IMG/VR virus record: IMGVR_UViG_3300027972_000015
Span: 1-53,725 of that record
Direction: 5' to 3' (one strand)
DNA from: a virus
DNA: 53,725 nt
Both the position numbers and the translations under genes were made by a program. The notes beneath the pieces are model-generated. The model ran no database searches. It saw only the letters and a list, made by a program, of their open reading frames with translations, and had not been told where the DNA came from. This document shows positions 1 to 53,725 of the stretch, piece after piece (within the stretch, counting starts at the first letter, position 1; each line of letters begins with the position of its first letter).

Positions 1-645
1 GGACAGGCCAGTGCGGCTCAGTCAGCACGCGGGGCCGGACGTCTGGCGGCTATGCGAAACGCGCAGAACAACCAGGCGCAGATTCAGCAGCAGGCCAACA
101 GCCAGGCGTCCGGACTGCGAGCGCAGGAGATCGCGCAAGCGCAGGGCATGCTCGGAAACGTGCTGAGCGGAGCGCGCTCGCAAGATCTCGGAGCCGCCAC
201 CACTCAAGCCCAGCTTGCCCAGCAGGCCGGCCAGTTCAACGCCGGGAACCAGCAGGCGCTCAATCTGGCAAATGCGCAGTTCGGGCAGCAGGCAGGGATC
301 GCGAACATGCAAGCGCAGCAGCAGGCCTACAACGCCAACGCTGGCGCCGCCAATCAGTCTGCTCTCAACTTCGCTCAGCAGCAGAACGCAGGGAACCTTC
401 AACTAGGCTTGGCCAATCTGACCGCAGAACAGCAAGCAAACGCACTCGATCTGCAACGTCGTCAAGCCTACTACGACGTCACCAACCGGGCAATGCAGGG
501 ACAGACCGACGTGCTGAACACGCTCTACGGCGGGCAAGTCGGATACGAGGACTACATGCGCAAGAACAACAAGGGCGTCCTCGGGGATGCCGCTGGGTTC
601 ATCGGATCGATGGGCCTCGGCGGCGGCCTTGGCGGCCTGTTCTAG
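1..645 (+). CDS. Gln/Ala/Asn-rich virion protein, 5'-truncated
   Basis: The frame is already open at base 1, so this is the C-terminal part of a longer protein; the first internal ATG is at 52. The visible 214 residues are dominated by Gln, Ala and Asn in a helical, repeat-like pattern (many QQA and NAG steps) and end in a Gly-rich tail (GLGGGLGGLF). This composition is typical of internal-virion or tail-associated proteins encoded just after the tail-tube genes in podovirus-like phages. The next gene starts 10 bases downstream behind a GGAGAA-type ribosome site. The exact role is inferred from position and composition only. Confidence 0.7.
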   Translation, partial: GQASAAQSARGAGRLAAMRNAQNNQAQIQQQANSQASGLRAQEIAQAQGMLGNVLSGARSQDLGAATTQAQLAQQAGQFNAGNQQALNLANAQFGQQAGIANMQAQQQAYNANAGAANQSALNFAQQQNAGNLQLGLANLTAEQQANALDLQRRQAYYDVTNRAMQGQTDVLNTLYGGQVGYEDYMRKNNKGVLGDAAGFIGSMGLGGGLGGLF

Positions 646-654
646 GAGAACACC

Positions 655-2145
655 ATGGGCGTCGACGATACACCCCAGCAAGGCGCTCTGAATCGGGCCA
701 CAGGCCTGCCGTTTTCCGACAGCACGACAACCTACAGCCCGCAGGTCAACACGAGCGCTGTACAGAACACGCCGGAGCGCCAAGGGTTCGTCGACGCAGA
801 GCAACTGGCGTACAAGGACCAGGCGGCGGCAACGAAGACCGCGGCCTTTAGGGAAGCCGAGGTTGCTCGCCAGCAGGCCGAGATCATGCGGGCGCAGGCA
901 GCGCAGGATGAGCAATATGCCGTCGAGCGTGAGCGCATTCGACAGGATCACGCTGGCCGTATCGCCGAGGCGCAGAATCTGCAGCGCCAGCGGGTAAACG
1001 AGGCGATGAAGGACCCCGGCGGGTACTGGGACAACAAAACGTCGTTTGACAAGACGATGACCCGCGTGTTGATCGGGCTTGGTTCGATGGGCGGCGGCGA
1101 CAACAAGATGCTCGCACTCGTGAACGACGAGATCGAGAAAGACCTGAAGAGCAAGCAGATTCGGTCAGAGCGGCTGTTCAAGCAGGCCGAGCTTGCGCGC
1201 GGCTACGCTTCCGACGCTTTGCGGGCTCGCGCCGAGGAGTTGTCAGACCTGGACACAAACCGGGCCGCCCTGTGGAACATCGTAGCCAAACGCACGGAGC
1301 TGGCGGCCAAGAGCGGCATGGCCGGAAAGATCACCGCCGAGATGCAGGCGAAGATCGCGGAGATTCAGCAGGCCGCGGCCGAAAAGGGCATCAAAGCTTC
1401 CGAGGCGGTGGCCACGAAGGTTGACGTGCAGGGCGCGCACGAGTCGACGACGCAAGCGATTGGCACAAAGGTTGGCTCCGGTGAAGTGCAGCGTGAGAAG
1501 GCCAACGAGATCGCGGTAACCAACATGCAGCTTCGTGGGCTCGATGAGCGCAACGATCTGATCCGCAGGAATCCGGAGGCATGGAAGGCGTACCAGGACG
1601 CTCTTCGAGAAGTGGATGAAACGCAGAAACTTAGTGAGTCGACGCTGGGGAAGGCGGTAAATCTGTTGCAGGGAACTGGCGTGACAGCAATGGCAGTAGA
1701 TCAGCGACTCGCGAAGATTGAAGATCCAGCGGTCAAGGCAGCAGCGAAACGCCTCAACCAACTCGACCCGATCGTTCACGCAGCGCAGGCGCGCATCCTT
1801 GACCCTGTTGGAGTGCTCAACGAAGGCAGCCTGCAAGCAGCGCGGAAGTCACTCAATCTGTACACCTCGGAACCGGACGAAGCGATCAAGATCGGGAAGC
1901 AGTTCCGGCAGCAGTTCGAGGAAAGATCGAGTCTGCTAAATGCCGGCAACAAGATGGCCATGGCGAACGCGTCGATCGAGGAAGAGAAGCGACAACGAGC
2001 CGGCAAGAAAGGCGAATCGGCGCCAGTATCGCCGCAGCTCAAACGCGACCTAATCGAGGCGCACAAGGCGCTGCTCGACCCCAAGGCCGACCCGGCGGTG
2101 AAGGCCGCTGCCAAACGATTCATCGCTGACCACGGGGGCAAGTGA
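655..2145 (+). CDS. Coiled-coil putative internal virion protein
   Basis: This 496-residue protein is largely alpha-helical. It is rich in Ala, Glu, Lys, Arg and Gln, with long stretches of heptad-like spacing from about residue 55 to 250 and again from 300 to 480. There is no signal peptide or catalytic motif. It begins 10 bases after the Gln-rich gene behind AGGAGAA and runs into the next gene with a TGATG overlap, so it belongs to the same late operon. Long helical proteins at this place between tail-tube and tail-fibre genes are usually virion core or DNA-ejection proteins. I do not recognise a named family. Confidence 0.75.
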   Translation: MGVDDTPQQGALNRATGLPFSDSTTTYSPQVNTSAVQNTPERQGFVDAEQLAYKDQAAATKTAAFREAEVARQQAEIMRAQAAQDEQYAVERERIRQDHAGRIAEAQNLQRQRVNEAMKDPGGYWDNKTSFDKTMTRVLIGLGSMGGGDNKMLALVNDEIEKDLKSKQIRSERLFKQAELARGYASDALRARAEELSDLDTNRAALWNIVAKRTELAAKSGMAGKITAEMQAKIAEIQQAAAEKGIKASEAVATKVDVQGAHESTTQAIGTKVGSGEVQREKANEIAVTNMQLRGLDERNDLIRRNPEAWKAYQDALREVDETQKLSESTLGKAVNLLQGTGVTAMAVDQRLAKIEDPAVKAAAKRLNQLDPIVHAAQARILDPVGVLNEGSLQAARKSLNLYTSEPDEAIKIGKQFRQQFEERSSLLNAGNKMAMANASIEEEKRQRAGKKGESAPVSPQLKRDLIEAHKALLDPKADPAVKAAAKRFIADHGGK

Positions 2146-3911
2146 TGGCAAGTTTCGCCGACTACGTGAACCAAGAGAAAGCCAAGGCGACAGGCAATCC
2201 CGCTCCGGAGACGTCTGACGATGCGCTTGATCGAGAGCTTGAGAGGCTCCGCGCTCAGGTTGCCGAGGCCGAGAAGGCGCAGCAACCGCGTACGGTGCCG
2301 CCAAAGGACCAGGCTGCGCTTCAGCGGAAGATCGACGCCGGCATGTCGCCGCTGCCTGGTGGATTGGGAACGCTCGCGCAAGCGCTTGGAGAGTCATACT
2401 CCGAATTCGGCCGCAACTTGAATCAGCGGGCGCTGGCTGGTTTGTCAGAGCGAGCATGGAACGCTGTTGGCCTTGGAGGGTACAAGCCGGCCCAGCCCAT
2501 GCCGGAGCCAGGGAAAGTCTGGAGACACGAGGATTATTGGCCATCACAGGAGTCGCTATCAACCGGCCCAGTCATGGCGGTGGACGCCGCTGCGGTTGGT
2601 GGTCCCATGGCCAAGGCTGGGCAGACGCTCGCCCAAGCCCCGGCGACACTGGCGCGCATGTTTGGCGCCAAACAGGCGCAGACCGCGGTGCGGCCCGGGT
2701 TGCAGGCAGCCGCCGGAGCCGCTGCAACAGGCGGGCTCTACAACGCAACGGACACCGCGATCAGGGGCGGCACGCCTGGCGAAATCTTCGAGTCTGCGGC
2801 TGAGGGCGCATCGGTCAATACGCTTCTCGGGCAGGTTCCGGCGGTGGCCGGCATGACGAGGGACGCGGCCAACAAGCTGCTCGTCAACCGGGCGGCGCAG
2901 CCGCTGCTTCAGATTGGCCAGGGCAAGAACGCCAACAAGGCCTTGCTATCGCTCGGCAAGGGCGATGCCGTAGCCGGGCGTGAACGGCTCGGCGAAGTGC
3001 TCGAAGAGCAGGGCATGGTGAACCAGATGCAAACCCGCAAGGGGCGGCTCGGGGCGCAGGAGGCCGTCGAAAGCAGGCTGGAAAGCGTTTGGGAAAACGA
3101 GCTAGGCCCCATTCGTCGGGAAGCGCTCGCGTCCAAGCCGAACGCGTCCACGCCGTTCAAGCAGATTGAGGAGAGGCTGAACGCCCTCGTCGAGAAGGGC
3201 CAGATCAGCAGCGACCGGCACGACGATGTGCTCAAGGCAATCGCCGAGATGAAGGAAAAGGCCAAGCTGTTCAAGGGCAACGCCTACCCGGTAGAGAACC
3301 TCTACACGAAGGCACGCGAGTTCGAAAACGACGGCTTCGGCAAGAGCGAGCCGAAGTTCAAGGACGGGCAGACGGCGCGCGACATCGGGCAGGTGCTACG
3401 CAACTTGGCCGACGAGCGAATCGGCGTGATCTACGAAAAGGACCCAAAGCTGACGGCGAAGGTCCTGGGGCGAGAGGCGCCGGAGAACGTGACGCCACTG
3501 TCGCGAACGTCGCCGGATGACATGGAAGTGCTCGGCGACAAGTACGCCGATGCTCGCCGCCGATACCGCGAGCTGAAGGCGATCGAGCCGGCGGCGCAGC
3601 AGCTCACCATGCGTGAGGGGCAACAGCGCCCAGGGCTCATTTCGCGCCTGACCCACGGCGGGCAGCTCCTCGGGGCGGCGGCCGTCGGGAATCAGCTTGC
3701 CGGACTCCCCGGGACGGCGGCGGCGATCGGTGGCGTGGAGGCCGCGCGACTCGGCTATCCGTATACGCTCCGTGCGACGCGGTCAATCGCCGACCAGCTT
3801 GCCGGGCCGGCGTACAATCCGGGCATCCTGGGCTCGCTCGCAACAACCGAGCTGATGCCGCCTGGAACCATCGCAGATATGATTGGGCCGCGCGACGGGG
3901 GCAGCCGATGA
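2145..3911 (+). CDS. Putative internal virion/ejection protein
   Basis: The 588-residue product starts at ATG 2145, which overlaps the preceding stop (TGATG); a GTG at 2142 in the same frame is an alternative. The N-terminal 60 residues are charged and coiled-coil-like. Residues of about 140-240 are Ala/Gly-rich with amphipathic or membrane-active character, and residues about 240-480 are helical and charged. Ala/Gly-rich amphipathic segments within large helical proteins are common in podovirus ejection proteins, some of which also carry lytic domains, but I see no transglycosylase Glu motif here. It overlaps the next gene by ATGA. Confidence 0.7.
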   Translation: MASFADYVNQEKAKATGNPAPETSDDALDRELERLRAQVAEAEKAQQPRTVPPKDQAALQRKIDAGMSPLPGGLGTLAQALGESYSEFGRNLNQRALAGLSERAWNAVGLGGYKPAQPMPEPGKVWRHEDYWPSQESLSTGPVMAVDAAAVGGPMAKAGQTLAQAPATLARMFGAKQAQTAVRPGLQAAAGAAATGGLYNATDTAIRGGTPGEIFESAAEGASVNTLLGQVPAVAGMTRDAANKLLVNRAAQPLLQIGQGKNANKALLSLGKGDAVAGRERLGEVLEEQGMVNQMQTRKGRLGAQEAVESRLESVWENELGPIRREALASKPNASTPFKQIEERLNALVEKGQISSDRHDDVLKAIAEMKEKAKLFKGNAYPVENLYTKAREFENDGFGKSEPKFKDGQTARDIGQVLRNLADERIGVIYEKDPKLTAKVLGREAPENVTPLSRTSPDDMEVLGDKYADARRRYRELKAIEPAAQQLTMREGQQRPGLISRLTHGGQLLGAAAVGNQLAGLPGTAAAIGGVEAARLGYPYTLRATRSIADQLAGPAYNPGILGSLATTELMPPGTIADMIGPRDGGSR

Positions 3912-4687
3912 TGGATGCACTGTTGAGCGCTGAATGCCTGGTGGCCACCCTTGGCGTCCCCCACGTGCTGAAGCCGCGCCCAAAGGCACCCACGAAGGCG
4001 CAGACTAGCGCCGCGGATAAGATGCCAGAGACGATCCGAAAACGCGTGGTCGAGTTCGTGGACACCACCAGCCAGGGCAAGCAATCCGAGCCGCCGGAGC
4101 TTCCCGGCTACCGCGAGACCAACGATGCCTTGATCGACGGGCTGAACTTCGACGAGCTGACCGACGTGCTGTTGACCACGCCCATGGAGAGCCAGCCGGC
4201 ATGCTCGCTCACGCTGAGCCGGGCGGTCGAGTACCTGCGCAGCCTGTTCCCTCGTCGAGTTGAGCAGCGGCTGACCGGCCCTTACATGCACGACCCGTCG
4301 CCAGGGGAATGGGCCGAGTTCGGGTGGGCATGGCGAATCGCCGGAAGTCCGCTGACCGTGCTCGACTTGGCCAGCGACGGCATGCTGATCGGTGTCGAGG
4401 TTAAGCACCTTCGCGAGATGTTCCCGACCATCTACTCTGAGATCTGCGGCGACATCCTCGATGCGCTCGCTGACAAGGCGGCGGCGGACAAGGACTGGAT
4501 GGCGCCTTGGTGGCTGCAGAAACAGATCTGCACCATCCTCGGCATTTCCCCGGTCAGTCCCACGCTGGTCGCCGACATCGACGCGGCAGTCAAGCAGAGC
4601 CAGGCCGAAACCAAGACGAGGGCAAGCGCCCTGAAGCTGAGTCAGACGGGCGCTACCGGCCCGCAGAAGCTGGCGGACGGCGAGTGA
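3908..4687 (+). CDS. Virion-block protein of unknown function
   Basis: This 259-residue protein starts at ATG 3908 inside an ATGA overlap with the ejection-like gene; ATG 3911 is an alternative. The sequence is mixed alpha/beta with a charged, proline-containing first 80 residues and a helical end. No family is recognised. Its place inside the late virion operon suggests a structural or assembly role. Confidence 0.65.
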   Translation: MMDALLSAECLVATLGVPHVLKPRPKAPTKAQTSAADKMPETIRKRVVEFVDTTSQGKQSEPPELPGYRETNDALIDGLNFDELTDVLLTTPMESQPACSLTLSRAVEYLRSLFPRRVEQRLTGPYMHDPSPGEWAEFGWAWRIAGSPLTVLDLASDGMLIGVEVKHLREMFPTIYSEICGDILDALADKAAADKDWMAPWWLQKQICTILGISPVSPTLVADIDAAVKQSQAETKTRASALKLSQTGATGPQKLADGE

Positions 4688-4691
4688 TACG

Positions 4692-4811
4692 ATGAGAACG
4701 ACGCCAGAGAATTTCGATAGAGTCATGGACCACGAGACCGGCTGTCCCGATGACCGCTCCAGCGATGAACGCAAAGAAGATCTGCATACTCGGAGGATAC
4801 CACAATGCTGA
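4692..4811 (+). CDS. Small ORF between virion genes (tentative)
   Basis: A 39-codon frame from ATG 4692 follows the previous stop by 4 bases with a GGCGAG ribosome-site-like stretch before it, and its end overlaps the ATG of the following gene. The product is very hydrophilic (many Asp, Glu, Arg, one distal Cys) and matches no family I know. The tight spacing supports translation, but the frame could equally be chance sequence bridging two genes. Confidence 0.3.
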   Translation: MRTTPENFDRVMDHETGCPDDRSSDERKEDLHTRRIPQC

Positions 4812-5227
4812 AGTTCAACCCGCCTCGTCAAATCACGACCCAGCCGGTCCTGCCGGACGGCAACGGCTACACGTGGATCTTTGACTCCACGAACCCGCGG
4901 CGCTTCGACAACGGCTACCAGTACGCCAAGACGGCGGCGCTCCCGACGGTGGGCCCAGATCGCGGCGGCGCGCTCAACTGGCGCATGCACCTGACAGCAT
5001 CCTGCGCCACCCAAAACGTGACACTGGTGCTGTATACGCTCGACGGCGCTGGCGTCTGGAAGCTCTACACGCCGCCCAGCGGGGCCATCACCATCACGGC
5101 GGGCGCGGTCCCTCAGGGGGTCGAGTGGAGCATCATCGCGTCCGACTGCCTGATCGGGTTCCTGGCTGGCGCCACCCCGCCGAGCGCGATCGCGACGACA
5201 CTCTACTTCGTGGAGCGCTGGGGCTGA
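4805..5227 (+). CDS. Small beta-rich structural protein
   Basis: The 140-residue product is rich in Thr, Gly, Pro and aromatic residues with alternating hydrophobic positions, as expected for a beta-sandwich. No signal peptide or catalytic motif is present. An AGGA ribosome site precedes ATG 4805. It sits three bases before the large fibre-like gene, so it may be a tail-fibre connector, chaperone or capsid decoration protein; the sequence alone does not decide. Confidence 0.6.
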   Translation: MLKFNPPRQITTQPVLPDGNGYTWIFDSTNPRRFDNGYQYAKTAALPTVGPDRGGALNWRMHLTASCATQNVTLVLYTLDGAGVWKLYTPPSGAITITAGAVPQGVEWSIIASDCLIGFLAGATPPSAIATTLYFVERWG

Positions 5228-5230
5228 GCA

Positions 5231-7231
5231 GTGCAACCGATCGTCCCCAAGGTCTACCGCACGGGTGATCCGGACATCGACCGGAACCTTGATCAGATCT
5301 ACGAGGCGTTTCGGCGCCTCTCGGAGTTGGTCGGGCGGACTATCGACACGACCACGGAGGAGATCGAGGCAGAGATTCCGGCGCCCGATGACCACCTCGT
5401 CAAGGCGAGCAACGCGGACACCACGACAGTTGGTGGGCTCGTAGAAAAGACGGTTGCGTCCGGCGGGACGGTGCTAACCGAGGTGACTTCGGCGGGTACC
5501 AAGAAGCTGCAGATCTACTCGCAGCCGGCGCCGGCCGTCCCCGTCGTGTCGACCACTCTGCCGAAGCCGCTCGGGACGGCTGCTATCGGCTCAGAAGGAA
5601 AGTGGGCAGACGGGGCGCACGTTCATCCGCAGCCAGACCCGGAGATCGAGTCGTCCTACCTCTACCCAGCCAAGGTGCCCGACCCGCTCAACAAGGGCAA
5701 CGTCCGATGCGTGTTCGGCGTCGACGGTGGTGGCGGTGGCGGCGCCTACGGCGCGTTCATTATGGGATGGACACAGGACGGCGACACGTTCACCCGCGAT
5801 GACGTGACGCCACTGCTGTCGGCGACCCACTTCGATGGAGAAGAGCCGCAGGTCTACGACGATGACGGCTACTCCGTGCTCACCGGCGCGCTCGTGTGCC
5901 TACCCCCGTCTGCCGACCTGCTCGCGGCCGATAAGGTCGACTGGGGAGTCTACGAAATTCTGGACATTGGCCGCCACTTCGAGGGCGCCACGCCCGTCGA
6001 CACGCATGCCGTCTTCCGGCGCGTCGGCACGCTCAATGCCTCGGCTGACTTTGTCCAGGGCATGACCTACTACATCGAGGCGGGGACCAACTTCGGAGGC
6101 CAGTACGCGACACTCCAAAGCGCCAGCGTGGTTCTCGACACCACCGAGCAGAACTGGACCTTCTCGGCCTCGGCGCCGACGTGGAACGACGCCTACGAGC
6201 TGCTGTCGTCCGCCGAGATCACCACCAGGGGCGCAAGCTCGGCCACGCTCGACCTCGCCGCGGCTGCCACGAACGGCACCGCCACCATGGTCGCCGGCGA
6301 AGGGCTCGACCACTTCAATACGGTGGCTCCGCTCCCCGCCGCGCTCCCGGCCGGGAAGGTCGACTTCTACTTGAAGGACGTCATCCTCAGCGGCTCCAAG
6401 GGCGACGGGGTGGCCAACGTCATCACGTGCCGGATCTTCGACGACGATGGCGCGACCCCGGTGGAGATCCTGAGCGCCACCACACAGCACATCGACTGGT
6501 CCACGCTCTACAGCCAGTCGGCGCGAGATCTGACCTGCCAGGGGACGCTCAATGCGGACTACACCTGGACGCCGGGCCACACGCTGCGGCTCGAATACGA
6601 CTTCACCACCGACTCGACTACCGAGGTCAGCTGCTCGTTCACGTACAACTCGGTCGACCGCTACACCAAGGTCGGCGTCACCTGGGCGAACTCGGTCATC
6701 GGGGGCACGAGCTACCATCCAGATCTGACCGGGCGCGAACTCGCCGACCAGCACCCGCTATCCTCGGTCAACCACCAAATCGCCTACACTGATGCAGATT
6801 GGGACTCCGACACATGGGCTAACGTCCCCGGACTATCAGTCGATGTCGAGGCCGGGTTCTCGTACTTGGTGAAAGCGTTTCTGTTCATTCAGCTAGGCGG
6901 CGAAGGCTGCGACATAAATTTGGACGGGACGTGCACTGCCAGTTCGTGCCTGATCAGCCATCGCGTCGCCGACGCAATCAGCGCTGCCGTGTGGCCGTAT
7001 CCGGCGTTCGTCGGCCAAGACTCACGGCTACTGCGTTCTGCGCTTGGAAGCGCCGGGGCGGCGACGTACAACATTTATGGCGGATCCGGGCTCGCTGTTG
7101 GCGAAATCGATGCAATCGTGCACGTGTCGGCTTCTGGCGCGCTCACTGTTGCGGCCGATTGCGAGCCGACTGATTACCATGCCAGTTACATCCTCGAAAA
7201 TTCGTGGATGGAAGTGAAAAAGATCTCATGA
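5231..7231 (+). CDS. Putative tail fibre/tail surface protein
   Basis: The frame starts with GTG 5231, three bases after the previous stop. It encodes 666 residues. The first 65 residues are charged and helical (VYRTGDPDIDRNLDQIYEAF), as in N-terminal attachment segments of fibres. The next part carries the GxxxxGSEGKWADGAHVHP type element often seen before a fibre shaft. The remainder is Thr/Gly/Asp-rich beta structure with repeated short strands, consistent with a receptor-binding or carbohydrate-binding trimer. Its stop overlaps the start of a sugar transferase gene (ATGA), which may act on the fibre or on the host surface. Assignment is from composition and position. Confidence 0.65.
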   Translation: MQPIVPKVYRTGDPDIDRNLDQIYEAFRRLSELVGRTIDTTTEEIEAEIPAPDDHLVKASNADTTTVGGLVEKTVASGGTVLTEVTSAGTKKLQIYSQPAPAVPVVSTTLPKPLGTAAIGSEGKWADGAHVHPQPDPEIESSYLYPAKVPDPLNKGNVRCVFGVDGGGGGGAYGAFIMGWTQDGDTFTRDDVTPLLSATHFDGEEPQVYDDDGYSVLTGALVCLPPSADLLAADKVDWGVYEILDIGRHFEGATPVDTHAVFRRVGTLNASADFVQGMTYYIEAGTNFGGQYATLQSASVVLDTTEQNWTFSASAPTWNDAYELLSSAEITTRGASSATLDLAAAATNGTATMVAGEGLDHFNTVAPLPAALPAGKVDFYLKDVILSGSKGDGVANVITCRIFDDDGATPVEILSATTQHIDWSTLYSQSARDLTCQGTLNADYTWTPGHTLRLEYDFTTDSTTEVSCSFTYNSVDRYTKVGVTWANSVIGGTSYHPDLTGRELADQHPLSSVNHQIAYTDADWDSDTWANVPGLSVDVEAGFSYLVKAFLFIQLGGEGCDINLDGTCTASSCLISHRVADAISAAVWPYPAFVGQDSRLLRSALGSAGAATYNIYGGSGLAVGEIDAIVHVSASGALTVAADCEPTDYHASYILENSWMEVKKIS

Positions 7232-7809
7232 TCCCGCGAATCATCCATCGGGTTTGGGTCCAGACAAGCTTGGTACCGGCGCCATATGAGCAGTGGTCGG
7301 CGTCGTTCCTGGAGTTGCACCCAGGTTGGATCGAGCGTCGCTCAGACGGGCTTGCGACGAATCCGCCAGCCTCGTGCTGTCACGTTCGGCAGCAGTCCAA
7401 TTGGGCGCGCCTTCACATTCTGTGGGAGCACGGCGGCTTATACGCTGACTGGGACACCGAGTTCCTGCGTGACATCGAGCCGCTGCTTTCCGGCGCGACG
7501 GCGGTGGCGTCGCCGTTCTATGCGAGAGGGGCACGGCTCCGCGCCTGCAACGCTTTCTTGGCAGCGGCCCCACATCATCCATGGATCGGCAGATGTCTTG
7601 ATCTGCTCAAGGAAGCGGATCCGGCAACTCACCTATCCATGGGATCCAAGCTCATCAGTGAGGCGCTGGACAGCCGAGACGACGTTAGGCTGCTCGGTCG
7701 CGAGGACGTCCTACAGCGCCCATTCTGGCGCCGCCTTGGGCGCAAACCGGATCCGAAATGGTACGCCGTCCACCATTTCGCCAACATGGACAGCGAGGTG
7801 CTCGGGTGA
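7228..7809 (+). CDS. DXD glycosyltransferase (OCH1/capsular sugar-transferase type)
   Basis: The start is ATG 7228, overlapping the fibre stop; the longer frame from 7204 is less likely. The 193-residue protein begins with IPRIIHRVWVQ and has the element ARLHILWEHGGLYADWDTEF at about residues 60-79. These are the hallmarks of the Gly_transf_sug family (PF04488): an opening IPKIIH-like strand and a GG-Y-D-x-D nucleotide-sugar/metal site (DWD, residues 74-76). Family members move a sugar from a nucleotide sugar to a glycan. At 193 residues it is close to a minimal catalytic domain. Coupling to the fibre gene suggests decoration of the virion or of a surface glycan, which is inference. Confidence 0.8.
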   Translation: MIPRIIHRVWVQTSLVPAPYEQWSASFLELHPGWIERRSDGLATNPPASCCHVRQQSNWARLHILWEHGGLYADWDTEFLRDIEPLLSGATAVASPFYARGARLRACNAFLAAAPHHPWIGRCLDLLKEADPATHLSMGSKLISEALDSRDDVRLLGREDVLQRPFWRRLGRKPDPKWYAVHHFANMDSEVLG

Positions 7810-7814
7810 CTCGC

Positions 7815-8159
7815 CTACTCGCAGGCGACCAGACCGTCATCGCCGCGCACAACGACGCGCAGGCCAAGGCACGGGTCTTCGTTCTCGGCGGTGCCAGGCA
7901 GTGGACGGCAGAACAACACGGTCGGCGGCTCGTAGGCCAGGCGCTCGTAACCGTCGGCGCACGTTGCTGGAGGGGGCGGTGGCGGAGTTATCGGCGCAAG
8001 CTTCGTCCAGTCCGCGGCCTCAGCGCTTGGTTGTGCGCTGGACGGGCCGGCGACGATGGGCGCCGTCGAGCGGTCGTTCCAAGTGCGCTCGCCCTCGGCG
8101 CCTTCCATGTCGCACGCCGCGAGCGCGGTAACCAGCAGAGCGAGAATCGTCGTTTTCAT
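7815..8159 (-). CDS. Antisense-oriented lipoprotein
   Basis: Reading the minus strand from ATG 8159, the 114-residue product starts MKTTILALLVTALAACDMEG, a textbook lipoprotein signal with lipobox LAAC and Cys 16. The mature part is Pro-rich (a run of seven prolines) and has four further Cys residues that could pair. It fills an otherwise empty gap between two plus-strand virion genes and converges on the sugar-transferase stop with five bases between. Single lipoprotein genes opposed to the late operon are typical of morons such as superinfection-exclusion or host-envelope modifiers; an outer spanin is another option because of the Pro-rich stretch. An upstream in-frame extension to 8297 is unlikely because it would place the signal internally. 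Confidence 0.7.
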   Translation of the reverse strand: MKTTILALLVTALAACDMEGAEGERTWNDRSTAPIVAGPSSAQPSAEAADWTKLAPITPPPPPPATCADGYERLAYEPPTVLFCRPLPGTAENEDPCLGLRVVVRGDDGLVACE

Positions 8160-8229
8160 CCACCAATGGTCCGACGAGGCAGTGACTTCGTCAAGAAGCA
8201 CGTGGTAAGATAGCGAAAGGACAGGCAGA

Positions 8230-8589
8230 ATGCCAACCGACATCATCATACCTGGTGAAACGATTACTCCGCGCACAAACGCGCAGACCGGCACCACGTA
8301 TACGGTGCAAGCATCAGACTCGTATCAAGCCGGAACCGCGCTCGTCACCCTGAGCAACGTGGCTGCGATCACCGTCACGGTGCCAAAGCAGGCGACGACG
8401 GCAATCCCGGTCGGTTCGGTCGTAAACTTTCAGTGCGTCAACACCGGCCTCCCGACGTTTGCCCCAGAAGACGGGGACGTCACGATCAATCCGGCCGCCA
8501 CGCTGAAGATCGCGGCGCAATGGGGAGCTGCATCCCTGGTGAAGACCGCGACCAATGTGTGGTCGCTCATCGGTCTTCTATCCGCGTAA
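8230..8589 (+). CDS. Small beta-rich tail/surface domain protein
   Basis: The 119-residue product consists of short hydrophobic strands separated by Thr, Pro and Gly. Its end (AAQWGAASLVKTATNVWSLI) matches a pattern common at the C-termini of phage tail or neck-fibre domains, where an Ala-Gln-Trp strand is followed by a Leu-Val-Lys-x-Ala-x-Asn-x-Trp strand. AAAGGA precedes ATG 8230. A weak plus-strand promoter candidate (GTGACT, 18 bases, TAAGAT at 8206) lies just upstream, in the gap before the opposed lipoprotein gene. Confidence 0.6.
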   Translation: MPTDIIIPGETITPRTNAQTGTTYTVQASDSYQAGTALVTLSNVAAITVTVPKQATTAIPVGSVVNFQCVNTGLPTFAPEDGDVTINPAATLKIAAQWGAASLVKTATNVWSLIGLLSA

Positions 8590-8598
8590 GGGAGTCAC

Positions 8599-9678
8599 AT
8601 GATCCTTGGAATTCTCAATCAGCAAAAGGTCTGGTTTGACGACGACTGGGACTACCGAATCCAGATCACCGCCGACGCTACCAAGGTCGGAACCGGGGGC
8701 GTAACCGGGTTCGCGGCGTTCTTCGATTTGTCGGCGATTCCGTCTGGATCAGCGTTCTGGACGCACGTCGCGGCCGACGGCGCTGACATCCGAGTGACGA
8801 AAGCGGACGGGACGACCGAGGTTCCGCGCGAGGTGGTCGCGATTTCGACCGCCGGTCACACTGGAGAGCTGCACTTCCGTGGCGACCTGTCCGATACGAC
8901 GGACACGTCATACTGGCTCTACTACGGCAACGCGGCAGCGACCGAGCCGGCGGCAGCGGCGGCGAATGGGAAGTATGCCGTGTGGTCTGACAGCCTCGCC
9001 ACGTGGCACCTGACTGGATTGGCCGACTCGGCAGTCGGGCAAAACACGTTGACAGGGACCGTGACCCATGTCGCGGGGAAGATCGGCAACGCGCTTCATG
9101 TCGACGGAACCAACTACGCTACGGGCAGCGACATACTGGACCTGCACGACGCTACGTGCATGACCGTGGCTTTCTGGGCTCGGCGACACGTGCTCAATAT
9201 CAATGAGACATTCGTTGACAAATGGCAATACGTTGGCAACGGGACATTTGCGATCCAGGGCGGAGCCGTTTCGGGGAGCGGGCTGACCGTCTATGTAGCA
9301 ACGTCGGTCGGCGATGACGGGTCAGGGTGCCGAGTTGACTCCGGCGCAGGAGTTTTTGCGGAAGACGAGTGGAAGCGCATCGCGGTGGTCTACGACGGTT
9401 CACTGACTGGAGACGCGAACCGGCTGAAGGTGTACGCCGACGGCGCGCCGGTATCGATGACGACCGCCGCCGGAGCCGTTCCCGCTGCCCTCACGTCGGG
9501 CACAGCACCGATCGTGCTAGGCGCGTTCGTCGGGCTTCCGCGTGTTCTCAATGGCGAGGTAGACGAGGTTTCAATTTTCGACTGCGCGCAAACGCAGGCG
9601 TGGGTAGATACTGATTTCGAAAACCAGAACAGCGCGGCCACTTTCTGGAAGACAATCGGGGCCGAGGAAGCTCGATAA
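8599..9678 (+). CDS. DUF2341 + LamG-like surface adhesin
   Basis: The 359-residue protein has two recognisable parts. Residues of about 14-115 match the DUF2341 pattern: WDYRIQITADATKV at the start, and a SYWLYYGNAA strand near the end. Residues of about 130-355 look like a laminin-G/concanavalin-like lectin domain, with a MTVAFWARRH strand, a KRIAVVYDGS strand and a closing NGEVDEVSIFD strand. Secreted bacterial and phage proteins use this pair to bind glycans. Here it likely decorates the tail or capsid and helps receptor binding. It follows the small beta protein by nine bases behind a GGGAG-type site. Confidence 0.75.
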   Translation: MILGILNQQKVWFDDDWDYRIQITADATKVGTGGVTGFAAFFDLSAIPSGSAFWTHVAADGADIRVTKADGTTEVPREVVAISTAGHTGELHFRGDLSDTTDTSYWLYYGNAAATEPAAAAANGKYAVWSDSLATWHLTGLADSAVGQNTLTGTVTHVAGKIGNALHVDGTNYATGSDILDLHDATCMTVAFWARRHVLNINETFVDKWQYVGNGTFAIQGGAVSGSGLTVYVATSVGDDGSGCRVDSGAGVFAEDEWKRIAVVYDGSLTGDANRLKVYADGAPVSMTTAAGAVPAALTSGTAPIVLGAFVGLPRVLNGEVDEVSIFDCAQTQAWVDTDFENQNSAATFWKTIGAEEAR

Positions 9679-9692
9679 CAAAGGACCACGAC

Positions 9693-10088
9693 ATGGCAAA
9701 ATCACTGGTGACAAACGTAGCGGTCAGCAATCTTACGAGGCTGACGTGCATCGATTACAGGTACGTATCCGACGGCGCTTCTCTTGTTGGGGCATGGGTT
9801 ACCGTCCAGGCAAGGCAGGTCGCCGGTGGGCGCACACAAGCACAACAGCTTGCGGACGGGTACGCCCCAACCGTGTTGTACATCCAGGACGGAGAATGCG
9901 ACACGTATCGCAGCAACACAGATCCGACGTTCAACCCGTACACCAACGCCTTCAAGCGGTCACGTGCAACAGTGGCGAACGGGCTGACGGCAATGCTTGC
10001 AGCTGAGGCCGTGGCTACTCGCCACAACAAACACGACGCTGTCGTGACGGCGCTCGCGTCGGCGGGGGTTCTCGACCCGGTTTCGTAA
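9693..10088 (+). CDS. Hypothetical protein following the adhesin
   Basis: The 131-residue product contains mixed strands and helices and no Cys motif other than two isolated cysteines. An AAAGGA ribosome site precedes ATG 9693. It lies between the adhesin-like gene and the lysis-like cluster and shares the operon. No family is recognised. Confidence 0.6.
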   Translation: MAKSLVTNVAVSNLTRLTCIDYRYVSDGASLVGAWVTVQARQVAGGRTQAQQLADGYAPTVLYIQDGECDTYRSNTDPTFNPYTNAFKRSRATVANGLTAMLAAEAVATRHNKHDAVVTALASAGVLDPVS

Positions 10089-10104
10089 GCGAAAGGAGTA
10101 CCCC

Positions 10105-10335
10105 ATGTTCACAAAAAACAACGTCCTGCTCGCAGTCGGCATCATGGCGCTCGTCGCCCCGGACCTCGCGGCGTTCGCGGTCGGGTTGCAAGCGCTCGAC
10201 CTGCCCTGGCTGACGTGGCCGGTTCGCGTGGTCGGGTTCCTGGCGGCGGTGGCTGCGCGGGCGCCGGTGATCGTCCAGAAGGTGCTGGAGGCGCGCAAGG
10301 CGCAGGCCGAGCCACCGAAAGGCCCGACGCCGTGA
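10105..10335 (+). CDS. Small membrane protein, possible holin
   Basis: The 76-residue product has a hydrophobic stretch at residues about 8-30 and a second at about 37-56, followed by a charged, proline-containing tail. Two predicted membrane segments and a polar end fit class II holins or pinholins, and the gene opens a run of overlapping membrane and envelope genes. GAAAGGAG lies upstream of ATG 10105. The stop overlaps the next GTG. Confidence 0.55.
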   Translation: MFTKNNVLLAVGIMALVAPDLAAFAVGLQALDLPWLTWPVRVVGFLAAVAARAPVIVQKVLEARKAQAEPPKGPTP

Positions 10336-10520
10336 ACGGCGACGCCGAAGCCGCCCGCGTGGTGATTCTGACCTGGCTGGCGATCTTCCTTGCTCTGTTC
10401 TTCGCTCCGTCTTGCGCGGTCGCCGTGCCCGCCACGGTGGCCACGAGCTACGTCACAGGCCAGGTGATCGCCGTGTACATGCCAGATTCGATCGAACAAC
10501 CAATGAAAGGAAGACCATGA
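10332..10520 (+). CDS. Small single-span membrane protein
   Basis: GTG 10332 overlaps the stop of the preceding membrane gene (GTGA). The 62-residue product has one strong hydrophobic segment at about residues 10-33 (VVILTWLAIFLALFF) with a Cys just after it, then a polar tail. It could be a spanin-like or antiholin-like part of the lysis set; nothing in the sequence decides. It overlaps the next start by ATGA. Confidence 0.5.
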   Translation: MNGDAEAARVVILTWLAIFLALFFAPSCAVAVPATVATSYVTGQVIAVYMPDSIEQPMKGRP

Positions 10521-10741
10521 ACCACGATGAGAAGATCGATCAGACAGTCGGAACCTCAGGCGAAGCGATCCTAAAGTTCTTCAAGTGCGGGCACCTGCCC
10601 GACAAGCTGCGGAGCGTGTCCGAAATGTTCGGGGTCCTTGCCCTGCACCTCGCGATTGATCTGCCGCGCTCGGCAGAGCGCACAGTGGCCCTGCGCAAGC
10701 TGCTCGAATCGAAGGACGCGGCAGTGAGGGCTGCGCTGTGA
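10517..10741 (+). CDS. Acb2/Tad1-type hairpin-like protein (putative anti-CBASS/Thoeris sponge)
   Basis: The 74-residue product is two helices: GEAILKFFKCGHLPDKLRSV, then a helix running into LPRSAERTVALRKLLESKDA. The P-x4-ER-x2-ALRKL pattern followed by a conserved DAAVRA end resembles the small helical-hairpin proteins annotated in many phages as Acb2/Tad1-like. Acb2 hexamers bind cyclic nucleotide second messengers and block CBASS and some Thoeris systems. The resemblance is remembered pattern matching, not a search result, and many relatives of this hairpin have no tested function. It is embedded in the lysis-like cluster by 4-base overlaps on both sides. Confidence 0.55.
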   Translation: MNHDEKIDQTVGTSGEAILKFFKCGHLPDKLRSVSEMFGVLALHLAIDLPRSAERTVALRKLLESKDAAVRAAL

Positions 10742-11118
10742 TCCGCATCGTTGTCCTCGTCGCCGTCCTGCTCGCCGCCGTCCCTGCCCGCGCCGACACG
10801 CCTATCAGCAAATGCTGGTCGCGCGTCTGCGTGGGGCCCGAGGTGTCCGTCAGCGTGCTTGCGATGGACCTGGGCTCGCGCAAGATCACTGCGGGCCTGC
10901 TGCCCGTCGGGAGCATCGGCTATGGCGTGCGGACGCCGGGCGACTGGGTAGCCGCCGGGCTGTTCCTGTCGGCGAGGGCTGGCAGCGGCCTCCCTGGGTT
11001 CCTGGCGCCGTCGCTGCAGGTGAGGATTGCCCGCGCGTTCACGCTCGGGACGGAGTGCTACGTTGGCGAAGACGGCACGCGGTGGTCGCTTCTCGTGGGG
11101 GGAGGGTTCGGACTATGA
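10738..11118 (+). CDS. Secreted protein with N-terminal signal peptide
   Basis: GTG 10738 overlaps the stop of the hairpin-protein gene. The 126-residue product begins with a signal peptide (hydrophobic core IRIVVLVAVLLAAVP, likely cleavage after ARA). The mature region has alternating hydrophobic residues and Gly, suggesting a small beta-barrel or periplasmic beta protein, and three Cys. The role is unknown; its place in an envelope cluster suggests action in the periplasm or outer membrane. Confidence 0.6.
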   Translation: MIRIVVLVAVLLAAVPARADTPISKCWSRVCVGPEVSVSVLAMDLGSRKITAGLLPVGSIGYGVRTPGDWVAAGLFLSARAGSGLPGFLAPSLQVRIARAFTLGTECYVGEDGTRWSLLVGGGFGL

Positions 11119-11423
11119 ACTATCCCGTCTGCGCGTACATGGGGCCAATGCCATACGAACCTTTCCCATTGCAGCCGTATTGGCCGCCGATTCACCAGCC
11201 ACCGTCCGTTCCCACGGACGTCTCGACGACGATCGTCGTCATCAACAACAACGGCAAGATGACCGACGCCGAGCACGACCTCGACGAGCTGCTTGCTGCG
11301 GTGACAGAGCTTCCGCCACCGCTTACCGAAGGCGGTATGAGGCTGGCTGCAACGGTGGCCAAGCTACGCGAGCGGCAGCGCCAGAGGCTAGGGCTGCCAG
11401 AGCCGGGAAGGAAAGCGCCATGA
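11115..11423 (+). CDS. Hypothetical protein, Pro/aromatic N-terminus
   Basis: ATG 11115 overlaps the secreted-protein stop. The 102-residue product has a Pro/Tyr/Met-rich first 35 residues (PYEPFPLQPYWPPI) and a helical, charged second half ending in an Arg/Gln-rich segment. It overlaps the protease gene by ATGA. The Pro-rich N-terminus may contact the membrane or the protease, which is speculative. Confidence 0.55.
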   Translation: MNYPVCAYMGPMPYEPFPLQPYWPPIHQPPSVPTDVSTTIVVINNNGKMTDAEHDLDELLAAVTELPPPLTEGGMRLAATVAKLRERQRQRLGLPEPGRKAP

Positions 11424-12217
11424 AGCGCCTTGGATGGAACCCGCCGACCGAGCAGCACTACGCGCGTCTGAAGTACCGCAGCGCCGCTCCGATGTCCGTG
11501 CTCGACGGCATCATCCCGGACCAGACGTCGGACAACTACCGGCTGTGCATCCTGCTTGACCAGGGCAACTTGGGGAGTTGCACCGGCCAGGCCTGCGCAC
11601 AGATGATCCGCGCCGCCCAGGTCAAGCGGTGGGAAGTCGACGCGCCACCGGTGTCAGCGCTCGCTCTCTACTACTGGGGCCGCTACCGGGACGGCACGCA
11701 GATGGACGATGTCGGATCCAACATCTGCACGGTGCTCGACATGGCGGCCGGGCTGGGCGTTCCGCTTGAGCGCGACTGGCCCTACCAAATCGAGAAGTTC
11801 GACCTTCGCCCGTCGCTGAGCACCGACCGCGGCGCCTACGATCAGCGCGCCGTCGAGCACATGACATACGAGCAGATGTCCGCGAACAGCGAGACGTTCC
11901 TAGACCAGTTGGAGCGCGCGCTTACCGTCGGCTACCTGGTCGCGTTCGGCGTGCAGGTGTCCGAGCGGTTCTGCTCCGAGCAGCCGTCTGGCATCGTGGA
12001 AGCCCCCCTGCCCGGCGAGAAGATCGCGGGCGGCCACGCCCTCACAGCGATTGGCCACAACCACGCCGAGCGATGGGCGTTGGTGCTCAACTCGTGGGGG
12101 CCGTGGGGAGACCCGGAGTTGCCAACCGGATGCTTCCGGATGAGCTACGACTACATGACGAGATCGGCAGATCGATGGTTCGTCCCGCGAGTTCCACGAC
12201 CGGAGGTGAAGCCATGA
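11420..12217 (+). CDS. Papain-family (C1) cysteine protease
   Basis: The 265-residue product starts at ATG 11420, overlapping the previous stop. Catalytic elements of C1A peptidases appear in order: LLDQGNLGSCTGQACAQ with oxyanion Gln 48 and nucleophile Cys 54, GGHALTAIGHN with His 206, and LVLNSWGPWGD with Asn 224. There is no signal peptide or recognisable pro-domain, and the length matches a mature enzyme. C1 proteases are unusual in phages; here the gene lies among membrane and lipoprotein genes, so it may act in lysis, on host envelope proteins or in virion processing. The family call is firm; the target is unknown. Confidence 0.9.
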   Translation: MKRLGWNPPTEQHYARLKYRSAAPMSVLDGIIPDQTSDNYRLCILLDQGNLGSCTGQACAQMIRAAQVKRWEVDAPPVSALALYYWGRYRDGTQMDDVGSNICTVLDMAAGLGVPLERDWPYQIEKFDLRPSLSTDRGAYDQRAVEHMTYEQMSANSETFLDQLERALTVGYLVAFGVQVSERFCSEQPSGIVEAPLPGEKIAGGHALTAIGHNHAERWALVLNSWGPWGDPELPTGCFRMSYDYMTRSADRWFVPRVPRPEVKP

Positions 12218-12468
12218 AGCGCATTGCCCTTGCTGTACTGCTCACCGCCTGCGGCACCGTCCCGCCTGCTCCGCCACCGCCGCCGGCAACGGCCGATTGC
12301 CCATCTGCCTGCGAGCGCGGCCGCGCTATGCTCTGCGAGTGGGCCAAGCCGACAACCAACGGGGCCGCGTGCGAAACGGTCTGCGAAAACGCGGCCCGCT
12401 TCGTACCGTGGCCGACGGCGTGCATTGCCATCGCTGCGACGTGCGCGGCGGCCGACGCCTGCCAGTGA
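12214..12468 (+). CDS. Cys-rich lipoprotein, possible outer spanin
   Basis: ATG 12214 overlaps the protease stop. The 84-residue product begins MKRIALAVLLTACGTVP, with lipobox LTAC and lipidated Cys 13, then a Pro run (PPAPPPPP) and seven or more Cys residues spaced like disulfide-bonded outer-membrane lipoproteins. Small Pro-rich lipoproteins beside holin-like genes often serve as outer spanins, but the Cys-rich domain also resembles lipoproteins common in Myxococcota and their phages. No overlapping inner-spanin frame was recognised. Confidence 0.65.
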   Translation: MKRIALAVLLTACGTVPPAPPPPPATADCPSACERGRAMLCEWAKPTTNGAACETVCENAARFVPWPTACIAIAATCAAADACQ

Positions 12469-12510
12469 TTCACCCGTAGCACGGCCCTCGGGCCGAGGAA
12501 GTATCTGACA

Positions 12511-12771
12511 ATGAGCGCACACCGAGATTCGTACTCAGACGAGGCCGACGCCGAGCACATGCGGTTCTGCGAGACTGATCCACGGGGGCCGGTGTGCAGA
12601 GTTCGAGAGGAGATTGGAGCGATGAAGATCGAGCTTGAGGCAATCAAGATGGAGCAAGTCCGCCAGACCGCCGTCCTAGGTTTTTGGAAGTGGGCGCTTC
12701 CCGTCGTTGTCAGCGTGGCGTCGGTCCTGGCGTCGTTGCTGGGCTCGTGGATCAAGCTGAGGCACGGATGA
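12511..12771 (+). CDS. Holin/XhlA-like protein with C-terminal membrane span
   Basis: The 86-residue product has a charged N-terminal part, an amphipathic coiled-coil helix at about residues 31-52 (VREEIGAMKIELEAIKMEQV), one membrane segment at about 58-80 and a short basic tail (KLRHG). That order is the XhlA/haemolysin-type holin layout. A short coiled coil followed by a C-terminal anchor could also be an inner spanin in reverse orientation, so the lysis role is inferred. A 42-base gap separates it from the lipoprotein gene. Confidence 0.55.
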   Translation: MSAHRDSYSDEADAEHMRFCETDPRGPVCRVREEIGAMKIELEAIKMEQVRQTAVLGFWKWALPVVVSVASVLASLLGSWIKLRHG

Positions 12772-13001
12772 AGCGCGCACCACGTGACGTCAGCGACGAG
12801 CGCGTGACTCCCCACAAGCCTGGACGGGCCGCGCGCGCGGTGAAGGCCCACGCGAAGCCGGTTCCCATCGTGACAGCATGGTCGAAGATCCCGGCTCGCT
12901 GGGAGCGGTGCCCGCGCTGCGGGCAGGTGCGCACCGTCGGGTTCGACTGGCGGCGCCCGTGCATCGTGGACAAGAAAGCGTCGAGGTATTTGGGCGAATG
13001 A
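12768..13001 (+). CDS. Basic zinc-ribbon-like protein
   Basis: ATG 12768 overlaps the holin-like stop. The 77-residue protein is strongly basic and holds CPRCG followed by a later Cys, so a zinc knuckle completed in a dimer is possible. No family is recognised. It is followed by a 4-base overlap with the nuclease-like gene, and could be a small nucleic-acid-binding partner. Confidence 0.55.
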   Translation: MKRAPRDVSDERVTPHKPGRAARAVKAHAKPVPIVTAWSKIPARWERCPRCGQVRTVGFDWRRPCIVDKKASRYLGE

Positions 13002-13351
13002 ACCACGCGAGCTTTTCCAGACGGCACAAGCGCGACGCTACCCACGGCGAGGTGGCGAAGACGCTGGAGGCGTTCGGGTTCTCGGTTGTCGACTTGTCAG
13101 GAGCCGGCGGCGGCGTCTCCGATCTGCTCGTTGGGCTGTGGAACGTGACAGACCTCGTGGAAGTCAAGAGCACAGCCGCTTCCACGTACACGCCAGCCCA
13201 GATCAAGCTGCGCGAGAAGTGGCGCGGATCTCCGTTCGTTCGCCTGGAGAACCGTCAGCAGGCCGAGGAGTGGGCGCGACGCACGCGACACGAGCGCGGG
13301 CGGGCGCAGATTCCGCCGTTGCCAGCGTTGCCGGGGTTGACGTCGCGATGA
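12998..13351 (+). CDS. VRR-NUC/PD-(D/E)XK nuclease-like protein
   Basis: The 117-residue product from ATG 12998 contains a GVSDLLVGLWNVTDLVEVKS stretch: an Asp after a glycine-rich turn, then strand E-x-K. This is the catalytic core layout of VRR-NUC and Holliday-junction-resolvase-type PD-(D/E)XK nucleases. The following Thr-Pro-x-Gln-x-x-Leu-Arg-x-x-Trp helix (TPAQIKLREKW) is also typical of VRR-NUC domains. Expected role is structure-specific DNA cleavage in recombination or packaging. The length fits a stand-alone VRR-NUC domain. Confidence 0.75.
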   Translation: MNHASFSRRHKRDATHGEVAKTLEAFGFSVVDLSGAGGGVSDLLVGLWNVTDLVEVKSTAASTYTPAQIKLREKWRGSPFVRLENRQQAEEWARRTRHERGRAQIPPLPALPGLTSR

Positions 13352-13518
13352 TGGATCCAGACTGGGCCGTTCGCCGCATCGAGGATCGCCTCGCGAAGTT
13401 GCGGCCGCAACCACAACCGCAGGAGACCGACATGGCCAAGAACACGAAGCCGACGAAGAAGACGCCGATCAAGCCTGGCCGACCGCTGCGACCAGGAGTT
13501 CCAGGAACGAAGCGATAG
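13348..13518 (+). CDS. Small Lys/Pro-rich basic protein
   Basis: ATG 13348 overlaps the nuclease stop. The 56-residue product has a short helical start (DWAVRRIEDRLAKL) and a Lys/Pro/Thr tail (TKKTPIKPGRPLRPG) that could contact DNA. No family is recognised. Confidence 0.5.
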   Translation: MMDPDWAVRRIEDRLAKLRPQPQPQETDMAKNTKPTKKTPIKPGRPLRPGVPGTKR

Positions 13519-13567
13519 CACCAACGGCCGCGACCTGGGCCACAGATGCCGGCGGCGAGGAGGCATC

Positions 13568-13735
13568 ATGGACGAGCCGAAGAACGATCTGCAGCTCGAC
13601 ATCCCGCGCGCCTGGCTGAAACGCCGAGACGAGCTCGCGCAGCTACTCCGAGACTGCCAGCACGACGGGCGCGTGCTCGAAAACGATCGCGGTGACACCT
13701 TCTGCGAGAGGTGCGGGGCCAGGTTGACCGGCTAG
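13568..13735 (+). CDS. Small zinc-knuckle protein
   Basis: A strong GGAGG site eight bases before ATG 13568 supports this 55-residue gene. The product is helical, with CxH near residue 30 and CERCG near the end, a plausible four-ligand zinc site. Its stop meets, tail to tail, the first gene of the minus-strand group. Confidence 0.6.
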   Translation: MDEPKNDLQLDIPRAWLKRRDELAQLLRDCQHDGRVLENDRGDTFCERCGARLTG

Positions 13736-13947
13736 AGTGGAGGCCTCACGCTGGTAGCGGCGGCATCGTAGAACTCGACGATGAAAGCCCGTTTGCGCCT
13801 CTTCGGCACGCGCCCACATCTCGGGGCCATGCGCTCACGGTACCACCGAGCGAAGACAAGCGAGCATCGGCCACAGTAGTCCACTCCGTCGGCAAAGTGC
13901 CAACCGGTAGATGGGTGGAACGGACCGTTGCAAGCGAAGCAGCGCAC
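13732..13947 (-). CDS. Cys-rich zinc-finger mini-protein (minus strand)
   Basis: The 71-residue minus-strand product begins RCFACNGPF and has YCGRC about 20 residues later, giving two CxxC pairs for one zinc ion, followed by a basic segment (RCGRVPKRRKRAF). The start is GTG 13947, eleven bases after the upstream minus-strand gene. It converges with the plus-strand zinc-knuckle gene and overlaps its stop by four bases. It is likely a small transcription or nucleic-acid-binding factor of an early or immunity operon; the function is not known. Confidence 0.6.
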   Translation of the reverse strand: MRCFACNGPFHPSTGWHFADGVDYCGRCSLVFARWYRERMAPRCGRVPKRRKRAFIVEFYDAAATSVRPPL

Positions 13948-13958
13948 GGTCGGCTATT

Positions 13959-14216
13959 CTAGCACAGCGTCGGCTTGCACACCCGCCCGCAGACCGCGAG
14001 TTGCACGCGCTCCCCGTATGCCCGTGACTCGCGCGCGTGCTGCGAATCCAGCAGGCACGAGCGGAGCATGTCGAAGGCATTGGCGATCGACTGCTGGTCC
14101 GCCTGCGAGACCGCCCGGGCGCCGCACGGGCAGACCATCCAGCCTTTACCGAATCTCGTCAGGTGCGTGCACTTCAGCGCGTGCTCCTCGTGGCCGCATG
14201 CCTTGCAGATTTTCAT
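13959..14216 (-). CDS. Cys-rich mini-protein with N-terminal zinc ribbon (minus strand)
   Basis: Read from ATG 14216 on the minus strand, the 85-residue product starts MKICKACGHEEHALKC and has CPCG further on, so two CxxC/CxC pairs form a probable ribbon; two more Cys lie at the end. The start codon abuts a perfect inverted repeat (14216-14236) whose loop holds the likely ribosome site. It is the middle gene of three minus-strand genes. Confidence 0.6.
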   Translation of the reverse strand: MKICKACGHEEHALKCTHLTRFGKGWMVCPCGARAVSQADQQSIANAFDMLRSCLLDSQHARESRAYGERVQLAVCGRVCKPTLC

Positions 14217-14236
14217 GGCTACAACCCCTGTAGCCA
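14216..14236 (-). promoter_or_regulatory. RBS-in-loop hairpin before minus-strand gene
   Basis: Arms TGGCTACA and TGTAGCCA (8 bp, perfect) flank a five-base loop, reading AGGGG/GGGGT on the minus strand, and touch the ATG at 14216. The only purine-rich ribosome site is therefore in the loop of a stable stem. It may be a translational switch or an operator dyad. Confidence 0.5.
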
Positions 14237-14256
14237 AGCTTACCACGGCAAGCGGT

Positions 14257-14457
14257 TCAGTAGCGGAGAAGGCCCCACAAGTTCACCGGCCGGCCGAGGT
14301 AGTCGTAGGCCCATCGGTTCCCCGGGCTGTCGGGCGGCAGTGGTTGGCGGGCCGCCGGTTTCGTCACGAGGTGGTCGGCACGGGCCATGATCTTCGCGTC
14401 GAGCTCAGCCTGGCGGGAGACTTCGCGGGCCACGCGGCGGGCTTTGATGTCGTCCAT
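14257..14457 (-). CDS. Small helical protein (minus strand)
   Basis: From ATG 14457 on the minus strand the product has 66 residues: a charged helix (DDIKARRVAREVSRQAELDA) and a Pro/aromatic end (NRWAYDYLGRPVNLWG). No ribosome site precedes the ATG, but TATCCT ends six bases upstream, so a nearly leaderless transcript is possible. A longer start at 14526 would run through the dyad at 14491-14524 and is less likely. Confidence 0.5.
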   Translation of the reverse strand: MDDIKARRVAREVSRQAELDAKIMARADHLVTKPAARQPLPPDSPGNRWAYDYLGRPVNLWGLLRY

Positions 14458-14490
14458 GCGGAAAGGATACACCACGAATGCCAAAAAGCC

Positions 14491-14524
14491 GACGGGGCAC
14501 TTGACTCGCGCCGAGTGCCCCGTC
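14491..14524. promoter_or_regulatory. 11-bp inverted repeat between divergent genes
   Basis: Arms GACGGGGCACT (14491-14501) and AGTGCCCCGTC (14514-14524) are perfect and separated by 12 bases. The dyad lies between a minus-strand gene starting at 14457 and a plus-strand gene starting at 14548, the natural place for an operator controlling both. On the minus strand it is followed by GGCTTTTTGG, so a terminator for transcripts coming from the right is the alternative. Confidence 0.5.
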
Positions 14525-14547
14525 AAACTTTAGGTCGCCAAACCCTG

Positions 14548-14838
14548 ATGAGAACCGTAGCACCACACCACAGCGAGCGCAAGCCGGACACGTTTTCCAC
14601 CAACGGTGGTAGGGCGAGAATCGAAGTAGCGCTTGAGCCAGATGCCGGATTAGACGGGCACCGTGGCCACCACGGAAATGTGATGTTAACGGTGGATCCA
14701 AGGCAAGCGTTGCTGACGCCGTCCACGGCTCGAGCGCTTGCGAAATCTCTCATGGGATGGGCATCCGAGGCGGAGGCTCGACGAGCACGCCGCGATCAAG
14801 ATATGCCCCCGACTGGGCAGGGTGAGGCTCCGCGGTGA
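14548..14838 (+). CDS. Small hypothetical protein
   Basis: The 96-residue frame from ATG 14548 has a disordered, His-rich first half and a helical second half (LLTPSTARALAKSLMGWASE), a pattern shared with many small phage proteins whose end reads like an Ala/Leu helix after a Thr-Pro cap. No clear ribosome site is seen. It is divergent from the minus-strand genes at 13732-14457. Confidence 0.5.
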   Translation: MRTVAPHHSERKPDTFSTNGGRARIEVALEPDAGLDGHRGHHGNVMLTVDPRQALLTPSTARALAKSLMGWASEAEARRARRDQDMPPTGQGEAPR

Positions 14839-15190
14839 AACGCGCCCTCCGTCGCAAGACGAAGCTCGGCAGAGCAAGTAGGTCGCGCGCCGCGGGTAAC
14901 GCCCGAGCGCGAAACGCGCAACATGAGGCCGTGAGAGATGGTACTTCGCTTTTCGGGGGGCGAGGGATCGGACATGTCGGGCTGGTGACCGAGCCGGCTC
15001 TGGCGCGCAGCCAGCATACCCTCTGTCAGAGCCACGGAGCCGGGGTCTGTCCATCCCCTGGCACTAGGTAGCAGCAGAGCGGGAGCACAGGCTCACCGGA
15101 ACGCCAGCCATCAGGATGGATGGCTCAGACCCCCGAACGAGATGGCAATGACGTATGCGTAGAGAAAACGTAACCTACGCGCCGGGCAGA
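14839..15190. other. Non-coding stretch with several perfect hairpins
   Basis: No convincing gene is seen; a GTG frame from 14835 to 15071 has unnatural composition. Perfect short stems are frequent: GGCTCT/AGAGCC (14996-15001 with 15028-15033) closing over GGC/GCC (15002-15004 with 15010-15012), GAGC/GCTC (15077-15080 with 15091-15094) and GCCATC/GATGGC (15107-15112 with 15119-15124). This could be a structured RNA or an untranslated leader. Confidence 0.35.
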
Positions 15191-15403
15191 TCAATAGACC
15201 CAGAGCTGCCCGCCGAACACCTGCTCCTGGAGCGCCAGCAAATCGCGCTCAGGGCGCACGCAGCTCGCGCAGGACGGGCGTTCTGTCGTCGGCCGGGCGT
15301 CCGTAGCCTCACCGTCATCGTGCACGCAGTCGCACGACAGCGAGGCGCACCGGTGGCCGGGCGATACGGCCCAGGCTCGGACGGTTGACGTTGTGCGGCC
15401 CAT
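15191..15403 (-). CDS. Cys-rich mini-protein (minus strand, tentative)
   Basis: The 70-residue minus-strand frame from ATG 15403 has natural codon use and a CxC plus CxxC arrangement (SCDCVHDD, then CASCVRPERD), with a hydrophilic helical end (RDLLALQEQVFGGQLWVY). No obvious ribosome site is present. It would extend the theme of Cys-rich minus-strand genes at 13732-14216. A plus-strand frame over the same bases (15155-15388) has poorer composition. Confidence 0.45.
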   Translation of the reverse strand: MGRTTSTVRAWAVSPGHRCASLSCDCVHDDGEATDARPTTERPSCASCVRPERDLLALQEQVFGGQLWVY

Positions 15404-15626
15404 GCGTCAATCGTGGCCATACGCGCATGTAGGTGTCAAGACGTTTCGCGTAACAAAGTGACGAAAATGGGCACCGCAAGAAAATGTTGCATAGCCAACC
15501 CGACGAGTCTTGTCACGTGCACCGGGACGTCTCGGCGCGAAAGTGGCGAGATTCTTGAGGCTAGAAACTGGCCCGCGGGTTGCTTTATCCCCAGACGTGG
15601 CAACGCAAAACAAGGAGGACACGACG
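15404..15626. other. Divergent intergenic region
   Basis: This 223-base gap separates the tentative minus-strand gene from the first plus-strand early-type gene. It contains a perfect TTGACA box on the minus strand (about 15427-15432), a TTTCG/CGAAA dyad around 15441-15465, and an AAGGAGG ribosome site at its right end. No full -10 partner could be placed with confidence, so it is only a likely promoter and operator region. Confidence 0.35.
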
Positions 15627-15866
15627 ATGACCAAGACGACGATCAACTACAACCGCTACGACGTGACGGTGCAATGGACCGACGAGACGAGGGAGCCAGG
15701 ATATCAGGAGCGCATCGAGACCATGATCGTCGAGGCTGGCGACACCCCTGACTCCGCGATCGCCGTGGCACGCACGCTGCGTCCAAACGCGTCTAGAGTG
15801 CAGGTGCACGGCGTGGCCGGAACCGGGATCGCGTTCGACGGCCGGGCCAACGTCTGGACCCGCTAG
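15627..15866 (+). CDS. Small early-type protein with shared start cassette
   Basis: The 79-residue product begins MTKTTINYNRYDVTVQWTDE and is alpha/beta with alternating strands. ATG 15627 follows AAGGAGGACACGACG, a cassette also present before the genes at 16052 and 17032 and in shorter form before 17304. The stop is followed five bases later by a GC-rich hairpin. No family is recognised. Confidence 0.65.
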   Translation: MTKTTINYNRYDVTVQWTDETREPGYQERIETMIVEAGDTPDSAIAVARTLRPNASRVQVHGVAGTGIAFDGRANVWTR

Positions 15867-15870
15867 CCGC

Positions 15871-15940
15871 CCGCGCCTCGTGCGCGGCACCGCCGTCCGT
15901 CAGTCGCCGCGAATCGGACGCGGGACGGGCGCCACCAGAA
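15871..15940 (+). repeat. Hairpin module, copy 1
   Basis: A perfect stem CCGCGC-CTCGT-GCGCGG (15871-15887) follows the preceding stop by four bases. A second inverted pair CCGTCC/GGACGG lies within the next 50 bases. The same 17-base hairpin recurs at 15980 and 16459. It could be a terminator, attenuator or RNA-processing signal. Confidence 0.55.
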
Positions 15941-15956
15941 CCACTCTAAGTGTCCT

Positions 15957-16026
15957 CGAAAGACCCGCCGACCGTTACCCCGCGCCTCGTGCGCGGTCCG
16001 CCCCTCTCGACGGAGCGAGGCGGACC
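15957..16026 (+). repeat. Hairpin module, copy 2
   Basis: The 17-mer CGAAAGACCCGCCGACC (15957-15973) is followed by CCGCGC-CTCGT-GCGCGG (15980-15996) and an 8-bp stem GGTCCGCC/GGCGGACC (15995-16002 with 16019-16026). It ends about 25 bases before ATG 16052, in the leader of that gene. Confidence 0.6.
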
Positions 16027-16051
16027 GGACCCGAGATAAGGAGACACGACG

Positions 16052-16312
16052 ATGAACAAGACCACGACAGCGATTCGACGATCAATGGTTCACAACAATA
16101 TGCCGACAACGACTACCGCACAGAAGCTCGTCGCGAGCCTGGCAGCGCGCATCGCGCGTCACTGGCAGCGGGGGTGGCTAGGTAGCTATTACTTCTCTTC
16201 GTCGCGAGACGCGTATCGAGCAGTGGCGCGATCGGTCCGGCTGGCCCGGGCCGGGCTGCTCCACGGAGGTCATGGCCCTTACGGGCGCGGCCCTGCGGCG
16301 TGGTTGTCGTGA
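16052..16312 (+). CDS. Small basic early-type protein
   Basis: The 86-residue product is basic and aromatic (HWQRGWLGSYYFSSSRDAYR, then a helix RAVARSVRLARAGLL). ATG 16052 follows AAGGAGACACGACG, the cassette shared with neighbouring genes. It lies between two copies of the intergenic hairpin module. No family is recognised. Confidence 0.55.
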   Translation: MNKTTTAIRRSMVHNNMPTTTTAQKLVASLAARIARHWQRGWLGSYYFSSSRDAYRAVARSVRLARAGLLHGGHGPYGRGPAAWLS

Positions 16313-16342
16313 CGACTAGCCAGCCCGCGCCTCGGTTCCAGT

Positions 16343-16406
16343 AGACCAGCGATCCGGCCGAATGCCAAAGGGTAGGCCCTACGGGCAGAACAAGAATCGC
16401 TGGTCT
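16343..16406. repeat. 11-bp inverted repeat enclosing a hairpin
   Basis: Arms AGACCAGCGAT (16343-16353) and ATCGCTGGTCT (16396-16406) are perfect and enclose 42 bases containing the near-palindrome GTAGGCCCTAC. The right arm runs into the 17-mer CTGCTGGGACCGAGGAC (16405-16421), which is repeated at 16501-16517. It is probably a folded leader or trailer RNA. Confidence 0.45.
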
Positions 16407-16432
16407 GCTGGGACCGAGGACAATAGTGTTCC

Positions 16433-16503
16433 CGAAAGACCCGCCGACCATTCCCCGTCCGCGCCTCGTGCGCGGCAGCCCCACCCGACACCGAGCGGGG
16501 CTG
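16433..16503 (+). repeat. Hairpin module, copy 3
   Basis: The same 17-mer as copy 2 (16433-16449) is followed by the CCGCGC-CTCGT-GCGCGG hairpin (16459-16475) and a different second stem, CAGCCCC/GGGGCTG (16476-16482 with 16497-16503). The second stem changes sequence but keeps pairing between copies, which argues for an RNA role. Confidence 0.6.
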
Positions 16504-16518
16504 CTGGGACCGAGGACC

Positions 16519-16644
16519 GTGGTAGAGCGCGACGATCTGCTCGCGGTCATCCGGGCACAGTCGTGCTGGTGCTCGCTGCGCGCGACCGGGCTGCACGTGG
16601 CGTGGTGCCCGCGGCACGGGTGGCACGACGAGGACGCTAGATAG
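16519..16644 (+). CDS. Very small Cys/His protein
   Basis: A 41-codon frame from GTG 16519 gives a compact product with CxC, then Cys and two His (CWCSLRATGLHVAWCPRHGW), a possible single zinc site. It follows hairpin module 3 directly. The GTG start has no strong ribosome site, so the start is uncertain. Confidence 0.45.
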   Translation: MVERDDLLAVIRAQSCWCSLRATGLHVAWCPRHGWHDEDAR

Positions 16645-16693
16645 ATTCGCGCCGCTAGTTGCATCTCGACGTCAGCCGTGGTACCCATCATCA

Positions 16694-16945
16694 ATGAGCA
16701 AACGCATGCAAAAACTCAAGACCTCCACTCCAGCCGACAAGCCTCGCCTAGGCCGCCCGCCGACGCCGGCGAACCTGCAGCAGCGACGGTGCCTGTCCGT
16801 CCACCTCACCGACGACGAGGCGGCAGTCGTCGCGAGCGCCGCGCGGATGGCAACCTCGCCGCGCTCGCACTGGGCCAGGCGCGTGCTGGTGGATGCCGCG
16901 CGAGCCGTCCTTCGCGCCGCCGGACTCGGCGCTGACGCGCTGTGA
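16694..16945 (+). CDS. Putative ribbon-helix-helix DNA-binding protein
   Basis: The 83-residue product has a basic AT-hook-like lead (KPRLGRPPTPA), then strand RCLSVHLTDDE and two helices (EAAVVASAARMAT and SHWARRVLVDAARAVL). A polar strand followed by two helices, with the GRPP lead-in, is the Arc/MetJ layout, so it is a candidate transcription regulator of this early region. The family call rests on pattern only. Confidence 0.55.
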   Translation: MSKRMQKLKTSTPADKPRLGRPPTPANLQQRRCLSVHLTDDEAAVVASAARMATSPRSHWARRVLVDAARAVLRAAGLGADAL

Positions 16946-16973
16946 AGTTTCGACAGGGCTATGTCGATTTTTC

Positions 16974-17001
16974 TTGCATCGACGAATCGGGCTGGTATCC
17001 T
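16974..17001 (+). promoter_or_regulatory. Candidate promoter before 17008/17032
   Basis: TTGCAT (16974) and TATCCT (16996) are spaced by 16 bases. Transcription would start at or just before the ATG at 17008, giving a leaderless message in frame with the gene annotated at 17032. Both boxes are imperfect. Confidence 0.35.
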
Positions 17002-17031
17002 AGGATCATGACGACGAAGGGAGACACGACG

Positions 17032-17277
17032 ATGACCAAGACGACGATTCGCGGAATGACCCGGGACGAGCTGACGGATGCGGCGCTGGCGTACGTGCGA
17101 GCTGGCGGACGCGACACGAGCGAGGCCACGGCAGAGCAGATCGTCGACGCGGCTGTCGACAGCATGCTCGGACGCGAGGACGTGCAGGAGCTTCGCGCCG
17201 AGGCCGGCGACGTCGAGATCGTGGTGGGAGCGCTCAAGCAGTTCGTTGCGCAGGCGATCGAGGACGAGCAGGCGTGA
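17032..17277 (+). CDS. Small helical early-type protein
   Basis: The 81-residue product begins MTKTTIRGMTRDELTDAALA and is acidic and helical. ATG 17032 is preceded by GGGAGACACGACG, the shared start cassette; ATG 17008 in frame would suit a leaderless transcript. The first six codons closely match those of the gene at 15627. No family is recognised. Confidence 0.6.
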   Translation: MTKTTIRGMTRDELTDAALAYVRAGGRDTSEATAEQIVDAAVDSMLGREDVQELRAEAGDVEIVVGALKQFVAQAIEDEQA

Positions 17278-17303
17278 CCATGACGAACACCAAGGAGACG
17301 ACG

Positions 17304-17393
17304 ATGAACACCGCGAAGATGGCATACGAGCATGAGTACGAGGACGACAGCGAGCAGCTCCACACGGTTCCGGTGTACGATGCGACCTGTTGA
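17304..17393 (+). CDS. Tiny acidic ORF with strong ribosome site
   Basis: A 29-codon frame from ATG 17304 follows AAGGAGACGACG, a variant of the cassette before 15627, 16052 and 17032. The product is acidic (AYEHEYEDDSEQLHTVPVYD). It overlaps the next gene's start by 14 bases. The ribosome site argues for translation. Confidence 0.5.
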   Translation: MNTAKMAYEHEYEDDSEQLHTVPVYDATC

Positions 17394-17556
17394 TATCGAC
17401 GTTTTCGCTGTGTTGATTCACGACTTGGCATACGCTACGCGAGAGGTCGATTACTACCCAGAGAGCATCTCGGCCGGCATGCGACTTGACAGCGCGTGCA
17501 AAGCGTGGCTGCAGGCCCGCCGGGAACAGCGCGAGCGCGCGAAGGAGGGCCGTTAA
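17380..17556 (+). CDS. Small helical protein
   Basis: The 58-residue product from ATG 17380 starts MRPVDIDVFAVLIHDLAYAT and ends in an Arg/Glu-rich helix. The start lies inside the preceding tiny ORF, suggesting translational coupling. No family is recognised. Confidence 0.5.
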   Translation: MRPVDIDVFAVLIHDLAYATREVDYYPESISAGMRLDSACKAWLQARREQRERAKEGR

Positions 17557-17844
17557 ATGCGCCGCCGTCACGACTCCTGGTCCGGCGACGAGCCGACCGT
17601 GCGCTGTGAGATTCCCTCGCAGGCAGAGCAGGAGGCGCGCATCCTGGCAGCGCACGATGCCCGCGCGCCGCAGTTCCCCGAGTTCGCTCCGGCCGGCCGG
17701 ACCTACTCGGTCGCCGAGATGCGTGCTGACCTGGAGACAACGCAGCCGGAGATGCCGGCGCTACCGGACCCTGACCGCGAGCCGAGCTGGCGACAGGTGC
17801 TCGCGATGGGAGTAAAGGACATTTTCTCAGAGGTACTTTCATGA
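17557..17844 (+). CDS. Small hypothetical protein
   Basis: ATG 17557 directly follows the previous TAA. The 95-residue product is acidic and Pro-rich, with a hydrophobic C-terminal helix (WRQVLAMGVKDIFSEVL). It overlaps the next gene by ATGA. Confidence 0.55.
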   Translation: MRRRHDSWSGDEPTVRCEIPSQAEQEARILAAHDARAPQFPEFAPAGRTYSVAEMRADLETTQPEMPALPDPDREPSWRQVLAMGVKDIFSEVLS

Positions 17845-18320
17845 AGACGAACGACCAGATCAGAGACGAAGCCTGCAAGCGCGCCAACGAGCTAGCCGAC
17901 GAGATCAGGCGCAAGGCGATCGCTGCAGGGTGCTCGGAGGACGTGCGCGTCATCGGGTACGCCCTTGGCGTGGGGTACTACTTCCAGCGTCGCTACGACG
18001 GTCACGTGGAGATCAGTTTCGAGGCGCTGGCTGGAGGCCGGCCCAGACGCCGCAAAGTCAACGACTGCAAGAAGCCGATCGACGTTGACAAGATCGTCGC
18101 GCTGCTGGTCGAGCATGACGGGTACCGGAAGCGGCAGAGCCAGCAATGGCGGCTGGAGTCAGACGCTCAAGAGGCCAACGAGAAGGTGGCCGAGGAGCTA
18201 CGCGCGCTCGTTCCGTGGCTGACAATCACGGCTAGGACAAGCGGACTATGGCTCAGCGTCGATGCGCAGACTCCAGCGCAAGCTCGCGCCATCGTCGACG
18301 CGCTCAAGGTGCTGCCGTGA
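17841..18320 (+). CDS. Hypothetical alpha/beta protein
   Basis: This 159-residue protein has a helical N-terminus rich in Lys and Glu, a central strand region (VRVIGYALGVGYYFQRRYDG), and a C-terminal part that looks like a small RNA-binding-type fold (LTITARTSGLWLSVDAQTPA). ATG 17841 overlaps the upstream stop and the stop overlaps GTG 18317. No named family. Confidence 0.6.
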   Translation: MKTNDQIRDEACKRANELADEIRRKAIAAGCSEDVRVIGYALGVGYYFQRRYDGHVEISFEALAGGRPRRRKVNDCKKPIDVDKIVALLVEHDGYRKRQSQQWRLESDAQEANEKVAEELRALVPWLTITARTSGLWLSVDAQTPAQARAIVDALKVLP

Positions 18321-18439
18321 CCAAGCTCCCAGCCGTCTCGTGCCCAACCCGTCTCGGTTTCCTGCGCCTGCTCGCGGCCGGCCCGTCGGCGGCTCGTCCC
18401 AGGTTGGTCGTCTTCGCGGCGAAGGTGCGGCCATGCTGA
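18317..18439 (+). CDS. Tiny hydrophobic/basic ORF
   Basis: The 40-codon frame starts with GTG 18317 in a GTGA overlap and ends overlapping the next ATG. The product is basic with a hydrophobic centre (LGFLRLLAAGPSAA). Support is the linked overlaps only. Confidence 0.4.
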   Translation: MTKLPAVSCPTRLGFLRLLAAGPSAARPRLVVFAAKVRPC

Positions 18440-18606
18440 GCGACGTAGTGCTGGCCCGGTGGTTTGATTTACTGACTGAAGAACAGCGCGATTTCCTCGC
18501 GCGTGGAGACGCGATTCGCTTCTGTCAGAGCATTCGCAAAGAAACCGGCGACCTTGGGCTAGCTCTCAGGATCTACAAGCAACTACGCGAGGTGCTGTCA
18601 TGCTGA
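18433..18606 (+). CDS. Small helical protein
   Basis: The 57-residue product (LSDVVLARWFDLLTEEQRDF and onwards) is helical, with a second helix ending in VLSC. The start lies seven bases inside the preceding frame and its end overlaps the next start by seven bases. No family is recognised. Confidence 0.5.
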   Translation: MLSDVVLARWFDLLTEEQRDFLARGDAIRFCQSIRKETGDLGLALRIYKQLREVLSC

Positions 18607-18818
18607 CCATCGACGACCGACGGGCTCGCGCACGCATTGATGGCGGCGGCGGTGTCCACGCTCTGCTCATCGGAGCCGTCACCGCTGGCGTCGACCCGGC
18701 GAACGTCTACTCAATCGGTCGTGACGCCGACAAGGTCATCCAGCAGCTCAAGCTTGAGGTGGCGGCGCTCAAGCAACGTCTCGACGTCGCCCGCACCGTA
18801 GGGGAGGCGCGCAAATGA
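18600..18818 (+). CDS. Small protein with coiled-coil end
   Basis: The 72-residue product has a Gly-rich N-terminal half and a coiled-coil end (ADKVIQQLKLEVAALKQRLD). It is in an overlapping chain of tiny genes from 18317 to 19146. Function unknown. Confidence 0.55.
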   Translation: MLTIDDRRARARIDGGGGVHALLIGAVTAGVDPANVYSIGRDADKVIQQLKLEVAALKQRLDVARTVGEARK

Positions 18819-18901
18819 CCGGCCTGCTGCTGCTCGTGGCTCTGGCCTGGTCGCTGCCGCCGACGCTCTACCTGATGCTTCGATGGGAGGACGACGAATG
18901 A
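18815..18901 (+). CDS. 28-residue membrane peptide
   Basis: The frame from ATG 18815 overlaps the previous stop and the next start. The product is one hydrophobic segment (TGLLLLVALAWSLPPTLYLM) with an acidic tail (RWEDDE), i.e. a single-span membrane peptide. Its target is unknown. Confidence 0.5.
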   Translation: MTGLLLLVALAWSLPPTLYLMLRWEDDE

Positions 18902-19146
18902 CCGCCATCGACCGCCTGCTGGCCGAGCTGATGGACCGTCACCGCCCCGAGGGACGACAGCGCGCGATCGTCATCCAGCGCGTTGGTGCCGACAGCGTCC
19001 GCGTTTCCGTGACCGACGACGTCCACTACGCGGACATCATTGTAGGCCAACGCACGCTTGAGGCCGACGGGGCCAGCGCCGAGGACGCCGCCGAGAGACT
19101 GATCACCGCAACCGACGACAACGAAAGGAACGATCATGGGCTGTGA
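18898..19146 (+). CDS. Small hypothetical protein
   Basis: The 82-residue product from ATG 18898 has a helix (IDRLLAELMDRH) then strands (RAIVIQRVGADSVRVSVTDD) and an acidic end. The end overlaps the next gene by 11 bases. No family is recognised. Confidence 0.55.
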   Translation: MTAIDRLLAELMDRHRPEGRQRAIVIQRVGADSVRVSVTDDVHYADIIVGQRTLEADGASAEDAAERLITATDDNERNDHGL

Positions 19147-19825
19147 CATTCACGTGCACTACGAGATCAGGACCGAGCAAGGGGCGTGGAAGCACTACGA
19201 TTGGGAGGCGAAACACGTCGTCGGCAAGTACGAAGACGGGGAGCGGAAGCTGAGTTACGACGCGTATTTCAAAGACCCGCTGCACGTCGATAGAAACTAC
19301 AACCTGTTCGCCGTGCTGGCTGACGTCCGCAACGGCCGTGGTTTCGCCGGAGTCTACACAGGCGAGGAGTTCAAGCCGATCAGCCCTCCGCGCGGACTGC
19401 CAGACGATGTATCGCCAGAAGTGCGGAATGAGTCCGACGAGTGGGGAGTGGACGGGCACTCGCATTCATGGCTGACGCTGGCGGAGCTGCTAGCGTTCGA
19501 CTACGAGCAGACGCGATCGTCTTCTGGGGTGGTGGACCTGGAAGAGTTCAAGGTCTTCACGGAAAAAGGCAAGCCGAACGAGTGGAGCGGCGACGTGATT
19601 GGGCGCAACGTGGTGCACGCAAGCAACACCGAGATGCTCGCTTACATCAAAGACGGGATTCCGAACGACGGCAAAATGTACGTTACGCGGGTGACCTGGC
19701 GGGAGACCTACCGAGACGCGATCGGGCCTTGGTGGTTCGCAACGCTGCAGAAGCTGCAAGAGATGCTCTGCTGGGAGACGCGTGGGCCAGAATCCGTGCG
19801 CATGGTGTTCTGGTTCGACAACTAG
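19136..19825 (+). CDS. Conserved phage protein of the MGCDIH type
   Basis: The 229-residue protein opens MGCDIHVHYEIR. A Met-Gly-Cys-Asp-Ile-His start, followed by a repeated Asp-Arg-Asn-Tyr-x-Leu-Phe motif (DRNYNLFAVLADVRNG), is shared by many phage proteins of unknown function. The CDIHxH arrangement could bind a metal, but no activity is known to me. It is one of the larger genes in the early block. An AAAGGA ribosome site precedes ATG 19136. Confidence 0.75.
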   Translation: MGCDIHVHYEIRTEQGAWKHYDWEAKHVVGKYEDGERKLSYDAYFKDPLHVDRNYNLFAVLADVRNGRGFAGVYTGEEFKPISPPRGLPDDVSPEVRNESDEWGVDGHSHSWLTLAELLAFDYEQTRSSSGVVDLEEFKVFTEKGKPNEWSGDVIGRNVVHASNTEMLAYIKDGIPNDGKMYVTRVTWRETYRDAIGPWWFATLQKLQEMLCWETRGPESVRMVFWFDN

Positions 19826-19850
19826 CCTACCGAGCGAGAGGAGTAGCACA

Positions 19851-20057
19851 ATGCCAACCGCCGACTGGAAGAGACGCGCAACCGCCACGTCTGAAGCTGA
19901 CCCGTCGTGGGACGTCAACGAAGTCCCGTGGTGCAGCGTGCACGCCTGTGCAAACTACGACGGTAAACGCTGCATGCTCACCGGGGGTCACCCTGCGACT
20001 ATTTGCGAGCCCACGGTGGCCGCGATGGCCGCGATGATTCAAGCAGGAGAGGAATAG
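19851..20057 (+). CDS. Cys-containing mini-protein
   Basis: The 68-residue product from ATG 19851 (after GAGAGGAG) holds Cys-x3-His-x-Cys (CSVHAC), CMLTGG and a later Cys, a possible zinc site. No family is recognised. Confidence 0.55.
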   Translation: MPTADWKRRATATSEADPSWDVNEVPWCSVHACANYDGKRCMLTGGHPATICEPTVAAMAAMIQAGEE

Positions 20058-20061
20058 CACC

Positions 20062-20247
20062 ATGAGCGGAGGACCAAAGTTCCTGATCAACGGCTTCGAC
20101 ATCCGCGTCAGCGACGGTATCTGGTGGGTCTACGACGCACGCACTGGCCTGGCAGCCACGTGTGGTGACGGCCAACTCGTGTTCAGCGCGATCTACCAGG
20201 ACGTGGTTGACTGGTGCCTCGGACGCCCGTCGAGGATTGGCCAATGA
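20062..20247 (+). CDS. Small hypothetical protein
   Basis: The 61-residue product is compact alpha/beta with several Trp and Tyr (GIWWVYDARTG). It follows by four bases and overlaps the next ATG. No family is recognised. Confidence 0.55.
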   Translation: MSGGPKFLINGFDIRVSDGIWWVYDARTGLAATCGDGQLVFSAIYQDVVDWCLGRPSRIGQ

Positions 20248-20555
20248 GCATCCTGGACGTCGAGGACACCGGCCTCGTCCACCGCATGCACGAGCACGGG
20301 CCGTGCCGCGGGATGGGCTGCGACCACTGCTGCGGCACCGGGCGCGACGTGAAGTGCACGGTGTGCCTGGACAAGGGCAACGTGTTCTGCGAGCTCGAAA
20401 TGCACGACGGCCAGGGCCGGCGCCGGGCGTGGCTCTGCTTCGAGTGCTACCGGTGGGCATGGCTCTGCGAAGAGATCCTGCAAGGCGAAGTGCTCGTAGC
20501 GCCGCTGATGGCGCACGAGTTGGCTCAACTCACCGACAAGGGGACTGCAACATGA
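20244..20555 (+). CDS. DnaJ-like zinc-knuckle protein
   Basis: The 103-residue product from ATG 20244 has a Cys cluster, CRGMGCDHCCGTG then CTVCLDKGNVFC, recalling the CxxCxGxG repeats of DnaJ-type zinc centres, plus CFEC further on. The rest is helical. It is probably a zinc-binding adaptor; many small genes in this genome share such knuckles. Confidence 0.6.
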   Translation: MSILDVEDTGLVHRMHEHGPCRGMGCDHCCGTGRDVKCTVCLDKGNVFCELEMHDGQGRRRAWLCFECYRWAWLCEEILQGEVLVAPLMAHELAQLTDKGTAT

Positions 20556-20890
20556 CGAAGAAAGAACGACTGGCCGACGCACTGTTGATGGCGGCGAAGG
20601 CTTGGCAGGGAGGAAATTCCAGGTTCGACATTGGGATGAACTTGCAATCCGAGAAGGATACTGAATTCTCATGGGCTCCCGACGACTCGGATTGGAACTT
20701 CCAGAGACGCTGTGATGACAGCGCGTCCTGCGCCCTCTCCGAAGTCGCCGGCATGGGATTCGACCTGGTCAACGCCAGCGGGACCGACTGCGAGAAGGTG
20801 GCGGAGATGTTGCGCGCCTCGCTTGAGCCGGCGCCGACGGGCCACGCCTACGGGTACGTGTCCAGCCTCAAGATTGAGGGCGGCGAGTGA
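20552..20890 (+). CDS. Hypothetical protein
   Basis: ATG 20552 overlaps the previous stop. The 112-residue product is acidic, with aromatic residues in the centre and two Cys close together (RRCDDSASC). The stop overlaps GTG 20887 of the recombination exonuclease gene. No family is recognised. Confidence 0.55.
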   Translation: MTKKERLADALLMAAKAWQGGNSRFDIGMNLQSEKDTEFSWAPDDSDWNFQRRCDDSASCALSEVAGMGFDLVNASGTDCEKVAEMLRASLEPAPTGHAYGYVSSLKIEGGE

Positions 20891-21771
20891 GGTGCTCGGC
20901 GCTGCCGCTGCCAGCAGGCATGCACAGAGGCATCAGTCACGACGACTACCACGCTGACCCGTGCGAGGCGCCATCGCTGTCCAGCCACATGGCCGGCATC
21001 CTGCTTGGCAAGTCGCCGCTGCACGCGTGGCGCGCCCACCCGCGACTTGGTGCCAAGGCAAGGCAGAAGGACACAGACGCCAAGGACGCCGGTTCAATCC
21101 GCCACAAGCTGGTCTATGGAGTCGGCCCGGCGATCGTCGTCGTGGACGCGGACGACTGGCGAAAGAAGGACGCGCAGCAGGCGCGTGACGAGGCCCGCGC
21201 TAACGGGGAAATCCCGGTGCTCGCCCGCAAGATGCGAGACGCGGAGGAAGAGGCGTCGCTCATCATCGACGGATACCCGGTGCCGATCAATGAGTGCGCC
21301 GTCGAGCTGACCGTAGTCTGGTTTGATGCCGAGTTCGGCATCTGGTGCCGGTCGCGCGTCGACTCTTGGCACCGCCAAACGGCGACGATCTACGACTTGA
21401 AGACGTGCGAGAACATGGTCGCGGCTGCCAGCGGAAGCACATGCATCAAGTACGGTTACGACATCCAGGCCGCCGCGAACATCGAAGGAATCGAAACCAA
21501 CTTGCCGGAACTCGCGGGCAGGGTACAATTCAAGTTCCATTTCGTGGAGCCAGGAATTACGCCGTCCACACCGGAGCTTTCCGGCGAGCTGCTGGAACTC
21601 GGGCGCCGCAAGTGGAAACGAGCCAAGGAGATTTGGGCGCAGTGCCTGAAGTCCGACAAGTGGCCAGGTCCTCAGATCACACGCATCGAGGCCCCACCGT
21701 GGTCGACGGCGCAGGACATGGAACAGCAACTCAAGCAACTTGAAGGGGGTTCAGATGGAATCGGTTTCTAG
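20887..21771 (+). CDS. PD-(D/E)XK exonuclease, DUF3799/RecE-like
   Basis: The 294-residue product starts at GTG 20887 (GTGA overlap); ATG 20920 is an alternative. The opening HRGISHDDYHADP with SLSSHM shortly after is the usual start of DUF3799 (PF12684) phage nucleases. The catalytic core reads RSRVDSWHRQTATIYDLKTC at about residues 155-175, giving the Asp and D-x-K pair, followed by YDIQAAAN. These enzymes resect double-stranded DNA and supply 3' tails to a single-strand annealing protein, here the ATPase encoded next with a 17-base overlap. Confidence 0.8.
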   Translation: MRCSALPLPAGMHRGISHDDYHADPCEAPSLSSHMAGILLGKSPLHAWRAHPRLGAKARQKDTDAKDAGSIRHKLVYGVGPAIVVVDADDWRKKDAQQARDEARANGEIPVLARKMRDAEEEASLIIDGYPVPINECAVELTVVWFDAEFGIWCRSRVDSWHRQTATIYDLKTCENMVAAASGSTCIKYGYDIQAAANIEGIETNLPELAGRVQFKFHFVEPGITPSTPELSGELLELGRRKWKRAKEIWAQCLKSDKWPGPQITRIEAPPWSTAQDMEQQLKQLEGGSDGIGF

Positions 21772-22765
21772 AAAGTTCGACGACAAGCCGGCAGTATTGG
21801 AGCGCGTCCCGCTGCTGGTTGGACTGGTCGGGTCCAGCGGCTCTGGGAAGACGTTCTCGGCTCTGCGGCTGGCCACTGGCATTCAGCGGGTCACCGGCGG
21901 TGACATCGGGTTCGTGGACACCGAGGCGAAGCGGGCGCTTCACTACTCCACCAAGTTCAAGTTTCGTCATGTCCCGTTCGGCGCTCCGTTCTCTCCACTC
22001 GACTACCTGGCAGCCATCGAGCACTACGTGTCTCGCGGCGTGAAAACGATCGTGGTGGACAGCATGAGCCACGAACACGAGGGCCCCGGCGGCGTGCTGG
22101 AGGAGCACGACGAGGAGACGACGAGGCTAGCCGCCGCGTGGAAGGTTAGCCGCGACTCCGCGCAGATGAGCGCGTGGGCACAACCCAAAGCCAAACGGCG
22201 GAGGCTCATCAACTCCATTCTGCAGATGGAGATCAACGCCGTTTTCTGCTTCAGGGCCAAGGAGAAGATCAAGCCGGTCAAGGGCGGCAAGCCGATGGAG
22301 CTTGGATGGATGCCGATCGCCGGCGAGGAGTTCGTGTACGAGATGACGGCCAACTGCCTGCTCTACCCGCAGTGTGGCGGCGTCCCGACCTGGAAGACGG
22401 ACCAGCCGGGTGAGCGCGCGATCATCAAGCTCCCCGAGCAGTTCGCCGGCCTGTTCGCGAAGCCGCACGCGTTGTGTGAGGAAGACGGCGAGCACATGGC
22501 GAAGTGGGCGGAGGGCGGAGTGGTGCCGGCGTCGCAGCCAAAACCGAACGCCTGGGCCGGCATCTTCGCAAAGGTTGCCGCGCTCGGCGGGCCTGACGCT
22601 CAGGATCGAATCCTAGCCTTCGTCGGGCGATCGTCCGTCGAAGAGTTGACCAACGCCGACGGCAACCGCATCGTGGCCGCTGGCAAGAAGGTCAAGGAAG
22701 GCGCGTCGACGTTCGATGCCGAGTTCCCCAAGGATGGCTCTCCTGCCGAGGAGCCGTCCAAGTGA
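21755..22765 (+). CDS. RecA-like ATPase, Sak4-type recombinase
   Basis: The 336-residue product from ATG 21755, preceded by GAAGGGGG, has Walker A GSSGSGKT at residues 26-33, an acidic strand DIGFVDTEAKR (50-60) and Walker B KTIVVDSMSHEHEG (97-110). This RecA-fold AAA layout with VDTE and VDSMS motifs matches phage Sak4-like ATPases, which load on single-stranded DNA and work with a nuclease and an SSB. The partner nuclease is immediately upstream and the SSB-like gene is at 30505. The C-terminal 80 residues are variable and charged. Confidence 0.8.
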   Translation: MESVSRKFDDKPAVLERVPLLVGLVGSSGSGKTFSALRLATGIQRVTGGDIGFVDTEAKRALHYSTKFKFRHVPFGAPFSPLDYLAAIEHYVSRGVKTIVVDSMSHEHEGPGGVLEEHDEETTRLAAAWKVSRDSAQMSAWAQPKAKRRRLINSILQMEINAVFCFRAKEKIKPVKGGKPMELGWMPIAGEEFVYEMTANCLLYPQCGGVPTWKTDQPGERAIIKLPEQFAGLFAKPHALCEEDGEHMAKWAEGGVVPASQPKPNAWAGIFAKVAALGGPDAQDRILAFVGRSSVEELTNADGNRIVAAGKKVKEGASTFDAEFPKDGSPAEEPSK

Positions 22766-23017
22766 TTTCCGCCGCCGTCTCGCTCCTCCTTCCGGCTCGT
22801 CACCGGCGTCGTCATGGCGAGGCGGCGGCACTCTCATCAACCACCAACCCCCACGAGGTGCCCCACCGAACACAATCCCACGTCCGAAAAACTGAATAGT
22901 CCCGTCCTTCCCTCCGCCTGATTCACAGGCAAACGGCGACCACGGCCGGCATTCAGCGAACGGTGGGAGCCGACGCGATCGTCACGATCACACACCAATA
23001 GGCGCCGCGTCGGTTGT
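22766..23017. other. Non-coding leader before tRNA-like elements
   Basis: No gene is seen. The stretch contains a perfect dyad GATCGT-C-ACGATC at 22977-22989, a possible operator, and is C-rich early on. It leads into the first tRNA-like element. No promoter could be assigned with confidence. Confidence 0.35.
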
Positions 23018-23086
23018 GCCGCTACCCTGGTAAAGCAGCCTCGAAAGCTGTGGGTTTCGCCGGTGTTCGATTCGCCGGAGGCGGCC
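23018..23086 (+). tRNA. tRNA-like element 1 (degenerate, Ser-CGA-like loop)
   Basis: A T-arm with canonical loop TTCGATT (23066-23072) sits between CGGTG and CGCCG. An anticodon-arm candidate GCAGC-CTCGAAA-GCTGT (23035-23051) has T33 and anticodon CGA, which reads UCG (Ser). GCCGCTA (23018-23024) pairs with AGGCGGC (23079-23085) except for one mismatch and one wobble. A proper D-arm cannot be drawn, so this is a truncated or degenerate tRNA, or a mimic. Confidence 0.35.
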
Positions 23087-23089
23087 TAA

Positions 23090-23290
23090 ATGTTCCACTG
23101 GTTACTAGTCCAAGTCGGCACCATCGAAGTTGATGGCAAAGAAGAAACGCAGCTCGACTTGGGAAACCGCAATCGCGTCGGCGCAAACACCGATCGCCGT
23201 CGGATTGCTCATTACAACACCGTCCTGGCTGGGTTCGGCTCCAGAGTTGTGACGGTTACGGCCGCCAAGCTCCGGGCTGAAACGACATAG
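23090..23290 (+). CDS. Small ORF between tRNA-like elements (tentative)
   Basis: ATG 23090 has a good GGAGG eight bases upstream, although that sequence is also part of tRNA-like element 1. The 66-residue product (FHWLLVQVGTIEVDGKEETQ and onwards) has natural composition but no known family. It ends 23 bases before the second tRNA-like element. Confidence 0.4.
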   Translation: MFHWLLVQVGTIEVDGKEETQLDLGNRNRVGANTDRRRIAHYNTVLAGFGSRVVTVTAAKLRAETT

Positions 23291-23313
23291 GACCGAGCGG
23301 AGGAGCGAGGAAA

Positions 23314-23412
23314 TCCAAGGGCTTTCGGAAGAGCGCCGAACGTGGTGGCAATGGAACCCACGATGGGATGTGTTCCCAAAAGGCGATCGCGGTTCGACTC
23401 CGCGCCTTGGAC
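23314..23412 (+). tRNA. tRNA-like element 2 with long variable arm
   Basis: Perfect 7-bp acceptor stem TCCAAGG/CCTTGGA (23314-23320 with 23405-23411), perfect T-arm CGCGG-TTCGACT-CCGCG (23388-23404) and a type-II-like variable hairpin TGGGA-TGTGT-TCCCA (23364-23378) are clear. A D-arm-like stem TTCGG/CCGAA is present, but the anticodon arm folds only as CGTG/CACG around an over-long loop, so no anticodon is assigned. At 99 bases it is in the size range of long-variable-arm tRNAs; it may be a pseudo-tRNA. Confidence 0.45.
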
Positions 23413-23424
23413 CTGAGGTGAACC

Positions 23425-23640
23425 ATGCAGCAACTGGATCTTCTCTCCGTCGAGCCGAAGCCGACCACGAAGCGCAAGCCGGGACCGCTGACCGACCTGC
23501 GCCGGTGTCCGCGGTGCCACTTGAGAGGCCCGCACGAGTGCTTGTACGACGAGCCTCACGAGGCCTTCGTCCGTCGCGGCGAGGCCGTGATCGTCGTCCG
23601 TCGCGGCGAGGCCGTGATCGTCGAGAACATGAGGAGGTAA
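23425..23640 (+). CDS. Small zinc-knuckle protein with internal duplication
   Basis: The 71-residue product from ATG 23425 has CPRCHLRGPHEC, a plausible zinc site, then two tandem copies of VRRGEAVIV encoded by a perfect 27-base duplication. The preceding sequence AGGTGAACC gives a weak ribosome site. No family is recognised. Confidence 0.6.
   Translation: MQQLDLLSVEPKPTTKRKPGPLTDLRRCPRCHLRGPHECLYDEPHEAFVRRGEAVIVVRRGEAVIVENMRR
23569..23622 (+). repeat. 27-bp perfect tandem duplication, in frame
   Basis: Bases 23569-23595 and 23596-23622 are identical. The duplication adds nine residues to the zinc-knuckle protein and keeps the frame, so it is a recent expansion or a polymorphic site. Confidence 0.85.
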
Positions 23641-23644
23641 GAGC

Positions 23645-23794
23645 ATGACGAAGACGCAGGAGACACGGGCAACGAGGCTGGCGCTGCAACTCGGGATGAT
23701 CAAGGACGGTAAGCCGTCATGGGCGATCCGAAAGGCGCTCAAGGAATTCGACGATCGGGCCGGGACCGAGAAGGCCAAGGAGCGCGCCAAGTGA
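23645..23794 (+). CDS. Small basic helical protein
   Basis: The 49-residue product (MTKTQETRATRLALQLGMIK and onwards) follows GGAGGTAAGAGC and is lysine-rich and helical. It overlaps the next GTG. No family is recognised. Confidence 0.5.
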   Translation: MTKTQETRATRLALQLGMIKDGKPSWAIRKALKEFDDRAGTEKAKERAK

Positions 23795-23961
23795 AGCCGC
23801 ACAAGGGTGGGTTCAACGAGTTCGAGGCTTCCCTGAAGCGACGAATGGAGAAGCTCGCGGAGATCCACGCCGACGCGCCTGACGGGGAACGGCGGGCGAT
23901 TCTGGCGCGGGCACGGAGGGAGATGGTCGAGCGTTCGCGGGTACGGAGGGCGCGCCCGTGA
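23791..23961 (+). CDS. Small Arg-rich helical protein
   Basis: The frame from GTG 23791 (GTGA overlap) gives 56 residues, strongly basic and helical (EFEASLKRRMEKLAEIHADA). It may bind nucleic acid. It overlaps the next GTG. Confidence 0.5.
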   Translation: MKPHKGGFNEFEASLKRRMEKLAEIHADAPDGERRAILARARREMVERSRVRRARP

Positions 23962-24122
23962 CCGACGCGAAGACGTCCAAGCTCCGCGCGCTGGCAAAGC
24001 TTTGCATGACGGTTCTGGCCATCGAGGCCGACGGCCGGCGTGGCTGCGATGTCAAGTTCGCTGGCACGCGGAGGATGGCTGAAAAGGTGCTCGGGATCAT
24101 TCGGGAGAAGCAGAAGCCGTGA
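23958..24122 (+). CDS. Small basic protein
   Basis: The 54-residue frame from GTG 23958 overlaps both neighbours by GTGA. The product is helical and Lys/Arg-rich with two Cys. No family is recognised; support is the unbroken overlap chain. Confidence 0.5.
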   Translation: MTDAKTSKLRALAKLCMTVLAIEADGRRGCDVKFAGTRRMAEKVLGIIREKQKP

Positions 24123-24358
24123 CCGCGTACCACCGCTACCGCCAACGCGGACAGTGCGTTCGGTGCGGGGAATCTCACGTCGGCTCGGCGTACTGCGATC
24201 GGTGCGCGGCCGTCCGCTCCGAGGCCCGCAAACGCCGCTACCGCGAGATGGTCGAGCAACGCGTATGCCCGCAATGCGGACGGCAGCACGAGGATGACCG
24301 CGTCCACTGCTCCGACTGCAGGCTTCGCGAGAAGCTGCGCGCCTGCGCGGCGGCGTGA
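24119..24358 (+). CDS. Double zinc-ribbon protein
   Basis: The 79-residue product from GTG 24119 has two CxxC-x(n)-CxxC sites: CVRCGESH with YCDRC, and CPQCGRQH with CSDC. The pair of ribbons flanks a basic helix (RSEARKRRYREMVEQR). It is likely a nucleic-acid-binding or transcription-associated factor. A hairpin and promoter follow the stop. Confidence 0.65.
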   Translation: MTAYHRYRQRGQCVRCGESHVGSAYCDRCAAVRSEARKRRYREMVEQRVCPQCGRQHEDDRVHCSDCRLREKLRACAAA

Positions 24359-24383
24359 GTCCCCCTCACCTTTGATGCGATGG

Positions 24384-24403
24384 CGCCCGAGAAGTTGCGG
24401 GCG
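24384..24403. promoter_or_regulatory. Hairpin with AGAAGTTG loop
   Basis: CGCCCG (24384-24389) and CGGGCG (24398-24403) pair around AGAAGTTG. A hairpin with the same loop core but a different stem (CGAGC/GCTCG) lies at 27077-27097. Both stand between the stop of an operon and a TTGAC promoter, so a terminator or a protein/RNA-binding site is likely. Confidence 0.4.
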
Positions 24404-24418
24404 TCGCTGAAAATTCGC

Positions 24419-24448
24419 TTGACGAGCGTTTCGGTTTTGGAACATGAT
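24419..24448 (+). promoter_or_regulatory. Promoter with phage-specific TTTCGGTT element
   Basis: TTGACG (24419) and CATGAT (24443) are spaced by 18 bases. The spacer contains TTTCGGTT four bases after the -35, exactly as in the promoter before the portal operon at 45539. It drives the SLOG gene and probably the DNA methyltransferase operon. Confidence 0.55.
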
Positions 24449-24473
24449 GTGGAATCCAAATGGAGCATGCAAC

Positions 24474-24833
24474 GTGAAGCTTCTCGTCTGCGGTGGCCGC
24501 GACTTTTCCGACTACGCATTGGTCAAGTCTACGCTGGATGTTTTCGGAGGCAGCCGCGGAGTCACTCTTGCCCACGGTGGCGCTCGCGGCGCTGACTTGT
24601 TGGCCGGACGATACGCCGCTTCACGCGGCTGGCCCGTCCGCGTCTTCCCTGCGGACTGGCAAGCGCACGGCAAGTCAGCGGGCCCCCGTCGCAACCAGCA
24701 GATGCTTACCGAGTTCGTGCCTGACCTGGTGATCGCGTTCCCAGGCGGTCGCGGTACGTCCGACATGATTGCCCGCGCCCGTCGCGCCGGCGTTCCAGTT
24801 CGCGAGGTTTCAGCACCGGAGCAGCAGCAATGA
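24474..24833 (+). CDS. SLOG-family (YspA/DUF2493-like) nucleotide-binding protein
   Basis: GTG 24474 after TGGAGC gives 119 residues; ATG 24444 is an alternative. The sequence has the SLOG signature: MKLLVCGGRDFSDY at the start, then HGGARGADLLAGRYAASRGW, and later FPGGRGTSDMIARAR. YspA/DUF2493 proteins of this Rossmann-like fold bind nucleotide ligands, and the superfamily includes DprA, LOG enzymes and effector sensors of conflict systems. In phages the ligand is unknown. It is the first gene after the promoter at 24419. Confidence 0.8.
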   Translation: MKLLVCGGRDFSDYALVKSTLDVFGGSRGVTLAHGGARGADLLAGRYAASRGWPVRVFPADWQAHGKSAGPRRNQQMLTEFVPDLVIAFPGGRGTSDMIARARRAGVPVREVSAPEQQQ

Positions 24834-25054
24834 CCTACCTCCGCCCCTTCGTCTGGTCCTTCCTCAGCACGTGCCTGTTCTTCGCGGTGGCCTTCGGCGA
24901 CTGCTACCAGCAGGCTCTCGCGCTGTTCGGTGTGCTGGTGCTCGCACTTGCTGAGCTTCGCGCGCTACGTGTCGAGCGCGACATGGCGCGGTTCACCCGC
25001 GAGCATGCGCTGTCGACGCTCGCAGTGATGTCGCGGAAGCGGGGGCAGTCGTGA
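24830..25054 (+). CDS. Small membrane protein
   Basis: The 74-residue product from ATG 24830 has a hydrophobic helix at about residues 5-24 and another at about 28-44, followed by a charged cytoplasmic-type helix. It is between the SLOG protein and the methyltransferase, overlapping both by four bases. Function unknown. Confidence 0.55.
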   Translation: MTYLRPFVWSFLSTCLFFAVAFGDCYQQALALFGVLVLALAELRALRVERDMARFTREHALSTLAVMSRKRGQS

Positions 25055-25707
25055 AACCATACTACGAGCACGCCGGAATCACCATTTTCCATGGGGACTT
25101 CCGGGAAGTGCTGCCGACGGTGACGGCAGACGTGCTGGTGACTGACCCTCCGTATGGGATTGCGTATAGCAGCGGAAAGACTGGACACCATGGCGGAATT
25201 TCACTTTGCGGAATAGCGGGTGATCAAGACACGTCACTCCGGGATGCGCTTCTGAAATGTTGGAGCGGTCGTCCGGCATTGGTGTTTGGAACGTGGAAGC
25301 GTTCGCGTCCAGAATGTTCCATGGTTTTGATCTGGGAGAAGGGCGACCACGTCGGTATGGGGGATCTGTCACTTCCATGGAAGCCAAACACCGAGGAGAT
25401 CTATGTGATCGGGACAGGGTTTTCTGGCCGCCGTAATAGTTCGGTGTTGAGAATCAATGCTCCGGTGACATGGAATTCCGTGGGGCACGGTAGACACCAT
25501 GCTCACGAAAAGCCATTGGCATTGATGGTTGAGCTGATAGCGAAGTGTCCGCCTGGAACCGTGCTTGACCCATTCATGGGCAGCGGCACCACGCTAGTCG
25601 CCGCGAAGAATTTCGGCCGCAAGGCAATCGGAATTGAGATAGAAGAAAAATATTGTGAGATTGCGGCCAAGCGCCTGAGCCAAGAGATTCTGCCGGGGAT
25701 TGCGTGA
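25051..25707 (+). CDS. DNA methyltransferase (beta-type, DPPY motif)
   Basis: The 218-residue enzyme from GTG 25051 has catalytic motif IV DPPY at residues 32-35 (VLVTDPPYGIAY) before the AdoMet motif DPFMGSGTT at 174-182, the beta-class order of N6-adenine and N4-cytosine methyltransferases. It opens YYEHAGITIFHGDFREVLP, a usual lead-in. No restriction partner is adjacent, so it probably protects phage DNA from host restriction or regulates expression. The exact target base is not given by the sequence. Confidence 0.85.
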   Translation: MKPYYEHAGITIFHGDFREVLPTVTADVLVTDPPYGIAYSSGKTGHHGGISLCGIAGDQDTSLRDALLKCWSGRPALVFGTWKRSRPECSMVLIWEKGDHVGMGDLSLPWKPNTEEIYVIGTGFSGRRNSSVLRINAPVTWNSVGHGRHHAHEKPLALMVELIAKCPPGTVLDPFMGSGTTLVAAKNFGRKAIGIEIEEKYCEIAAKRLSQEILPGIA

Positions 25708-25838
25708 TGCTCCGAGAGTTCTACTTCGCCCATCGCTACAGCGACCCGTCCACTCACGTGCGCGCCGAGAACCTGATCCGCGCCCGCGCACGCCTCGACT
25801 ACCTGCGCCCGTCGTACGCCATGGAGGATGAATCATGA
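25707..25838 (+). CDS. Tiny basic protein
   Basis: ATG 25707 overlaps the methyltransferase stop (TGATG). The 43-residue product (MLREFYFAHRYSDPSTHVRA and onwards) is basic and helical, and overlaps the next gene by ATGA. No family is recognised. Confidence 0.5.
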   Translation: MLREFYFAHRYSDPSTHVRAENLIRARARLDYLRPSYAMEDES

Positions 25839-26227
25839 AGACCCTCGTTTACCTTGCATCGCCGTACTCGCATGATGACCAGGCTGTGCGTCAGTGGAGG
25901 TTTGATCGAATCAACGAGGCAGCATCGTTCCTCATGCGCCGTGGTCTGCACATCTTCTCGCCAATCAGCGAGTGTCATCCAATCGCCATGGCCGGCGGAT
26001 TGCCAACGGACTGGGCCTTCTGGAAGGACTACGACGAGGCCATCCTGTCCATGTGCCGTGCGCTCGTTGTCCTGATGTTGCCAGGGTGGGACAAGTCGAC
26101 CGGCGTCGCAGGAGAGACGCAGATCGCGCGTCGCCTTGACATTGAAATGCTGTGGACATACCCGGACGATGCTCATCTGGCAGAGGTGGCTGATGCGCTC
26201 GGACGGACGGTGGAGGAGGTGCGGTGA
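25835..26227 (+). CDS. DUF1937, nucleoside deoxyribosyltransferase-like protein
   Basis: The 130-residue product opens KTLVYLASPYSHDD and has a WKDYDEAILSMCRALVVLML strand/helix and a GVAGETQIARR motif, the DUF1937 (PF09152) pattern related to nucleoside 2-deoxyribosyltransferases. These folds act on nucleosides or nucleoside phosphates. It lies between DNA-modification genes, suggesting a role in nucleotide or DNA-base metabolism. Catalytic residues were not verified. Confidence 0.75.
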   Translation: MKTLVYLASPYSHDDQAVRQWRFDRINEAASFLMRRGLHIFSPISECHPIAMAGGLPTDWAFWKDYDEAILSMCRALVVLMLPGWDKSTGVAGETQIARRLDIEMLWTYPDDAHLAEVADALGRTVEEVR

Positions 26228-26829
26228 TCGCCGCCCTTTACGTCGACGCTCGCGGCATCTACTCGGGAAGGTCAGACGTTGATGTCTGGGACATCTCAAG
26301 GGACGCCCGCAAGTACGACGGGCCATGGCCTGTTGTCGCGCATCCTCCGTGCGAGAGGTGGGGACGCTACTGGAGCGGCGGCCCGTCGGCGCGCGTTCGG
26401 CGAACGCTTGGCGACGATGGGGGATGCTTTGCCGCTGCGTTGGCTTCAGTTCGCACGTTTGGCGGGGTGCTTGAGCACCCAGAGGCCAGCCACGCATTCA
26501 AGGCTCACGGCATGCTGACGCCGCCGAAGTCTGGCGGATGGGTCGCTGCGGGCGACGGTATCGGGTGGGTATGCTGTGTGGAACAGGGCCACTACGGCCA
26601 CCGAGCACGCAAGGCTACGTGGCTCTATGCGGTTCGGTGCGAGCTACCATCTCTGCGATGGGGAAAGGCTCACGGGAAAGACCGTCTTGACGACGGATTT
26701 CACAGCAAGGAAGAGCGCCGTCGAGCCGTGCGAACCGGAGTTTGCCAACGGCTGAGCGCCAAACAGCGCGCAGCCACCCCCCATGCCTTCGCCGAGCTGC
26801 TGCTGGCCATGGCCAGGAGCGCGCGGTGA
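26224..26829 (+). CDS. PPC-motif phage protein, DNA-modification-like orphan
   Basis: GTG 26224 (GTGA overlap) starts a 201-residue protein with ALYVDARGIYSGRSDVDVWD, VVAHPPCERWGRY, GDDGGCFAAALASVRTFGGV, LEHPEASHAFKAHG and VEQGHYGHRARKATWLYAVR. These blocks are strongly conserved in a phage family whose function I do not know. HPPC-x-RW recalls the catalytic Pro-Cys dipeptide of C5-cytosine methyltransferases, and the neighbouring DNA methyltransferase and nucleoside enzyme favour DNA-base chemistry. No complete AdoMet-binding FxGxG motif is visible. Confidence 0.65.
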   Translation: MIAALYVDARGIYSGRSDVDVWDISRDARKYDGPWPVVAHPPCERWGRYWSGGPSARVRRTLGDDGGCFAAALASVRTFGGVLEHPEASHAFKAHGMLTPPKSGGWVAAGDGIGWVCCVEQGHYGHRARKATWLYAVRCELPSLRWGKAHGKDRLDDGFHSKEERRRAVRTGVCQRLSAKQRAATPHAFAELLLAMARSAR

Positions 26830-27047
26830 AGTGCCCCATCAACCGCCGCGCGATCGACCCGTGCCCGCGCAAGGTCGCGACCGGGGTGGCCAACGAATGC
26901 CAGGATTGCATCGACCAGTGGCAGGAACGCGCCGCCCTGATCGCCGACGGCTGCAGGCTCACGCAGCCGCAGGCAGAGGCCGAGGCGACTAAGCAGTTGC
27001 GGGAGGCCGTCGAGCTCGCCGAACGCGGCCAGCGCTCCCTCTTCTGA
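26826..27047 (+). CDS. Cys-containing helical protein
   Basis: GTG 26826 overlaps the previous stop. The 73-residue product has several Cys at its start (KCPINRRAIDPCPR, then ECQDC) and a long charged helix at the end. It ends the operon that starts near 24474. No family is recognised. Confidence 0.55.
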   Translation: MKCPINRRAIDPCPRKVATGVANECQDCIDQWQERAALIADGCRLTQPQAEAEATKQLREAVELAERGQRSLF

Positions 27048-27100
27048 CCGCCGACGGGCCGCCTTAGATGCGCGGCCGAGCGAAAAGTTGCAGCTCGTGG

Positions 27101-27130
27101 TTGACTTTTCGGGTGAAAACGTGGAGGATT
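27101..27130 (+). promoter_or_regulatory. Candidate promoter before structured RNA
   Basis: TTGACT (27101) is followed directly by TTTCGG and, after 18 bases, by AGGATT (27125). A start near 27136 would coincide with the first base of the cloverleaf RNA candidate. A CGAGC/GCTCG hairpin with AAAAGTTGC loop lies just upstream (27077-27097), as at 24384. The -10 box is weak. Confidence 0.4.
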
Positions 27131-27134
27131 CGTA

Positions 27135-27229
27135 ACGTGCCGACCAACACGATTCATCGTTCCAGGTTGCGAACCGTCCCACCCTCCTTCGGGCTTTGGT
27201 CGGCACGTGGGCAGCGCAGACGGTTCGCA
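27135..27229 (+). ncRNA. Structured RNA candidate: cloverleaf with pseudoknot
   Basis: A perfect 13-bp closing stem pairs 27135-27147 (ACGTGCCGACCAA) with 27196-27208. Inside are three small hairpins: ACGA/TCGT (27149-27160), GGTT-GCG-AACC (27165-27175) and CCC/GGG (27182-27193). A second perfect stem pairs 27168-27178 (TGCGAACCGTC) with 27219-27229, crossing the first to give a pseudoknot or an alternative fold that competes with hairpin two. It lies between a promoter candidate and the HNH gene. It lacks tRNA T-loop features. It may be a regulatory leader, a free small RNA or an origin element. Confidence 0.6.
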
Positions 27230-27250
27230 TCTTGGGGCGAGGAGTAGTTG

Positions 27251-27616
27251 ATGGCGTACTCGGATTTGCTGAAGGACAGGCGCTGGCAGCGCAAGCGGCT
27301 TGAGGCCATGGCGGCGGCAAAATGGCTCTGTCAACGCTGCCCAAGCAATGACAACGCCATCCAACTGCACGTCCACCACGTGGCCTATGTTCCAGGCCGC
27401 GCACCGTGGGAGTACGAGCTTCGCGAGTTGCTTGTCGTCTGCGAGCCGTGCCACAAGGAGCTTCACGGAATGCGCGAGACAGACGTTGCTCTGTCGGTGC
27501 TTTACCAGGCGATCGCCGAGGCCCACCGCCAAGGCGACTGGGACAAGATGCAGTTGCTCGCAGACGAGGCGATGCGGCTCATTGGCGAGGGCTACTACTA
27601 CCGGAGTCTGGTCTGA
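27251..27616 (+). CDS. HNH endonuclease
   Basis: The 121-residue product from ATG 27251 (after CGAGGAG) has zinc ligands C27-x2-C30, catalytic HVHH at 40-43 and C64-x2-C67-H68: the CxxC-HH-CxxCH layout of HNH nucleases. It opens with the YSDLLKDRRWQRKRLEAMAA helix found in many phage HNH proteins. Its place right after the structured RNA and before the replication initiator suggests either a free-standing homing enzyme or a replication/recombination nuclease. It overlaps the next gene by one base (TGATG). Confidence 0.85.
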   Translation: MAYSDLLKDRRWQRKRLEAMAAAKWLCQRCPSNDNAIQLHVHHVAYVPGRAPWEYELRELLVVCEPCHKELHGMRETDVALSVLYQAIAEAHRQGDWDKMQLLADEAMRLIGEGYYYRSLV

Positions 27617-28575
27617 TGTACCTGGAGATCGACGAGGGGTTTCCAGGCCACCGCAAGACGCTGCGCCTCTGCTCGCTCATGCAGAACCCGGAGGCAGGGT
27701 GGTACATGATCCGTCTGTGGACGTGGGCGTGTCGCTCCTGCCCAAGCGGGGACTTGCGCGGGCTCACCCCGTACGATCTGGAGATGGCCGTCCAGTACCG
27801 CAAGCTAGATGGCGCTTGCTACAAGGCGATGGTCGAGAGCGGATATGTGGATGAGTCAAATCCTGGTGAACCGGGAGAGATTCACGGGTGGATGGAGCAC
27901 ACCGGTGGAGCTATTCGCAAGATGGAGGAGTCGGCCGAGAGCAAAAAACTCTGGAGATTACACAGGGATGGGAAGTGCGAGCGTCACTGTAAATGGTGCA
28001 AGACAGTCCAAGGACAGTCCAAGGACAGTCCAGAGACATTGAAAGGACGCGGAACGGACAAAACCGCACAAGACAAGACCAGTCCAGGCAAGACAAGACA
28101 AGACCAGTCCAGACAAGACAAGAGAGAGAGTAACTCTGGCGCGCGCGCGGGCGATCCTAGTGGTGTACCAGAGCGCGGTGCCGTACCAGTGCCACCGCAC
28201 AACGAGCCAGGGAAACCGACGGCCCGCAATGTCCTGGCTGCATTCGCTCGGATCCGCGGCGAAACCTGCGGAGGCAAGGCGCTGTTCTTCCAGCCGACCG
28301 AATCGACCGTGGACAAGGCGGCGAAGTGGCTTGAGGCCATGCCGGTGGACGCCGTTGCCGACATCGAGCCGGCGATGAAGCGCGCCTGTGATGGAGTTCG
28401 CGACGGAGTCAAGAGCTGGAGCGATTCGCGCATGTCTGACCCGATGTTTCTGTTCGCGACCATCGTCAGCCGGTGGAGTTCGCTGCGCGAGGAGCTGCAC
28501 GGATGCGCTCCGAAAGTGGCTGAGAAGAAAGCTCAAGAGCCGCGATGGGGTGGCTCGGACAAGATGGTGTACTGA
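27616..28575 (+). CDS. Replication initiator-like protein with internal iterons
   Basis: The 319-residue product has an N-terminal domain of about 120 residues (YLEIDEGFPGHRKTLRLCSL, then WYMIRLWTWACRS) resembling N-terminal DNA-binding domains of phage replisome organisers. A hydrophilic Lys/Asp/Gln linker encoded by short direct repeats follows at about residues 125-180. The C-terminal domain is helical (residues about 205-300), with a conserved Lys-Trp-Leu-Glu helix. This layout, with repeats inside the gene and a helicase next, is like lambda O. Assignment is from architecture; no single diagnostic motif is present. Confidence 0.6.
   Translation: MYLEIDEGFPGHRKTLRLCSLMQNPEAGWYMIRLWTWACRSCPSGDLRGLTPYDLEMAVQYRKLDGACYKAMVESGYVDESNPGEPGEIHGWMEHTGGAIRKMEESAESKKLWRLHRDGKCERHCKWCKTVQGQSKDSPETLKGRGTDKTAQDKTSPGKTRQDQSRQDKRESNSGARAGDPSGVPERGAVPVPPHNEPGKPTARNVLAAFARIRGETCGGKALFFQPTESTVDKAAKWLEAMPVDAVADIEPAMKRACDGVRDGVKSWSDSRMSDPMFLFATIVSRWSSLREELHGCAPKVAEKKAQEPRWGGSDKMVY
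28001..28112. repeat. Iteron-like repeats, candidate replication origin
   Basis: Five CAGTCC cores occur at 28004, 28015, 28026, 28080 and 28105. The first three belong to 11-base tandem units AGGACAGTCCA. The last two are within a perfect 19-base direct repeat CAAGACAAGACCAGTCCAG (28069-28087 and 28094-28112). They lie inside the initiator-like gene, the position of lambda-type origins. The array is purine-rich on the plus strand. Confidence 0.55.
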
Positions 28576-30485
28576 TGGCAAACGTTCGCAACATCGACCC
28601 GATCGCGGCGGAGAACGAATTTCGGGCCGCCATGGTGGCCGCCGGGCTGGTCCCTCCTGACGGCCTGCGAACAGACGGCAAGCTGGAGCGCGTACGCGTC
28701 GACGGGAAGCGCGGCAAGAAAGACGGATGGTATGTGTACTTCTCCGACGGCCTGCCAGCTGGCGCGTACGGTGATTGGCACGACGGGCCGGATGGCTGGC
28801 AAAGCTGGTGCGCGGCCGACACCCACCTGCTCTCTGATGCCGAGATGCGCGATCACATCGAGCGCCTCAACCGCGCCCGGGCCGCGCGCCGCCAGGAGTC
28901 GGAGAGAATCCAGCATGAGGCCCAGGATTCCGCTGATGCGATATGGGACGCGTCCAAGCCTTGCGTGGGCCCTCACCCATACCTGGAACGAAAATGCGTC
29001 CAGGCGCACGGCCTACGCGTCCACAGCGATGGCCGGCTCGTGGTTCCCATCCGTGATGGCGAAGGCCAGATCTGGTCGGTCGAGTTCATCGCGGCGGACG
29101 GCGAGAAGCGATTCCTTCCTGGCGGGCGCAAGGGCGGCTGCTGGTTCGAGCTCGGGATGCCAGGCGACGTGCTTTGTGTGGCGGAGGGGTACGCCACCGC
29201 GGCGAGCATCCACGAGGCGACCGGGTATTTCGTGGCCGTGGCTTTCGACTGCGGAAACCTTGGCAAGGTCGCCAAGGCGCTTCGCGAGAAGCACCCGACA
29301 GCGAAGATCGTCATCTGCGCTGACGACGACCAGAAGACCAATGGCAACCCCGGGCTGACGGCAGCGCAGAAGGCGGCCAAGGATGCAAACGCGCTGGTCG
29401 CCGTCCCGTCGCAGCCAGGCGACTTCAACGACCAGGCCGTTGCCATGGGCGGTTGCAGCGTCGCGGAGACTGTGAACAAAGCGCTCGCCGCGGACACTGG
29501 CCCGATCGACGCGGCCGACCTGTTCCCGCTGGTGTACGCCGAACTCGAAGCGCGCAAGGACGGGCGTAGCAAAAGCTCTATTTCAACCGGAATCGGAAGC
29601 GTCGACAAGCTGAGCGGAGGACTTCGGAGAGGGTATCTGTCCGTCGTTGCCGGGCTTCCCGGATCTGGCAAGACAGCCGCTGCTCTTGGGATCATCGCGC
29701 ATAACGCGCAAGCTGGGATTCCATGCATGCTGTTTTCCATCGAGATGGACCGTATCGACATCGGCATGCGATTTGTGTCGCAGCGGTCGTGTGTTCCTGC
29801 TGCAACGTTGTTTTCTGAGAAAGCTCCGATGGACAAACAGCAGTGGGACCACGCCAGGAATGCCGCAGACGGGCTGTCAAAGGTTCTGCTCACCGTAGAC
29901 GACCGTACGGTTACGCTGTCCCAACTCGTCGAGCAATCTCACAAATGGTACGCCGACAAGGTGCGCGCAGCAGGGAAAGAGACGGGGATGATTGTCGTCG
30001 ACTACCTTGGCCTGATTCGTAGCGAGGCCGGGAGCGAGAACCGCAACCGCGAGGTAGCGGCGATGGCCCAGGGTCTGAAGCTGCTTGCCCGTACGCTGCG
30101 TGTTCCGCTGCTTCTGTGCGCGCAGCTCAACAGGCAGGCATCGGCGCGCGGCGCTGAGCCTGAGCTTCACGATTTGCGTGACTCTGGCGAAATCGAGGCC
30201 GCCGCAGACTTGGTGTTTTTCCCGTACCAGTGGCCACGATACGTGAACAAGGACGGCGAAACGGTCATGAAGCTTCCGACAGCTGAAGAGGAATCTCGCG
30301 GCGTAGTTGCCGTCGACAAATGGCTCGTGCGCAAGAACCGTAACGGCCCGAAGGGCGCTGCGGTGGTGAAGTGGAACGCAGAGATCATGCTGTACACAGG
30401 GCTTGGCCGCGACGAGTTCCAGGTTGACGACAGAACCGTGAGCGAAAGACGACAAGAGCGCCCGCGATGCGACTGCGATGATTGA
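28575..30485 (+). CDS. Primase-helicase (TOPRIM + DnaB-like RecA fold)
   Basis: ATG 28575 overlaps the initiator stop (TGATG). The 636-residue protein has a TOPRIM half: VLCVAEGYATAASIHEATG at residues about 199-217 with the catalytic Glu, and KIVICADDD (244-252) as the D-x-D pair. A linker leads to a DnaB-type helicase: Walker A GLPGSGKT at 360-367, GIPCMLFSIEM, Walker B GMIVVDYLGL at 471-480 and PLLLCAQLNR at 511-520. No N-terminal zinc-binding domain is evident. It should prime and unwind DNA at the phage fork. No phage DNA polymerase was recognised, so host polymerase may be used. Confidence 0.9.
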   Translation: MANVRNIDPIAAENEFRAAMVAAGLVPPDGLRTDGKLERVRVDGKRGKKDGWYVYFSDGLPAGAYGDWHDGPDGWQSWCAADTHLLSDAEMRDHIERLNRARAARRQESERIQHEAQDSADAIWDASKPCVGPHPYLERKCVQAHGLRVHSDGRLVVPIRDGEGQIWSVEFIAADGEKRFLPGGRKGGCWFELGMPGDVLCVAEGYATAASIHEATGYFVAVAFDCGNLGKVAKALREKHPTAKIVICADDDQKTNGNPGLTAAQKAAKDANALVAVPSQPGDFNDQAVAMGGCSVAETVNKALAADTGPIDAADLFPLVYAELEARKDGRSKSSISTGIGSVDKLSGGLRRGYLSVVAGLPGSGKTAAALGIIAHNAQAGIPCMLFSIEMDRIDIGMRFVSQRSCVPAATLFSEKAPMDKQQWDHARNAADGLSKVLLTVDDRTVTLSQLVEQSHKWYADKVRAAGKETGMIVVDYLGLIRSEAGSENRNREVAAMAQGLKLLARTLRVPLLLCAQLNRQASARGAEPELHDLRDSGEIEAAADLVFFPYQWPRYVNKDGETVMKLPTAEEESRGVVAVDKWLVRKNRNGPKGAAVVKWNAEIMLYTGLGRDEFQVDDRTVSERRQERPRCDCDD

Positions 30486-30504
30486 TCACCAGCGAAAGGA
30501 CCCC

Positions 30505-30846
30505 ATGAGCAAGACCGAAGGATTCACATTCAGCGGCACCGGAACACTCTCCCGAATCGACCGCTTCACCTCGAAGGCCGGCAAGGAGATCATCACGCTG
30601 ATCTTCGAGCAGGGAGGGCAGTGGCCTCAAACTGTCCCTGTCAAAGTTTTTGGCCGTCTGGTCGCCACGGTCTCCGACTTGAAGCAAGGCGACGTCGTCA
30701 CGGTGACCGGCAAGCTCGGTGGCCGGGACTTCAACGGGCGCGTCTACGGCGACTCGATCGCCGAGACAATCGAGCCGGTCAGCTCGCAGCCGGCGGGAAA
30801 GGACGCGCCGCCGGTGGACGATGATCCTGGATCTTTCCCGTTCTAG
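30505..30846 (+). CDS. SSB-like OB-fold protein (DUF3127 type)
   Basis: The 113-residue product has an OB-fold core (GTGTLSRIDRFTSKAGKEII, VPVKVFGRLVATVSDLKQGD and VTVTGKLGGRDFNGRVYGDS) matching DUF3127-like single-strand-binding proteins. The C-terminus DDDPGSFPF is acidic and ends in Pro-Phe like the SSB tail that recruits partners. GAAAGGA precedes ATG 30505. It serves the nearby primase-helicase and the Sak4-like recombinase. Confidence 0.8.
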   Translation: MSKTEGFTFSGTGTLSRIDRFTSKAGKEIITLIFEQGGQWPQTVPVKVFGRLVATVSDLKQGDVVTVTGKLGGRDFNGRVYGDSIAETIEPVSSQPAGKDAPPVDDDPGSFPF

Positions 30847-30867
30847 TCACCAACGAAAGGCAACGAC

Positions 30868-31062
30868 ATGACCACGCCAGAAATCACCTACCGAATCGAG
30901 TGCCGGCTACGCGGCTGCGTCGAATGGGAGGAATACGACACCGACGTTACCGACCCTGATGTGTCGCTGGCGCGAGCGATTGGAGGGGAGTCGAACTACC
31001 CGAACAACGCGGACATCGTCGAGTGGCATCTGGCGCGCAAGATGAAGCGGAGGAAGCCATGA
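30868..31062 (+). CDS. Small hypothetical protein
   Basis: The 64-residue product (acidic first half, basic end KMKRRKP) follows GAAAGG and overlaps the next ATG. No family is recognised. Confidence 0.5.
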   Translation: MTTPEITYRIECRLRGCVEWEEYDTDVTDPDVSLARAIGGESNYPNNADIVEWHLARKMKRRKP

Positions 31063-31424
31063 TGACGAAGGAACAACTCCACATCCTGCAACATTCGCTC
31101 GGAGTCGACGCTTATGGGCGAGGAGAGCAGTACCGCAACCACTACGTTGCCGAGCCGTTCGCCGACATGGACGAACTCGTATCCGCTGGACTTATGCGCG
31201 ACTGCGGGGAAGGCAAACCGGGATTCATCGGCTCCGGAATGCACACGTACCAGGTGACGGAGGCCGGGAAGCTGGCGATGCGCGAGAACAGCCCTCCGCC
31301 ACCTCGGCTCACGCGTGCGCAGCGCAGATACCGAGAATTCCTGTCTGCCGACTGCGGGATGACATTCGGCGAATGGTTGAAACAGATTCCGCTGATGCGC
31401 AAGGAAGGTTGGCCTGTCACATGA
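31059..31424 (+). CDS. Winged-helix-like phage protein
   Basis: The 121-residue product from ATG 31059 has a TKEQLHILQHSLGVD helix, a FADMDELVSAGLMRDC helix and a YQVTEAGKLAMREN strand-turn, the order of a winged-helix domain (helix, recognition helix, wing ending in Val-Thr-Glu-Ala-Gly). Similar small proteins are widespread in phages without a known role. The C-terminal part has a second helical segment. It overlaps the lytic gene by ATGA. Confidence 0.6.
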   Translation: MMTKEQLHILQHSLGVDAYGRGEQYRNHYVAEPFADMDELVSAGLMRDCGEGKPGFIGSGMHTYQVTEAGKLAMRENSPPPPRLTRAQRRYREFLSADCGMTFGEWLKQIPLMRKEGWPVT

Positions 31425-31912
31425 AACTCCTGCTGCTCATCCTCGCGCTCGCGTGGGCCGGCCTGCTGATCTGCGTTCCGGCTCGACCTGGCAACGCGGC
31501 CACGACGACCGAGAAGGCGCTGACCGCGCTGTGCCCTGGGAAGGAGCACCTTGCGCCTCACGTTGACGCGGCGGCAAGACGGTACCTTCTGCCGCGGGTG
31601 CTGCTCGTCGCGGTCATGCGGGTGGAGAGCCACTGTCGTATGGAAGCGGTCGGCGCCGCCAAGGAACGATGCGCGTTTCAGGTTCGAGGTGTGGCCCGCA
31701 ACGGACGCAGCGACGTAGAGCTGGCCGACCCGGCGACGTGCATCGACACCGGGGCTCGCTGGCTTTCGCTCATGGTGACATGGGCTGGCGGGCTCGGGGA
31801 AGGAATCGGGGCGTACAACACCGGGAAGCTCGGGAACGGCAGAGGAAAGTACGCGCGAAAGGTCCTCGCCATGGTGGCGCGGGCCTGTCGCGCGATTGAG
31901 AGGAAGGGCTGA
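31421..31912 (+). CDS. Secreted lytic transglycosylase (SLT-like)
   Basis: The 163-residue product starts with a signal peptide or signal-anchor (KLLLLILALAWAGLLICV). The catalytic part has LLVAVMRVESHC with candidate Glu 69, AKERCAFQVRG in place of the usual GxMQ segment, and GIGAYNTG, the AYN motif of goose-type/SLT transglycosylases. It should cleave peptidoglycan from the periplasmic side; export by the host Sec path would explain the absence of need for a holin. It lies far from the lysis-like cluster, in the post-replication block. Confidence 0.75.
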   Translation: MKLLLLILALAWAGLLICVPARPGNAATTTEKALTALCPGKEHLAPHVDAAARRYLLPRVLLVAVMRVESHCRMEAVGAAKERCAFQVRGVARNGRSDVELADPATCIDTGARWLSLMVTWAGGLGEGIGAYNTGKLGNGRGKYARKVLAMVARACRAIERKG

Positions 31913-31915
31913 AGG

Positions 31916-32161
31916 ATGATGAAAACGATCAATTGGCTACCAATCGAGACCGCACCGAAGGACCGCGACGTGTTGCTGTACTTGGGCAGCGGCCAGTGCT
32001 CGGTTGGCAAGTTCGACCACGACGGATTCGCCCGACGTCCTCGCCCGTACTGGTCGACAGAGCGAGGGTGGTTGTTCGGCAAGCTATGGCAGCGCGAGAA
32101 TCAGCCCACCCACTGGGCGGAGTTGACACGCCCCGAGACGGGCGTTGAGGCCGCGCCGTGA
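31916..32161 (+). CDS. DUF551 protein
   Basis: The 81-residue product shows the DUF551 (PF04448) pattern: INWLPIETAPKDRDVLLYL at the start and PTHWAEL near the end. This short domain is common in phage and prophage genomes and has no established function. ATG 31919 is an alternative start. It overlaps the next ATG by one base. Confidence 0.75.
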   Translation: MMKTINWLPIETAPKDRDVLLYLGSGQCSVGKFDHDGFARRPRPYWSTERGWLFGKLWQRENQPTHWAELTRPETGVEAAP

Positions 32162-32364
32162 TGGACCCGTCGAAGATCTGTCCAGCGTGCGGCAACGACA
32201 AGCTGGCCGAGCGCGACCTGTGCGCGTCCTGCCAGGTCGGCCACGACTACGCCATCCGAGGCGTTGTCGCGTACCTGCAAGACCGAGGGATGACCCTGTC
32301 CGAGACGGCAATCGATGCCGGCGAATCGTTCGGGCACCACGAGACGAAAGTGAGGAAGCCATGA
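32161..32364 (+). CDS. Small zinc-ribbon protein
   Basis: ATG 32161 (GTG 32158 is an alternative) starts a 67-residue protein with CPACGNDK and CASCQ, a four-Cys zinc site, followed by a helical domain. No further family is recognised. Confidence 0.55.
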   Translation: MDPSKICPACGNDKLAERDLCASCQVGHDYAIRGVVAYLQDRGMTLSETAIDAGESFGHHETKVRKP

Positions 32365-32558
32365 GCCGCGACACCGTGATCGAAATCGTGCTGACCCCAG
32401 TACAACTCGCGACGTGTGCCATCGCCGCCGCGATCGCCGTGCCGGTGCTGCTCGCCGACCGTGCGCTGACAGCGGCGGGCGTTCGGTGGCAGGAGCGCGC
32501 GGTTGACGTCGTCGGCGACGTCGTGTCCGGGCTCGCCGAGTGGAGGTGGCGGACATGA
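32361..32558 (+). CDS. Small membrane protein
   Basis: The 65-residue product has one hydrophobic helix at about residues 9-31 (TPVQLATCAIAAAIAVPVLL) and an amphipathic, basic end. It overlaps neighbours by four bases. Function unknown. Confidence 0.5.
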   Translation: MSRDTVIEIVLTPVQLATCAIAAAIAVPVLLADRALTAAGVRWQERAVDVVGDVVSGLAEWRWRT

Positions 32559-32767
32559 TGACAACGCAGGACCTCGACGATCTGGCGGGCAAGGTCGAGC
32601 GAGGTGATGCTGTCGTCCTATCGAAGGACGTCATGCGCGAGCTGCTGGCGCGCGCGAAGGCGTGGGAGCGGATTCTTCAGAGTCACGCAGACCGCGGCGG
32701 AGAATGCGCGGTCAGGGACGAGATCGCAGAGTGGGACGCCATGGCCGAGAATGGGTTTCCGCCATGA
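32555..32767 (+). CDS. Small helical protein
   Basis: The 70-residue product from ATG 32555 (or 32558) is acidic and helical (DVMRELLARAKAWERILQ). Many phages carry similar short proteins. It overlaps both neighbours by ATGA. Confidence 0.5.
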   Translation: MMTTQDLDDLAGKVERGDAVVLSKDVMRELLARAKAWERILQSHADRGGECAVRDEIAEWDAMAENGFPP

Positions 32768-32988
32768 TGTCGCCGGCCTACTACCGCCGATTCATCCGTG
32801 AGTGGTGCGGCGGCGTCGAGGATGATTGCGCGATCTACGTGACCACGGGCAAGCGGTGCCCGCACGTGGAGAGCGGAGCCGTCGAGGTGGGCGAGGAGTG
32901 GCTCAAGCACCAAGCGATTCCGAGAGAGGCGATCGAAACGAAACCGAGGGTCAACAGCATCATCGAGGGCGCCAAGGGTGCTGCGTAA
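32764..32988 (+). CDS. Small hypothetical protein
   Basis: The 74-residue product from ATG 32764 is alpha/beta with three Cys in its first 32 residues, including CPHV. It is the last gene before the DUF5131 gene, separated by 38 bases. No family is recognised. Confidence 0.5.
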   Translation: MMSPAYYRRFIREWCGGVEDDCAIYVTTGKRCPHVESGAVEVGEEWLKHQAIPREAIETKPRVNSIIEGAKGAA

Positions 32989-33026
32989 TTCGCCCCGGCC
33001 GGCGCAAGTACCATAGTGAGGCAACG

Positions 33027-34139
33027 ATGAACCGATCAAGCAATTCCTGGCTCGTGAATCCCGACGGGACACAGGGCTACTCGTGGAACCCGATTTTGGG
33101 CTGCTCGCCTGCGCACGTCGGGTGCAAGTTCTGCTACGCCGCCCGGCTCGCGTCCACGAGGCTTGCTCACCTGCCGGAGTACGGGGGCCTGACGAAGCGC
33201 TGCCCGTGCCCAGCGAAGCACGAACCGGCGTGGACCGGTGAAGTCCGCTTCTTTCCCGAGCGCCTGGCCGAGCCACTGCGGCGCCGCAAGCCCAGCAGCA
33301 TCTTCCCCGTGGACATGGGCGACCTGTTCCACGAGAAGGTCACCAACGAGCAGATCGCGGCCGTGTTCGGCGTGATGGCGGCGACGCCCCAGCACCGCTA
33401 CTTCGTGCTGACCAAGCGGGCCCGGCGCATGCGGGAGTGGTTCGCGTGGGTGGACGGGCAGCGCGACTGCGGCAGCGGGCGCTGGCAGTTTCAGGCGGAA
33501 GCCTGCCGAGGATTCGCCATCGACTTGCTGCCAGGAGAATCGCCTCTCAAGGGATACGATAGGCGCTGGCCTCTCCCCAACATCTCCCTCCTAGTCAGTG
33601 TGAGCGACCAGCGCACGGCCGACGAGCTGATACCCGAGCTGCTGCAGACCCAGGCGGCGATGCGGGGGGTAAGCCTAGAACCGATGGTTGGGCCGGTTGA
33701 CCTAACCCGCATGGTGCTCGTCGAGCCAAGGCCTCCGCACGGGCCTGGCGTGTACCTGAACGCGCTCACGGGACTGGTGTCAGGGCCGGACGACGTTCTG
33801 CCCAAGCTCGACTGGGTCATTGTGGGCGGCGAGAGCGGAAGCAACGCGCGCCCCTGCCACGTCGAGTGGATTCGCTCGGTCGTGCGCCAGTGCGCGGAGG
33901 CCAAGGTTCAGTGCTGGGTTAAGCAGTATGGGAGCAACGCCATCGGAGACGGATACGACCTGGGCGACGAGACCGTGCGCGAGCTGGACGCCGCCGGCTG
34001 CGACATTCTCGACACCTACGCGCCCGACATGCTCGGCGCGGCCCCGAAGAGCCGGCTGCCGATGCGGTCGCGGGCCGGCGCGAACCCGAGTGAGTGGCAC
34101 CCGTCGTTGCGCGTCCGCCAGCGGCCGGTGGGGTGGTGA
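33027..34139 (+). CDS. DUF5131 (phage Gp37/Gp68-like) radical-SAM-type protein
   Basis: The 370-residue product has WNPILGCSPAHVGCKFCYA near its start, three Cys as C-x6-C-x2-C, the diagnostic opening of DUF5131 (PF07505), a radical-SAM-like iron-sulfur family. Other family elements follow: IFPVDMGDLFHE, FVLTKRARRM, VSVSDQRTADE, GVSLEPMVGPVDL, WVIVGGESGSNARP and CWVKQYG. These enzymes occur in many phages; the reaction is not established. A GAGGCAACG stretch precedes ATG 33027. Confidence 0.85.
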   Translation: MNRSSNSWLVNPDGTQGYSWNPILGCSPAHVGCKFCYAARLASTRLAHLPEYGGLTKRCPCPAKHEPAWTGEVRFFPERLAEPLRRRKPSSIFPVDMGDLFHEKVTNEQIAAVFGVMAATPQHRYFVLTKRARRMREWFAWVDGQRDCGSGRWQFQAEACRGFAIDLLPGESPLKGYDRRWPLPNISLLVSVSDQRTADELIPELLQTQAAMRGVSLEPMVGPVDLTRMVLVEPRPPHGPGVYLNALTGLVSGPDDVLPKLDWVIVGGESGSNARPCHVEWIRSVVRQCAEAKVQCWVKQYGSNAIGDGYDLGDETVRELDAAGCDILDTYAPDMLGAAPKSRLPMRSRAGANPSEWHPSLRVRQRPVGW

Positions 34140-34141
34140 CC

Positions 34142-34399
34142 ATGACGAAGGCCGACCGCGAGGCGCTGCGGAAGCGCATGGTGGACAAGGGATGGGCGCG
34201 CGTGGAGTCGTTCGACAACCTGCTCGGGCTCATCGTTCGCGAGAGCGACCGCGCCGTCCGCCGCGAGCGGGCGCGCACGGTGCCCACAACGGTAACAGGC
34301 AGGTGGGTGGACCAGAAGTGGATTCCGGCTGTCGTCGGGCGGCGCAAGCATGGCTACTGGCTGATGACGGTGCAGACGAGGAAAGGAAAGCGAGCATGA
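34142..34399 (+). CDS. Small basic protein
   Basis: The 85-residue product is strongly basic (Arg/Lys-rich helices, then WVDQKWIPAVVGRRKHGYWL). It follows DUF5131 by two bases and overlaps the next ATG. No family is recognised. Confidence 0.5.
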   Translation: MTKADREALRKRMVDKGWARVESFDNLLGLIVRESDRAVRRERARTVPTTVTGRWVDQKWIPAVVGRRKHGYWLMTVQTRKGKRA

Positions 34400-34632
34400 C
34401 CGACGAGACGAAGATCGAGGCGATGAGTGATGAGGAGCTGGCCGAGAAGCTCGACGTGTTCTTGGACGGCTGTTACGACTTCGCGCACGCGCCCTGGGAG
34501 GAGAAGCCTCCAGGAAGTCGACACGCAGCCATGCGCCGACTGGAGCTTGTGCGCGAGATGCTCGGCCCGCCCGAAGGCGGAAGCGCACACCGTCGCGACC
34601 CTACGCGCGGCCCTGCGCAAGAGCGAGGCTGA
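34396..34632 (+). CDS. Small helical protein, possibly frameshifted at its end
   Basis: The 78-residue product from ATG 34396 is natural-looking through about residue 57 (MSDEELAEKLDVFLDGCYDF and onwards). It then becomes Gly/Arg/Pro-rich, as expected for out-of-frame sequence. At the same point the +1 frame becomes convincing coding sequence and runs to 34855. Either two genes overlap here or a +1 shift near 34560-34580 joins them into one protein of about 150 residues. Confidence 0.5.
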   Translation: MTDETKIEAMSDEELAEKLDVFLDGCYDFAHAPWEEKPPGSRHAAMRRLELVREMLGPPEGGSAHRRDPTRGPAQERG

Positions 34633-34855
34633 GCGGCTCGCGGCGCTCGGGCAGGTCGAGGACTTGCGGGAGAAGCTGGCCGCCCCCGCGCTGGCCGACG
34701 AAGAGAAGTACGCGCGCATCGGCCGCATGGTCGTCCAGCTCGTGAAGGACTACGACCTGAACAGGCTGGTTGTGCAACTGCCACACCCGTCGCCGATGTG
34801 CCCGTGCGCGGAATGCCAGGGGCGTTTTGACAACCTAGGGAAGGGAAAGCCATGA
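34547..34855 (+). CDS. Helical protein lacking a good start (frameshift partner)
   Basis: The frame carries a long helix (ATLRAALRKSEAERLAALGQ) and a Cys pair near the end (CPCAEC). No ATG or GTG is available after the upstream gene degenerates; TTG 34547 is the only nearby candidate and has no usable ribosome site. Fusion to the preceding gene by +1 frameshift, programmed or a sequence error, is plausible. The end overlaps the next ATG. Confidence 0.5.
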   Translation: MCARCSARPKAEAHTVATLRAALRKSEAERLAALGQVEDLREKLAAPALADEEKYARIGRMVVQLVKDYDLNRLVVQLPHPSPMCPCAECQGRFDNLGKGKP

Positions 34856-36408
34856 ACGCCAAGATAGAGTCCCCCGCGCTTGCCGTCGAGCCGCTGAGCG
34901 TAGCCGAGATCGCGCAGATTGCCACCGAGGCGCGTAGAGTAGGCACGTGCACGGCAGAGGGGATTGGATTGTGCGTCGCCGAACGCCAGCGAGCGAAGGT
35001 CCGCCCCGCGCCGCTGCCGACGGTTGATTCGCTGGCGAAGGTGCTCCTGCCAATCATCACGTCGGCACCATCTGGTGAGACGTGCGCGGTAGAGTGCGCC
35101 CGCGCCGTCCTCGCCCACCTCGGCGCGCAGCCGGCGGCAAGCGAAGGCTATGACTGGGCCGAACGGGCGGCGCTGCTCGGGGCGCAGGTTGCGCGCCTGA
35201 CCCGCGAGAATTCCGAGCTTGCGGAGCGAGCCGCAGAGGCGCAGCTTCGCTTCCGCACCGAGGAGAGCCGGCACGCTGAGACACGAGAGCGCCTGACCCG
35301 CGAGCGTGACGAGGTGGCACACATGGTGGTTCATCATGAGAAGCGCAAGCAACTTGAGTTCGGATTACGCGAGCTTGGCATCGGGAGGCGCGGCTCCCCG
35401 GAAGACGACGCTCTGACCACGATCCGCGAGCAGCGCGCGAAGCTCGACGAGCAGGCTCGGACGTTGAGCGAGCAGGCGGCCGAGATCGCGCGGCTCAAGG
35501 ATGCCCCGCGGTTTGTCAAGGATGCCCCGCGGTTTGTCGGTTCGGCTGAACTCGCGGCCGCCAGAAGTGAGTCCGTCCCGCAAGCGCCGCCCGCCGAGGC
35601 GTGCTCCAACTGCGACGGCCGAGGCGAGGTCGCCATCGATCGCGTCGGCGACGGGCCGGAGGGCAGGCAGGCGCAGTGCCCGAAGTGCAAGCCCGCCGAG
35701 GCGCCGATGCCGAGGCTGGAGAGCGAGACCCGCAACTGGGCGATGGACGAAGACCCGTGTGGAGAGGCGGGGAAGACTGTCGCTGACATGATCTTGCGGG
35801 CCGCCAGCGCCGACATGGCCGACGCCGTGAAGGCTGCCGTAGAGACGTGCGCCAAAGGGTTCGCGGTGCTGCGGGAGCGTGACACGCTGGAGATCAAGCA
35901 GATGCGCGAGGTCATCGTCTGGCGCGAAGCGGATCGGGAGGCGGACGCGAGACGGATTGCCAAGTTGGAGCAGGAACTTGAGGCTGCGCTGACGGCTGCC
36001 GATAGGAACGGCGAGGCGCGCGACGCCGCCCGCCGCCAGGCCGAGGAGAACGCGCAGGAATGCGAGAGACTGCGTGGAGCGCTATCCGAGGCAAAGTACG
36101 ACCGCGACAACGCAGCCAAGCTGGCCGAGGAGTCGAGCAAGCGCATCGTGGAGCTCGAGGAGAGCTACTCGGCCGCGAAGGAGTCTATCAATGGGCTGCG
36201 CGAGGCGCGCGACAACTGGCATCGCCAGGCCGAGGAGAACGCGCAGGCCGCGCGGGAACTGGCCGAGCTGCGGAAGCTGGCGCCCAGGTTCATTCTCGGT
36301 CTGCGTGCTGAGGGCGAGCGATCTGACTACGAAAGAATCCAGTCGCTTCTCGACCAGCCGGAGGTGAAGCCGGGCGACGCTGAACAGAAGAACGAAGGAG
36401 GAAAGTGA
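34852..36408 (+). CDS. Large coiled-coil protein with central zinc knuckle
   Basis: This 518-residue protein is mostly coiled coil (about residues 110-215 and 320-490; Ala, Glu, Arg and Leu heptads). A zinc knuckle, CSNCDGRG with CPKCK, interrupts it at about residues 250-282. A perfect 21-base tandem duplication adds two KDAPRFV copies before the knuckle, and the RQAEENAQ heptad occurs twice. It resembles SMC/Rad50-style rods without ATPase heads, so it may be a scaffold or decoy. It is followed by two related smaller genes at 37568 and 37975. Confidence 0.65.
   Translation: MNAKIESPALAVEPLSVAEIAQIATEARRVGTCTAEGIGLCVAERQRAKVRPAPLPTVDSLAKVLLPIITSAPSGETCAVECARAVLAHLGAQPAASEGYDWAERAALLGAQVARLTRENSELAERAAEAQLRFRTEESRHAETRERLTRERDEVAHMVVHHEKRKQLEFGLRELGIGRRGSPEDDALTTIREQRAKLDEQARTLSEQAAEIARLKDAPRFVKDAPRFVGSAELAAARSESVPQAPPAEACSNCDGRGEVAIDRVGDGPEGRQAQCPKCKPAEAPMPRLESETRNWAMDEDPCGEAGKTVADMILRAASADMADAVKAAVETCAKGFAVLRERDTLEIKQMREVIVWREADREADARRIAKLEQELEAALTAADRNGEARDAARRQAEENAQECERLRGALSEAKYDRDNAAKLAEESSKRIVELEESYSAAKESINGLREARDNWHRQAEENAQAARELAELRKLAPRFILGLRAEGERSDYERIQSLLDQPEVKPGDAEQKNEGGK
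35497..35538 (+). repeat. 21-bp perfect tandem duplication, in frame
   Basis: Bases 35497-35517 and 35518-35538 are identical, giving two KDAPRFV heptapeptides in the coiled-coil protein. A further 25-base identity occurs between 36034-36058 and 36223-36247 in the same gene. Confidence 0.85.
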
Positions 36409-36614
36409 TGCTCGAACGAATGCTGAACGCGTGGACGATCCGAGGCTGGTCCGTGGTCGCCGTGGCGATGGTGCTGGCGCTCATCGCCGTCGCCGTGTCC
36501 GTGATCACCGGCGTGGTGCTCGGGGCATCGTGGGCCATCAACAACCAACCGCTCGCGCTGGCGGCGCCTGTCTCTGCCTTCGCAGCGTGGAAGATCTGGA
36601 GGGCCTTCGAGTGA
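36408..36614 (+). CDS. Small two-span membrane protein
   Basis: ATG 36408 overlaps the coiled-coil stop (TGATG). The 68-residue product has hydrophobic helices at about residues 15-40 and 46-62. It could anchor its neighbours at the membrane. Function unknown. Confidence 0.55.
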   Translation: MLERMLNAWTIRGWSVVAVAMVLALIAVAVSVITGVVLGASWAINNQPLALAAPVSAFAAWKIWRAFE

Positions 36615-36874
36615 CGGCGACGTTGCACGTATACAGGAACGGCGCCACAGACTGGTTCGTGGCCGAGTCTGCCGAAGAGGCTCACGCCATGGGACTGGAA
36701 CTCGGCGCGCTCGTTGGCGCCGATGAAGAATACGCTGACGAGGTGTACGTTCAGTGCGCCGACGATTCGTTTCTGAAGATCGATAGCGAGAACGGCCCTG
36801 GAGTCGAGGCAAAGACGTGCGCCGAGTGGGCGGCATCCAGCGGCAAGGGATTCCTTTGCACGGAGAACTACTGA
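36611..36874 (+). CDS. Small acidic protein
   Basis: GTG 36611 overlaps the previous stop. The 87-residue product is acidic and opens TATLHVYRNGATDWFVAESA, a strand-helix start like small phage regulators. No family is recognised. Confidence 0.5.
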   Translation: MTATLHVYRNGATDWFVAESAEEAHAMGLELGALVGADEEYADEVYVQCADDSFLKIDSENGPGVEAKTCAEWAASSGKGFLCTENY

Positions 36875-37350
36875 TGGCGACGAGCAAGGCGAAGTGCGCG
36901 GCGTGCGGGAAGCCGGCTCGGAACGAATGCCACACGGACACATCAGGGCGGCAACTCTGCGTGAACTGTTGGGCGCACGTCCCGATTAGAGAGGTGGCCA
37001 AGATGATCAGCGAACGAACCGCGGCGAAGCGCCCAGCGCGCAAGCCGGCAGCTCGACGGTGCACGTGCGGGCACGCCGAGTCTCGGCATGGAACGCAAGG
37101 ATGCTCGGTTTGGACGCCGAACGGACCGTGCATGTGCATGCTGTTCCTCCCGACGAGCCCGAGAAAGACCGCGCGCAAGCCGGCGGCGAGGAATCCGAGG
37201 TGGAGTAGCAACGGAGCGCTGCTGCTGTTCGACGGCGCGATCAAGCTGCTGTCGTACCACGAGGACAGCAAAGGCCACATGGACCCTGGCGCTGTCGTGC
37301 GCGCCCTCAATCGAGCCAACGTCGTGCTGCCGGGGAAGGTGCGGCGGTGA
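36874..37350 (+). CDS. Multi-Cys zinc protein
   Basis: The 158-residue product from ATG 36874 carries CAACGK with CVNCW, then CTCGH with CSVW and CMCM, so two or three zinc centres, linked by Lys/Arg/Pro/Ala-rich segments. The C-terminus is a helical domain. It may bind nucleic acid. It overlaps the next GTG. Confidence 0.55.
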   Translation: MATSKAKCAACGKPARNECHTDTSGRQLCVNCWAHVPIREVAKMISERTAAKRPARKPAARRCTCGHAESRHGTQGCSVWTPNGPCMCMLFLPTSPRKTARKPAARNPRWSSNGALLLFDGAIKLLSYHEDSKGHMDPGAVVRALNRANVVLPGKVRR

Positions 37351-37571
37351 AGACGGTCCTGCTCCAGTGGTCCGGCAGCGAGGGCCGATGGTATTGGCGC
37401 TGGTACAGGCCAGAACCGCCATCGTACCTGCCAGGCCTTCGGCAGTGCCGGCGAAACCACTGCTCGATCTTGCCGTGCATGCGCGTCGTCACCGTCGAGT
37501 CCGCCAGAGAGGACTACGGGCTGCGGCTCGCGCCCGTCGATTGGACCGGTGTCCATGAGGTGCGGCGGTGA
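37347..37571 (+). CDS. Small Trp/Arg-rich protein
   Basis: GTG 37347 (overlap) starts a 74-residue product with many Trp and Tyr (GRWYWRWYRPEP) and three Cys. No family is recognised. Confidence 0.45.
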   Translation: MKTVLLQWSGSEGRWYWRWYRPEPPSYLPGLRQCRRNHCSILPCMRVVTVESAREDYGLRLAPVDWTGVHEVRR

Positions 37572-37978
37572 AGAAACAACCAATCATGTGCGCCAACGCG
37601 GTACTGGCCTCCGACCGTCCCAAGACCCCGAGCGTCTGCCGAGAGTGCCGAGGTGTCGGCGGGCGCCACAAACTCGATTGTGAGACAGGGAAGAGGTCGC
37701 CGCGAGAGCAGGAGCCGGGGCCGGGGCTGGAACTTGCAGAGCGCAACCTGCGCGATGGATACGTGGTGGTCGAATCGCAGGCCAAGGCAATCGCCGACGA
37801 GCTCGACCGGCTCCGCGCCGAGCTGGCGAAGGCCCAGGCCAACTATCAGTTCATGGTCGACCGAGCATGCGACGAGCGCTTGGACGGATACCGCGAGTTG
37901 GCATCGAAACTATGCGCTGCCGAAGAGGACTGCGACCGGCTCCGCGCCCTGGTCCGTGAGCTTGGCGGCGAGCCGTGA
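37568..37978 (+). CDS. Zinc-knuckle/coiled-coil protein
   Basis: The 136-residue product from GTG 37568 has a CRECRGVGG knuckle with a partner Cys and then a coiled coil (AKAIADELDRLRAELAKAQA). Knuckle plus coiled coil matches the parts of the 518-residue protein at 34852 and of the next gene. Confidence 0.55.
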   Translation: MKKQPIMCANAVLASDRPKTPSVCRECRGVGGRHKLDCETGKRSPREQEPGPGLELAERNLRDGYVVVESQAKAIADELDRLRAELAKAQANYQFMVDRACDERLDGYRELASKLCAAEEDCDRLRALVRELGGEP

Positions 37979-38544
37979 CGCTGGTTCAGCTGCTCATGGC
38001 GAAGCTCGAAGCGCTACAGGCCGAGAACGCCGACCTGAGACGTCAGCTCGAAGAACACAAGACCGAGTCGGCCGCGCTCGATGTGGAGTTGTCAGAATCC
38101 GTGACCGACCTGAGACGTCAGCTCGCAGAGGCGCGCAAAGGCCGCTGCTACGACTGCGGTGGAGTCGGCTGCGACGGCTGCGACGGTACCGGCGACGCAG
38201 GAACGCAGACGCTGAAGCTCAAGAATCGCGTCCACGAGATTGAGGTGAAGCTCGAAGAGGCCGAGCGCGAGCGGGGGTATGCCAACGCCAAGCTCGAAGA
38301 GGCGCAACGTGAGTACGCTGCCGAGCATGCGGCTCTGGTCGCGCAGTCGGCCCACGCGTTTAGGGAACACGAGGAGGCCCGGGGCGAGGCGCAGCGGACG
38401 GTGTATGTCGCCGCTGACTCCGCAGGCGACGCCGTGAAGAGCGCTCCGTGGTGGCCCACCGAGGAGCTCGCAACTATGGTCAAGGGAGTCGTGGGAGAGC
38501 ACGTGTACGCCGTCACGCTGACGGCGCGGAGGGTGAAGCCGTGA
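37975..38544 (+). CDS. Coiled-coil protein with DnaJ-type zinc knuckle
   Basis: The 189-residue product from GTG 37975 has a coiled coil, a CYDCGGVGCDGCDGTG knuckle at about residues 58-73, a second coiled coil (KLEEAERERGYANAKLEEAQ) and a strand-rich end. The repeated DLRRQL in the first coil is a short duplication. It is the third coiled-coil/knuckle protein in this operon. Confidence 0.6.
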   Translation: MTLVQLLMAKLEALQAENADLRRQLEEHKTESAALDVELSESVTDLRRQLAEARKGRCYDCGGVGCDGCDGTGDAGTQTLKLKNRVHEIEVKLEEAERERGYANAKLEEAQREYAAEHAALVAQSAHAFREHEEARGEAQRTVYVAADSAGDAVKSAPWWPTEELATMVKGVVGEHVYAVTLTARRVKP

Positions 38545-39023
38545 ACGACGACCGTGGCGGGCGGCTAACGAGCCTCTTGCGGTCAAGCGCGCCGCGTGCC
38601 ATCCTGGTGACAGCGCGTATGATAGCGACCGTGGACATAGCAAGTAACGGAGTCGGGCATGCCCGGCGGCTTGCTAGTACAGCGCCGATTTCTCGGCGTC
38701 GAGGCGTGGATGCCGGCTCAACCCTCTCTGCCATCCAACGTTCGCACGGTCCCGCGCTGACACAGCTCATCGGTAGCCGCTTCGGTGGCCCGACCAGGCG
38801 ACCCACCCCCTGCCTATGAGCAACTGACGCTAGGACCCTGGCGAAGACGGAGCCAGTACCCAGATCCGGAAGAGGGGAACTTGGCGTCTTCCACCAATCG
38901 CCCACGTTATGGGCAGGGTTGCGTTAGCGCGGTTTTGGTTGACTTGGCGGAGACGGCGTGCCAGGGTGTCAAGTAGAGGTTCACGCGCGCGGGCGTATGG
39001 GCCGAGAGCAAAGGTTTCGAATC
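38545..39023. other. Non-coding stretch rich in perfect hairpins
   Basis: No convincing gene is seen; a GTG frame 38541-38819 and a minus frame 38513-38905 both have unnatural composition. Perfect stems are dense: AGCAAG/CTTGCT (38639-38644 with 38670-38675) around the palindrome CGGGCATGCCCG (38654-38665), CGCCGA-TTTC-TCGGCG (38683-38698), GGTGG/CCACC (38784-38788 with 38803-38807), CTGGC/GCCAG (38838-38842 with 38852-38856), GGAAGA/TCTTCC (38868-38873 with 38887-38892) and GCCCA/TGGGC (38900-38914). A sizeable structured RNA is plausible. Confidence 0.45.
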
Positions 39024-39344
39024 ATGAGCAGCGAGAGCGACAAGGCGGCTCGAATTACAGCGAAGGGGCTTCGGATCATCGACCAGATGCTCGACGTCCT
39101 TGAGAAGGTTCCATACGACGATTGGTCGAAGACGCACGTGAGGGACGTCAGCGATTGCGTCATGGCGGCGGTGAAGGTGCAGGCTGAGGAGCGGGCGCAG
39201 CTCGAATTCGAAGAAGGCGCCAAGCTGTCCCCTGAGGACATCCGCGCGTTGCTCAAGGAATACCTAGCCGCTCTGCCACAGGCAGAATACGCGGCACTTG
39301 TCGCGGAGGCCCGCGCAGCGCAACCATCAGAGGTGCGCGCGTGA
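39024..39344 (+). CDS. Small helical protein, possible terminase small subunit
   Basis: The 106-residue product from ATG 39024 is helical and acidic (ARITAKGLRIIDQMLDVLEK, then a Pro-Glu-Asp-capped helix). Size, fold and place upstream of the packaging block would suit a small terminase, but no helix-turn-helix motif is clear and the large subunit is 5 kb away. Confidence 0.4.
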   Translation: MSSESDKAARITAKGLRIIDQMLDVLEKVPYDDWSKTHVRDVSDCVMAAVKVQAEERAQLEFEEGAKLSPEDIRALLKEYLAALPQAEYAALVAEARAAQPSEVRA

Positions 39345-39348
39345 CACG

Positions 39349-40071
39349 ATGCTGGTAGCGCTGCAGTACTGGCGAGGAGACGAGGCCGAGGCGCTGAGCC
39401 TGGCCCGGCTGATTGCCGATATCGAGCCGAAGGAACGAGAGGACGTCGTGCTGGTCCTGGCACGAGCGTTTGACTGTCCGTTGTCACCGGAAGCCGAGGC
39501 CACTCAAAAGCACTGCTCGGCGAAGCTGCGGACGATGCTCCTGCAGTCCCATGTGGAGCGCGTCGGCCACCCGTCGGGCTGCTACGGCGTTTGGGCTGGG
39601 ACGGTGGGCCGGCTCTATCAGCTCTGGTCGTCGGGCATGATCGACTCGCGCCACGACTCGGTGGCCACGTTTGAGGCGGACGGCTGCCCCGTTCGGTCCG
39701 ACTGGCTCGACCGGCTGCAGGCCGCTCACGGTCGCACGCTGACCCAGGGGCTACGCGTGACCGGCGCCGTGATGGACGAGCCCATCCCGCACGTCAACGG
39801 CAATCTTGTCATGCACCTGAGTGTCTGGGGCGACCGCCCGTCCCTGCGCGATTCCATCCATAACGTCGCGTGGGACATCCAGCATGCTCGCGTGCTGATT
39901 CCGCTCACGCGTCCGTGTGGCGTCATCCGCAATGAGTACGAGACGCGCGACTGGACCGAGGGCTGTCTCGCAGGCATTGCTCGCGAGGCCGCGTGGGTGC
40001 ACGGGTGCAAGGACGATTCGATTTTGCGCATCGTCAGAGGATGGATGCGCGGGAAGTGGAGGCGCGATTGA
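39349..40071 (+). CDS. Putative GT-A type glycosyltransferase
   Basis: The 240-residue product from ATG 39349 has an N-terminal LSLARLIADIEPKEREDVVL segment, a GCYGVWAGTVGRLYQLW helix and the acidic site SVATFEADGCPVRSDWL (residues about 104-120), with E-A-D-G where GT-A enzymes carry their metal-binding D-x-D. Later parts (YETRDWTEGC and onwards) are less diagnostic. It runs directly into the large glycan-modifying gene, so the two likely work on the same sugar chain. Confidence 0.6.
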   Translation: MLVALQYWRGDEAEALSLARLIADIEPKEREDVVLVLARAFDCPLSPEAEATQKHCSAKLRTMLLQSHVERVGHPSGCYGVWAGTVGRLYQLWSSGMIDSRHDSVATFEADGCPVRSDWLDRLQAAHGRTLTQGLRVTGAVMDEPIPHVNGNLVMHLSVWGDRPSLRDSIHNVAWDIQHARVLIPLTRPCGVIRNEYETRDWTEGCLAGIAREAAWVHGCKDDSILRIVRGWMRGKWRRD

Positions 40072-42152
40072 TCTCCGACCTGTTCCTGCGCACCTACCGC
40101 GGCGACTACCAGTGGCTGCCGTACCTGTTCCGCTCGCTGAATCGACACGCCAGCGGCTGGCGGAAGTTGATCGTGGTCGTGCCCGTCGGGCAGGAGGCGG
40201 ACTTCCCCGTGCTGCCCGAGCTGGACGCGCCCGAATTCTGCGAGGCGGTCGAGTTCGCGACCTGCCCAGTCTACGCGAACGACTACATCGGCCAGCAGAT
40301 CACCAAGCTGCGCGCGTGGGAGCTGAGCGACGCAGACGCCATCGGCTACCTCGACTCAGACATGGTCTTCACGCGTCCATTCGATGCCAGGGCGCTGCCG
40401 ACCTCGGGCATGGGCGCTCACCCCGACGGCGTCGGCGCAAGGCCTTGGAGCGAAGCTGGTGAGGCCAAGGATGCATGGTATGAGTCGACCCGCGACCTGC
40501 TGGGATTTGAGCCGACACACGAGACGATGTGCCGGCATCCGTTCGTCTACCGCCGAGAGACCATCCAGGGATGCTACGAGCACGTAGTCGGCGAGGATGG
40601 CCTGCTCGAATACGGCCGTTGCTTCTCCGAGTTCAACTTGCTTGGGAACTACGCCATACACAATGGCGCCGCGACATACACCCCGGCCGGGCCCGAGCTG
40701 CAGCGCCAGTTCCGCAGCTACGATGGCCTGACCGTGGATACGTTGCAGTGGCTGGCTGTCAACGGCTACGACTCGCACGTGCCAGCCGAGAAGCTCGACG
40801 GGCAAGGGGGCATCTGGACGATCGCGGCCGACTCCACCGTCAGCCGTTGGGACCGCGAGACCGGGCGCTTGGACCACGACCAGAACGCATTGCCTCGCAT
40901 CCTGGACGCGTTCCGTGGCCGGCCGGTGGTCTGGGACGTCGGCGCCCTCATCGGCGACCACTCGCGATCGTACGCAGACGCGGGCCACCGCGTGGTTGCC
41001 ATCGAGCCGCAGCCAATGGCGTTTGAGTGCTTGGCGCGCAACTTCGCCGGCAACGACCGCGTCACATGCCTGCATCTAGCCGCCGGTGCCAGCGAGCAAG
41101 TGACGCTCGCCTCTCCCGACGAACAGAACGCGGGTGCGCGGTTCCTCACGCAGGTCGCCGGCGGGCACGAGACGGTGCTGCTGGACGACCTGACCCGCGT
41201 CTACTCGGCGCCCGACGCGATCAAGCTCGACGTCGAGGGGTGGGAGGTCAAGGCCCTGCGCGGAGCATCGGCCATCCTGGCGAGCGTCCGCCCGGTCATG
41301 GTGATCGAGGTCAACCGCGGGGCGCTGGTCCGCGCTGGCGACTCGCCCGAAGCTTTGCACGAGCTGCTGACCTGGTGCGGGTACCGCATGCGCGACCTGT
41401 ACACCAACGAGCCGTGGCTGGCCGGGGACACGCGCGAGCAGTTCGATATCGTGGCCAAGCCGATTCGCCACGTCGGCGGTAACGGCAGCAAGCCCAAGCT
41501 GCGCATCCTGCACAACCTAGCCCGTTCGGGCGGCACCATCGTGTCCCGCTGTCTGGCGTGTATGGACGGCGTCGCGCTGCTGTCCGAGGTCCACCCGACG
41601 TTCTGGCAAGGCTGGAACGACCCTGTCTTGCAGGCGCGGAAGTGGTACGGCGTCCATGTCCCCGACGATCTGGACTTCGTCGACACGATCGCCGCGCTGG
41701 AGGAAGCGTTCCGGGCCCGCGGGCAGATGCTGGTGCTGCGCTCGTGGGACTTCGTCGACTTCATCCCGAGTTCGAAGAACCGAAAGCCGGCCGGGCGGTC
41801 GCAGCTGACCGAGTCGTTGCGGGAACGGTTTGAGCTGGTGGAGTCGGCGCTCCTGCGCGGGGCAACCGAGGCGCATGCATCGGTAGAGCGATTCCTTGGC
41901 GAACGCGTCGATCAGGCCGCGTTTGTCGAGGGCGCGTGGGCGTTCTCGTCGCAGCCGTGGTCCGCCGTTGATTACGAGGTGCTGTGCCACGACCCACAGG
42001 TATTCATGGCTGAGTTGTGCCGACAGCTTGATCTGCCGCTCGACCCGGCATGGGCCACCAAGTGGCAGTCCTACGTCAACGTCACCGGCGACGTTGCAAA
42101 CCAACTCGAACGGGTCCACATTGGAAGAAAGGAAACACCGCATGCCGAGTGA
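40041..42152 (+). CDS. Fused glycosyltransferase / FkbM methyltransferase / sulfotransferase-like protein
   Basis: This 703-residue protein starts at ATG 40041; TTG 40068, in a TTGA overlap with the preceding stop, is an alternative. Three domains can be read. Residues about 10-280 are a DUF6492-like glycosyltransferase (FLRTYRGDYQWLPYLFRSLN, then YLDSDMVF with D-S-D at 105-107). Residues about 296-475 are an FkbM-type AdoMet methyltransferase (VVWDVGALIGDHSRSYADAG, VVAIEPQP, and IKLDVEGWEVKALRGA at 394-409). Residues about 487-700 resemble a sulfotransferase (LRILHNLARSGGTIVSRCL, a P-loop-like PAPS site). The fusion should build and cap a glycan in one polypeptide. The third domain is the least certain. 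Confidence 0.75.
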   Translation: MDAREVEARLISDLFLRTYRGDYQWLPYLFRSLNRHASGWRKLIVVVPVGQEADFPVLPELDAPEFCEAVEFATCPVYANDYIGQQITKLRAWELSDADAIGYLDSDMVFTRPFDARALPTSGMGAHPDGVGARPWSEAGEAKDAWYESTRDLLGFEPTHETMCRHPFVYRRETIQGCYEHVVGEDGLLEYGRCFSEFNLLGNYAIHNGAATYTPAGPELQRQFRSYDGLTVDTLQWLAVNGYDSHVPAEKLDGQGGIWTIAADSTVSRWDRETGRLDHDQNALPRILDAFRGRPVVWDVGALIGDHSRSYADAGHRVVAIEPQPMAFECLARNFAGNDRVTCLHLAAGASEQVTLASPDEQNAGARFLTQVAGGHETVLLDDLTRVYSAPDAIKLDVEGWEVKALRGASAILASVRPVMVIEVNRGALVRAGDSPEALHELLTWCGYRMRDLYTNEPWLAGDTREQFDIVAKPIRHVGGNGSKPKLRILHNLARSGGTIVSRCLACMDGVALLSEVHPTFWQGWNDPVLQARKWYGVHVPDDLDFVDTIAALEEAFRARGQMLVLRSWDFVDFIPSSKNRKPAGRSQLTESLRERFELVESALLRGATEAHASVERFLGERVDQAAFVEGAWAFSSQPWSAVDYEVLCHDPQVFMAELCRQLDLPLDPAWATKWQSYVNVTGDVANQLERVHIGRKETPHAE

Positions 42153-42363
42153 TGACCGCAGCCGACCAACCAGCGACGAGTACCGCGACGGGTGGGAGCG
42201 GACGTTTGGGCGACCGGGCCGAAGGCTTGGCAAGCACTGGCTCGATGGCAGGTGCGAGTCGTGCGGGCACAAGCACAGCGGCAAATGCGGTGAGCCCGTG
42301 GGCGACGGCTGCGACGACGACGACCGCCCGATCTGGAAGACGTGCGATTGCGAGGGCAAATGA
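42142..42363 (+). CDS. Small Cys-rich acidic protein
   Basis: The 73-residue product from ATG 42142, after GAAAGGAAA, overlaps the large enzyme's end by 11 bases. It has CESCGHKH, CGEP, CDDD and CDC elements, consistent with zinc binding. No family is recognised. Confidence 0.5.
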   Translation: MPSDDRSRPTSDEYRDGWERTFGRPGRRLGKHWLDGRCESCGHKHSGKCGEPVGDGCDDDDRPIWKTCDCEGK

Positions 42364-42782
42364 AAGTCGCACACATCGACTGCAAGACCTGCGGCGGCAA
42401 GGTCAAGATCGTCCGCAAGAAGTGCGCCGAGATTCCCGGGCACGTCGAGATGATCGCCAACTGTCACGGGATGTGGCACGTTGACATCGTGTCTAAGAAG
42501 GCCACCGCTCCTCGACTTGTTCCGTTCTTCCGCATGGCCGAGCGGATGCCGAAGGACATGGCCGAGGCAAGGCGCGTCTATGGGCCACCGCCCGGCAAGC
42601 CTGGTTCGCAAATCGTTTCTGTGGAGGTCCGCCACTCAAGCGATCTGGAATGGGTCGTAGACGAACTAGATCGGGACGGAGGCTGGATTGCCCAGCAGGT
42701 GTTCACCGACGAGCAGAAGGCAGAGTCGTGCGCAAGCCAGCGCCGCCAGGACATCCTCACGCTCAAAGTGTGGGAGTCATGA
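42360..42782 (+). CDS. Zinc-ribbon-start protein
   Basis: The 140-residue product from ATG 42360 opens KVAHIDCKTCGGKVKIVRKK, then has further Cys and a WHVDIV strand, an N-terminal zinc ribbon. The C-terminal half is alpha/beta (HSSDLEWVVDELDRDGGW). No family is recognised. Confidence 0.55.
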   Translation: MKVAHIDCKTCGGKVKIVRKKCAEIPGHVEMIANCHGMWHVDIVSKKATAPRLVPFFRMAERMPKDMAEARRVYGPPPGKPGSQIVSVEVRHSSDLEWVVDELDRDGGWIAQQVFTDEQKAESCASQRRQDILTLKVWES

Positions 42783-43210
42783 GCGACTTCGCCATCCGCG
42801 CCGCGACCCGCGCCGACGAGCCATTCATCTACAAGGCCTGGCTTCGCGGGTACTGGGACCACTTCCCGGCGCGAGCGATCGTGTCTGAGTCCGAGTTCTT
42901 CGAGCGCTGGCACCGCGTGATCGAGCGCATCTTGGCCGACAAGCGGACAATCACGGTCGTCGCGCACGTCGAGGGCGAACCGGATTCGTTGCTTGGGTTC
43001 GCGTGCGCGAACAGCGACTGCGTCCACTGGGCATACGTAAAGCAGGCTTTTCGCAAGCTCGGCATTGCCCACGCTATGCTGAATCGCATCGTGTTCAAGG
43101 GTTCACGCGGGCGAGAGACTCCGTGCGGGTGGCCCGCGATCAGCCACTGGCCCGGCCCCGTCGATGGCTGGACGTACGCGCCGCAACTACTGAGGGAGTA
43201 CGCAGAATGA
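42779..43210 (+). CDS. GNAT-like acetyltransferase
   Basis: The 143-residue product opens FAIRAATRADEPFIYKAWLR, the usual GNAT start strand and helix. It continues with TVVAHVEGEPDSLLGFACAN as the beta-strand pair and VHWAYVKQAFRKLGIAHAML as the acetyl-CoA-binding V-x-x-x-x-R-x-x-G-I region. Similar phage proteins are annotated as N-acetyltransferases. The acceptor is unknown; with the glycan enzymes upstream, an amino-sugar is possible. Confidence 0.65.
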   Translation: MSDFAIRAATRADEPFIYKAWLRGYWDHFPARAIVSESEFFERWHRVIERILADKRTITVVAHVEGEPDSLLGFACANSDCVHWAYVKQAFRKLGIAHAMLNRIVFKGSRGRETPCGWPAISHWPGPVDGWTYAPQLLREYAE

Positions 43211-43443
43211 TCTTCGAGGGAGAAATCGACAGCGTCGACGGAATCGCGGTCAAGCGCAGCGAGATCGATATCGCGAGGTATGGGGAACAGGAGCCTGAGT
43301 TTAAGGCCGCCTGGGCCATCCGCGCATTCAAGCCTGGTCCAGAGCATTGGGTTGGAATCCAAGCCATGGTCGAGTTGGCCGACGACTTCCCGGCTTTCAG
43401 GCCTGGAGACCACATCCGCATCACGGTGGAGAAGATCCCATGA
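43207..43443 (+). CDS. Small hypothetical protein
   Basis: The 78-residue product (beta-rich with MIFEGEIDSVDGIAV start and DHIRITVEKIP end) overlaps both neighbours by ATGA. No family is recognised. Confidence 0.5.
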   Translation: MIFEGEIDSVDGIAVKRSEIDIARYGEQEPEFKAAWAIRAFKPGPEHWVGIQAMVELADDFPAFRPGDHIRITVEKIP

Positions 43444-43742
43444 GGCACCCGGGACCGTGGAAGGATGCCGATTCGTTCAGCAGCGACAAGATCGTGGACG
43501 CCAACGGGGACATGGTCATCGAATCGATGAGCGGCTACGAGGACTCAAGCCTAAACTTTGGCAGCGATGAAGCCGCGCGCCTCGTTCTCGCCGCGCCCGA
43601 GCTGCTGGCCGCGCTGAGGTTGGCGCGTGCTGCCTTGGACCGCGCCCAGGTACTTTGGACCGGCGAAAAGGGGAGAGAAGCGCGCAACGCATGGGAAACC
43701 GCACACGCACTCATCTACCGCATCGAGAAAGGCGAAACATGA
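43440..43742 (+). CDS. Small phage protein with LVLAAPELLAALR helix
   Basis: The 100-residue product has the helix ARLVLAAPELLAALRLARAA, a very common signature of short phage and prophage proteins whose role is unknown. The start (WKDADSFSSDKIVDANGDMV) also fits that family. It overlaps the next ATG. Confidence 0.6.
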   Translation: MRHPGPWKDADSFSSDKIVDANGDMVIESMSGYEDSSLNFGSDEAARLVLAAPELLAALRLARAALDRAQVLWTGEKGREARNAWETAHALIYRIEKGET

Positions 43743-44092
43743 ACATCAAGTCGGTCCGATTCCCGTCGCCCGTCGCCGTCGTGAAGGGAGAACTCCACAC
43801 CGAGTGGATGCCAGGCAAGCGCGGAGTGCGGGAGATTCATGTCTGGAGCGACACCACATTGCTATTCGTGATGGACGGCGTAGGCAACCTGCTCGCGCAG
43901 ATTCTGCCAGGCACGGTGATCGCCGTCGACATGCCGGACACGACTGGGCAAACGTTCGTGGAAGCCAAGGTGACAGCCACGCCATTGCCACCGCCGGCAG
44001 ATAAGGCACCCGATGGACACGCAAGCAGCACGCCTAGCAAGGACCCTCCGCCAGCTCGCCCAATCCCGAAGAGCGGCCGAGTTCAGCGCTGA
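43739..44092 (+). CDS. Hypothetical protein overlapping terminase
   Basis: The 117-residue product from ATG 43739 is beta-rich for 90 residues and then Pro/Ser-rich. Its last 80 bases overlap the start of the large terminase in another frame. It may be a packaging accessory or unrelated. Confidence 0.5.
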   Translation: MNIKSVRFPSPVAVVKGELHTEWMPGKRGVREIHVWSDTTLLFVMDGVGNLLAQILPGTVIAVDMPDTTGQTFVEAKVTATPLPPPADKAPDGHASSTPSKDPPPARPIPKSGRVQR

Positions 44093-45506
44093 GGCTTGCT
44101 GCTTCCTAGAGCAGCTTGCGGCGTGCCGTAGCCCACGGAAGCGCAAGGTTTTGCGCTGCGGTCGTCGTGCGGGCAAGACGCGGCTGATTGCGATCGCGCT
44201 GCTTGAAGCCGCCTTGCAGCTCCCGGCGGTGCCGGTTCTTTACGTCACGTTGACCAGGGGGAACGCGAAGGAAATCCTCTGGGACGAGTTGCTGTCAGTC
44301 CACGACGAATACAAGCTAGGATTCAGGGTCCGCGAGGGCGCGCTTGAATTGATCAGCCCGCTGGGCATCAAGATCCAGCTTCGCGGCGCCCACACGAAGC
44401 GGGAGATCGCCAAGTACCGCGGGAAGAAGTTCAAGCTGGTCATCCTTGACGAGGCGCAGTCGTTCCCCAACAGCGTGCTTGAACCGCTGGTCCGGGATGT
44501 CATCATGCCGACCCTGCTCGACTACGAGGGCACGCTATGGCTTGCTGGCACGCGCCCACCACTGCGGAAGGGATACTTCTGGGAGTGCTTCGACGGCAAG
44601 CTAAAGGACAGATACGAGCTGCACTCGTGGACGGTCAAGGAGAACACGAAGCTTCCAGCCAGGGCGGCCGGCAAATCGATAGAGGACATCCTCGCCGAGT
44701 TTCGCAAGGACAACGGCTGGACGGAGTCGGACAAGACATACCGCCGCGAGATTCTCGATCAGGATGTCGAAGATCGCGAAGCGCTGCTCTATGAGTACCT
44801 CGACACACGCAACGGGTACACGCAGCTCCCCCAGTCGCCAGCGTGGCACTACGCTTTGGCGTGGGACCTTGGCATAGGCGGCGACGAGGAGAAGCCGGAG
44901 CAAGAGGGCGGCACCATGTACCTCTGCATTTTGGGCTGGCCCGAGCACGATCGGCGCGTGTTCCTGGTCGACGAATGGAGCGGCAACAAGAGCGGAGACG
45001 CTAAGAGCGACATCACGGACACGGCGGCTGAGGCCCACAGGCTGATCGAGAAGTATCGGCCAGAGCGCTACGTGCTCGACTACGGGGGCCTAGGCAAGCT
45101 CATCGCCGCAGAGATTCGGCAGCGGCATCATATCCCGGTCAAGGCGGCCGAGAAGAGCCAGAAGGGCGCCTTCATCGCGCTGTTCAACACGGCCATGCGC
45201 AAGGGCGAGTTTTTCGCGCGAGCCGACTCGGTGTTTGCGCAGGAGTGCGCGTTGGTGAAAAAGGACTTCGAAGCGCTGGCCAACGGCGGGAAGCTCCAGG
45301 AGCTCCCTCCGCGCAAGGGCGGGTTCCACGGCAACGCAACCGACGGCGTGCTCTACGGCTGGCGCGAGTGCCGGGCGTGGATGGAGCAGCTGCCGCCCGA
45401 ACGCCCGGAGGGCTACCGCGAGCCCACCGAGACGATGAAGCGCGCCCTGGCCGAGCAGAAGCGAGCGAATGGCAAAGACCCGCTTGACCTGCTCATGGGG
45501 TTCTGA
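44013..45506 (+). CDS. terL: Terminase large subunit
   Basis: The 497-residue packaging motor has Walker A CGRRAGKT at 49-56, Walker B LVILDEAQ at 142-149 with catalytic Glu, and a C-terminal RNase-H-like nuclease with metal-binding Asp candidates in WDLG (285), VLDYGG (356) and ATDGVLYG (444). The enzyme pumps DNA into the prohead and cuts the concatemer. It is followed by a regulatory dyad and promoter and then the portal operon. ATG 44013 lies 10 bases after an AAGG site. Confidence 0.95.
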   Translation: MDTQAARLARTLRQLAQSRRAAEFSAEACCFLEQLAACRSPRKRKVLRCGRRAGKTRLIAIALLEAALQLPAVPVLYVTLTRGNAKEILWDELLSVHDEYKLGFRVREGALELISPLGIKIQLRGAHTKREIAKYRGKKFKLVILDEAQSFPNSVLEPLVRDVIMPTLLDYEGTLWLAGTRPPLRKGYFWECFDGKLKDRYELHSWTVKENTKLPARAAGKSIEDILAEFRKDNGWTESDKTYRREILDQDVEDREALLYEYLDTRNGYTQLPQSPAWHYALAWDLGIGGDEEKPEQEGGTMYLCILGWPEHDRRVFLVDEWSGNKSGDAKSDITDTAAEAHRLIEKYRPERYVLDYGGLGKLIAAEIRQRHHIPVKAAEKSQKGAFIALFNTAMRKGEFFARADSVFAQECALVKKDFEALANGGKLQELPPRKGGFHGNATDGVLYGWRECRAWMEQLPPERPEGYREPTETMKRALAEQKRANGKDPLDLLMGF

Positions 45507-45512
45507 CGGACA

Positions 45513-45530
45513 TTTCTGTCACGACAGAAA
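45513..45530. promoter_or_regulatory. 8-bp inverted repeat (operator candidate)
   Basis: TTTCTGTC-AC-GACAGAAA is a perfect dyad between the terminase stop and the portal-operon promoter, ending eight bases before the -35 box. The short two-base centre suits a dimeric DNA-binding protein better than an RNA hairpin. Confidence 0.6.
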
Positions 45531-45538
45531 CACCAGGC

Positions 45539-45569
45539 TTGACGGTGCTTTCGGTTCGTGCCATGTATA
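45539..45569 (+). promoter_or_regulatory. Portal-operon promoter with TTTCGGTT element
   Basis: TTGACG (45539) is followed after four bases by TTTCGGTT and then CATGTATA (45562-45569). The first 18 bases follow the same pattern as the promoter at 24419. The start of transcription would fall at or within a few bases of ATG 45574, which has no ribosome site, implying a leaderless message. Confidence 0.55.
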
Positions 45570-45573
45570 GAGT

Positions 45574-45864
45574 ATGCGGACCGGTCAACTGCGGAGCCTC
45601 CTCAAGGAGCTGCGGGCCGGTGGCGTGTCCGAGTACTCCTCGACGAAGCGCGGCGAGACGGTAACGCTCAAGCTTGCCGGCCCGTTCGTGCCGTCGGTTT
45701 CAGCCTCGGCGAAGAGGGCTCCCGCAAAGGCCGCCGCGCCCTTCCCGCCGATTTCCAGCGAGCTGCGCAAGCAGCTGGAGAACTTGGGCGTAGACGCTGA
45801 TCAGGCCCACGAGGTCCTGCGCGATGTCGGCATTGCCGCTGGGGTAGCCGATGGCCTCGACTAG
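45574..45864 (+). CDS. Small protein opening the portal operon
   Basis: The 96-residue product begins MRTGQLRSLLKELRAGGVSE and is basic then Pro/Ala-rich and acidic. Short proteins of this kind often lie just before the portal gene in podovirus genomes. The start is apparently leaderless. The end overlaps the next gene by 14 bases. Confidence 0.6.
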   Translation: MRTGQLRSLLKELRAGGVSEYSSTKRGETVTLKLAGPFVPSVSASAKRAPAKAAAPFPPISSELRKQLENLGVDADQAHEVLRDVGIAAGVADGLD

Positions 45865-46084
45865 GGCAATCGCTGTCGTCGGCAAGCTGGGCGCCGTCTG
45901 CGACGAACAGGCCTACGTCAAGCGCTACGATCGCGCGTCCATCGTGGTCGAGGTCGAGATTCCATGGGACTCGGCTTTGCAATGCGGGCTGGTCTACCGC
46001 GACGATTCTCACCACGGCGCGAAGACGGACATGCTTCCGGGTCAGCGCTGCACTCTGACGCTTGAGGTGCCGAATGGCGGCTAA
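45851..46084 (+). CDS. Small beta-rich protein before portal
   Basis: The 77-residue product from ATG 45851 is beta-rich (RASIVVEVEIPWDSALQC). Its end overlaps the portal start by 11 bases, indicating translational coupling. No family is recognised. Confidence 0.55.
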   Translation: MASTRAIAVVGKLGAVCDEQAYVKRYDRASIVVEVEIPWDSALQCGLVYRDDSHHGAKTDMLPGQRCTLTLEVPNGG

Positions 46085-48074
46085 GCGCAGCCTCGTCAAG
46101 CGCGGGGTCGCTCGGCTCCCCCACCGCATCTCGACGATGGGCAGCGCGGCCGACGTCGCCGACAACAATGGGCGCTGGTGGGAGAACGCTGGTGACGCCG
46201 GGGTGGCCCAGGCTCGCGCGCTGCTGACCACGCTGCACAGCCTGCACGGGCAGCGGCGGCTCTACGACGACCTCTACACTGGCCTGTACGAAGCGCAGCC
46301 GCCATTCTGGCTGATTCAGATGCGGGCCGGGGCGCCGATCGTCCAGGCCGCGTCGATCATGAATTCGTACACGAAGGCGCGAGCGAACATCATTCGTCGC
46401 TGCGTGGACACCGCCGCCGCGATGCTGGCCAAGAATCCAGCCGAGATTCGCTGCCAGACTGACGGTGCCTCGTGGAAGCTGCAGCGGAGGGCCCGGCAGC
46501 AGACCAAGTACATCAACGGCCTGCTCCGCGAGTGCGGGTTTCACGAGGCGCAACAGCGCTGCTTCATCGACGCGTGCCTTACCCGCGCCGGCGGGCTTGT
46601 GAAGATGTGGATTGACCGCAAAAACAAGCGGATTCGCTGCGATCGTGTCCACCCCGGCGCCTTTCTCTGGAACGACTACGAGTCGCCGCCGCTGCGCAAC
46701 GCGGGCCTGCGCTACCTGGAATCGAAGAGCGTCTTGATGGACCGCCACCCAGAACTGGCCGCGCAGATTCGCACAGCTCCGCACGGGACCAACCCGCAAC
46801 TCACGCACATCTACCGCCGCATGTTCGGCAACGAGCTGATGGCCGACCAGGTCGAGGTCAGCGAGATGTGGCACCTCACCGAGGACGCCGAGAAGCCGGG
46901 CCGGCACATCATGGCTCTGCCCAACGTCACGCTTGAGGATGAGCCCTGGGAGTTCGATTTCTTCCCGATTCCGCGGCTTTTCTGGGCCGAGGCCGACCGC
47001 GGCTCGTGCAACTCGCCGGTGGCCGAGCAGCTCGTCGGCTACCACACGCAGATCGGCGAGATGATGCTCGCCATCTCGAAGAGCCAGCGCCTCGCGTGCG
47101 TCCCTCGCGTCTACATCGAGAAGGGCAGCGATATCGTCGAGGACGAGATCACCAACGCGATCGGTGGGGTCGTCCACTACACCGGCACGCCTCCGACGAT
47201 CGCCACCTCGCAGGCGATGCCGCCCGAGTTCTACCAGTACTTGAACCAGCTCGTCGCGTGGGCGATGGCCGACACCGGGCTGAACGAATTCCAGGCCCAG
47301 GGCACGCTGCCGATGGGCATGCAGGACGCTTCCGGGCGAGCTCTCCGCGAAATGAACGACACGGGCAGCACGCGCCAGGTGCTCAAGGGTCAGCGCATTG
47401 AGCGGCACACGATCAGCGCCGGTGAAATGGGCTTCCGCATGTCGGCGAAGCTGGCCAAGGAAAGCCCGGACTTCGCGATCAACGCCCTTGGCGCCCGCAG
47501 CTTTGAGCGCATCAAGTGGTCTGAGGTCGAGGGCGACATCCGCGATATCCGCATGGTGACAACGCCGACGAGCATGCTCGGCTCGACGACGAGCGGCCGC
47601 ATTCAAAACGTCGTGGATATCATCAAGGGCGGATTGCTCCCGCCCGACGAGGTCAACGGCGGGCTCGGCCTCAAGCTGCTTGCCTTCCCAGATTTGGAGA
47701 AGGTCGTCACGATGGAGACGGCCATTCGCGAGCTGATCGAGATGATGGTCGACGGGGCGCTCTACGACGGCGACTACTTCGCGCCTGAGCCGTATCTTGG
47801 TCCGCAGGGGTTGACGCTGCTCAAGACGATGGCGTGTCGGACCTACTTCCACGCGTTGCAAATGGACGGCGTGCCAGCGAAGAACCTGGACATGCTTCGT
47901 CGCCTCATGAGCGAAGCGGACTTTCTCACGCAGAACTTCGCGGCCAAACAGGCGCCGATTCAGCAGCCGCAGGCCAATGTGCCAGCGCCCGCGCCGGCCC
48001 CGCTGCAGCAGTCCCCGCTGGCTCCGCCTCCGATGCCCGAGATGCCCATGCCGGGCGGGGGGCAGCCGCAATGA
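46074..48074 (+). CDS. Portal protein
   Basis: This 666-residue protein from ATG 46074 (TTG 46062 is an alternative) has long helical and beta segments, with LYDDLYTGLYEAQPPFWLIQ near residue 70 and a C-terminal Pro/Gln-rich tail (APAPAPLQQSPLAPPPMPEM). Size, place after terminase and before scaffold and capsid, and a central YQYLNQLVAWAMADTGLNEF segment fit a podovirus-type portal, the dodecameric ring for DNA entry. The call is from synteny and length more than from a single motif. Confidence 0.8.
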   Translation: MAAKRSLVKRGVARLPHRISTMGSAADVADNNGRWWENAGDAGVAQARALLTTLHSLHGQRRLYDDLYTGLYEAQPPFWLIQMRAGAPIVQAASIMNSYTKARANIIRRCVDTAAAMLAKNPAEIRCQTDGASWKLQRRARQQTKYINGLLRECGFHEAQQRCFIDACLTRAGGLVKMWIDRKNKRIRCDRVHPGAFLWNDYESPPLRNAGLRYLESKSVLMDRHPELAAQIRTAPHGTNPQLTHIYRRMFGNELMADQVEVSEMWHLTEDAEKPGRHIMALPNVTLEDEPWEFDFFPIPRLFWAEADRGSCNSPVAEQLVGYHTQIGEMMLAISKSQRLACVPRVYIEKGSDIVEDEITNAIGGVVHYTGTPPTIATSQAMPPEFYQYLNQLVAWAMADTGLNEFQAQGTLPMGMQDASGRALREMNDTGSTRQVLKGQRIERHTISAGEMGFRMSAKLAKESPDFAINALGARSFERIKWSEVEGDIRDIRMVTTPTSMLGSTTSGRIQNVVDIIKGGLLPPDEVNGGLGLKLLAFPDLEKVVTMETAIRELIEMMVDGALYDGDYFAPEPYLGPQGLTLLKTMACRTYFHALQMDGVPAKNLDMLRRLMSEADFLTQNFAAKQAPIQQPQANVPAPAPAPLQQSPLAPPPMPEMPMPGGGQPQ

Positions 48075-48301
48075 CCTACGCGCGCAAGGCCAAGGCTTCG
48101 CAGATCGGCTACAAGCGCGGGCGCAAGTCTACCACCGTCGACTCGCGGCCCCCGTCAGACGCGTATCGATCCGGCTGCGACCGCATGGGCTGGGCGTTCG
48201 CGCCGGTCCACCAATTTTGTCCCCAATGCGGCCACACGCCGGGGTGGTGTAGTTGCCACGCCGGCCGCGCCGTAGAGCAATCACAGGAGCACAATGGCTG
48301 A
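48071..48301 (+). CDS. Small Cys-containing protein
   Basis: The 76-residue product from ATG 48071 is basic at its start and has CPQCG then CSCH, a zinc-ribbon candidate. It is between portal and scaffold, overlapping both. No family is recognised. Confidence 0.5.
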   Translation: MTYARKAKASQIGYKRGRKSTTVDSRPPSDAYRSGCDRMGWAFAPVHQFCPQCGHTPGWCSCHAGRAVEQSQEHNG

Positions 48302-49496
48302 AGCGACACAAGCCACCACGACCGCCACCGCGACGAGCGCGCTTGCCGCGACCGTCACCACGTCGACGCCGCCCCCGGCCGATTTGACCGCCACCAGCAC
48401 GCTCGACCCGCTGGCCGCGAAGGACGTCAGCGACCGCCGACACGGGGCGCACCAGAAGGCCGCAGCTCGCGCAGACGCGGCGATCGCCAAGGCCATGTCC
48501 GGAGACAAGCCGGTCGCCGAGAACGCGAAGCTTGGCGAAGATGGCAAGGCCCCAGAGGCTCCCAAGGCGGAAGGCGAGAAGCCGGCCGAGGACGCCGACA
48601 AGACCAAGGCTGACGCGGAGGCCAAGGCGGCCGAGGACAAGAAGAAGGCCGAGGAGTCCGCCGCCAAGGATACGCGCCTTTCCCGCGCCATGGCGATCGT
48701 TGCCGAGCGCGAGCGAGCCGTGGCCAAGCGTGAGAACGCGTTCAAGTCGCAGATCGAGACGGAACGTCAGAAACTGGAGGCCGAGCGCCGCACGTTCCAG
48801 ACCGAGAAGGCCGGCGACGCCGCTGACCTCGATTTCGTCCGCAAGGTGCGCGAAACGATTCAGACGCGCGGCAAGTACGCCGCTGCGGCGCTGTTCGGGT
48901 TCTCGATGGAGGAGTTGGTAGAGGCCAAGTCTCACGAGGTCGAGCCGAGCGCCAAGATCATCGCCGAGCAGGAGGCCCGCCGCATCTACCAGGAGGCCGA
49001 GGCCGCGCGTGCGAAGGCCGCGAAGGACGCTGAGGAAGCCGACGCCGCGAAGAAGCGCCAGGATGAAGAGCAGATCGCGGCCAAGGAACAGGCCGAGGCG
49101 ATCGAGTTCGTGGACATGGCCGTCCAGCTTCACAACGCCGACACGTCCAAGCGCCCGTGGTTGGCCCTGACGCCGGTCACTGGTGAGCAGCTTTGGCACC
49201 TCGCCAAGAACATGCAGACCGAGGCCGGGCGCAAGCCAAGCGCCTCCGAGGTGCTCGACCGCGCCGAGAAGCTTTTGGCAGACCGCTACGCTCCGCTCAC
49301 GGCGAAGACTGCGGCCGAGCCGCCCCCACCCGCTCCCGCGGCTGCCAAGCCTGTCGAGGCCGACAAGCCCAAGGAGCCCCCGAAGCAAGAAGCAAAGAAG
49401 CCGCCTGCAGAGCAACCACGCAAGCGGTACGAAAAGCGCATCACGCCGATGGATCGCGCTGCCGCGGCCTTGCGAAGCCGTGGAATTGACCGTTAG
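48294..49496 (+). CDS. Scaffold-like protein
   Basis: The 400-residue product is Ala/Lys/Glu-rich with long coiled coils from about residue 80 to 290 and a Pro/Ala-rich region near 340-375, ending in a basic helix (KRYEKRITPMDRAAAALRSR). Helical, charged proteins directly before the major capsid gene act as internal scaffolds that guide prohead assembly, with a basic C-terminus that binds capsid protein. No protease motif is seen. Confidence 0.75.
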   Translation: MAEATQATTTATATSALAATVTTSTPPPADLTATSTLDPLAAKDVSDRRHGAHQKAAARADAAIAKAMSGDKPVAENAKLGEDGKAPEAPKAEGEKPAEDADKTKADAEAKAAEDKKKAEESAAKDTRLSRAMAIVAERERAVAKRENAFKSQIETERQKLEAERRTFQTEKAGDAADLDFVRKVRETIQTRGKYAAAALFGFSMEELVEAKSHEVEPSAKIIAEQEARRIYQEAEAARAKAAKDAEEADAAKKRQDEEQIAAKEQAEAIEFVDMAVQLHNADTSKRPWLALTPVTGEQLWHLAKNMQTEAGRKPSASEVLDRAEKLLADRYAPLTAKTAAEPPPPAPAAAKPVEADKPKEPPKQEAKKPPAEQPRKRYEKRITPMDRAAAALRSRGIDR

Positions 49497-49580
49497 TCGG
49501 TGAGCAAATAGTCAGCGAAACACGGCCGAGCGACACGCCGAAGTGAAGATCCATGACCAACACACTTTGGAGAAAACACC

Positions 49581-50837
49581 ATGTCTCTCGACGTCACAGC
49601 AGCACAAGCAATCCTCCGGGAAACCTACCCGAACGGGATTGTGGACATCGACTACAAAAAGGCCAAGACGCTTGCTCTGCTCCGCAAGGAGAAGGGCACG
49701 CTGGTTGAGGCGCCGTTCGGCTACGGCTTCAAGATCCCGATCAAGTACAGCAACCCGCAGGCCGGCTCGGCGACCTACGCCACTGGCTACGGCCAGGCGG
49801 CGAGCGAGTACAGCCGCTACACCAACTGGTTCCTCACCCCTGGTGAGCTGTTCCAGTTCGCGCGGGTCAGCGGTTCGCTGATTCGTCGTTCTCAGGGCGT
49901 CGGCTCGTTCGTCAAGGCGATCGTGTCCGAGATCGAGAACGCCAAGACCGCGCTGACCCGGTACTGTGAAATGTACCTGGACGGCGACGGTTTCGGCGCT
50001 CTCGGCCAGGTCGGCAGCATCACCGGAACGAGCATCACGCTCAAGTACCCATGGCAAGCGCGCTTCTTTGAGATCGGCACGACCATCTGTGGCGCCGACA
50101 GCAACTCGACGAGCGTGCTCAAGGCTCCGACGGTGGGCAAGTACACCAAGATCACCGCGCGCAACACGGCGACGGGCGTTCTCACCACGGCCGGCGACAT
50201 GTCGTCAGGCGGCACTCCAATCGCCGCCAATGACTACCTGTTCCGCTACGGCGACCGCGAAGACAGCGCCAGCGCCTCTCGGCTCCTGCCCTGCGGGTTC
50301 ACGGGATTCATCCCTGACACCGACGCGGCACGTTCCAGCAGCTTCTTCAACGTCAACCAGACGTTGTCGGAGCGGCTCGGCGGGCTCCGCCGGTCGGCAA
50401 CCACGAGCGGCAATATGGAAGAGGCGCTGCTCGACATGAGCGCCGACATCGACGCCGCTGGCGGCACCACCACTCACTGCGTGCTCGGCGCAAACACCCA
50501 CGCGAAGCTCGGGAAGTCCCTGCTCAACAAGACATACCTCGACATCGAGGACATGGACGGCGTGAAGCTTGGATTCAAGGGCCTCGTGATCCAGGGCGCC
50601 AGCGGCGACTTCCTCGTCTACAGCGACAGCGCTTTTGCCGAGGGCCGTGCGCGTCTCTTCGACATCGAGGACGTCGGTATTCAGCACACCGGCGACGACC
50701 TGTGCTTCATCGATCAGACGGACGGCCTGATGGTCCGCGAGATCGCCGGCACCGACGACTGGGGCGCTCGTGTCGTCTCCAGCTGGCAGTTCCACGTGGA
50801 CGCTCCCGGCCACGCTGCCGTCATCACCAATCTGTAA
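49581..50837 (+). CDS. Major capsid protein
   Basis: This 418-residue protein starts at ATG 49581 after TTTGGAGAAAAC. The composition (Gly, Ala, Thr, Asp; few Cys) and elements such as DYKKAKTLALLRKEKGTLVE, a glycine/aromatic E-loop-like stretch (GYGFKIPIKYSNPQAGSATY), and a spine-helix region (MEEALLDMSADIDAAGGTTT) followed by a central-domain strand set (VKLGFKGLVIQGASGDFLVY) fit an HK97-fold capsid. It follows the scaffold gene in the standard order. Its strong ribosome site suits high expression. Confidence 0.85.
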   Translation: MSLDVTAAQAILRETYPNGIVDIDYKKAKTLALLRKEKGTLVEAPFGYGFKIPIKYSNPQAGSATYATGYGQAASEYSRYTNWFLTPGELFQFARVSGSLIRRSQGVGSFVKAIVSEIENAKTALTRYCEMYLDGDGFGALGQVGSITGTSITLKYPWQARFFEIGTTICGADSNSTSVLKAPTVGKYTKITARNTATGVLTTAGDMSSGGTPIAANDYLFRYGDREDSASASRLLPCGFTGFIPDTDAARSSSFFNVNQTLSERLGGLRRSATTSGNMEEALLDMSADIDAAGGTTTHCVLGANTHAKLGKSLLNKTYLDIEDMDGVKLGFKGLVIQGASGDFLVYSDSAFAEGRARLFDIEDVGIQHTGDDLCFIDQTDGLMVREIAGTDDWGARVVSSWQFHVDAPGHAAVITNL

Positions 50838-50867
50838 TCGCCCAATCCGAGAAAGAGAAGGAACATC

Positions 50868-51353
50868 ATGAGCGTACTTTTCAACAGGGTTTGGCGTCAC
50901 CTCAAGGGCCAGAACCGAAGCGGCATGGTTCGCGTTTCAGGGTCGGCGATCATCGGCTCGTCTGGGGCGGTTTCGTCCTACGACTCGCCGGGGTTCAAGA
51001 TCCAGAAGAACGACGGGCAGACGGGGCGCTACCGTATCCAGCTCCTGGCCGAAGATGGCGTCACCTACGCTGTCCCGGCCATGGTGTATTCTGGAACCAC
51101 GGTGGTCGCTCCGTTCGGTTTCCAGGACTTCAACGTGTCCATCGTCAGCGCCGTTGCCGCCAACGCACTGACCACGAACAGCGCGGTCCACTGGGCAATC
51201 AGGAACTACACCCCGCAAGATGGCTACTTCGAGGTGCAGTTCTTCAAGGACATCACGTCGTCCACCAACGAAACACACGTGGACTGCGACATCGAGAGCG
51301 GTGGGAAGTTCTTCATCGCGTTCTCAGTCAAGACGTCCTCGGTGACGCCATGA
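50868..51353 (+). CDS. Capsid-adjacent structural protein
   Basis: The 161-residue product from ATG 50868, after AGAAGGAA, is beta-rich (RYRIQLLAEDGVTYAVPAMV) and may be a capsid decoration or head-completion protein. No family is recognised. Confidence 0.6.
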   Translation: MSVLFNRVWRHLKGQNRSGMVRVSGSAIIGSSGAVSSYDSPGFKIQKNDGQTGRYRIQLLAEDGVTYAVPAMVYSGTTVVAPFGFQDFNVSIVSAVAANALTTNSAVHWAIRNYTPQDGYFEVQFFKDITSSTNETHVDCDIESGGKFFIAFSVKTSSVTP

Positions 51354-51583
51354 TGGACGACGCTGACAAGGCGGCAGCGGCCGACGCTTGCGAGCGATTT
51401 TGGGAAGCTGGGAAAGCTGGCAAGTACGAGGAAGCGGCCGACGCTTACCGCGACCTTCACGTGCTCATCGACGAGCAGTTGGAGGCCGAGGAAGGCGAAG
51501 GAGAAGAAGGCGGCGAGTACGGCGGCGAGAAGAAAGAGAAGCGACCGCTTGCAGCCATCCTGATCGGAGGCCCGAAGAAGTAA
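51350..51583 (+). CDS. Small acidic protein
   Basis: ATG 51350 overlaps the previous stop. The 77-residue product has a helical part and a Glu/Gly-rich linker (EAEEGEGEEGGEYGGEKKEK) before a hydrophobic end. It could be a head-completion factor. Confidence 0.55.
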   Translation: MMDDADKAAAADACERFWEAGKAGKYEEAADAYRDLHVLIDEQLEAEEGEGEEGGEYGGEKKEKRPLAAILIGGPKK

Positions 51584-51589
51584 CCAAGG

Positions 51590-51618
51590 GGCCGGGCGGC
51601 CCAACAAGTCGCCCGGCC
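51590..51618 (+). terminator. GC-rich hairpin (terminator/attenuator)
   Basis: GGCCGGGCG (51590-51598) and CGCCCGGCC (51610-51618) form a 9-bp perfect stem with an 11-base loop, followed by TTTC. It lies between head genes and connector genes; the short T-run suggests partial termination. ATG 51626 follows with no clear ribosome site. Confidence 0.6.
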
Positions 51619-51625
51619 TTTCACC

Positions 51626-52318
51626 ATGTTTCAAAGCATCACCCCACAAGCCATCATCGACGATTGCCTTTCACTGTGCGACCAGGATGGCTATGGGCTG
51701 TTCGGTTCGTCTGACGACAAATACCCGATTCTCGTTAGGTGGATCAACAACGAGTTGACCACGTTGTGGCAGTGGGGCAAGCGGGTGAACCGCGACGTGT
51801 TCACCAAGGTTACCGGCTCGCTCACGATGCCAGCCGGGGCCTATACCATGTCGATGACCGCGGCGGCGCCCGCCGGCGCGGCAATCACCGACTGGGGCAG
51901 CCCTCGCGGCGTTGACGTGTCCACCTCGACCAGCAACTGGCGCAAGCTCAAGCTATACAACTTCGTCACGCGCGACCACGTCGGCCTGCTGTCGTATCGG
52001 TTCATCGGCGACACGCTCTGGCTCCAGCCCACTGACCAGGCAGCGTCCTACCCGTTCCGCGTCTGGTACCTCTACTCGGCGCCGGTGGTGACGACGGCGA
52101 CGCTGGCCAACGCGATCAGCATCCCCGAAGGCAGCGACGAGTACATCAAGCAGGGAGTGGTGGCCAAGATGCGGATCAAACTCGACGACAACCCGGCGCC
52201 GCACTATGCGCTCCAGCAGCAGGCACGCTCAGAAGTCACCGCCACGCTGACCAGCGCCCACGGTGACCAAATCATCATCGCCGACGTCATGGACGAAGTC
52301 GGCCCGGAGCTTTGGTAG
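51626..52318 (+). CDS. Head-tail connector / tail-tubular A-like protein
   Basis: The 230-residue product has a helical N-terminus (ITPQAIIDDCLSLCDQDGYG, then YPILVRWINNELTTLWQWGK) followed by beta strands and a C-terminal helix (EYIKQGVVAKMRIKLDDNPA). This order and size fit podovirus gatekeeper or tail-tubular-A proteins that dock under the portal. It directly precedes the large protein that runs off the window. Confidence 0.7.
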   Translation: MFQSITPQAIIDDCLSLCDQDGYGLFGSSDDKYPILVRWINNELTTLWQWGKRVNRDVFTKVTGSLTMPAGAYTMSMTAAAPAGAAITDWGSPRGVDVSTSTSNWRKLKLYNFVTRDHVGLLSYRFIGDTLWLQPTDQAASYPFRVWYLYSAPVVTTATLANAISIPEGSDEYIKQGVVAKMRIKLDDNPAPHYALQQQARSEVTATLTSAHGDQIIIADVMDEVGPELW

Positions 52319-53725
52319 ATGGCAGCCGGCCAGCCATCGTTGCTCGACGTCAGGTTGCTTGGCCTCGACGAGAAGGCCAACACGCGCACGGCGGTGGCTG
52401 GAACTATCGTCGACGGCAGCAACTGGACCATGGACAAGGATGGCCGGGTCAAAAAGCGGTCTGGCCTGACCGCGCTGGCGATGACGGACGCCGACGGAGC
52501 CGCGATCACCGGTGGCCGCGAGCTGTCGTCCCTCGGCGACGAGCTCGTGTTGGCCACGCGAGACAAGCTCTATGGCCGCGACTCCACGTCGGGAGCCTGG
52601 GCAGCCCGTGGCCGGCGCGCCTACGAATCCCTGCGAATCACCCCGGCCAACGCGACCAACGCCCCATGCGACGGCACAGAATCGCTCCTGCAGACCGACG
52701 CCGCCGTTATCGGGCGCTACGTTCTCGTGCTCACAAGCGGCGGCGTGACGGCTGGCAGCGAGTCAGAGTCTGGATGGATGCTCGTCGACGGTACCAGCGG
52801 CGCCACGCTGCAGGCCAGAACGGCAACGCCAGCGAACTACTACGGGCTGACCGCATCGGAGACCGGCGAGGCCACCCCTCGGTTCATGGCTTTCGCCTGC
52901 GAACGCGGGACCACCAACCTACGCGTTGGCGAATGGGACGCTGACCACCGCGGCGTCACGTGGTCCGCGCTGATCGACGACATCATCAACATTCCAGACC
53001 GCAACACCTACGACTTGCAGCCATACGGCTACCAGGCCGCGCCCTACGCTGTCTGTCGCGTCGCCGCGAACGCGTGGCTGATTGCCTACCAGCAGACGAG
53101 CGGCGGTAGCTTCGTGGTCCGCAAGCTCACCAGGACGGCGGCGCTCACCTACACGCTGTCAGCGGCAAGCACGATCGAGTCGACGCTACCATCTGTGCAG
53201 TTGATTCCGGCCATCGCCCACAAGGCGGGCGACGCCGCTGCGACGGTCCTCGGGATGTACTACGGGACGCTGTACTACGGCGACGTCACGATCTCCACCA
53301 TGGTGGTGTCGGGTACAGGCAACATCGAGCCGGCGGCGTGGACGTGCACCGGCGCGGCCCCGCTCGACAAGCCGTATTGCCGAGGCATCACGGCCACCGT
53401 TTCAGGCGTTGTGCCGTACTTCTTTTTCGACGTCGTCACCTATGACGGCGCCTACCACCGCTCGGTGTGGATCTGGAGTTCGGGGAAGGCTGACGCGCAA
53501 CTGCTCGCCCGAGATGCTGGTCTGCTCTGCCACGTCTGCCAACTCAGCACTGCCGTGTCCGGCGAGATGACGGTTGGCGTGGCCCACGTCTCAGACTGGC
53601 AGGCGAGCGCGTTCTTGCTGCGCGTTCACGTGGTGACGGGCGCGTGGGATTGGATGGCGATCGGCGCCCACCTGTGCGCGGGCGACTACGCCGGGCGCGC
53701 GACCAGCACGTTGCTGCCACGGCTC
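52319..53725 (+). CDS. Tail-tubular B/stabilisation-like protein, 3'-truncated
   Basis: From ATG 52319 the frame stays open for 469 codons to the window edge, so the C-terminus is missing. The sequence is beta-rich with many Gly, Thr, Ala and aromatic residues, including KDGRVKKRSGLTALA near residue 40 and repeated short strands, recalling the beta-propeller nozzle of podovirus tail tubes (tubular B or P22 gp10-type). It is joined to the upstream connector with no gap. Its frame also continues without a stop into base 1 of the window, but the Gln-rich segment there is a different kind of protein, so a real junction or a missing stretch cannot be told apart. Confidence 0.7.
   Translation, partial: MAAGQPSLLDVRLLGLDEKANTRTAVAGTIVDGSNWTMDKDGRVKKRSGLTALAMTDADGAAITGGRELSSLGDELVLATRDKLYGRDSTSGAWAARGRRAYESLRITPANATNAPCDGTESLLQTDAAVIGRYVLVLTSGGVTAGSESESGWMLVDGTSGATLQARTATPANYYGLTASETGEATPRFMAFACERGTTNLRVGEWDADHRGVTWSALIDDIINIPDRNTYDLQPYGYQAAPYAVCRVAANAWLIAYQQTSGGSFVVRKLTRTAALTYTLSAASTIESTLPSVQLIPAIAHKAGDAAATVLGMYYGTLYYGDVTISTMVVSGTGNIEPAAWTCTGAAPLDKPYCRGITATVSGVVPYFFFDVVTYDGAYHRSVWIWSSGKADAQLLARDAGLLCHVCQLSTAVSGEMTVGVAHVSDWQASAFLLRVHVVTGAWDWMAIGAHLCAGDYAGRATSTLLPRL

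Follow-up and report, generated by a model that had tools for sequence, protein, structure and literature searches.

Crossing stems and a coupled leader ORF ahead of phage replication operons: a candidate pseudoknotted attenuator

In leader-peptide transcription attenuators, translation of the leader decides whether a terminator forms, and pseudoknots serve as operators in known cases of translational autoregulation. The C4 antisense RNA is a processed, discrete RNA of ~77 nt. In the repY-repZ leader of plasmid ColIb-P9, repZ is activated by a pseudoknot made of a short loop contact, for which an antisense RNA is a competitor; the IncB and IncL/M leaders are of the same type. Asano and Mizobuchi in 1998, as well as others, reportedly described the leader peptide ORF, the RNA pseudoknot and the translational coupling to the replication gene in this IncI-alpha leader of ColIb-P9 (cited in PMC10724649). 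The phage locus Gifsy-1 IsrK-orf45-anrP has a leader ORF with a hidden ribosome-binding site, a stop that overlaps the next start (AUGA) and a terminator in the leader; its amino acids are not conserved, and its nucleotide sequence is conserved among enterobacteria (PMC4825925). The C4 antisense RNA of P1/P7 (RF01695) and the CI RNA of P4 are phage immunity RNAs that are cut from a larger transcript and carry variable target-pairing segments (PMC5320573), and in the mRNA of the type I toxin gene timP a pseudoknot in the 5' leader controls translation (PMC11228461). Here we describe an element of another architecture, of which no account was found in the part of the literature that was covered.

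Crossing stems in front of a replication operon

We analysed a viral DNA of 53,725 nt (IMG/VR record IMGVR_UViG_3300027972_000015, positions 1 to 53,725), which is referred to as the window. A perfect 13-bp stem (S1) and a perfect 11-bp stem that crosses it (S2) were found exactly where the original prediction had placed them (Table 1), and the two have no bases in common. Their arrangement had been called far beyond chance, which agrees with a control of 40 dinucleotide-preserving shuffles of the whole 53.7-kb window, searched for inverted repeats that span 11 bp or more and have a loop of at most 80. Shuffled windows held 2.2 such repeats each (0.125 per window for at least 13 bp), and a crossing pair occurred in 0 of 40. 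As capped helices in the window, S1 alone has a predicted stability of about -24 and S2 of about -20 kcal/mol. Nested folding cannot accommodate both stems and preferred S2; as they use different bases, the two may coexist in one molecule. Three small hairpins had also been proposed inside S1, giving a cloverleaf. These can be drawn (ACGA/TCGT, GGTT/AACC, CCC/GGG) but are tiny, one of them takes bases of S2, and no counterparts were seen in the relatives that were read by eye rather than scanned systematically. We therefore dropped the cloverleaf reading and kept the remainder of the earlier interpretation, namely a structured RNA that heads the HNH/replication operon and contains two stems which cross.

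Table 1. Coordinates of the element and its downstream genes in the window
Feature	Position	Strand	Remarks
Weak promoter-like pair TTGACT - 17 nt - GAGGAT	27101..27129	+	predicted +1 at ~27136-27137
S1 5' arm, ACGTGCCGACCAA	27135..27147	+	overlies leader ORF start codon
Leader ORF, GTG start, 36 codons (MPTNTIHRSRLRTVPPSFGLWSARGQRRRFASWGEE)	27137..27247	+	TAG 3 nt before HNH ATG; no Pfam match
S2 5' arm, TGCGAACCGTC	27168..27178	+	starts at leader codon ~10
S1 3' arm, TTGGTCGGCACGT	27196..27208	+	starts at leader codon ~19
S2 3' arm, GACGGTTCGCA	27219..27229	+	HNH start 22 nt downstream; no strong U-run
HNH endonuclease gene, first cistron	27251..27616	+	PHROG HNH families, best E 8e-14
Replication initiation protein	27616..28575	+	phrog_9474, E 5e-15
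Primase (Toprim) - DnaB-like helicase	28575..30485	+	family matches
Single-strand DNA binding protein-like (SSB-like)	30484..30846	+	weak PHROG match, E 1e-3

The HNH gene and the gene for a replication initiation protein lie downstream, as had been claimed. All genes neighbouring the element, from a small upstream ORF ending at 27047 to the SSB-like gene, are on the plus strand, and the HNH product is a stand-alone protein of 121 aa. A repetitive CAAGACAAGACCAGTCCAG-type stretch occupies 28010-28130 within the initiation protein gene. Elsewhere in the window we noted four near-copies of a 32-nt stretch (AAGGAGGACACGACGATGACCAAGACGACGAT; 15612-15643, 16037-16068, 17017-17048 and 17289-17320), which resembles a ribosome site plus start and apparently stands at the head of several small ORFs, and a small ORF at 23425-23640 with a direct duplication giving RRGEAVIVVRRGEAVIV. 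The terminase large subunit was recognised at 44013-45506; the large ORFs at 655-9675 and 46062-52315 had no PHROG match and are presumably structural.

Transcription had been proposed to start at the first base of the element from a TTGACT promoter. The TTGACT at 27101-27106, with its 17-nt spacing, does put +1 on the first bases of S1, but the -10 sequence is poor. A strict consensus scan of window positions 26900-27700 found no promoter-like site on either strand, and the same scan also misses the sense promoter candidate. In some relatives (L001, L002, L004, L064, L109, L214) the best promoter-like match gives a predicted +1 at most 4 nt from S1, and in many other leaders the predicted +1 lies 6-23 nt upstream of S1. 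The start of the element is probably the 5' end of the transcript. An SD-like GGAGGA is present at 27123-27128, upstream of the predicted +1. With +1 at 27136-27137 this site would be untranscribed and the leader GTG nearly leaderless, which counts against the explanation that we favour below.

Conserved topology and unrelated sequence in other phages

No close DNA relative of the window was found among 50,697 phage records. Relatives of the primase-helicase occur in two IMG/VR contigs, L001 (79% identity) and L002 (56%), and crossing stems with unrelated letters lie at the same place in both. In L001 they measure 13 bp (with one G.U) and 9 bp, in L002 14 bp and 17 bp, each of the latter two with one G.U. 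The original prediction would have been refuted by a lack of compensatory changes in homologous regions; the opposite was found, as stem letters are fully replaced and pairing is kept. We searched with an HNH profile (80 loci), reran the search with a wider profile and added four cellular contigs. The arm order S1 5', S2 5', S1 3', S2 3' was present upstream of HNH or replication genes in ~20 other phage contigs; examples from a crossing-helix scan with this order directly before HNH are L064, L073, L077, L078, L099, L106, L109, L111, L114, L124 and L167, and doubtful members are L093, L127 and L051. Most HNH relatives have no detectable element. Searches with the HNH and initiator proteins gave few cultured relatives, all of them distant, and the two that were checked, Pan5 and Abp95, showed no comparable element at HNH.

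Position and strand could be assessed across these loci. A Watson-Crick-only helix scan of upstream regions gave 29 with the element vs 3, 7 and 5 in shuffles, and of 79 contigs, 21 contained it in the 240 nt upstream of the HNH start, compared with 0-4 of ~78 at nine other offsets. Among the non-Watson-Crick pairs that flank the helices and continue into pairs, G.U exceeded A.C by 12:1, from which it follows that the paired molecule is plus-strand RNA. Crossing stems alone, when counted over whole loci, showed no strand specificity (88, against 97 for the opposite strand and 64 for shuffles), and the case therefore rests on position, the G.U bias and the leader ORF. Crossing stems together with a coupled ORF numbered 41 on the coding strand, part of which are still chance matches given 15 on the opposite strand and 17 after shuffling. 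The stems of 22 elements resembled each other no more than letter-shuffled ones did (similarity 0.46 vs 0.45 after shuffling for S1 and 0.48 vs 0.475 for S2), with median stem lengths of 10.5 and 11 bp. Stems range from 7 to 17 bp across elements (S1 7-16 bp), loop lengths vary widely, and no k-mers common to the elements or their loops were found beyond chance.

In four relatives (L004, L085, L129, L214) the element lies upstream of a non-HNH gene, and we can therefore conclude that it belongs to the head of the replication operon and not to HNH. L004 is a 59% primase-helicase relative; HNH takes second place in the operon of L129, a Phycisphaerales MAG, and the second gene of L214 is an initiator that resembles the one in the window. 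Elsewhere, the genes that follow the element resemble initiators, DnaB helicases or primases, as read from sequence (PHROG matches were obtained for the window only), and they differ from phage to phage. In L004 a long Ala/Asp-rich low-complexity coding stretch (1750-2470) separates the element from the replication genes. A further candidate element, at 1881 of L065 and away from the HNH match, has a leader ORF of 41 codons, and 1 nt separates its stop from a gene that begins MIEEGSLRLFRSIINSQVFTNQTAL.

The leader ORF, a possible mechanism and its alternatives

The earlier interpretation had overlooked that the element goes with the replication operon's first gene and not with HNH, and had also missed a leader ORF through the knot and U-runs after S2 in relatives. 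Across elements the leader ORF has 29-73 codons. Its start codon lies within the S1 5' arm or shortly behind it, the frame stays open across both arms of each stem, and the stop falls where the next gene begins, often in an ATGA or a few nt before. We applied a fixed rule (ATG or GTG from the S1 start up to 15 nt beyond its 5' arm; stop at -8 to +16 of the next start), according to which 13 of 24 elements have such an ORF when 1.6 were expected from leader shuffling (P ~1e-10), with some room for bias since the next-gene starts had been assigned by eye ahead of the test. L073, L078, L114 and L127 are without a coupled leader ORF under this rule, and in L064 and L079 the leader runs in frame into HNH. 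Within the leader ORFs the S2 5' arm starts at codon 1-11 and the S1 3' arm at codon 14-25; S1 covers the site where leader translation begins, and S2 the leader's end. The leader peptides are apparently unrelated to each other, and the ORF overlaps the terminator-like stem. A U-run follows the S2 3' arm in about eight relatives (L079, L083, L099, L106, L111, L114, L124, L167), and over all elements the combined P for U-runs after S2 is ~1e-6; a clear U-run is absent in the window, L001, L073, L077 and L078. Computationally, the elements thus keep a topology without sequence, the RNA strand, the position and a leader ORF with a coupled stop, with U-runs in a subset.

On sequence grounds, we consider it probable that the element is a pseudoknotted leader-ORF attenuator with translational coupling in the 5' leader of an early replication operon. 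Transcription would start at or shortly before S1, and the first ribosome would then race against the closure of S1. A ribosome that begins leader translation ahead of the synthesis of the S1 3' arm would keep S1 and the S2 5' arm open; the operon would be transcribed and translated, and because the leader ends where the first operon gene begins, ribosomes would be delivered to that gene by coupling or re-initiation. If no ribosome arrives in time, S1 would close over the leader start site, S2 would form next, and expression would be off. Shut-off would proceed by intrinsic termination where a U-run follows S2, and where it does not, as in the window, the first gene would be left uncoupled. 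We infer this on/off logic, together with simultaneous formation of both stems, dependence of the first gene on leader translation and any signal that sets the balance. Counting against this reading are the elements with no clear U-run after S2, those that have no coupled leader ORF by the fixed rule or a leader in frame with HNH, and the preference of nested folding for S2.

The arms could alternatively act in trans: a terminated or processed leader of ~100 nt might serve immunity or copy control, like P1 C4, P4 CI or Gifsy-1 IsrK, by pairing with transcripts of sister or superinfecting phages. Arms that are perfectly complementary, phage-specific and free to change in sequence suit this role, as do the U-runs in a subset, the leader ORF with a coupled stop as in IsrK-orf45-anrP (PMC4825925), and a site before replication genes as described for P4. 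We regard it as unlikely, since a single transcript carries the two partners in a stretch of ~100 nt, where cis pairing should win, since the arm order a, b, a', b' yields no collinear antisense duplex, and since a search of the window for further arm copies that could be trans partners gave nothing convincing. C4 antisense RNA (RF01695) itself was rejected, as its covariance model matched neither in the window, nor around the element, nor in ten related loci; the same held for all Rfam families in the window at the gathering threshold, around the element at a permissive one, and in the ten loci. Ranking next, and also improbable, is a pseudoknot that binds a protein (autoregulation by the initiator, HNH or SSB) or a ligand (a riboswitch). 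The fixed position before the operon and the general use of pseudoknots as operators speak for such a site, but stems and loops have no conserved nucleotides, loop lengths vary widely and the downstream genes differ between phages.

A DNA element, such as a replication origin, a cruciform, or a homing or recombination site, would account for a location adjoining a replication initiator and an HNH gene. It is very improbable given the 12:1 excess of G.U over A.C on one strand only, the placement upstream of the operon in the same direction, and the leader ORF with a coupled stop that threads the stems. We give the least credence to a guide-type RNA, similar to HEARO or omega RNA, that would act together with the HNH nuclease: the next gene is often HNH, but this is a stand-alone protein of ~120 aa and not a large IscB/IsrB, other genes follow in L004, L129, L214 and L085, Rfam gave no match, and most HNH relatives are without a detectable element. 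HEARO/omega RNA with IscB/IsrB was rejected on the 121-aa HNH, the lack of an Rfam match and the occurrence before non-HNH genes. Also rejected were an HDV-like ribozyme, which has a short fixed P1 (S1 is 7-16 bp, and Rfam gave no match), and tRNA/tmRNA (0 genes by ARAGORN).

Comparison with known leader RNAs

More tentatively than the attenuator itself, and with odds somewhat against it, we suggest that such elements form a widespread, undescribed class of phage leader RNA, in which there is no conserved sequence, only the topology of two crossing stems and a coupled leader ORF is selected, and a bistable switch controls the replication operon in phages of diverse bacteria. An element in which all letters change is hard for sequence-based RNA discovery and would escape covariance libraries. 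If true, the proposal would yield a rule, open to testing, for the gating of replication genes in many uncultivated phages, and would account for the otherwise meaningless ORFs of 30-50 codons before phage HNH and replication genes.

By their descriptions, none of repY-repZ, IsrK-orf45-anrP, C4 and P4 CI combines long crossing stems inside a leader ORF with a total lack of sequence conservation. C4 differs from the element in its conserved three-hairpin fold and RNase P processing, and timP in that its pseudoknot is a short, activating contact of seven pairs, in a bacterial toxin gene and not in a replication operon. In contrast to leader-peptide attenuators, the peptide of the element is not conserved and no regulatory codons were seen, and S2, its terminator-like stem, crosses S1, which would close over the start of the leader itself. 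With Gifsy-1 IsrK-orf45-anrP it shares a phage leader ORF with a coupled stop and a non-conserved peptide; however, IsrK lies upstream of orf45 and its pairing is nested, whereas the element has its crossing stems within the leader ORF and shows no sequence conservation. Like ColIb-P9 repY-repZ, the element has a predicted pseudoknot in the leader and a leader ORF with a stop coupled to the next gene. It differs in belonging to phages and not to a plasmid, in stems of 7-17 bp that overlie the leader start and probably repress, and in that no antisense RNA is evident by the strict promoter scan, which misses the sense promoter too. If the proposed mechanism is true, the element would be the phage counterpart of the repY-repZ switch known from plasmids.

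Follow-up and report, generated by a model that had tools for sequence, protein, structure and literature searches.

A single open reading frame on a viral contig encodes a protein of three enzyme domains: first a DUF6492-type glycosyltransferase (GT), next an FkbM methyltransferase, and last a divergent P-loop sulfotransferase (ST). The contig, hereafter the window, is the whole 53,725-nucleotide stretch of IMG/VR record IMGVR_UViG_3300027972_000015. From sequence comparison we consider it likely that this ORF is a genuine multi-transferase, formed when three modules of a phage glycan cassette with predicted activities were fused in frame. The cassette comprises four modules—an upstream glycosyltransferase gene (GTu), GT, FkbM, and ST. 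The initial annotation of this DNA recognized the fusion, which stands, but overlooked both GTu, just upstream, and the relatives in which the modules are separate genes. Homology establishes the identities of the fused domains; catalytic activity, reaction order, and target are inferred.

Gene structure and domain content

The features of the locus are as follows; residue numbers throughout count from ATG 40041, the 703-aa version of the protein.

38958 to 39344, plus strand: conserved gene bordering the cassette on its upstream side, 37% identical to L010:5248-5712
39349 to 40071, plus strand: GTu, first cassette gene, GT-A fold glycosyltransferase (E-A-D motif; AlphaFold, Foldseek)
40041 to 42152, plus strand: fused GT-FkbM-ST ORF, 703 aa from ATG 40041 (open frame, Pfam, third-position GC)
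40058 to 40070, plus strand: GGAGG (40058-40062), probably the ribosome-binding site, followed by the probable TTG start (40068-40070), which shares bases with the GTu stop and gives 694 aa
40068 to 40775, plus strand: GT domain, DUF6492-like (Pfam PF20102), residues 10-245, D-S-D at 105-107, with stand-alone relatives in other phages
40803 to 41468, plus strand: FkbM domain, residues 255-476, AdoMet motif from 296 (Pfam, NCBIfam, PDB 2py6)
41490 to 42149, plus strand: predicted ST domain, residues 484-703, with GGT (497-499), R606, and S614 at PAPS-binding positions (tblastn, alignment, profiles)
42342 to 42782, plus strand: conserved gene bordering the cassette on its downstream side, 81% identical to L010:9756
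44013 to 45506, plus strand: terminase large subunit, 1.9 kb downstream (PHROGs 2.1e-25; Pfam Terminase_6N)

The stop-to-stop frame around the fused ORF spans 738 codons with no internal stops. Because third-position GC stays high (0.67-0.94) across this frame and both joints, we read the ORF as one coding sequence. The initial annotation placed a 703-residue product here; the open frame is as described, but ATG 40041 is probably too early, and translation more likely begins at TTG 40068, for a protein of 694 aa rather than 703 aa. TTG 40068 is preferred because GGAGG ends five bases before it, because it overlaps the GTu stop codon (TGA, 40069-40071), and because the N-termini of unfused GT relatives align at this position. 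GTu and the fused ORF are probably translationally coupled.

Pfam recovers FkbM (7.3e-15, residues 299-450) and DUF6492 (2.8e-5, residues 17-176) in the 703-aa protein, both over their curated cut-offs, and Sulfotransfer_3 (0.022, residues 635-669) below its own. The DUF6492 score is 23.8 bits for the full protein and 27.2 bits for the domain, against a cut-off of 22.9. We take D105-S106-D107 to be the donor-type DxD motif of GT-A-like enzymes; its serine and second aspartate are invariant in 7/7 aligned sequences, and the first aspartate is glutamate in L010, the nearest syntenic relative of the window. A profile of the GT domain found no match among solved structures. GTu (in an alignment of 10 members) has no family in Pfam or NCBIfam, and its AlphaFold model (pLDDT 89.6) matches GT-A enzymes, e.g., LgtC and CHSY3, at E about 1e-6 in Foldseek; the model shows a GT-A fold, and GTu is the second glycosyltransferase of the cassette. 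The copy of GTu in L010 is 69% identical, and comparison of the GTu and GT-domain profiles detected no similarity between them. A GT relative in Eleftheria adjoins a polysaccharide pyruvyl transferase gene.

The FkbM domain lies over the cut-off in both Pfam (55.9 against 22.7 bits) and NCBIfam (86.9 against 37.7, E 1.7e-24), and its profile matches an FkbM structure, 2py6, in the PDB at 3.4e-10. Alignment with five relatives places VVWDVGALIGD at 296-306, the acidic residue in VAIEP within 319-325, and IKLDVEGWE at 394-403. The first of these is the AdoMet motif.

The ST domain alone falls below the Sulfotransfer_3 cut-off (19.7 against 27 bits), and three of five phage ST members match that family at E up to 1. 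A tblastn search of plasmids recovered seven records, each covering at least 80% of the domain; E was 2e-7 or better for five of them, 3e-5 for one, and 0.04 for another. The bacterial relatives are annotated sulfotransferases, about 24-30% identical over more than 90% of the domain, on plasmids of the Roseobacteraceae Leisingera, Salipiger, Sulfitobacter, and Thalassovita. Four of them were aligned; all four sit in capsule/LPS loci with, for example, gmd, GDP-fucose synthase, or glycosyltransferases, and three are over a Pfam sulfotransferase cut-off. Across the resulting nine-sequence alignment, GGT and R606 are invariant (9/9) and the serine at S614 is kept in eight; we take the GGT loop to be the 5'-PSB and the Arg...Ser pair to mark the 3'-PSB positions for PAPS. 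The 3'-PAPS motif of the bacterial proteins, RHPxDxxxS, is reduced in the phages and reads RGATEAHAS in the window. Profile-profile comparison in hhalign of the five phage with the four bacterial sequences gave 99.2%, and the nine-sequence profile matches the CurM sulfotransferase structure (1.1e-6) over the C-terminal part only; PCNA and other chains matched by the same profile were taken as chance. The AlphaFold model of the domain is of low confidence (mean pLDDT 54.7), and a fold search of solved structures with it returned none at Z of at least 2. The alignments and profiles point to the third domain being a divergent PAPS sulfotransferase. The Pfam and NCBIfam matches, the D-S-D motif, and the homology to bacterial sulfotransferases thus bear out the initial reading of one protein fusing GT, FkbM, and ST in that order, and the D-S-D, AdoMet, and P-loop GGT motifs are where that reading had put them.

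The cassette in other viral contigs

Since whole-protein search of viral contigs gave FkbM-only relatives, IMG/VR was searched domain by domain, and HMMs of the four modules were then run over the fetched loci, which extend no more than 8 kb from a match. At least one module is present in 32 contigs, including the window and the FkbM-only L002, leaving 30 others with cassette parts. Duplicates of contigs already counted (L048, L051, L052, L054, and L059) were merged; L006, L007, L012, L014, L039, L040, and loci L020-L031 were left out of the HMM scan as repeats; and L003, a separate contig with the same FkbM protein as L002, was also left out. L042-L045 look by score like near-copies of one another, as do L046, L047, and L049, and because near-identical contigs are included, the counts below do not represent independent events.

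All four modules occur in five of the 32 contigs: the window, L004, L005, L011, and L017. In the latter four they are separate genes, ordered GT-FkbM-GT-GTu-ST in L004 and L005 and GTu-FkbM-GT-ST in L011 and L017. The initial annotation suggested a sequence search for the domain order of the fused protein; among these viral contigs, GT-FkbM-ST in one frame is found in the window only (1/32). Other joins do exist. GTu and GT share one frame in L046:666-2165, L047:7248-8747, L049:6939-8747, and L063:6675-8603, and a Nucleotid_trans domain precedes GTu in one frame in L015:3-1556, L016:2572-4203, and L018:2698-4107. Further, GT is followed directly by a separate FkbM gene in L056, L060, and L062, an arrangement that likely represents the pre-fusion state. 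Because these other joins and separate-gene versions exist, the window fusion is most plausibly one outcome among several for modules that appear often to rearrange and fuse. Two frames look broken or frameshifted relative to their relatives: L005:5079-5531 (FkbM, short) and L050:6873-7989 (GTu).

Among isolated phages, whole-protein search gave 23 matching records, every one over the FkbM part only, and searches with ST alone, GT alone, and GTu gave no match. Two scans of bacterial and archaeal genomes with short exact patterns yielded no confirmed relative, which is weak evidence of absence.

Genomic context

The cassette occurs beside head genes in two lineages. L011 and L017 have as neighbors genes for a terminase, a portal protein, head morphogenesis, a head maturation protease, and a major capsid protein; used as queries, head genes of this type were found in 15/32 loci, and in every locus with a portal gene as well as a head-morphogenesis gene, the cassette sits between the two (9/9). 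In six of the 15 loci of this second lineage the cassette and the head genes are on opposite strands, so that co-expression with head genes is not general. In all seven window-lineage loci (the window, L010, and L041-L045; 7/32), the cassette precedes a terminase of a different type that is encoded on its own strand. The other 10/32 loci hold none of these head or terminase markers, or a weak terminase match only (L009). A tblastn search of 50,697 phage records with the terminase and portal-like protein of the window (44013-48074) gave no match, and the window lineage therefore looks uncultivated.

Four genes flanking the cassette in L010 share 37%, 81%, 62%, and 62% identity with their window counterparts. 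In place of the fusion, L010 carries GT as a separate gene, a STELLO-like protein that scores under the Pfam cut-off, a protein without a Pfam family, and an FkbM remnant (L010:8681-9139), which is without the AdoMet motif region and occupies the same position as the window fusion. Comparison of the two sequences shows exchange of cassette content directly, and since L010 keeps only a remnant of FkbM, decay also happens at this locus. An 81-aa ORF lies near the cassette in both L010 (9381-9626) and L004 (4179-4424), 74% identical across the two lineages, which hints at transfer of the region between them. Elsewhere in the window, a 518-aa coiled-coil-like protein (34852-36408) matches L010 (34%) and L004 (43%), possibly through low-complexity similarity. 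A conserved protein at 42650-43210, 62% identical to its counterpart in L010, has no family in NCBIfam; by eye we take its product to resemble a GNAT acetyltransferase.

A search of the window for tyrosine integrase or resolvase families found none, and lysogenic conversion is accordingly not favored. Among the 15 records searched, only that of L056 has an integrase.

Predicted function and target

In the mechanism that we propose, GTu and the GT domain would add sugars, the latter from a nucleotide-sugar donor; the FkbM domain would O-methylate the sugar just added, with AdoMet from the host; and the ST domain would sulfate the sugar with host-supplied PAPS. Fusion would hold the three activities at a constant ratio to one another as they work on a single short glycan. 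The most likely target appears to be a virion head protein, a reading to which we give somewhat less than an even chance. It is favored because two lineages whose terminases differ both carry the cassette next to head genes, and because a search of the window found no integrase or resolvase family. As a tentative proposal, considerably less secure than the fusion itself, an exchangeable cassette of two glycosyltransferases, FkbM, and ST beside the head genes may decorate phage heads with a sulfated, methylated glycan, with the window holding a compact form in which three of the four activities are on one chain.

It is also possible, if doubtful, that the same enzyme instead acts during infection on a glycan of the host surface (LPS, capsule, or exopolysaccharide), thereby keeping superinfecting phages or released progeny from binding the infected cell or its debris. 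The host surface is the next option after the virion head, kept alive by the strand-independence of the cassette, which behaves like an inserted module, and by the ST relatives in bacterial capsule/LPS loci. The Eleftheria GT relative beside a polysaccharide pyruvyl transferase gene also fits, as does the variation in cassette content between syntenic phages, which receptor or antigen variation would predict. Yet the position beside head genes is conserved, no integrase or resolvase family that would indicate lysogenic conversion was found in the window, and an unsystematic look identified no flippase or membrane anchor in the cassette. Modification of DNA bases with sugar, methyl, and sulfate groups against restriction seems very improbable. 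Nucleotide modification based on glycosyl- and sulfotransferases is reported in phages in the available excerpts of a survey (PMC10829341), but the ST relatives belong to polysaccharide loci, and a thymidylate-synthase-like gene was found in none of six records, the window included (control positive in 9/14). Tet/JBP was likewise found in none of the six, a result that says little, given a control that was positive nowhere.

Two further explanations concern the fused protein itself. One of its domains, most likely ST, might no longer work and serve only in binding or scaffolding; the divergence of ST, the reduction of its 3'-PAPS motif, and the reduction of FkbM to a remnant at this position in L010 are all consistent with such a loss. 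We nevertheless regard it as unlikely: the frame is undamaged, the ST proteins of four other phages are 55-57% identical to the window domain over its length, and the GGT, R, and S positions are kept. That the fusion is an artifact of assembly or sequencing would explain why it occurs on a single metagenomic contig, with no second copy among the viral contigs searched. Such an error would, however, have to create two joins and a gene order that none of the four separate-gene contigs shows, for which one lost stop codon is insufficient; the linkers are short and in frame, and third-position GC is even. An artifact is accordingly most improbable, and a lost stop codon is rejected as the event that produced the fusion, since gene order also differs from the separate-gene contigs.

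If decoration of the virion head is correct, phage-encoded enzymes would be producing a sulfated glycan on the virion. The enzyme set, linked to a head-gene locus, adds sulfate to the glycan modifications that phages may make themselves. The fused protein offers a handy single construct for testing the glycosyl, methyl, and sulfate steps in series, and its unfused relatives are natural controls.

Comparison with known systems

Each part of the fused protein has recognizable kin. The capsule/LPS sulfotransferases of Roseobacteraceae are homologous to the ST domain and belong to the Sulfotransfer_3 family; they differ in being stand-alone proteins of about 310 aa with an N-terminal extension and a canonical R(H/D)P.D motif. 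The middle domain is over both curated cut-offs of the FkbM family (PF05050, TIGR01444) and differs from it in sitting between GT and ST. The available parts of two surveys (PMC10829341, PMC8290583) count sulfotransferases as accessory genes of phages. Glycosyltransferases of mycobacteriophages Che8, Corndog, and Myrna act on capsid and tail proteins (PMC12363180); as excerpted, that system shares phage-encoded glycosyltransferases with the cassette, a likeness of description, and is described with no fused methyl- or sulfotransferase.

The initial annotation knew of no phage enzyme described with this domain order. No report of a GT-FkbM-ST protein was found in the open-licence PMC literature, as represented by the available parts of its papers (including PMC8290583, PMC5537653, PMC13390465, and PMC10829341), but there is a close viral precedent. 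A064R of chlorovirus PBCV-1, a GT-GT-methyltransferase of 638 aa, builds the end of the capsid glycan, according to excerpts of PMC9614988. As described there, A064R resembles the window protein in being viral, of similar length, and composed of three transferase domains in series with an N-terminal glycosyltransferase; its methyltransferase also acts on the sugar just added, as we propose for the window FkbM domain. Unlike the window protein, it has two glycosyltransferases before its methyltransferase, belongs to a virus of eukaryotic algae, and, in the same excerpts, has no sulfotransferase; we liken the two by description and claim no homology. A three-domain viral glycan enzyme and the glycosylation of phage capsids and tails are thus known, and GT-FkbM-ST is unreported in the literature searched, as far as its excerpts extend. 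Set beside the glycosylation described in the available portions of the phage papers, the window and its relatives suggest a concrete enzyme set for more elaborate phage glycans.
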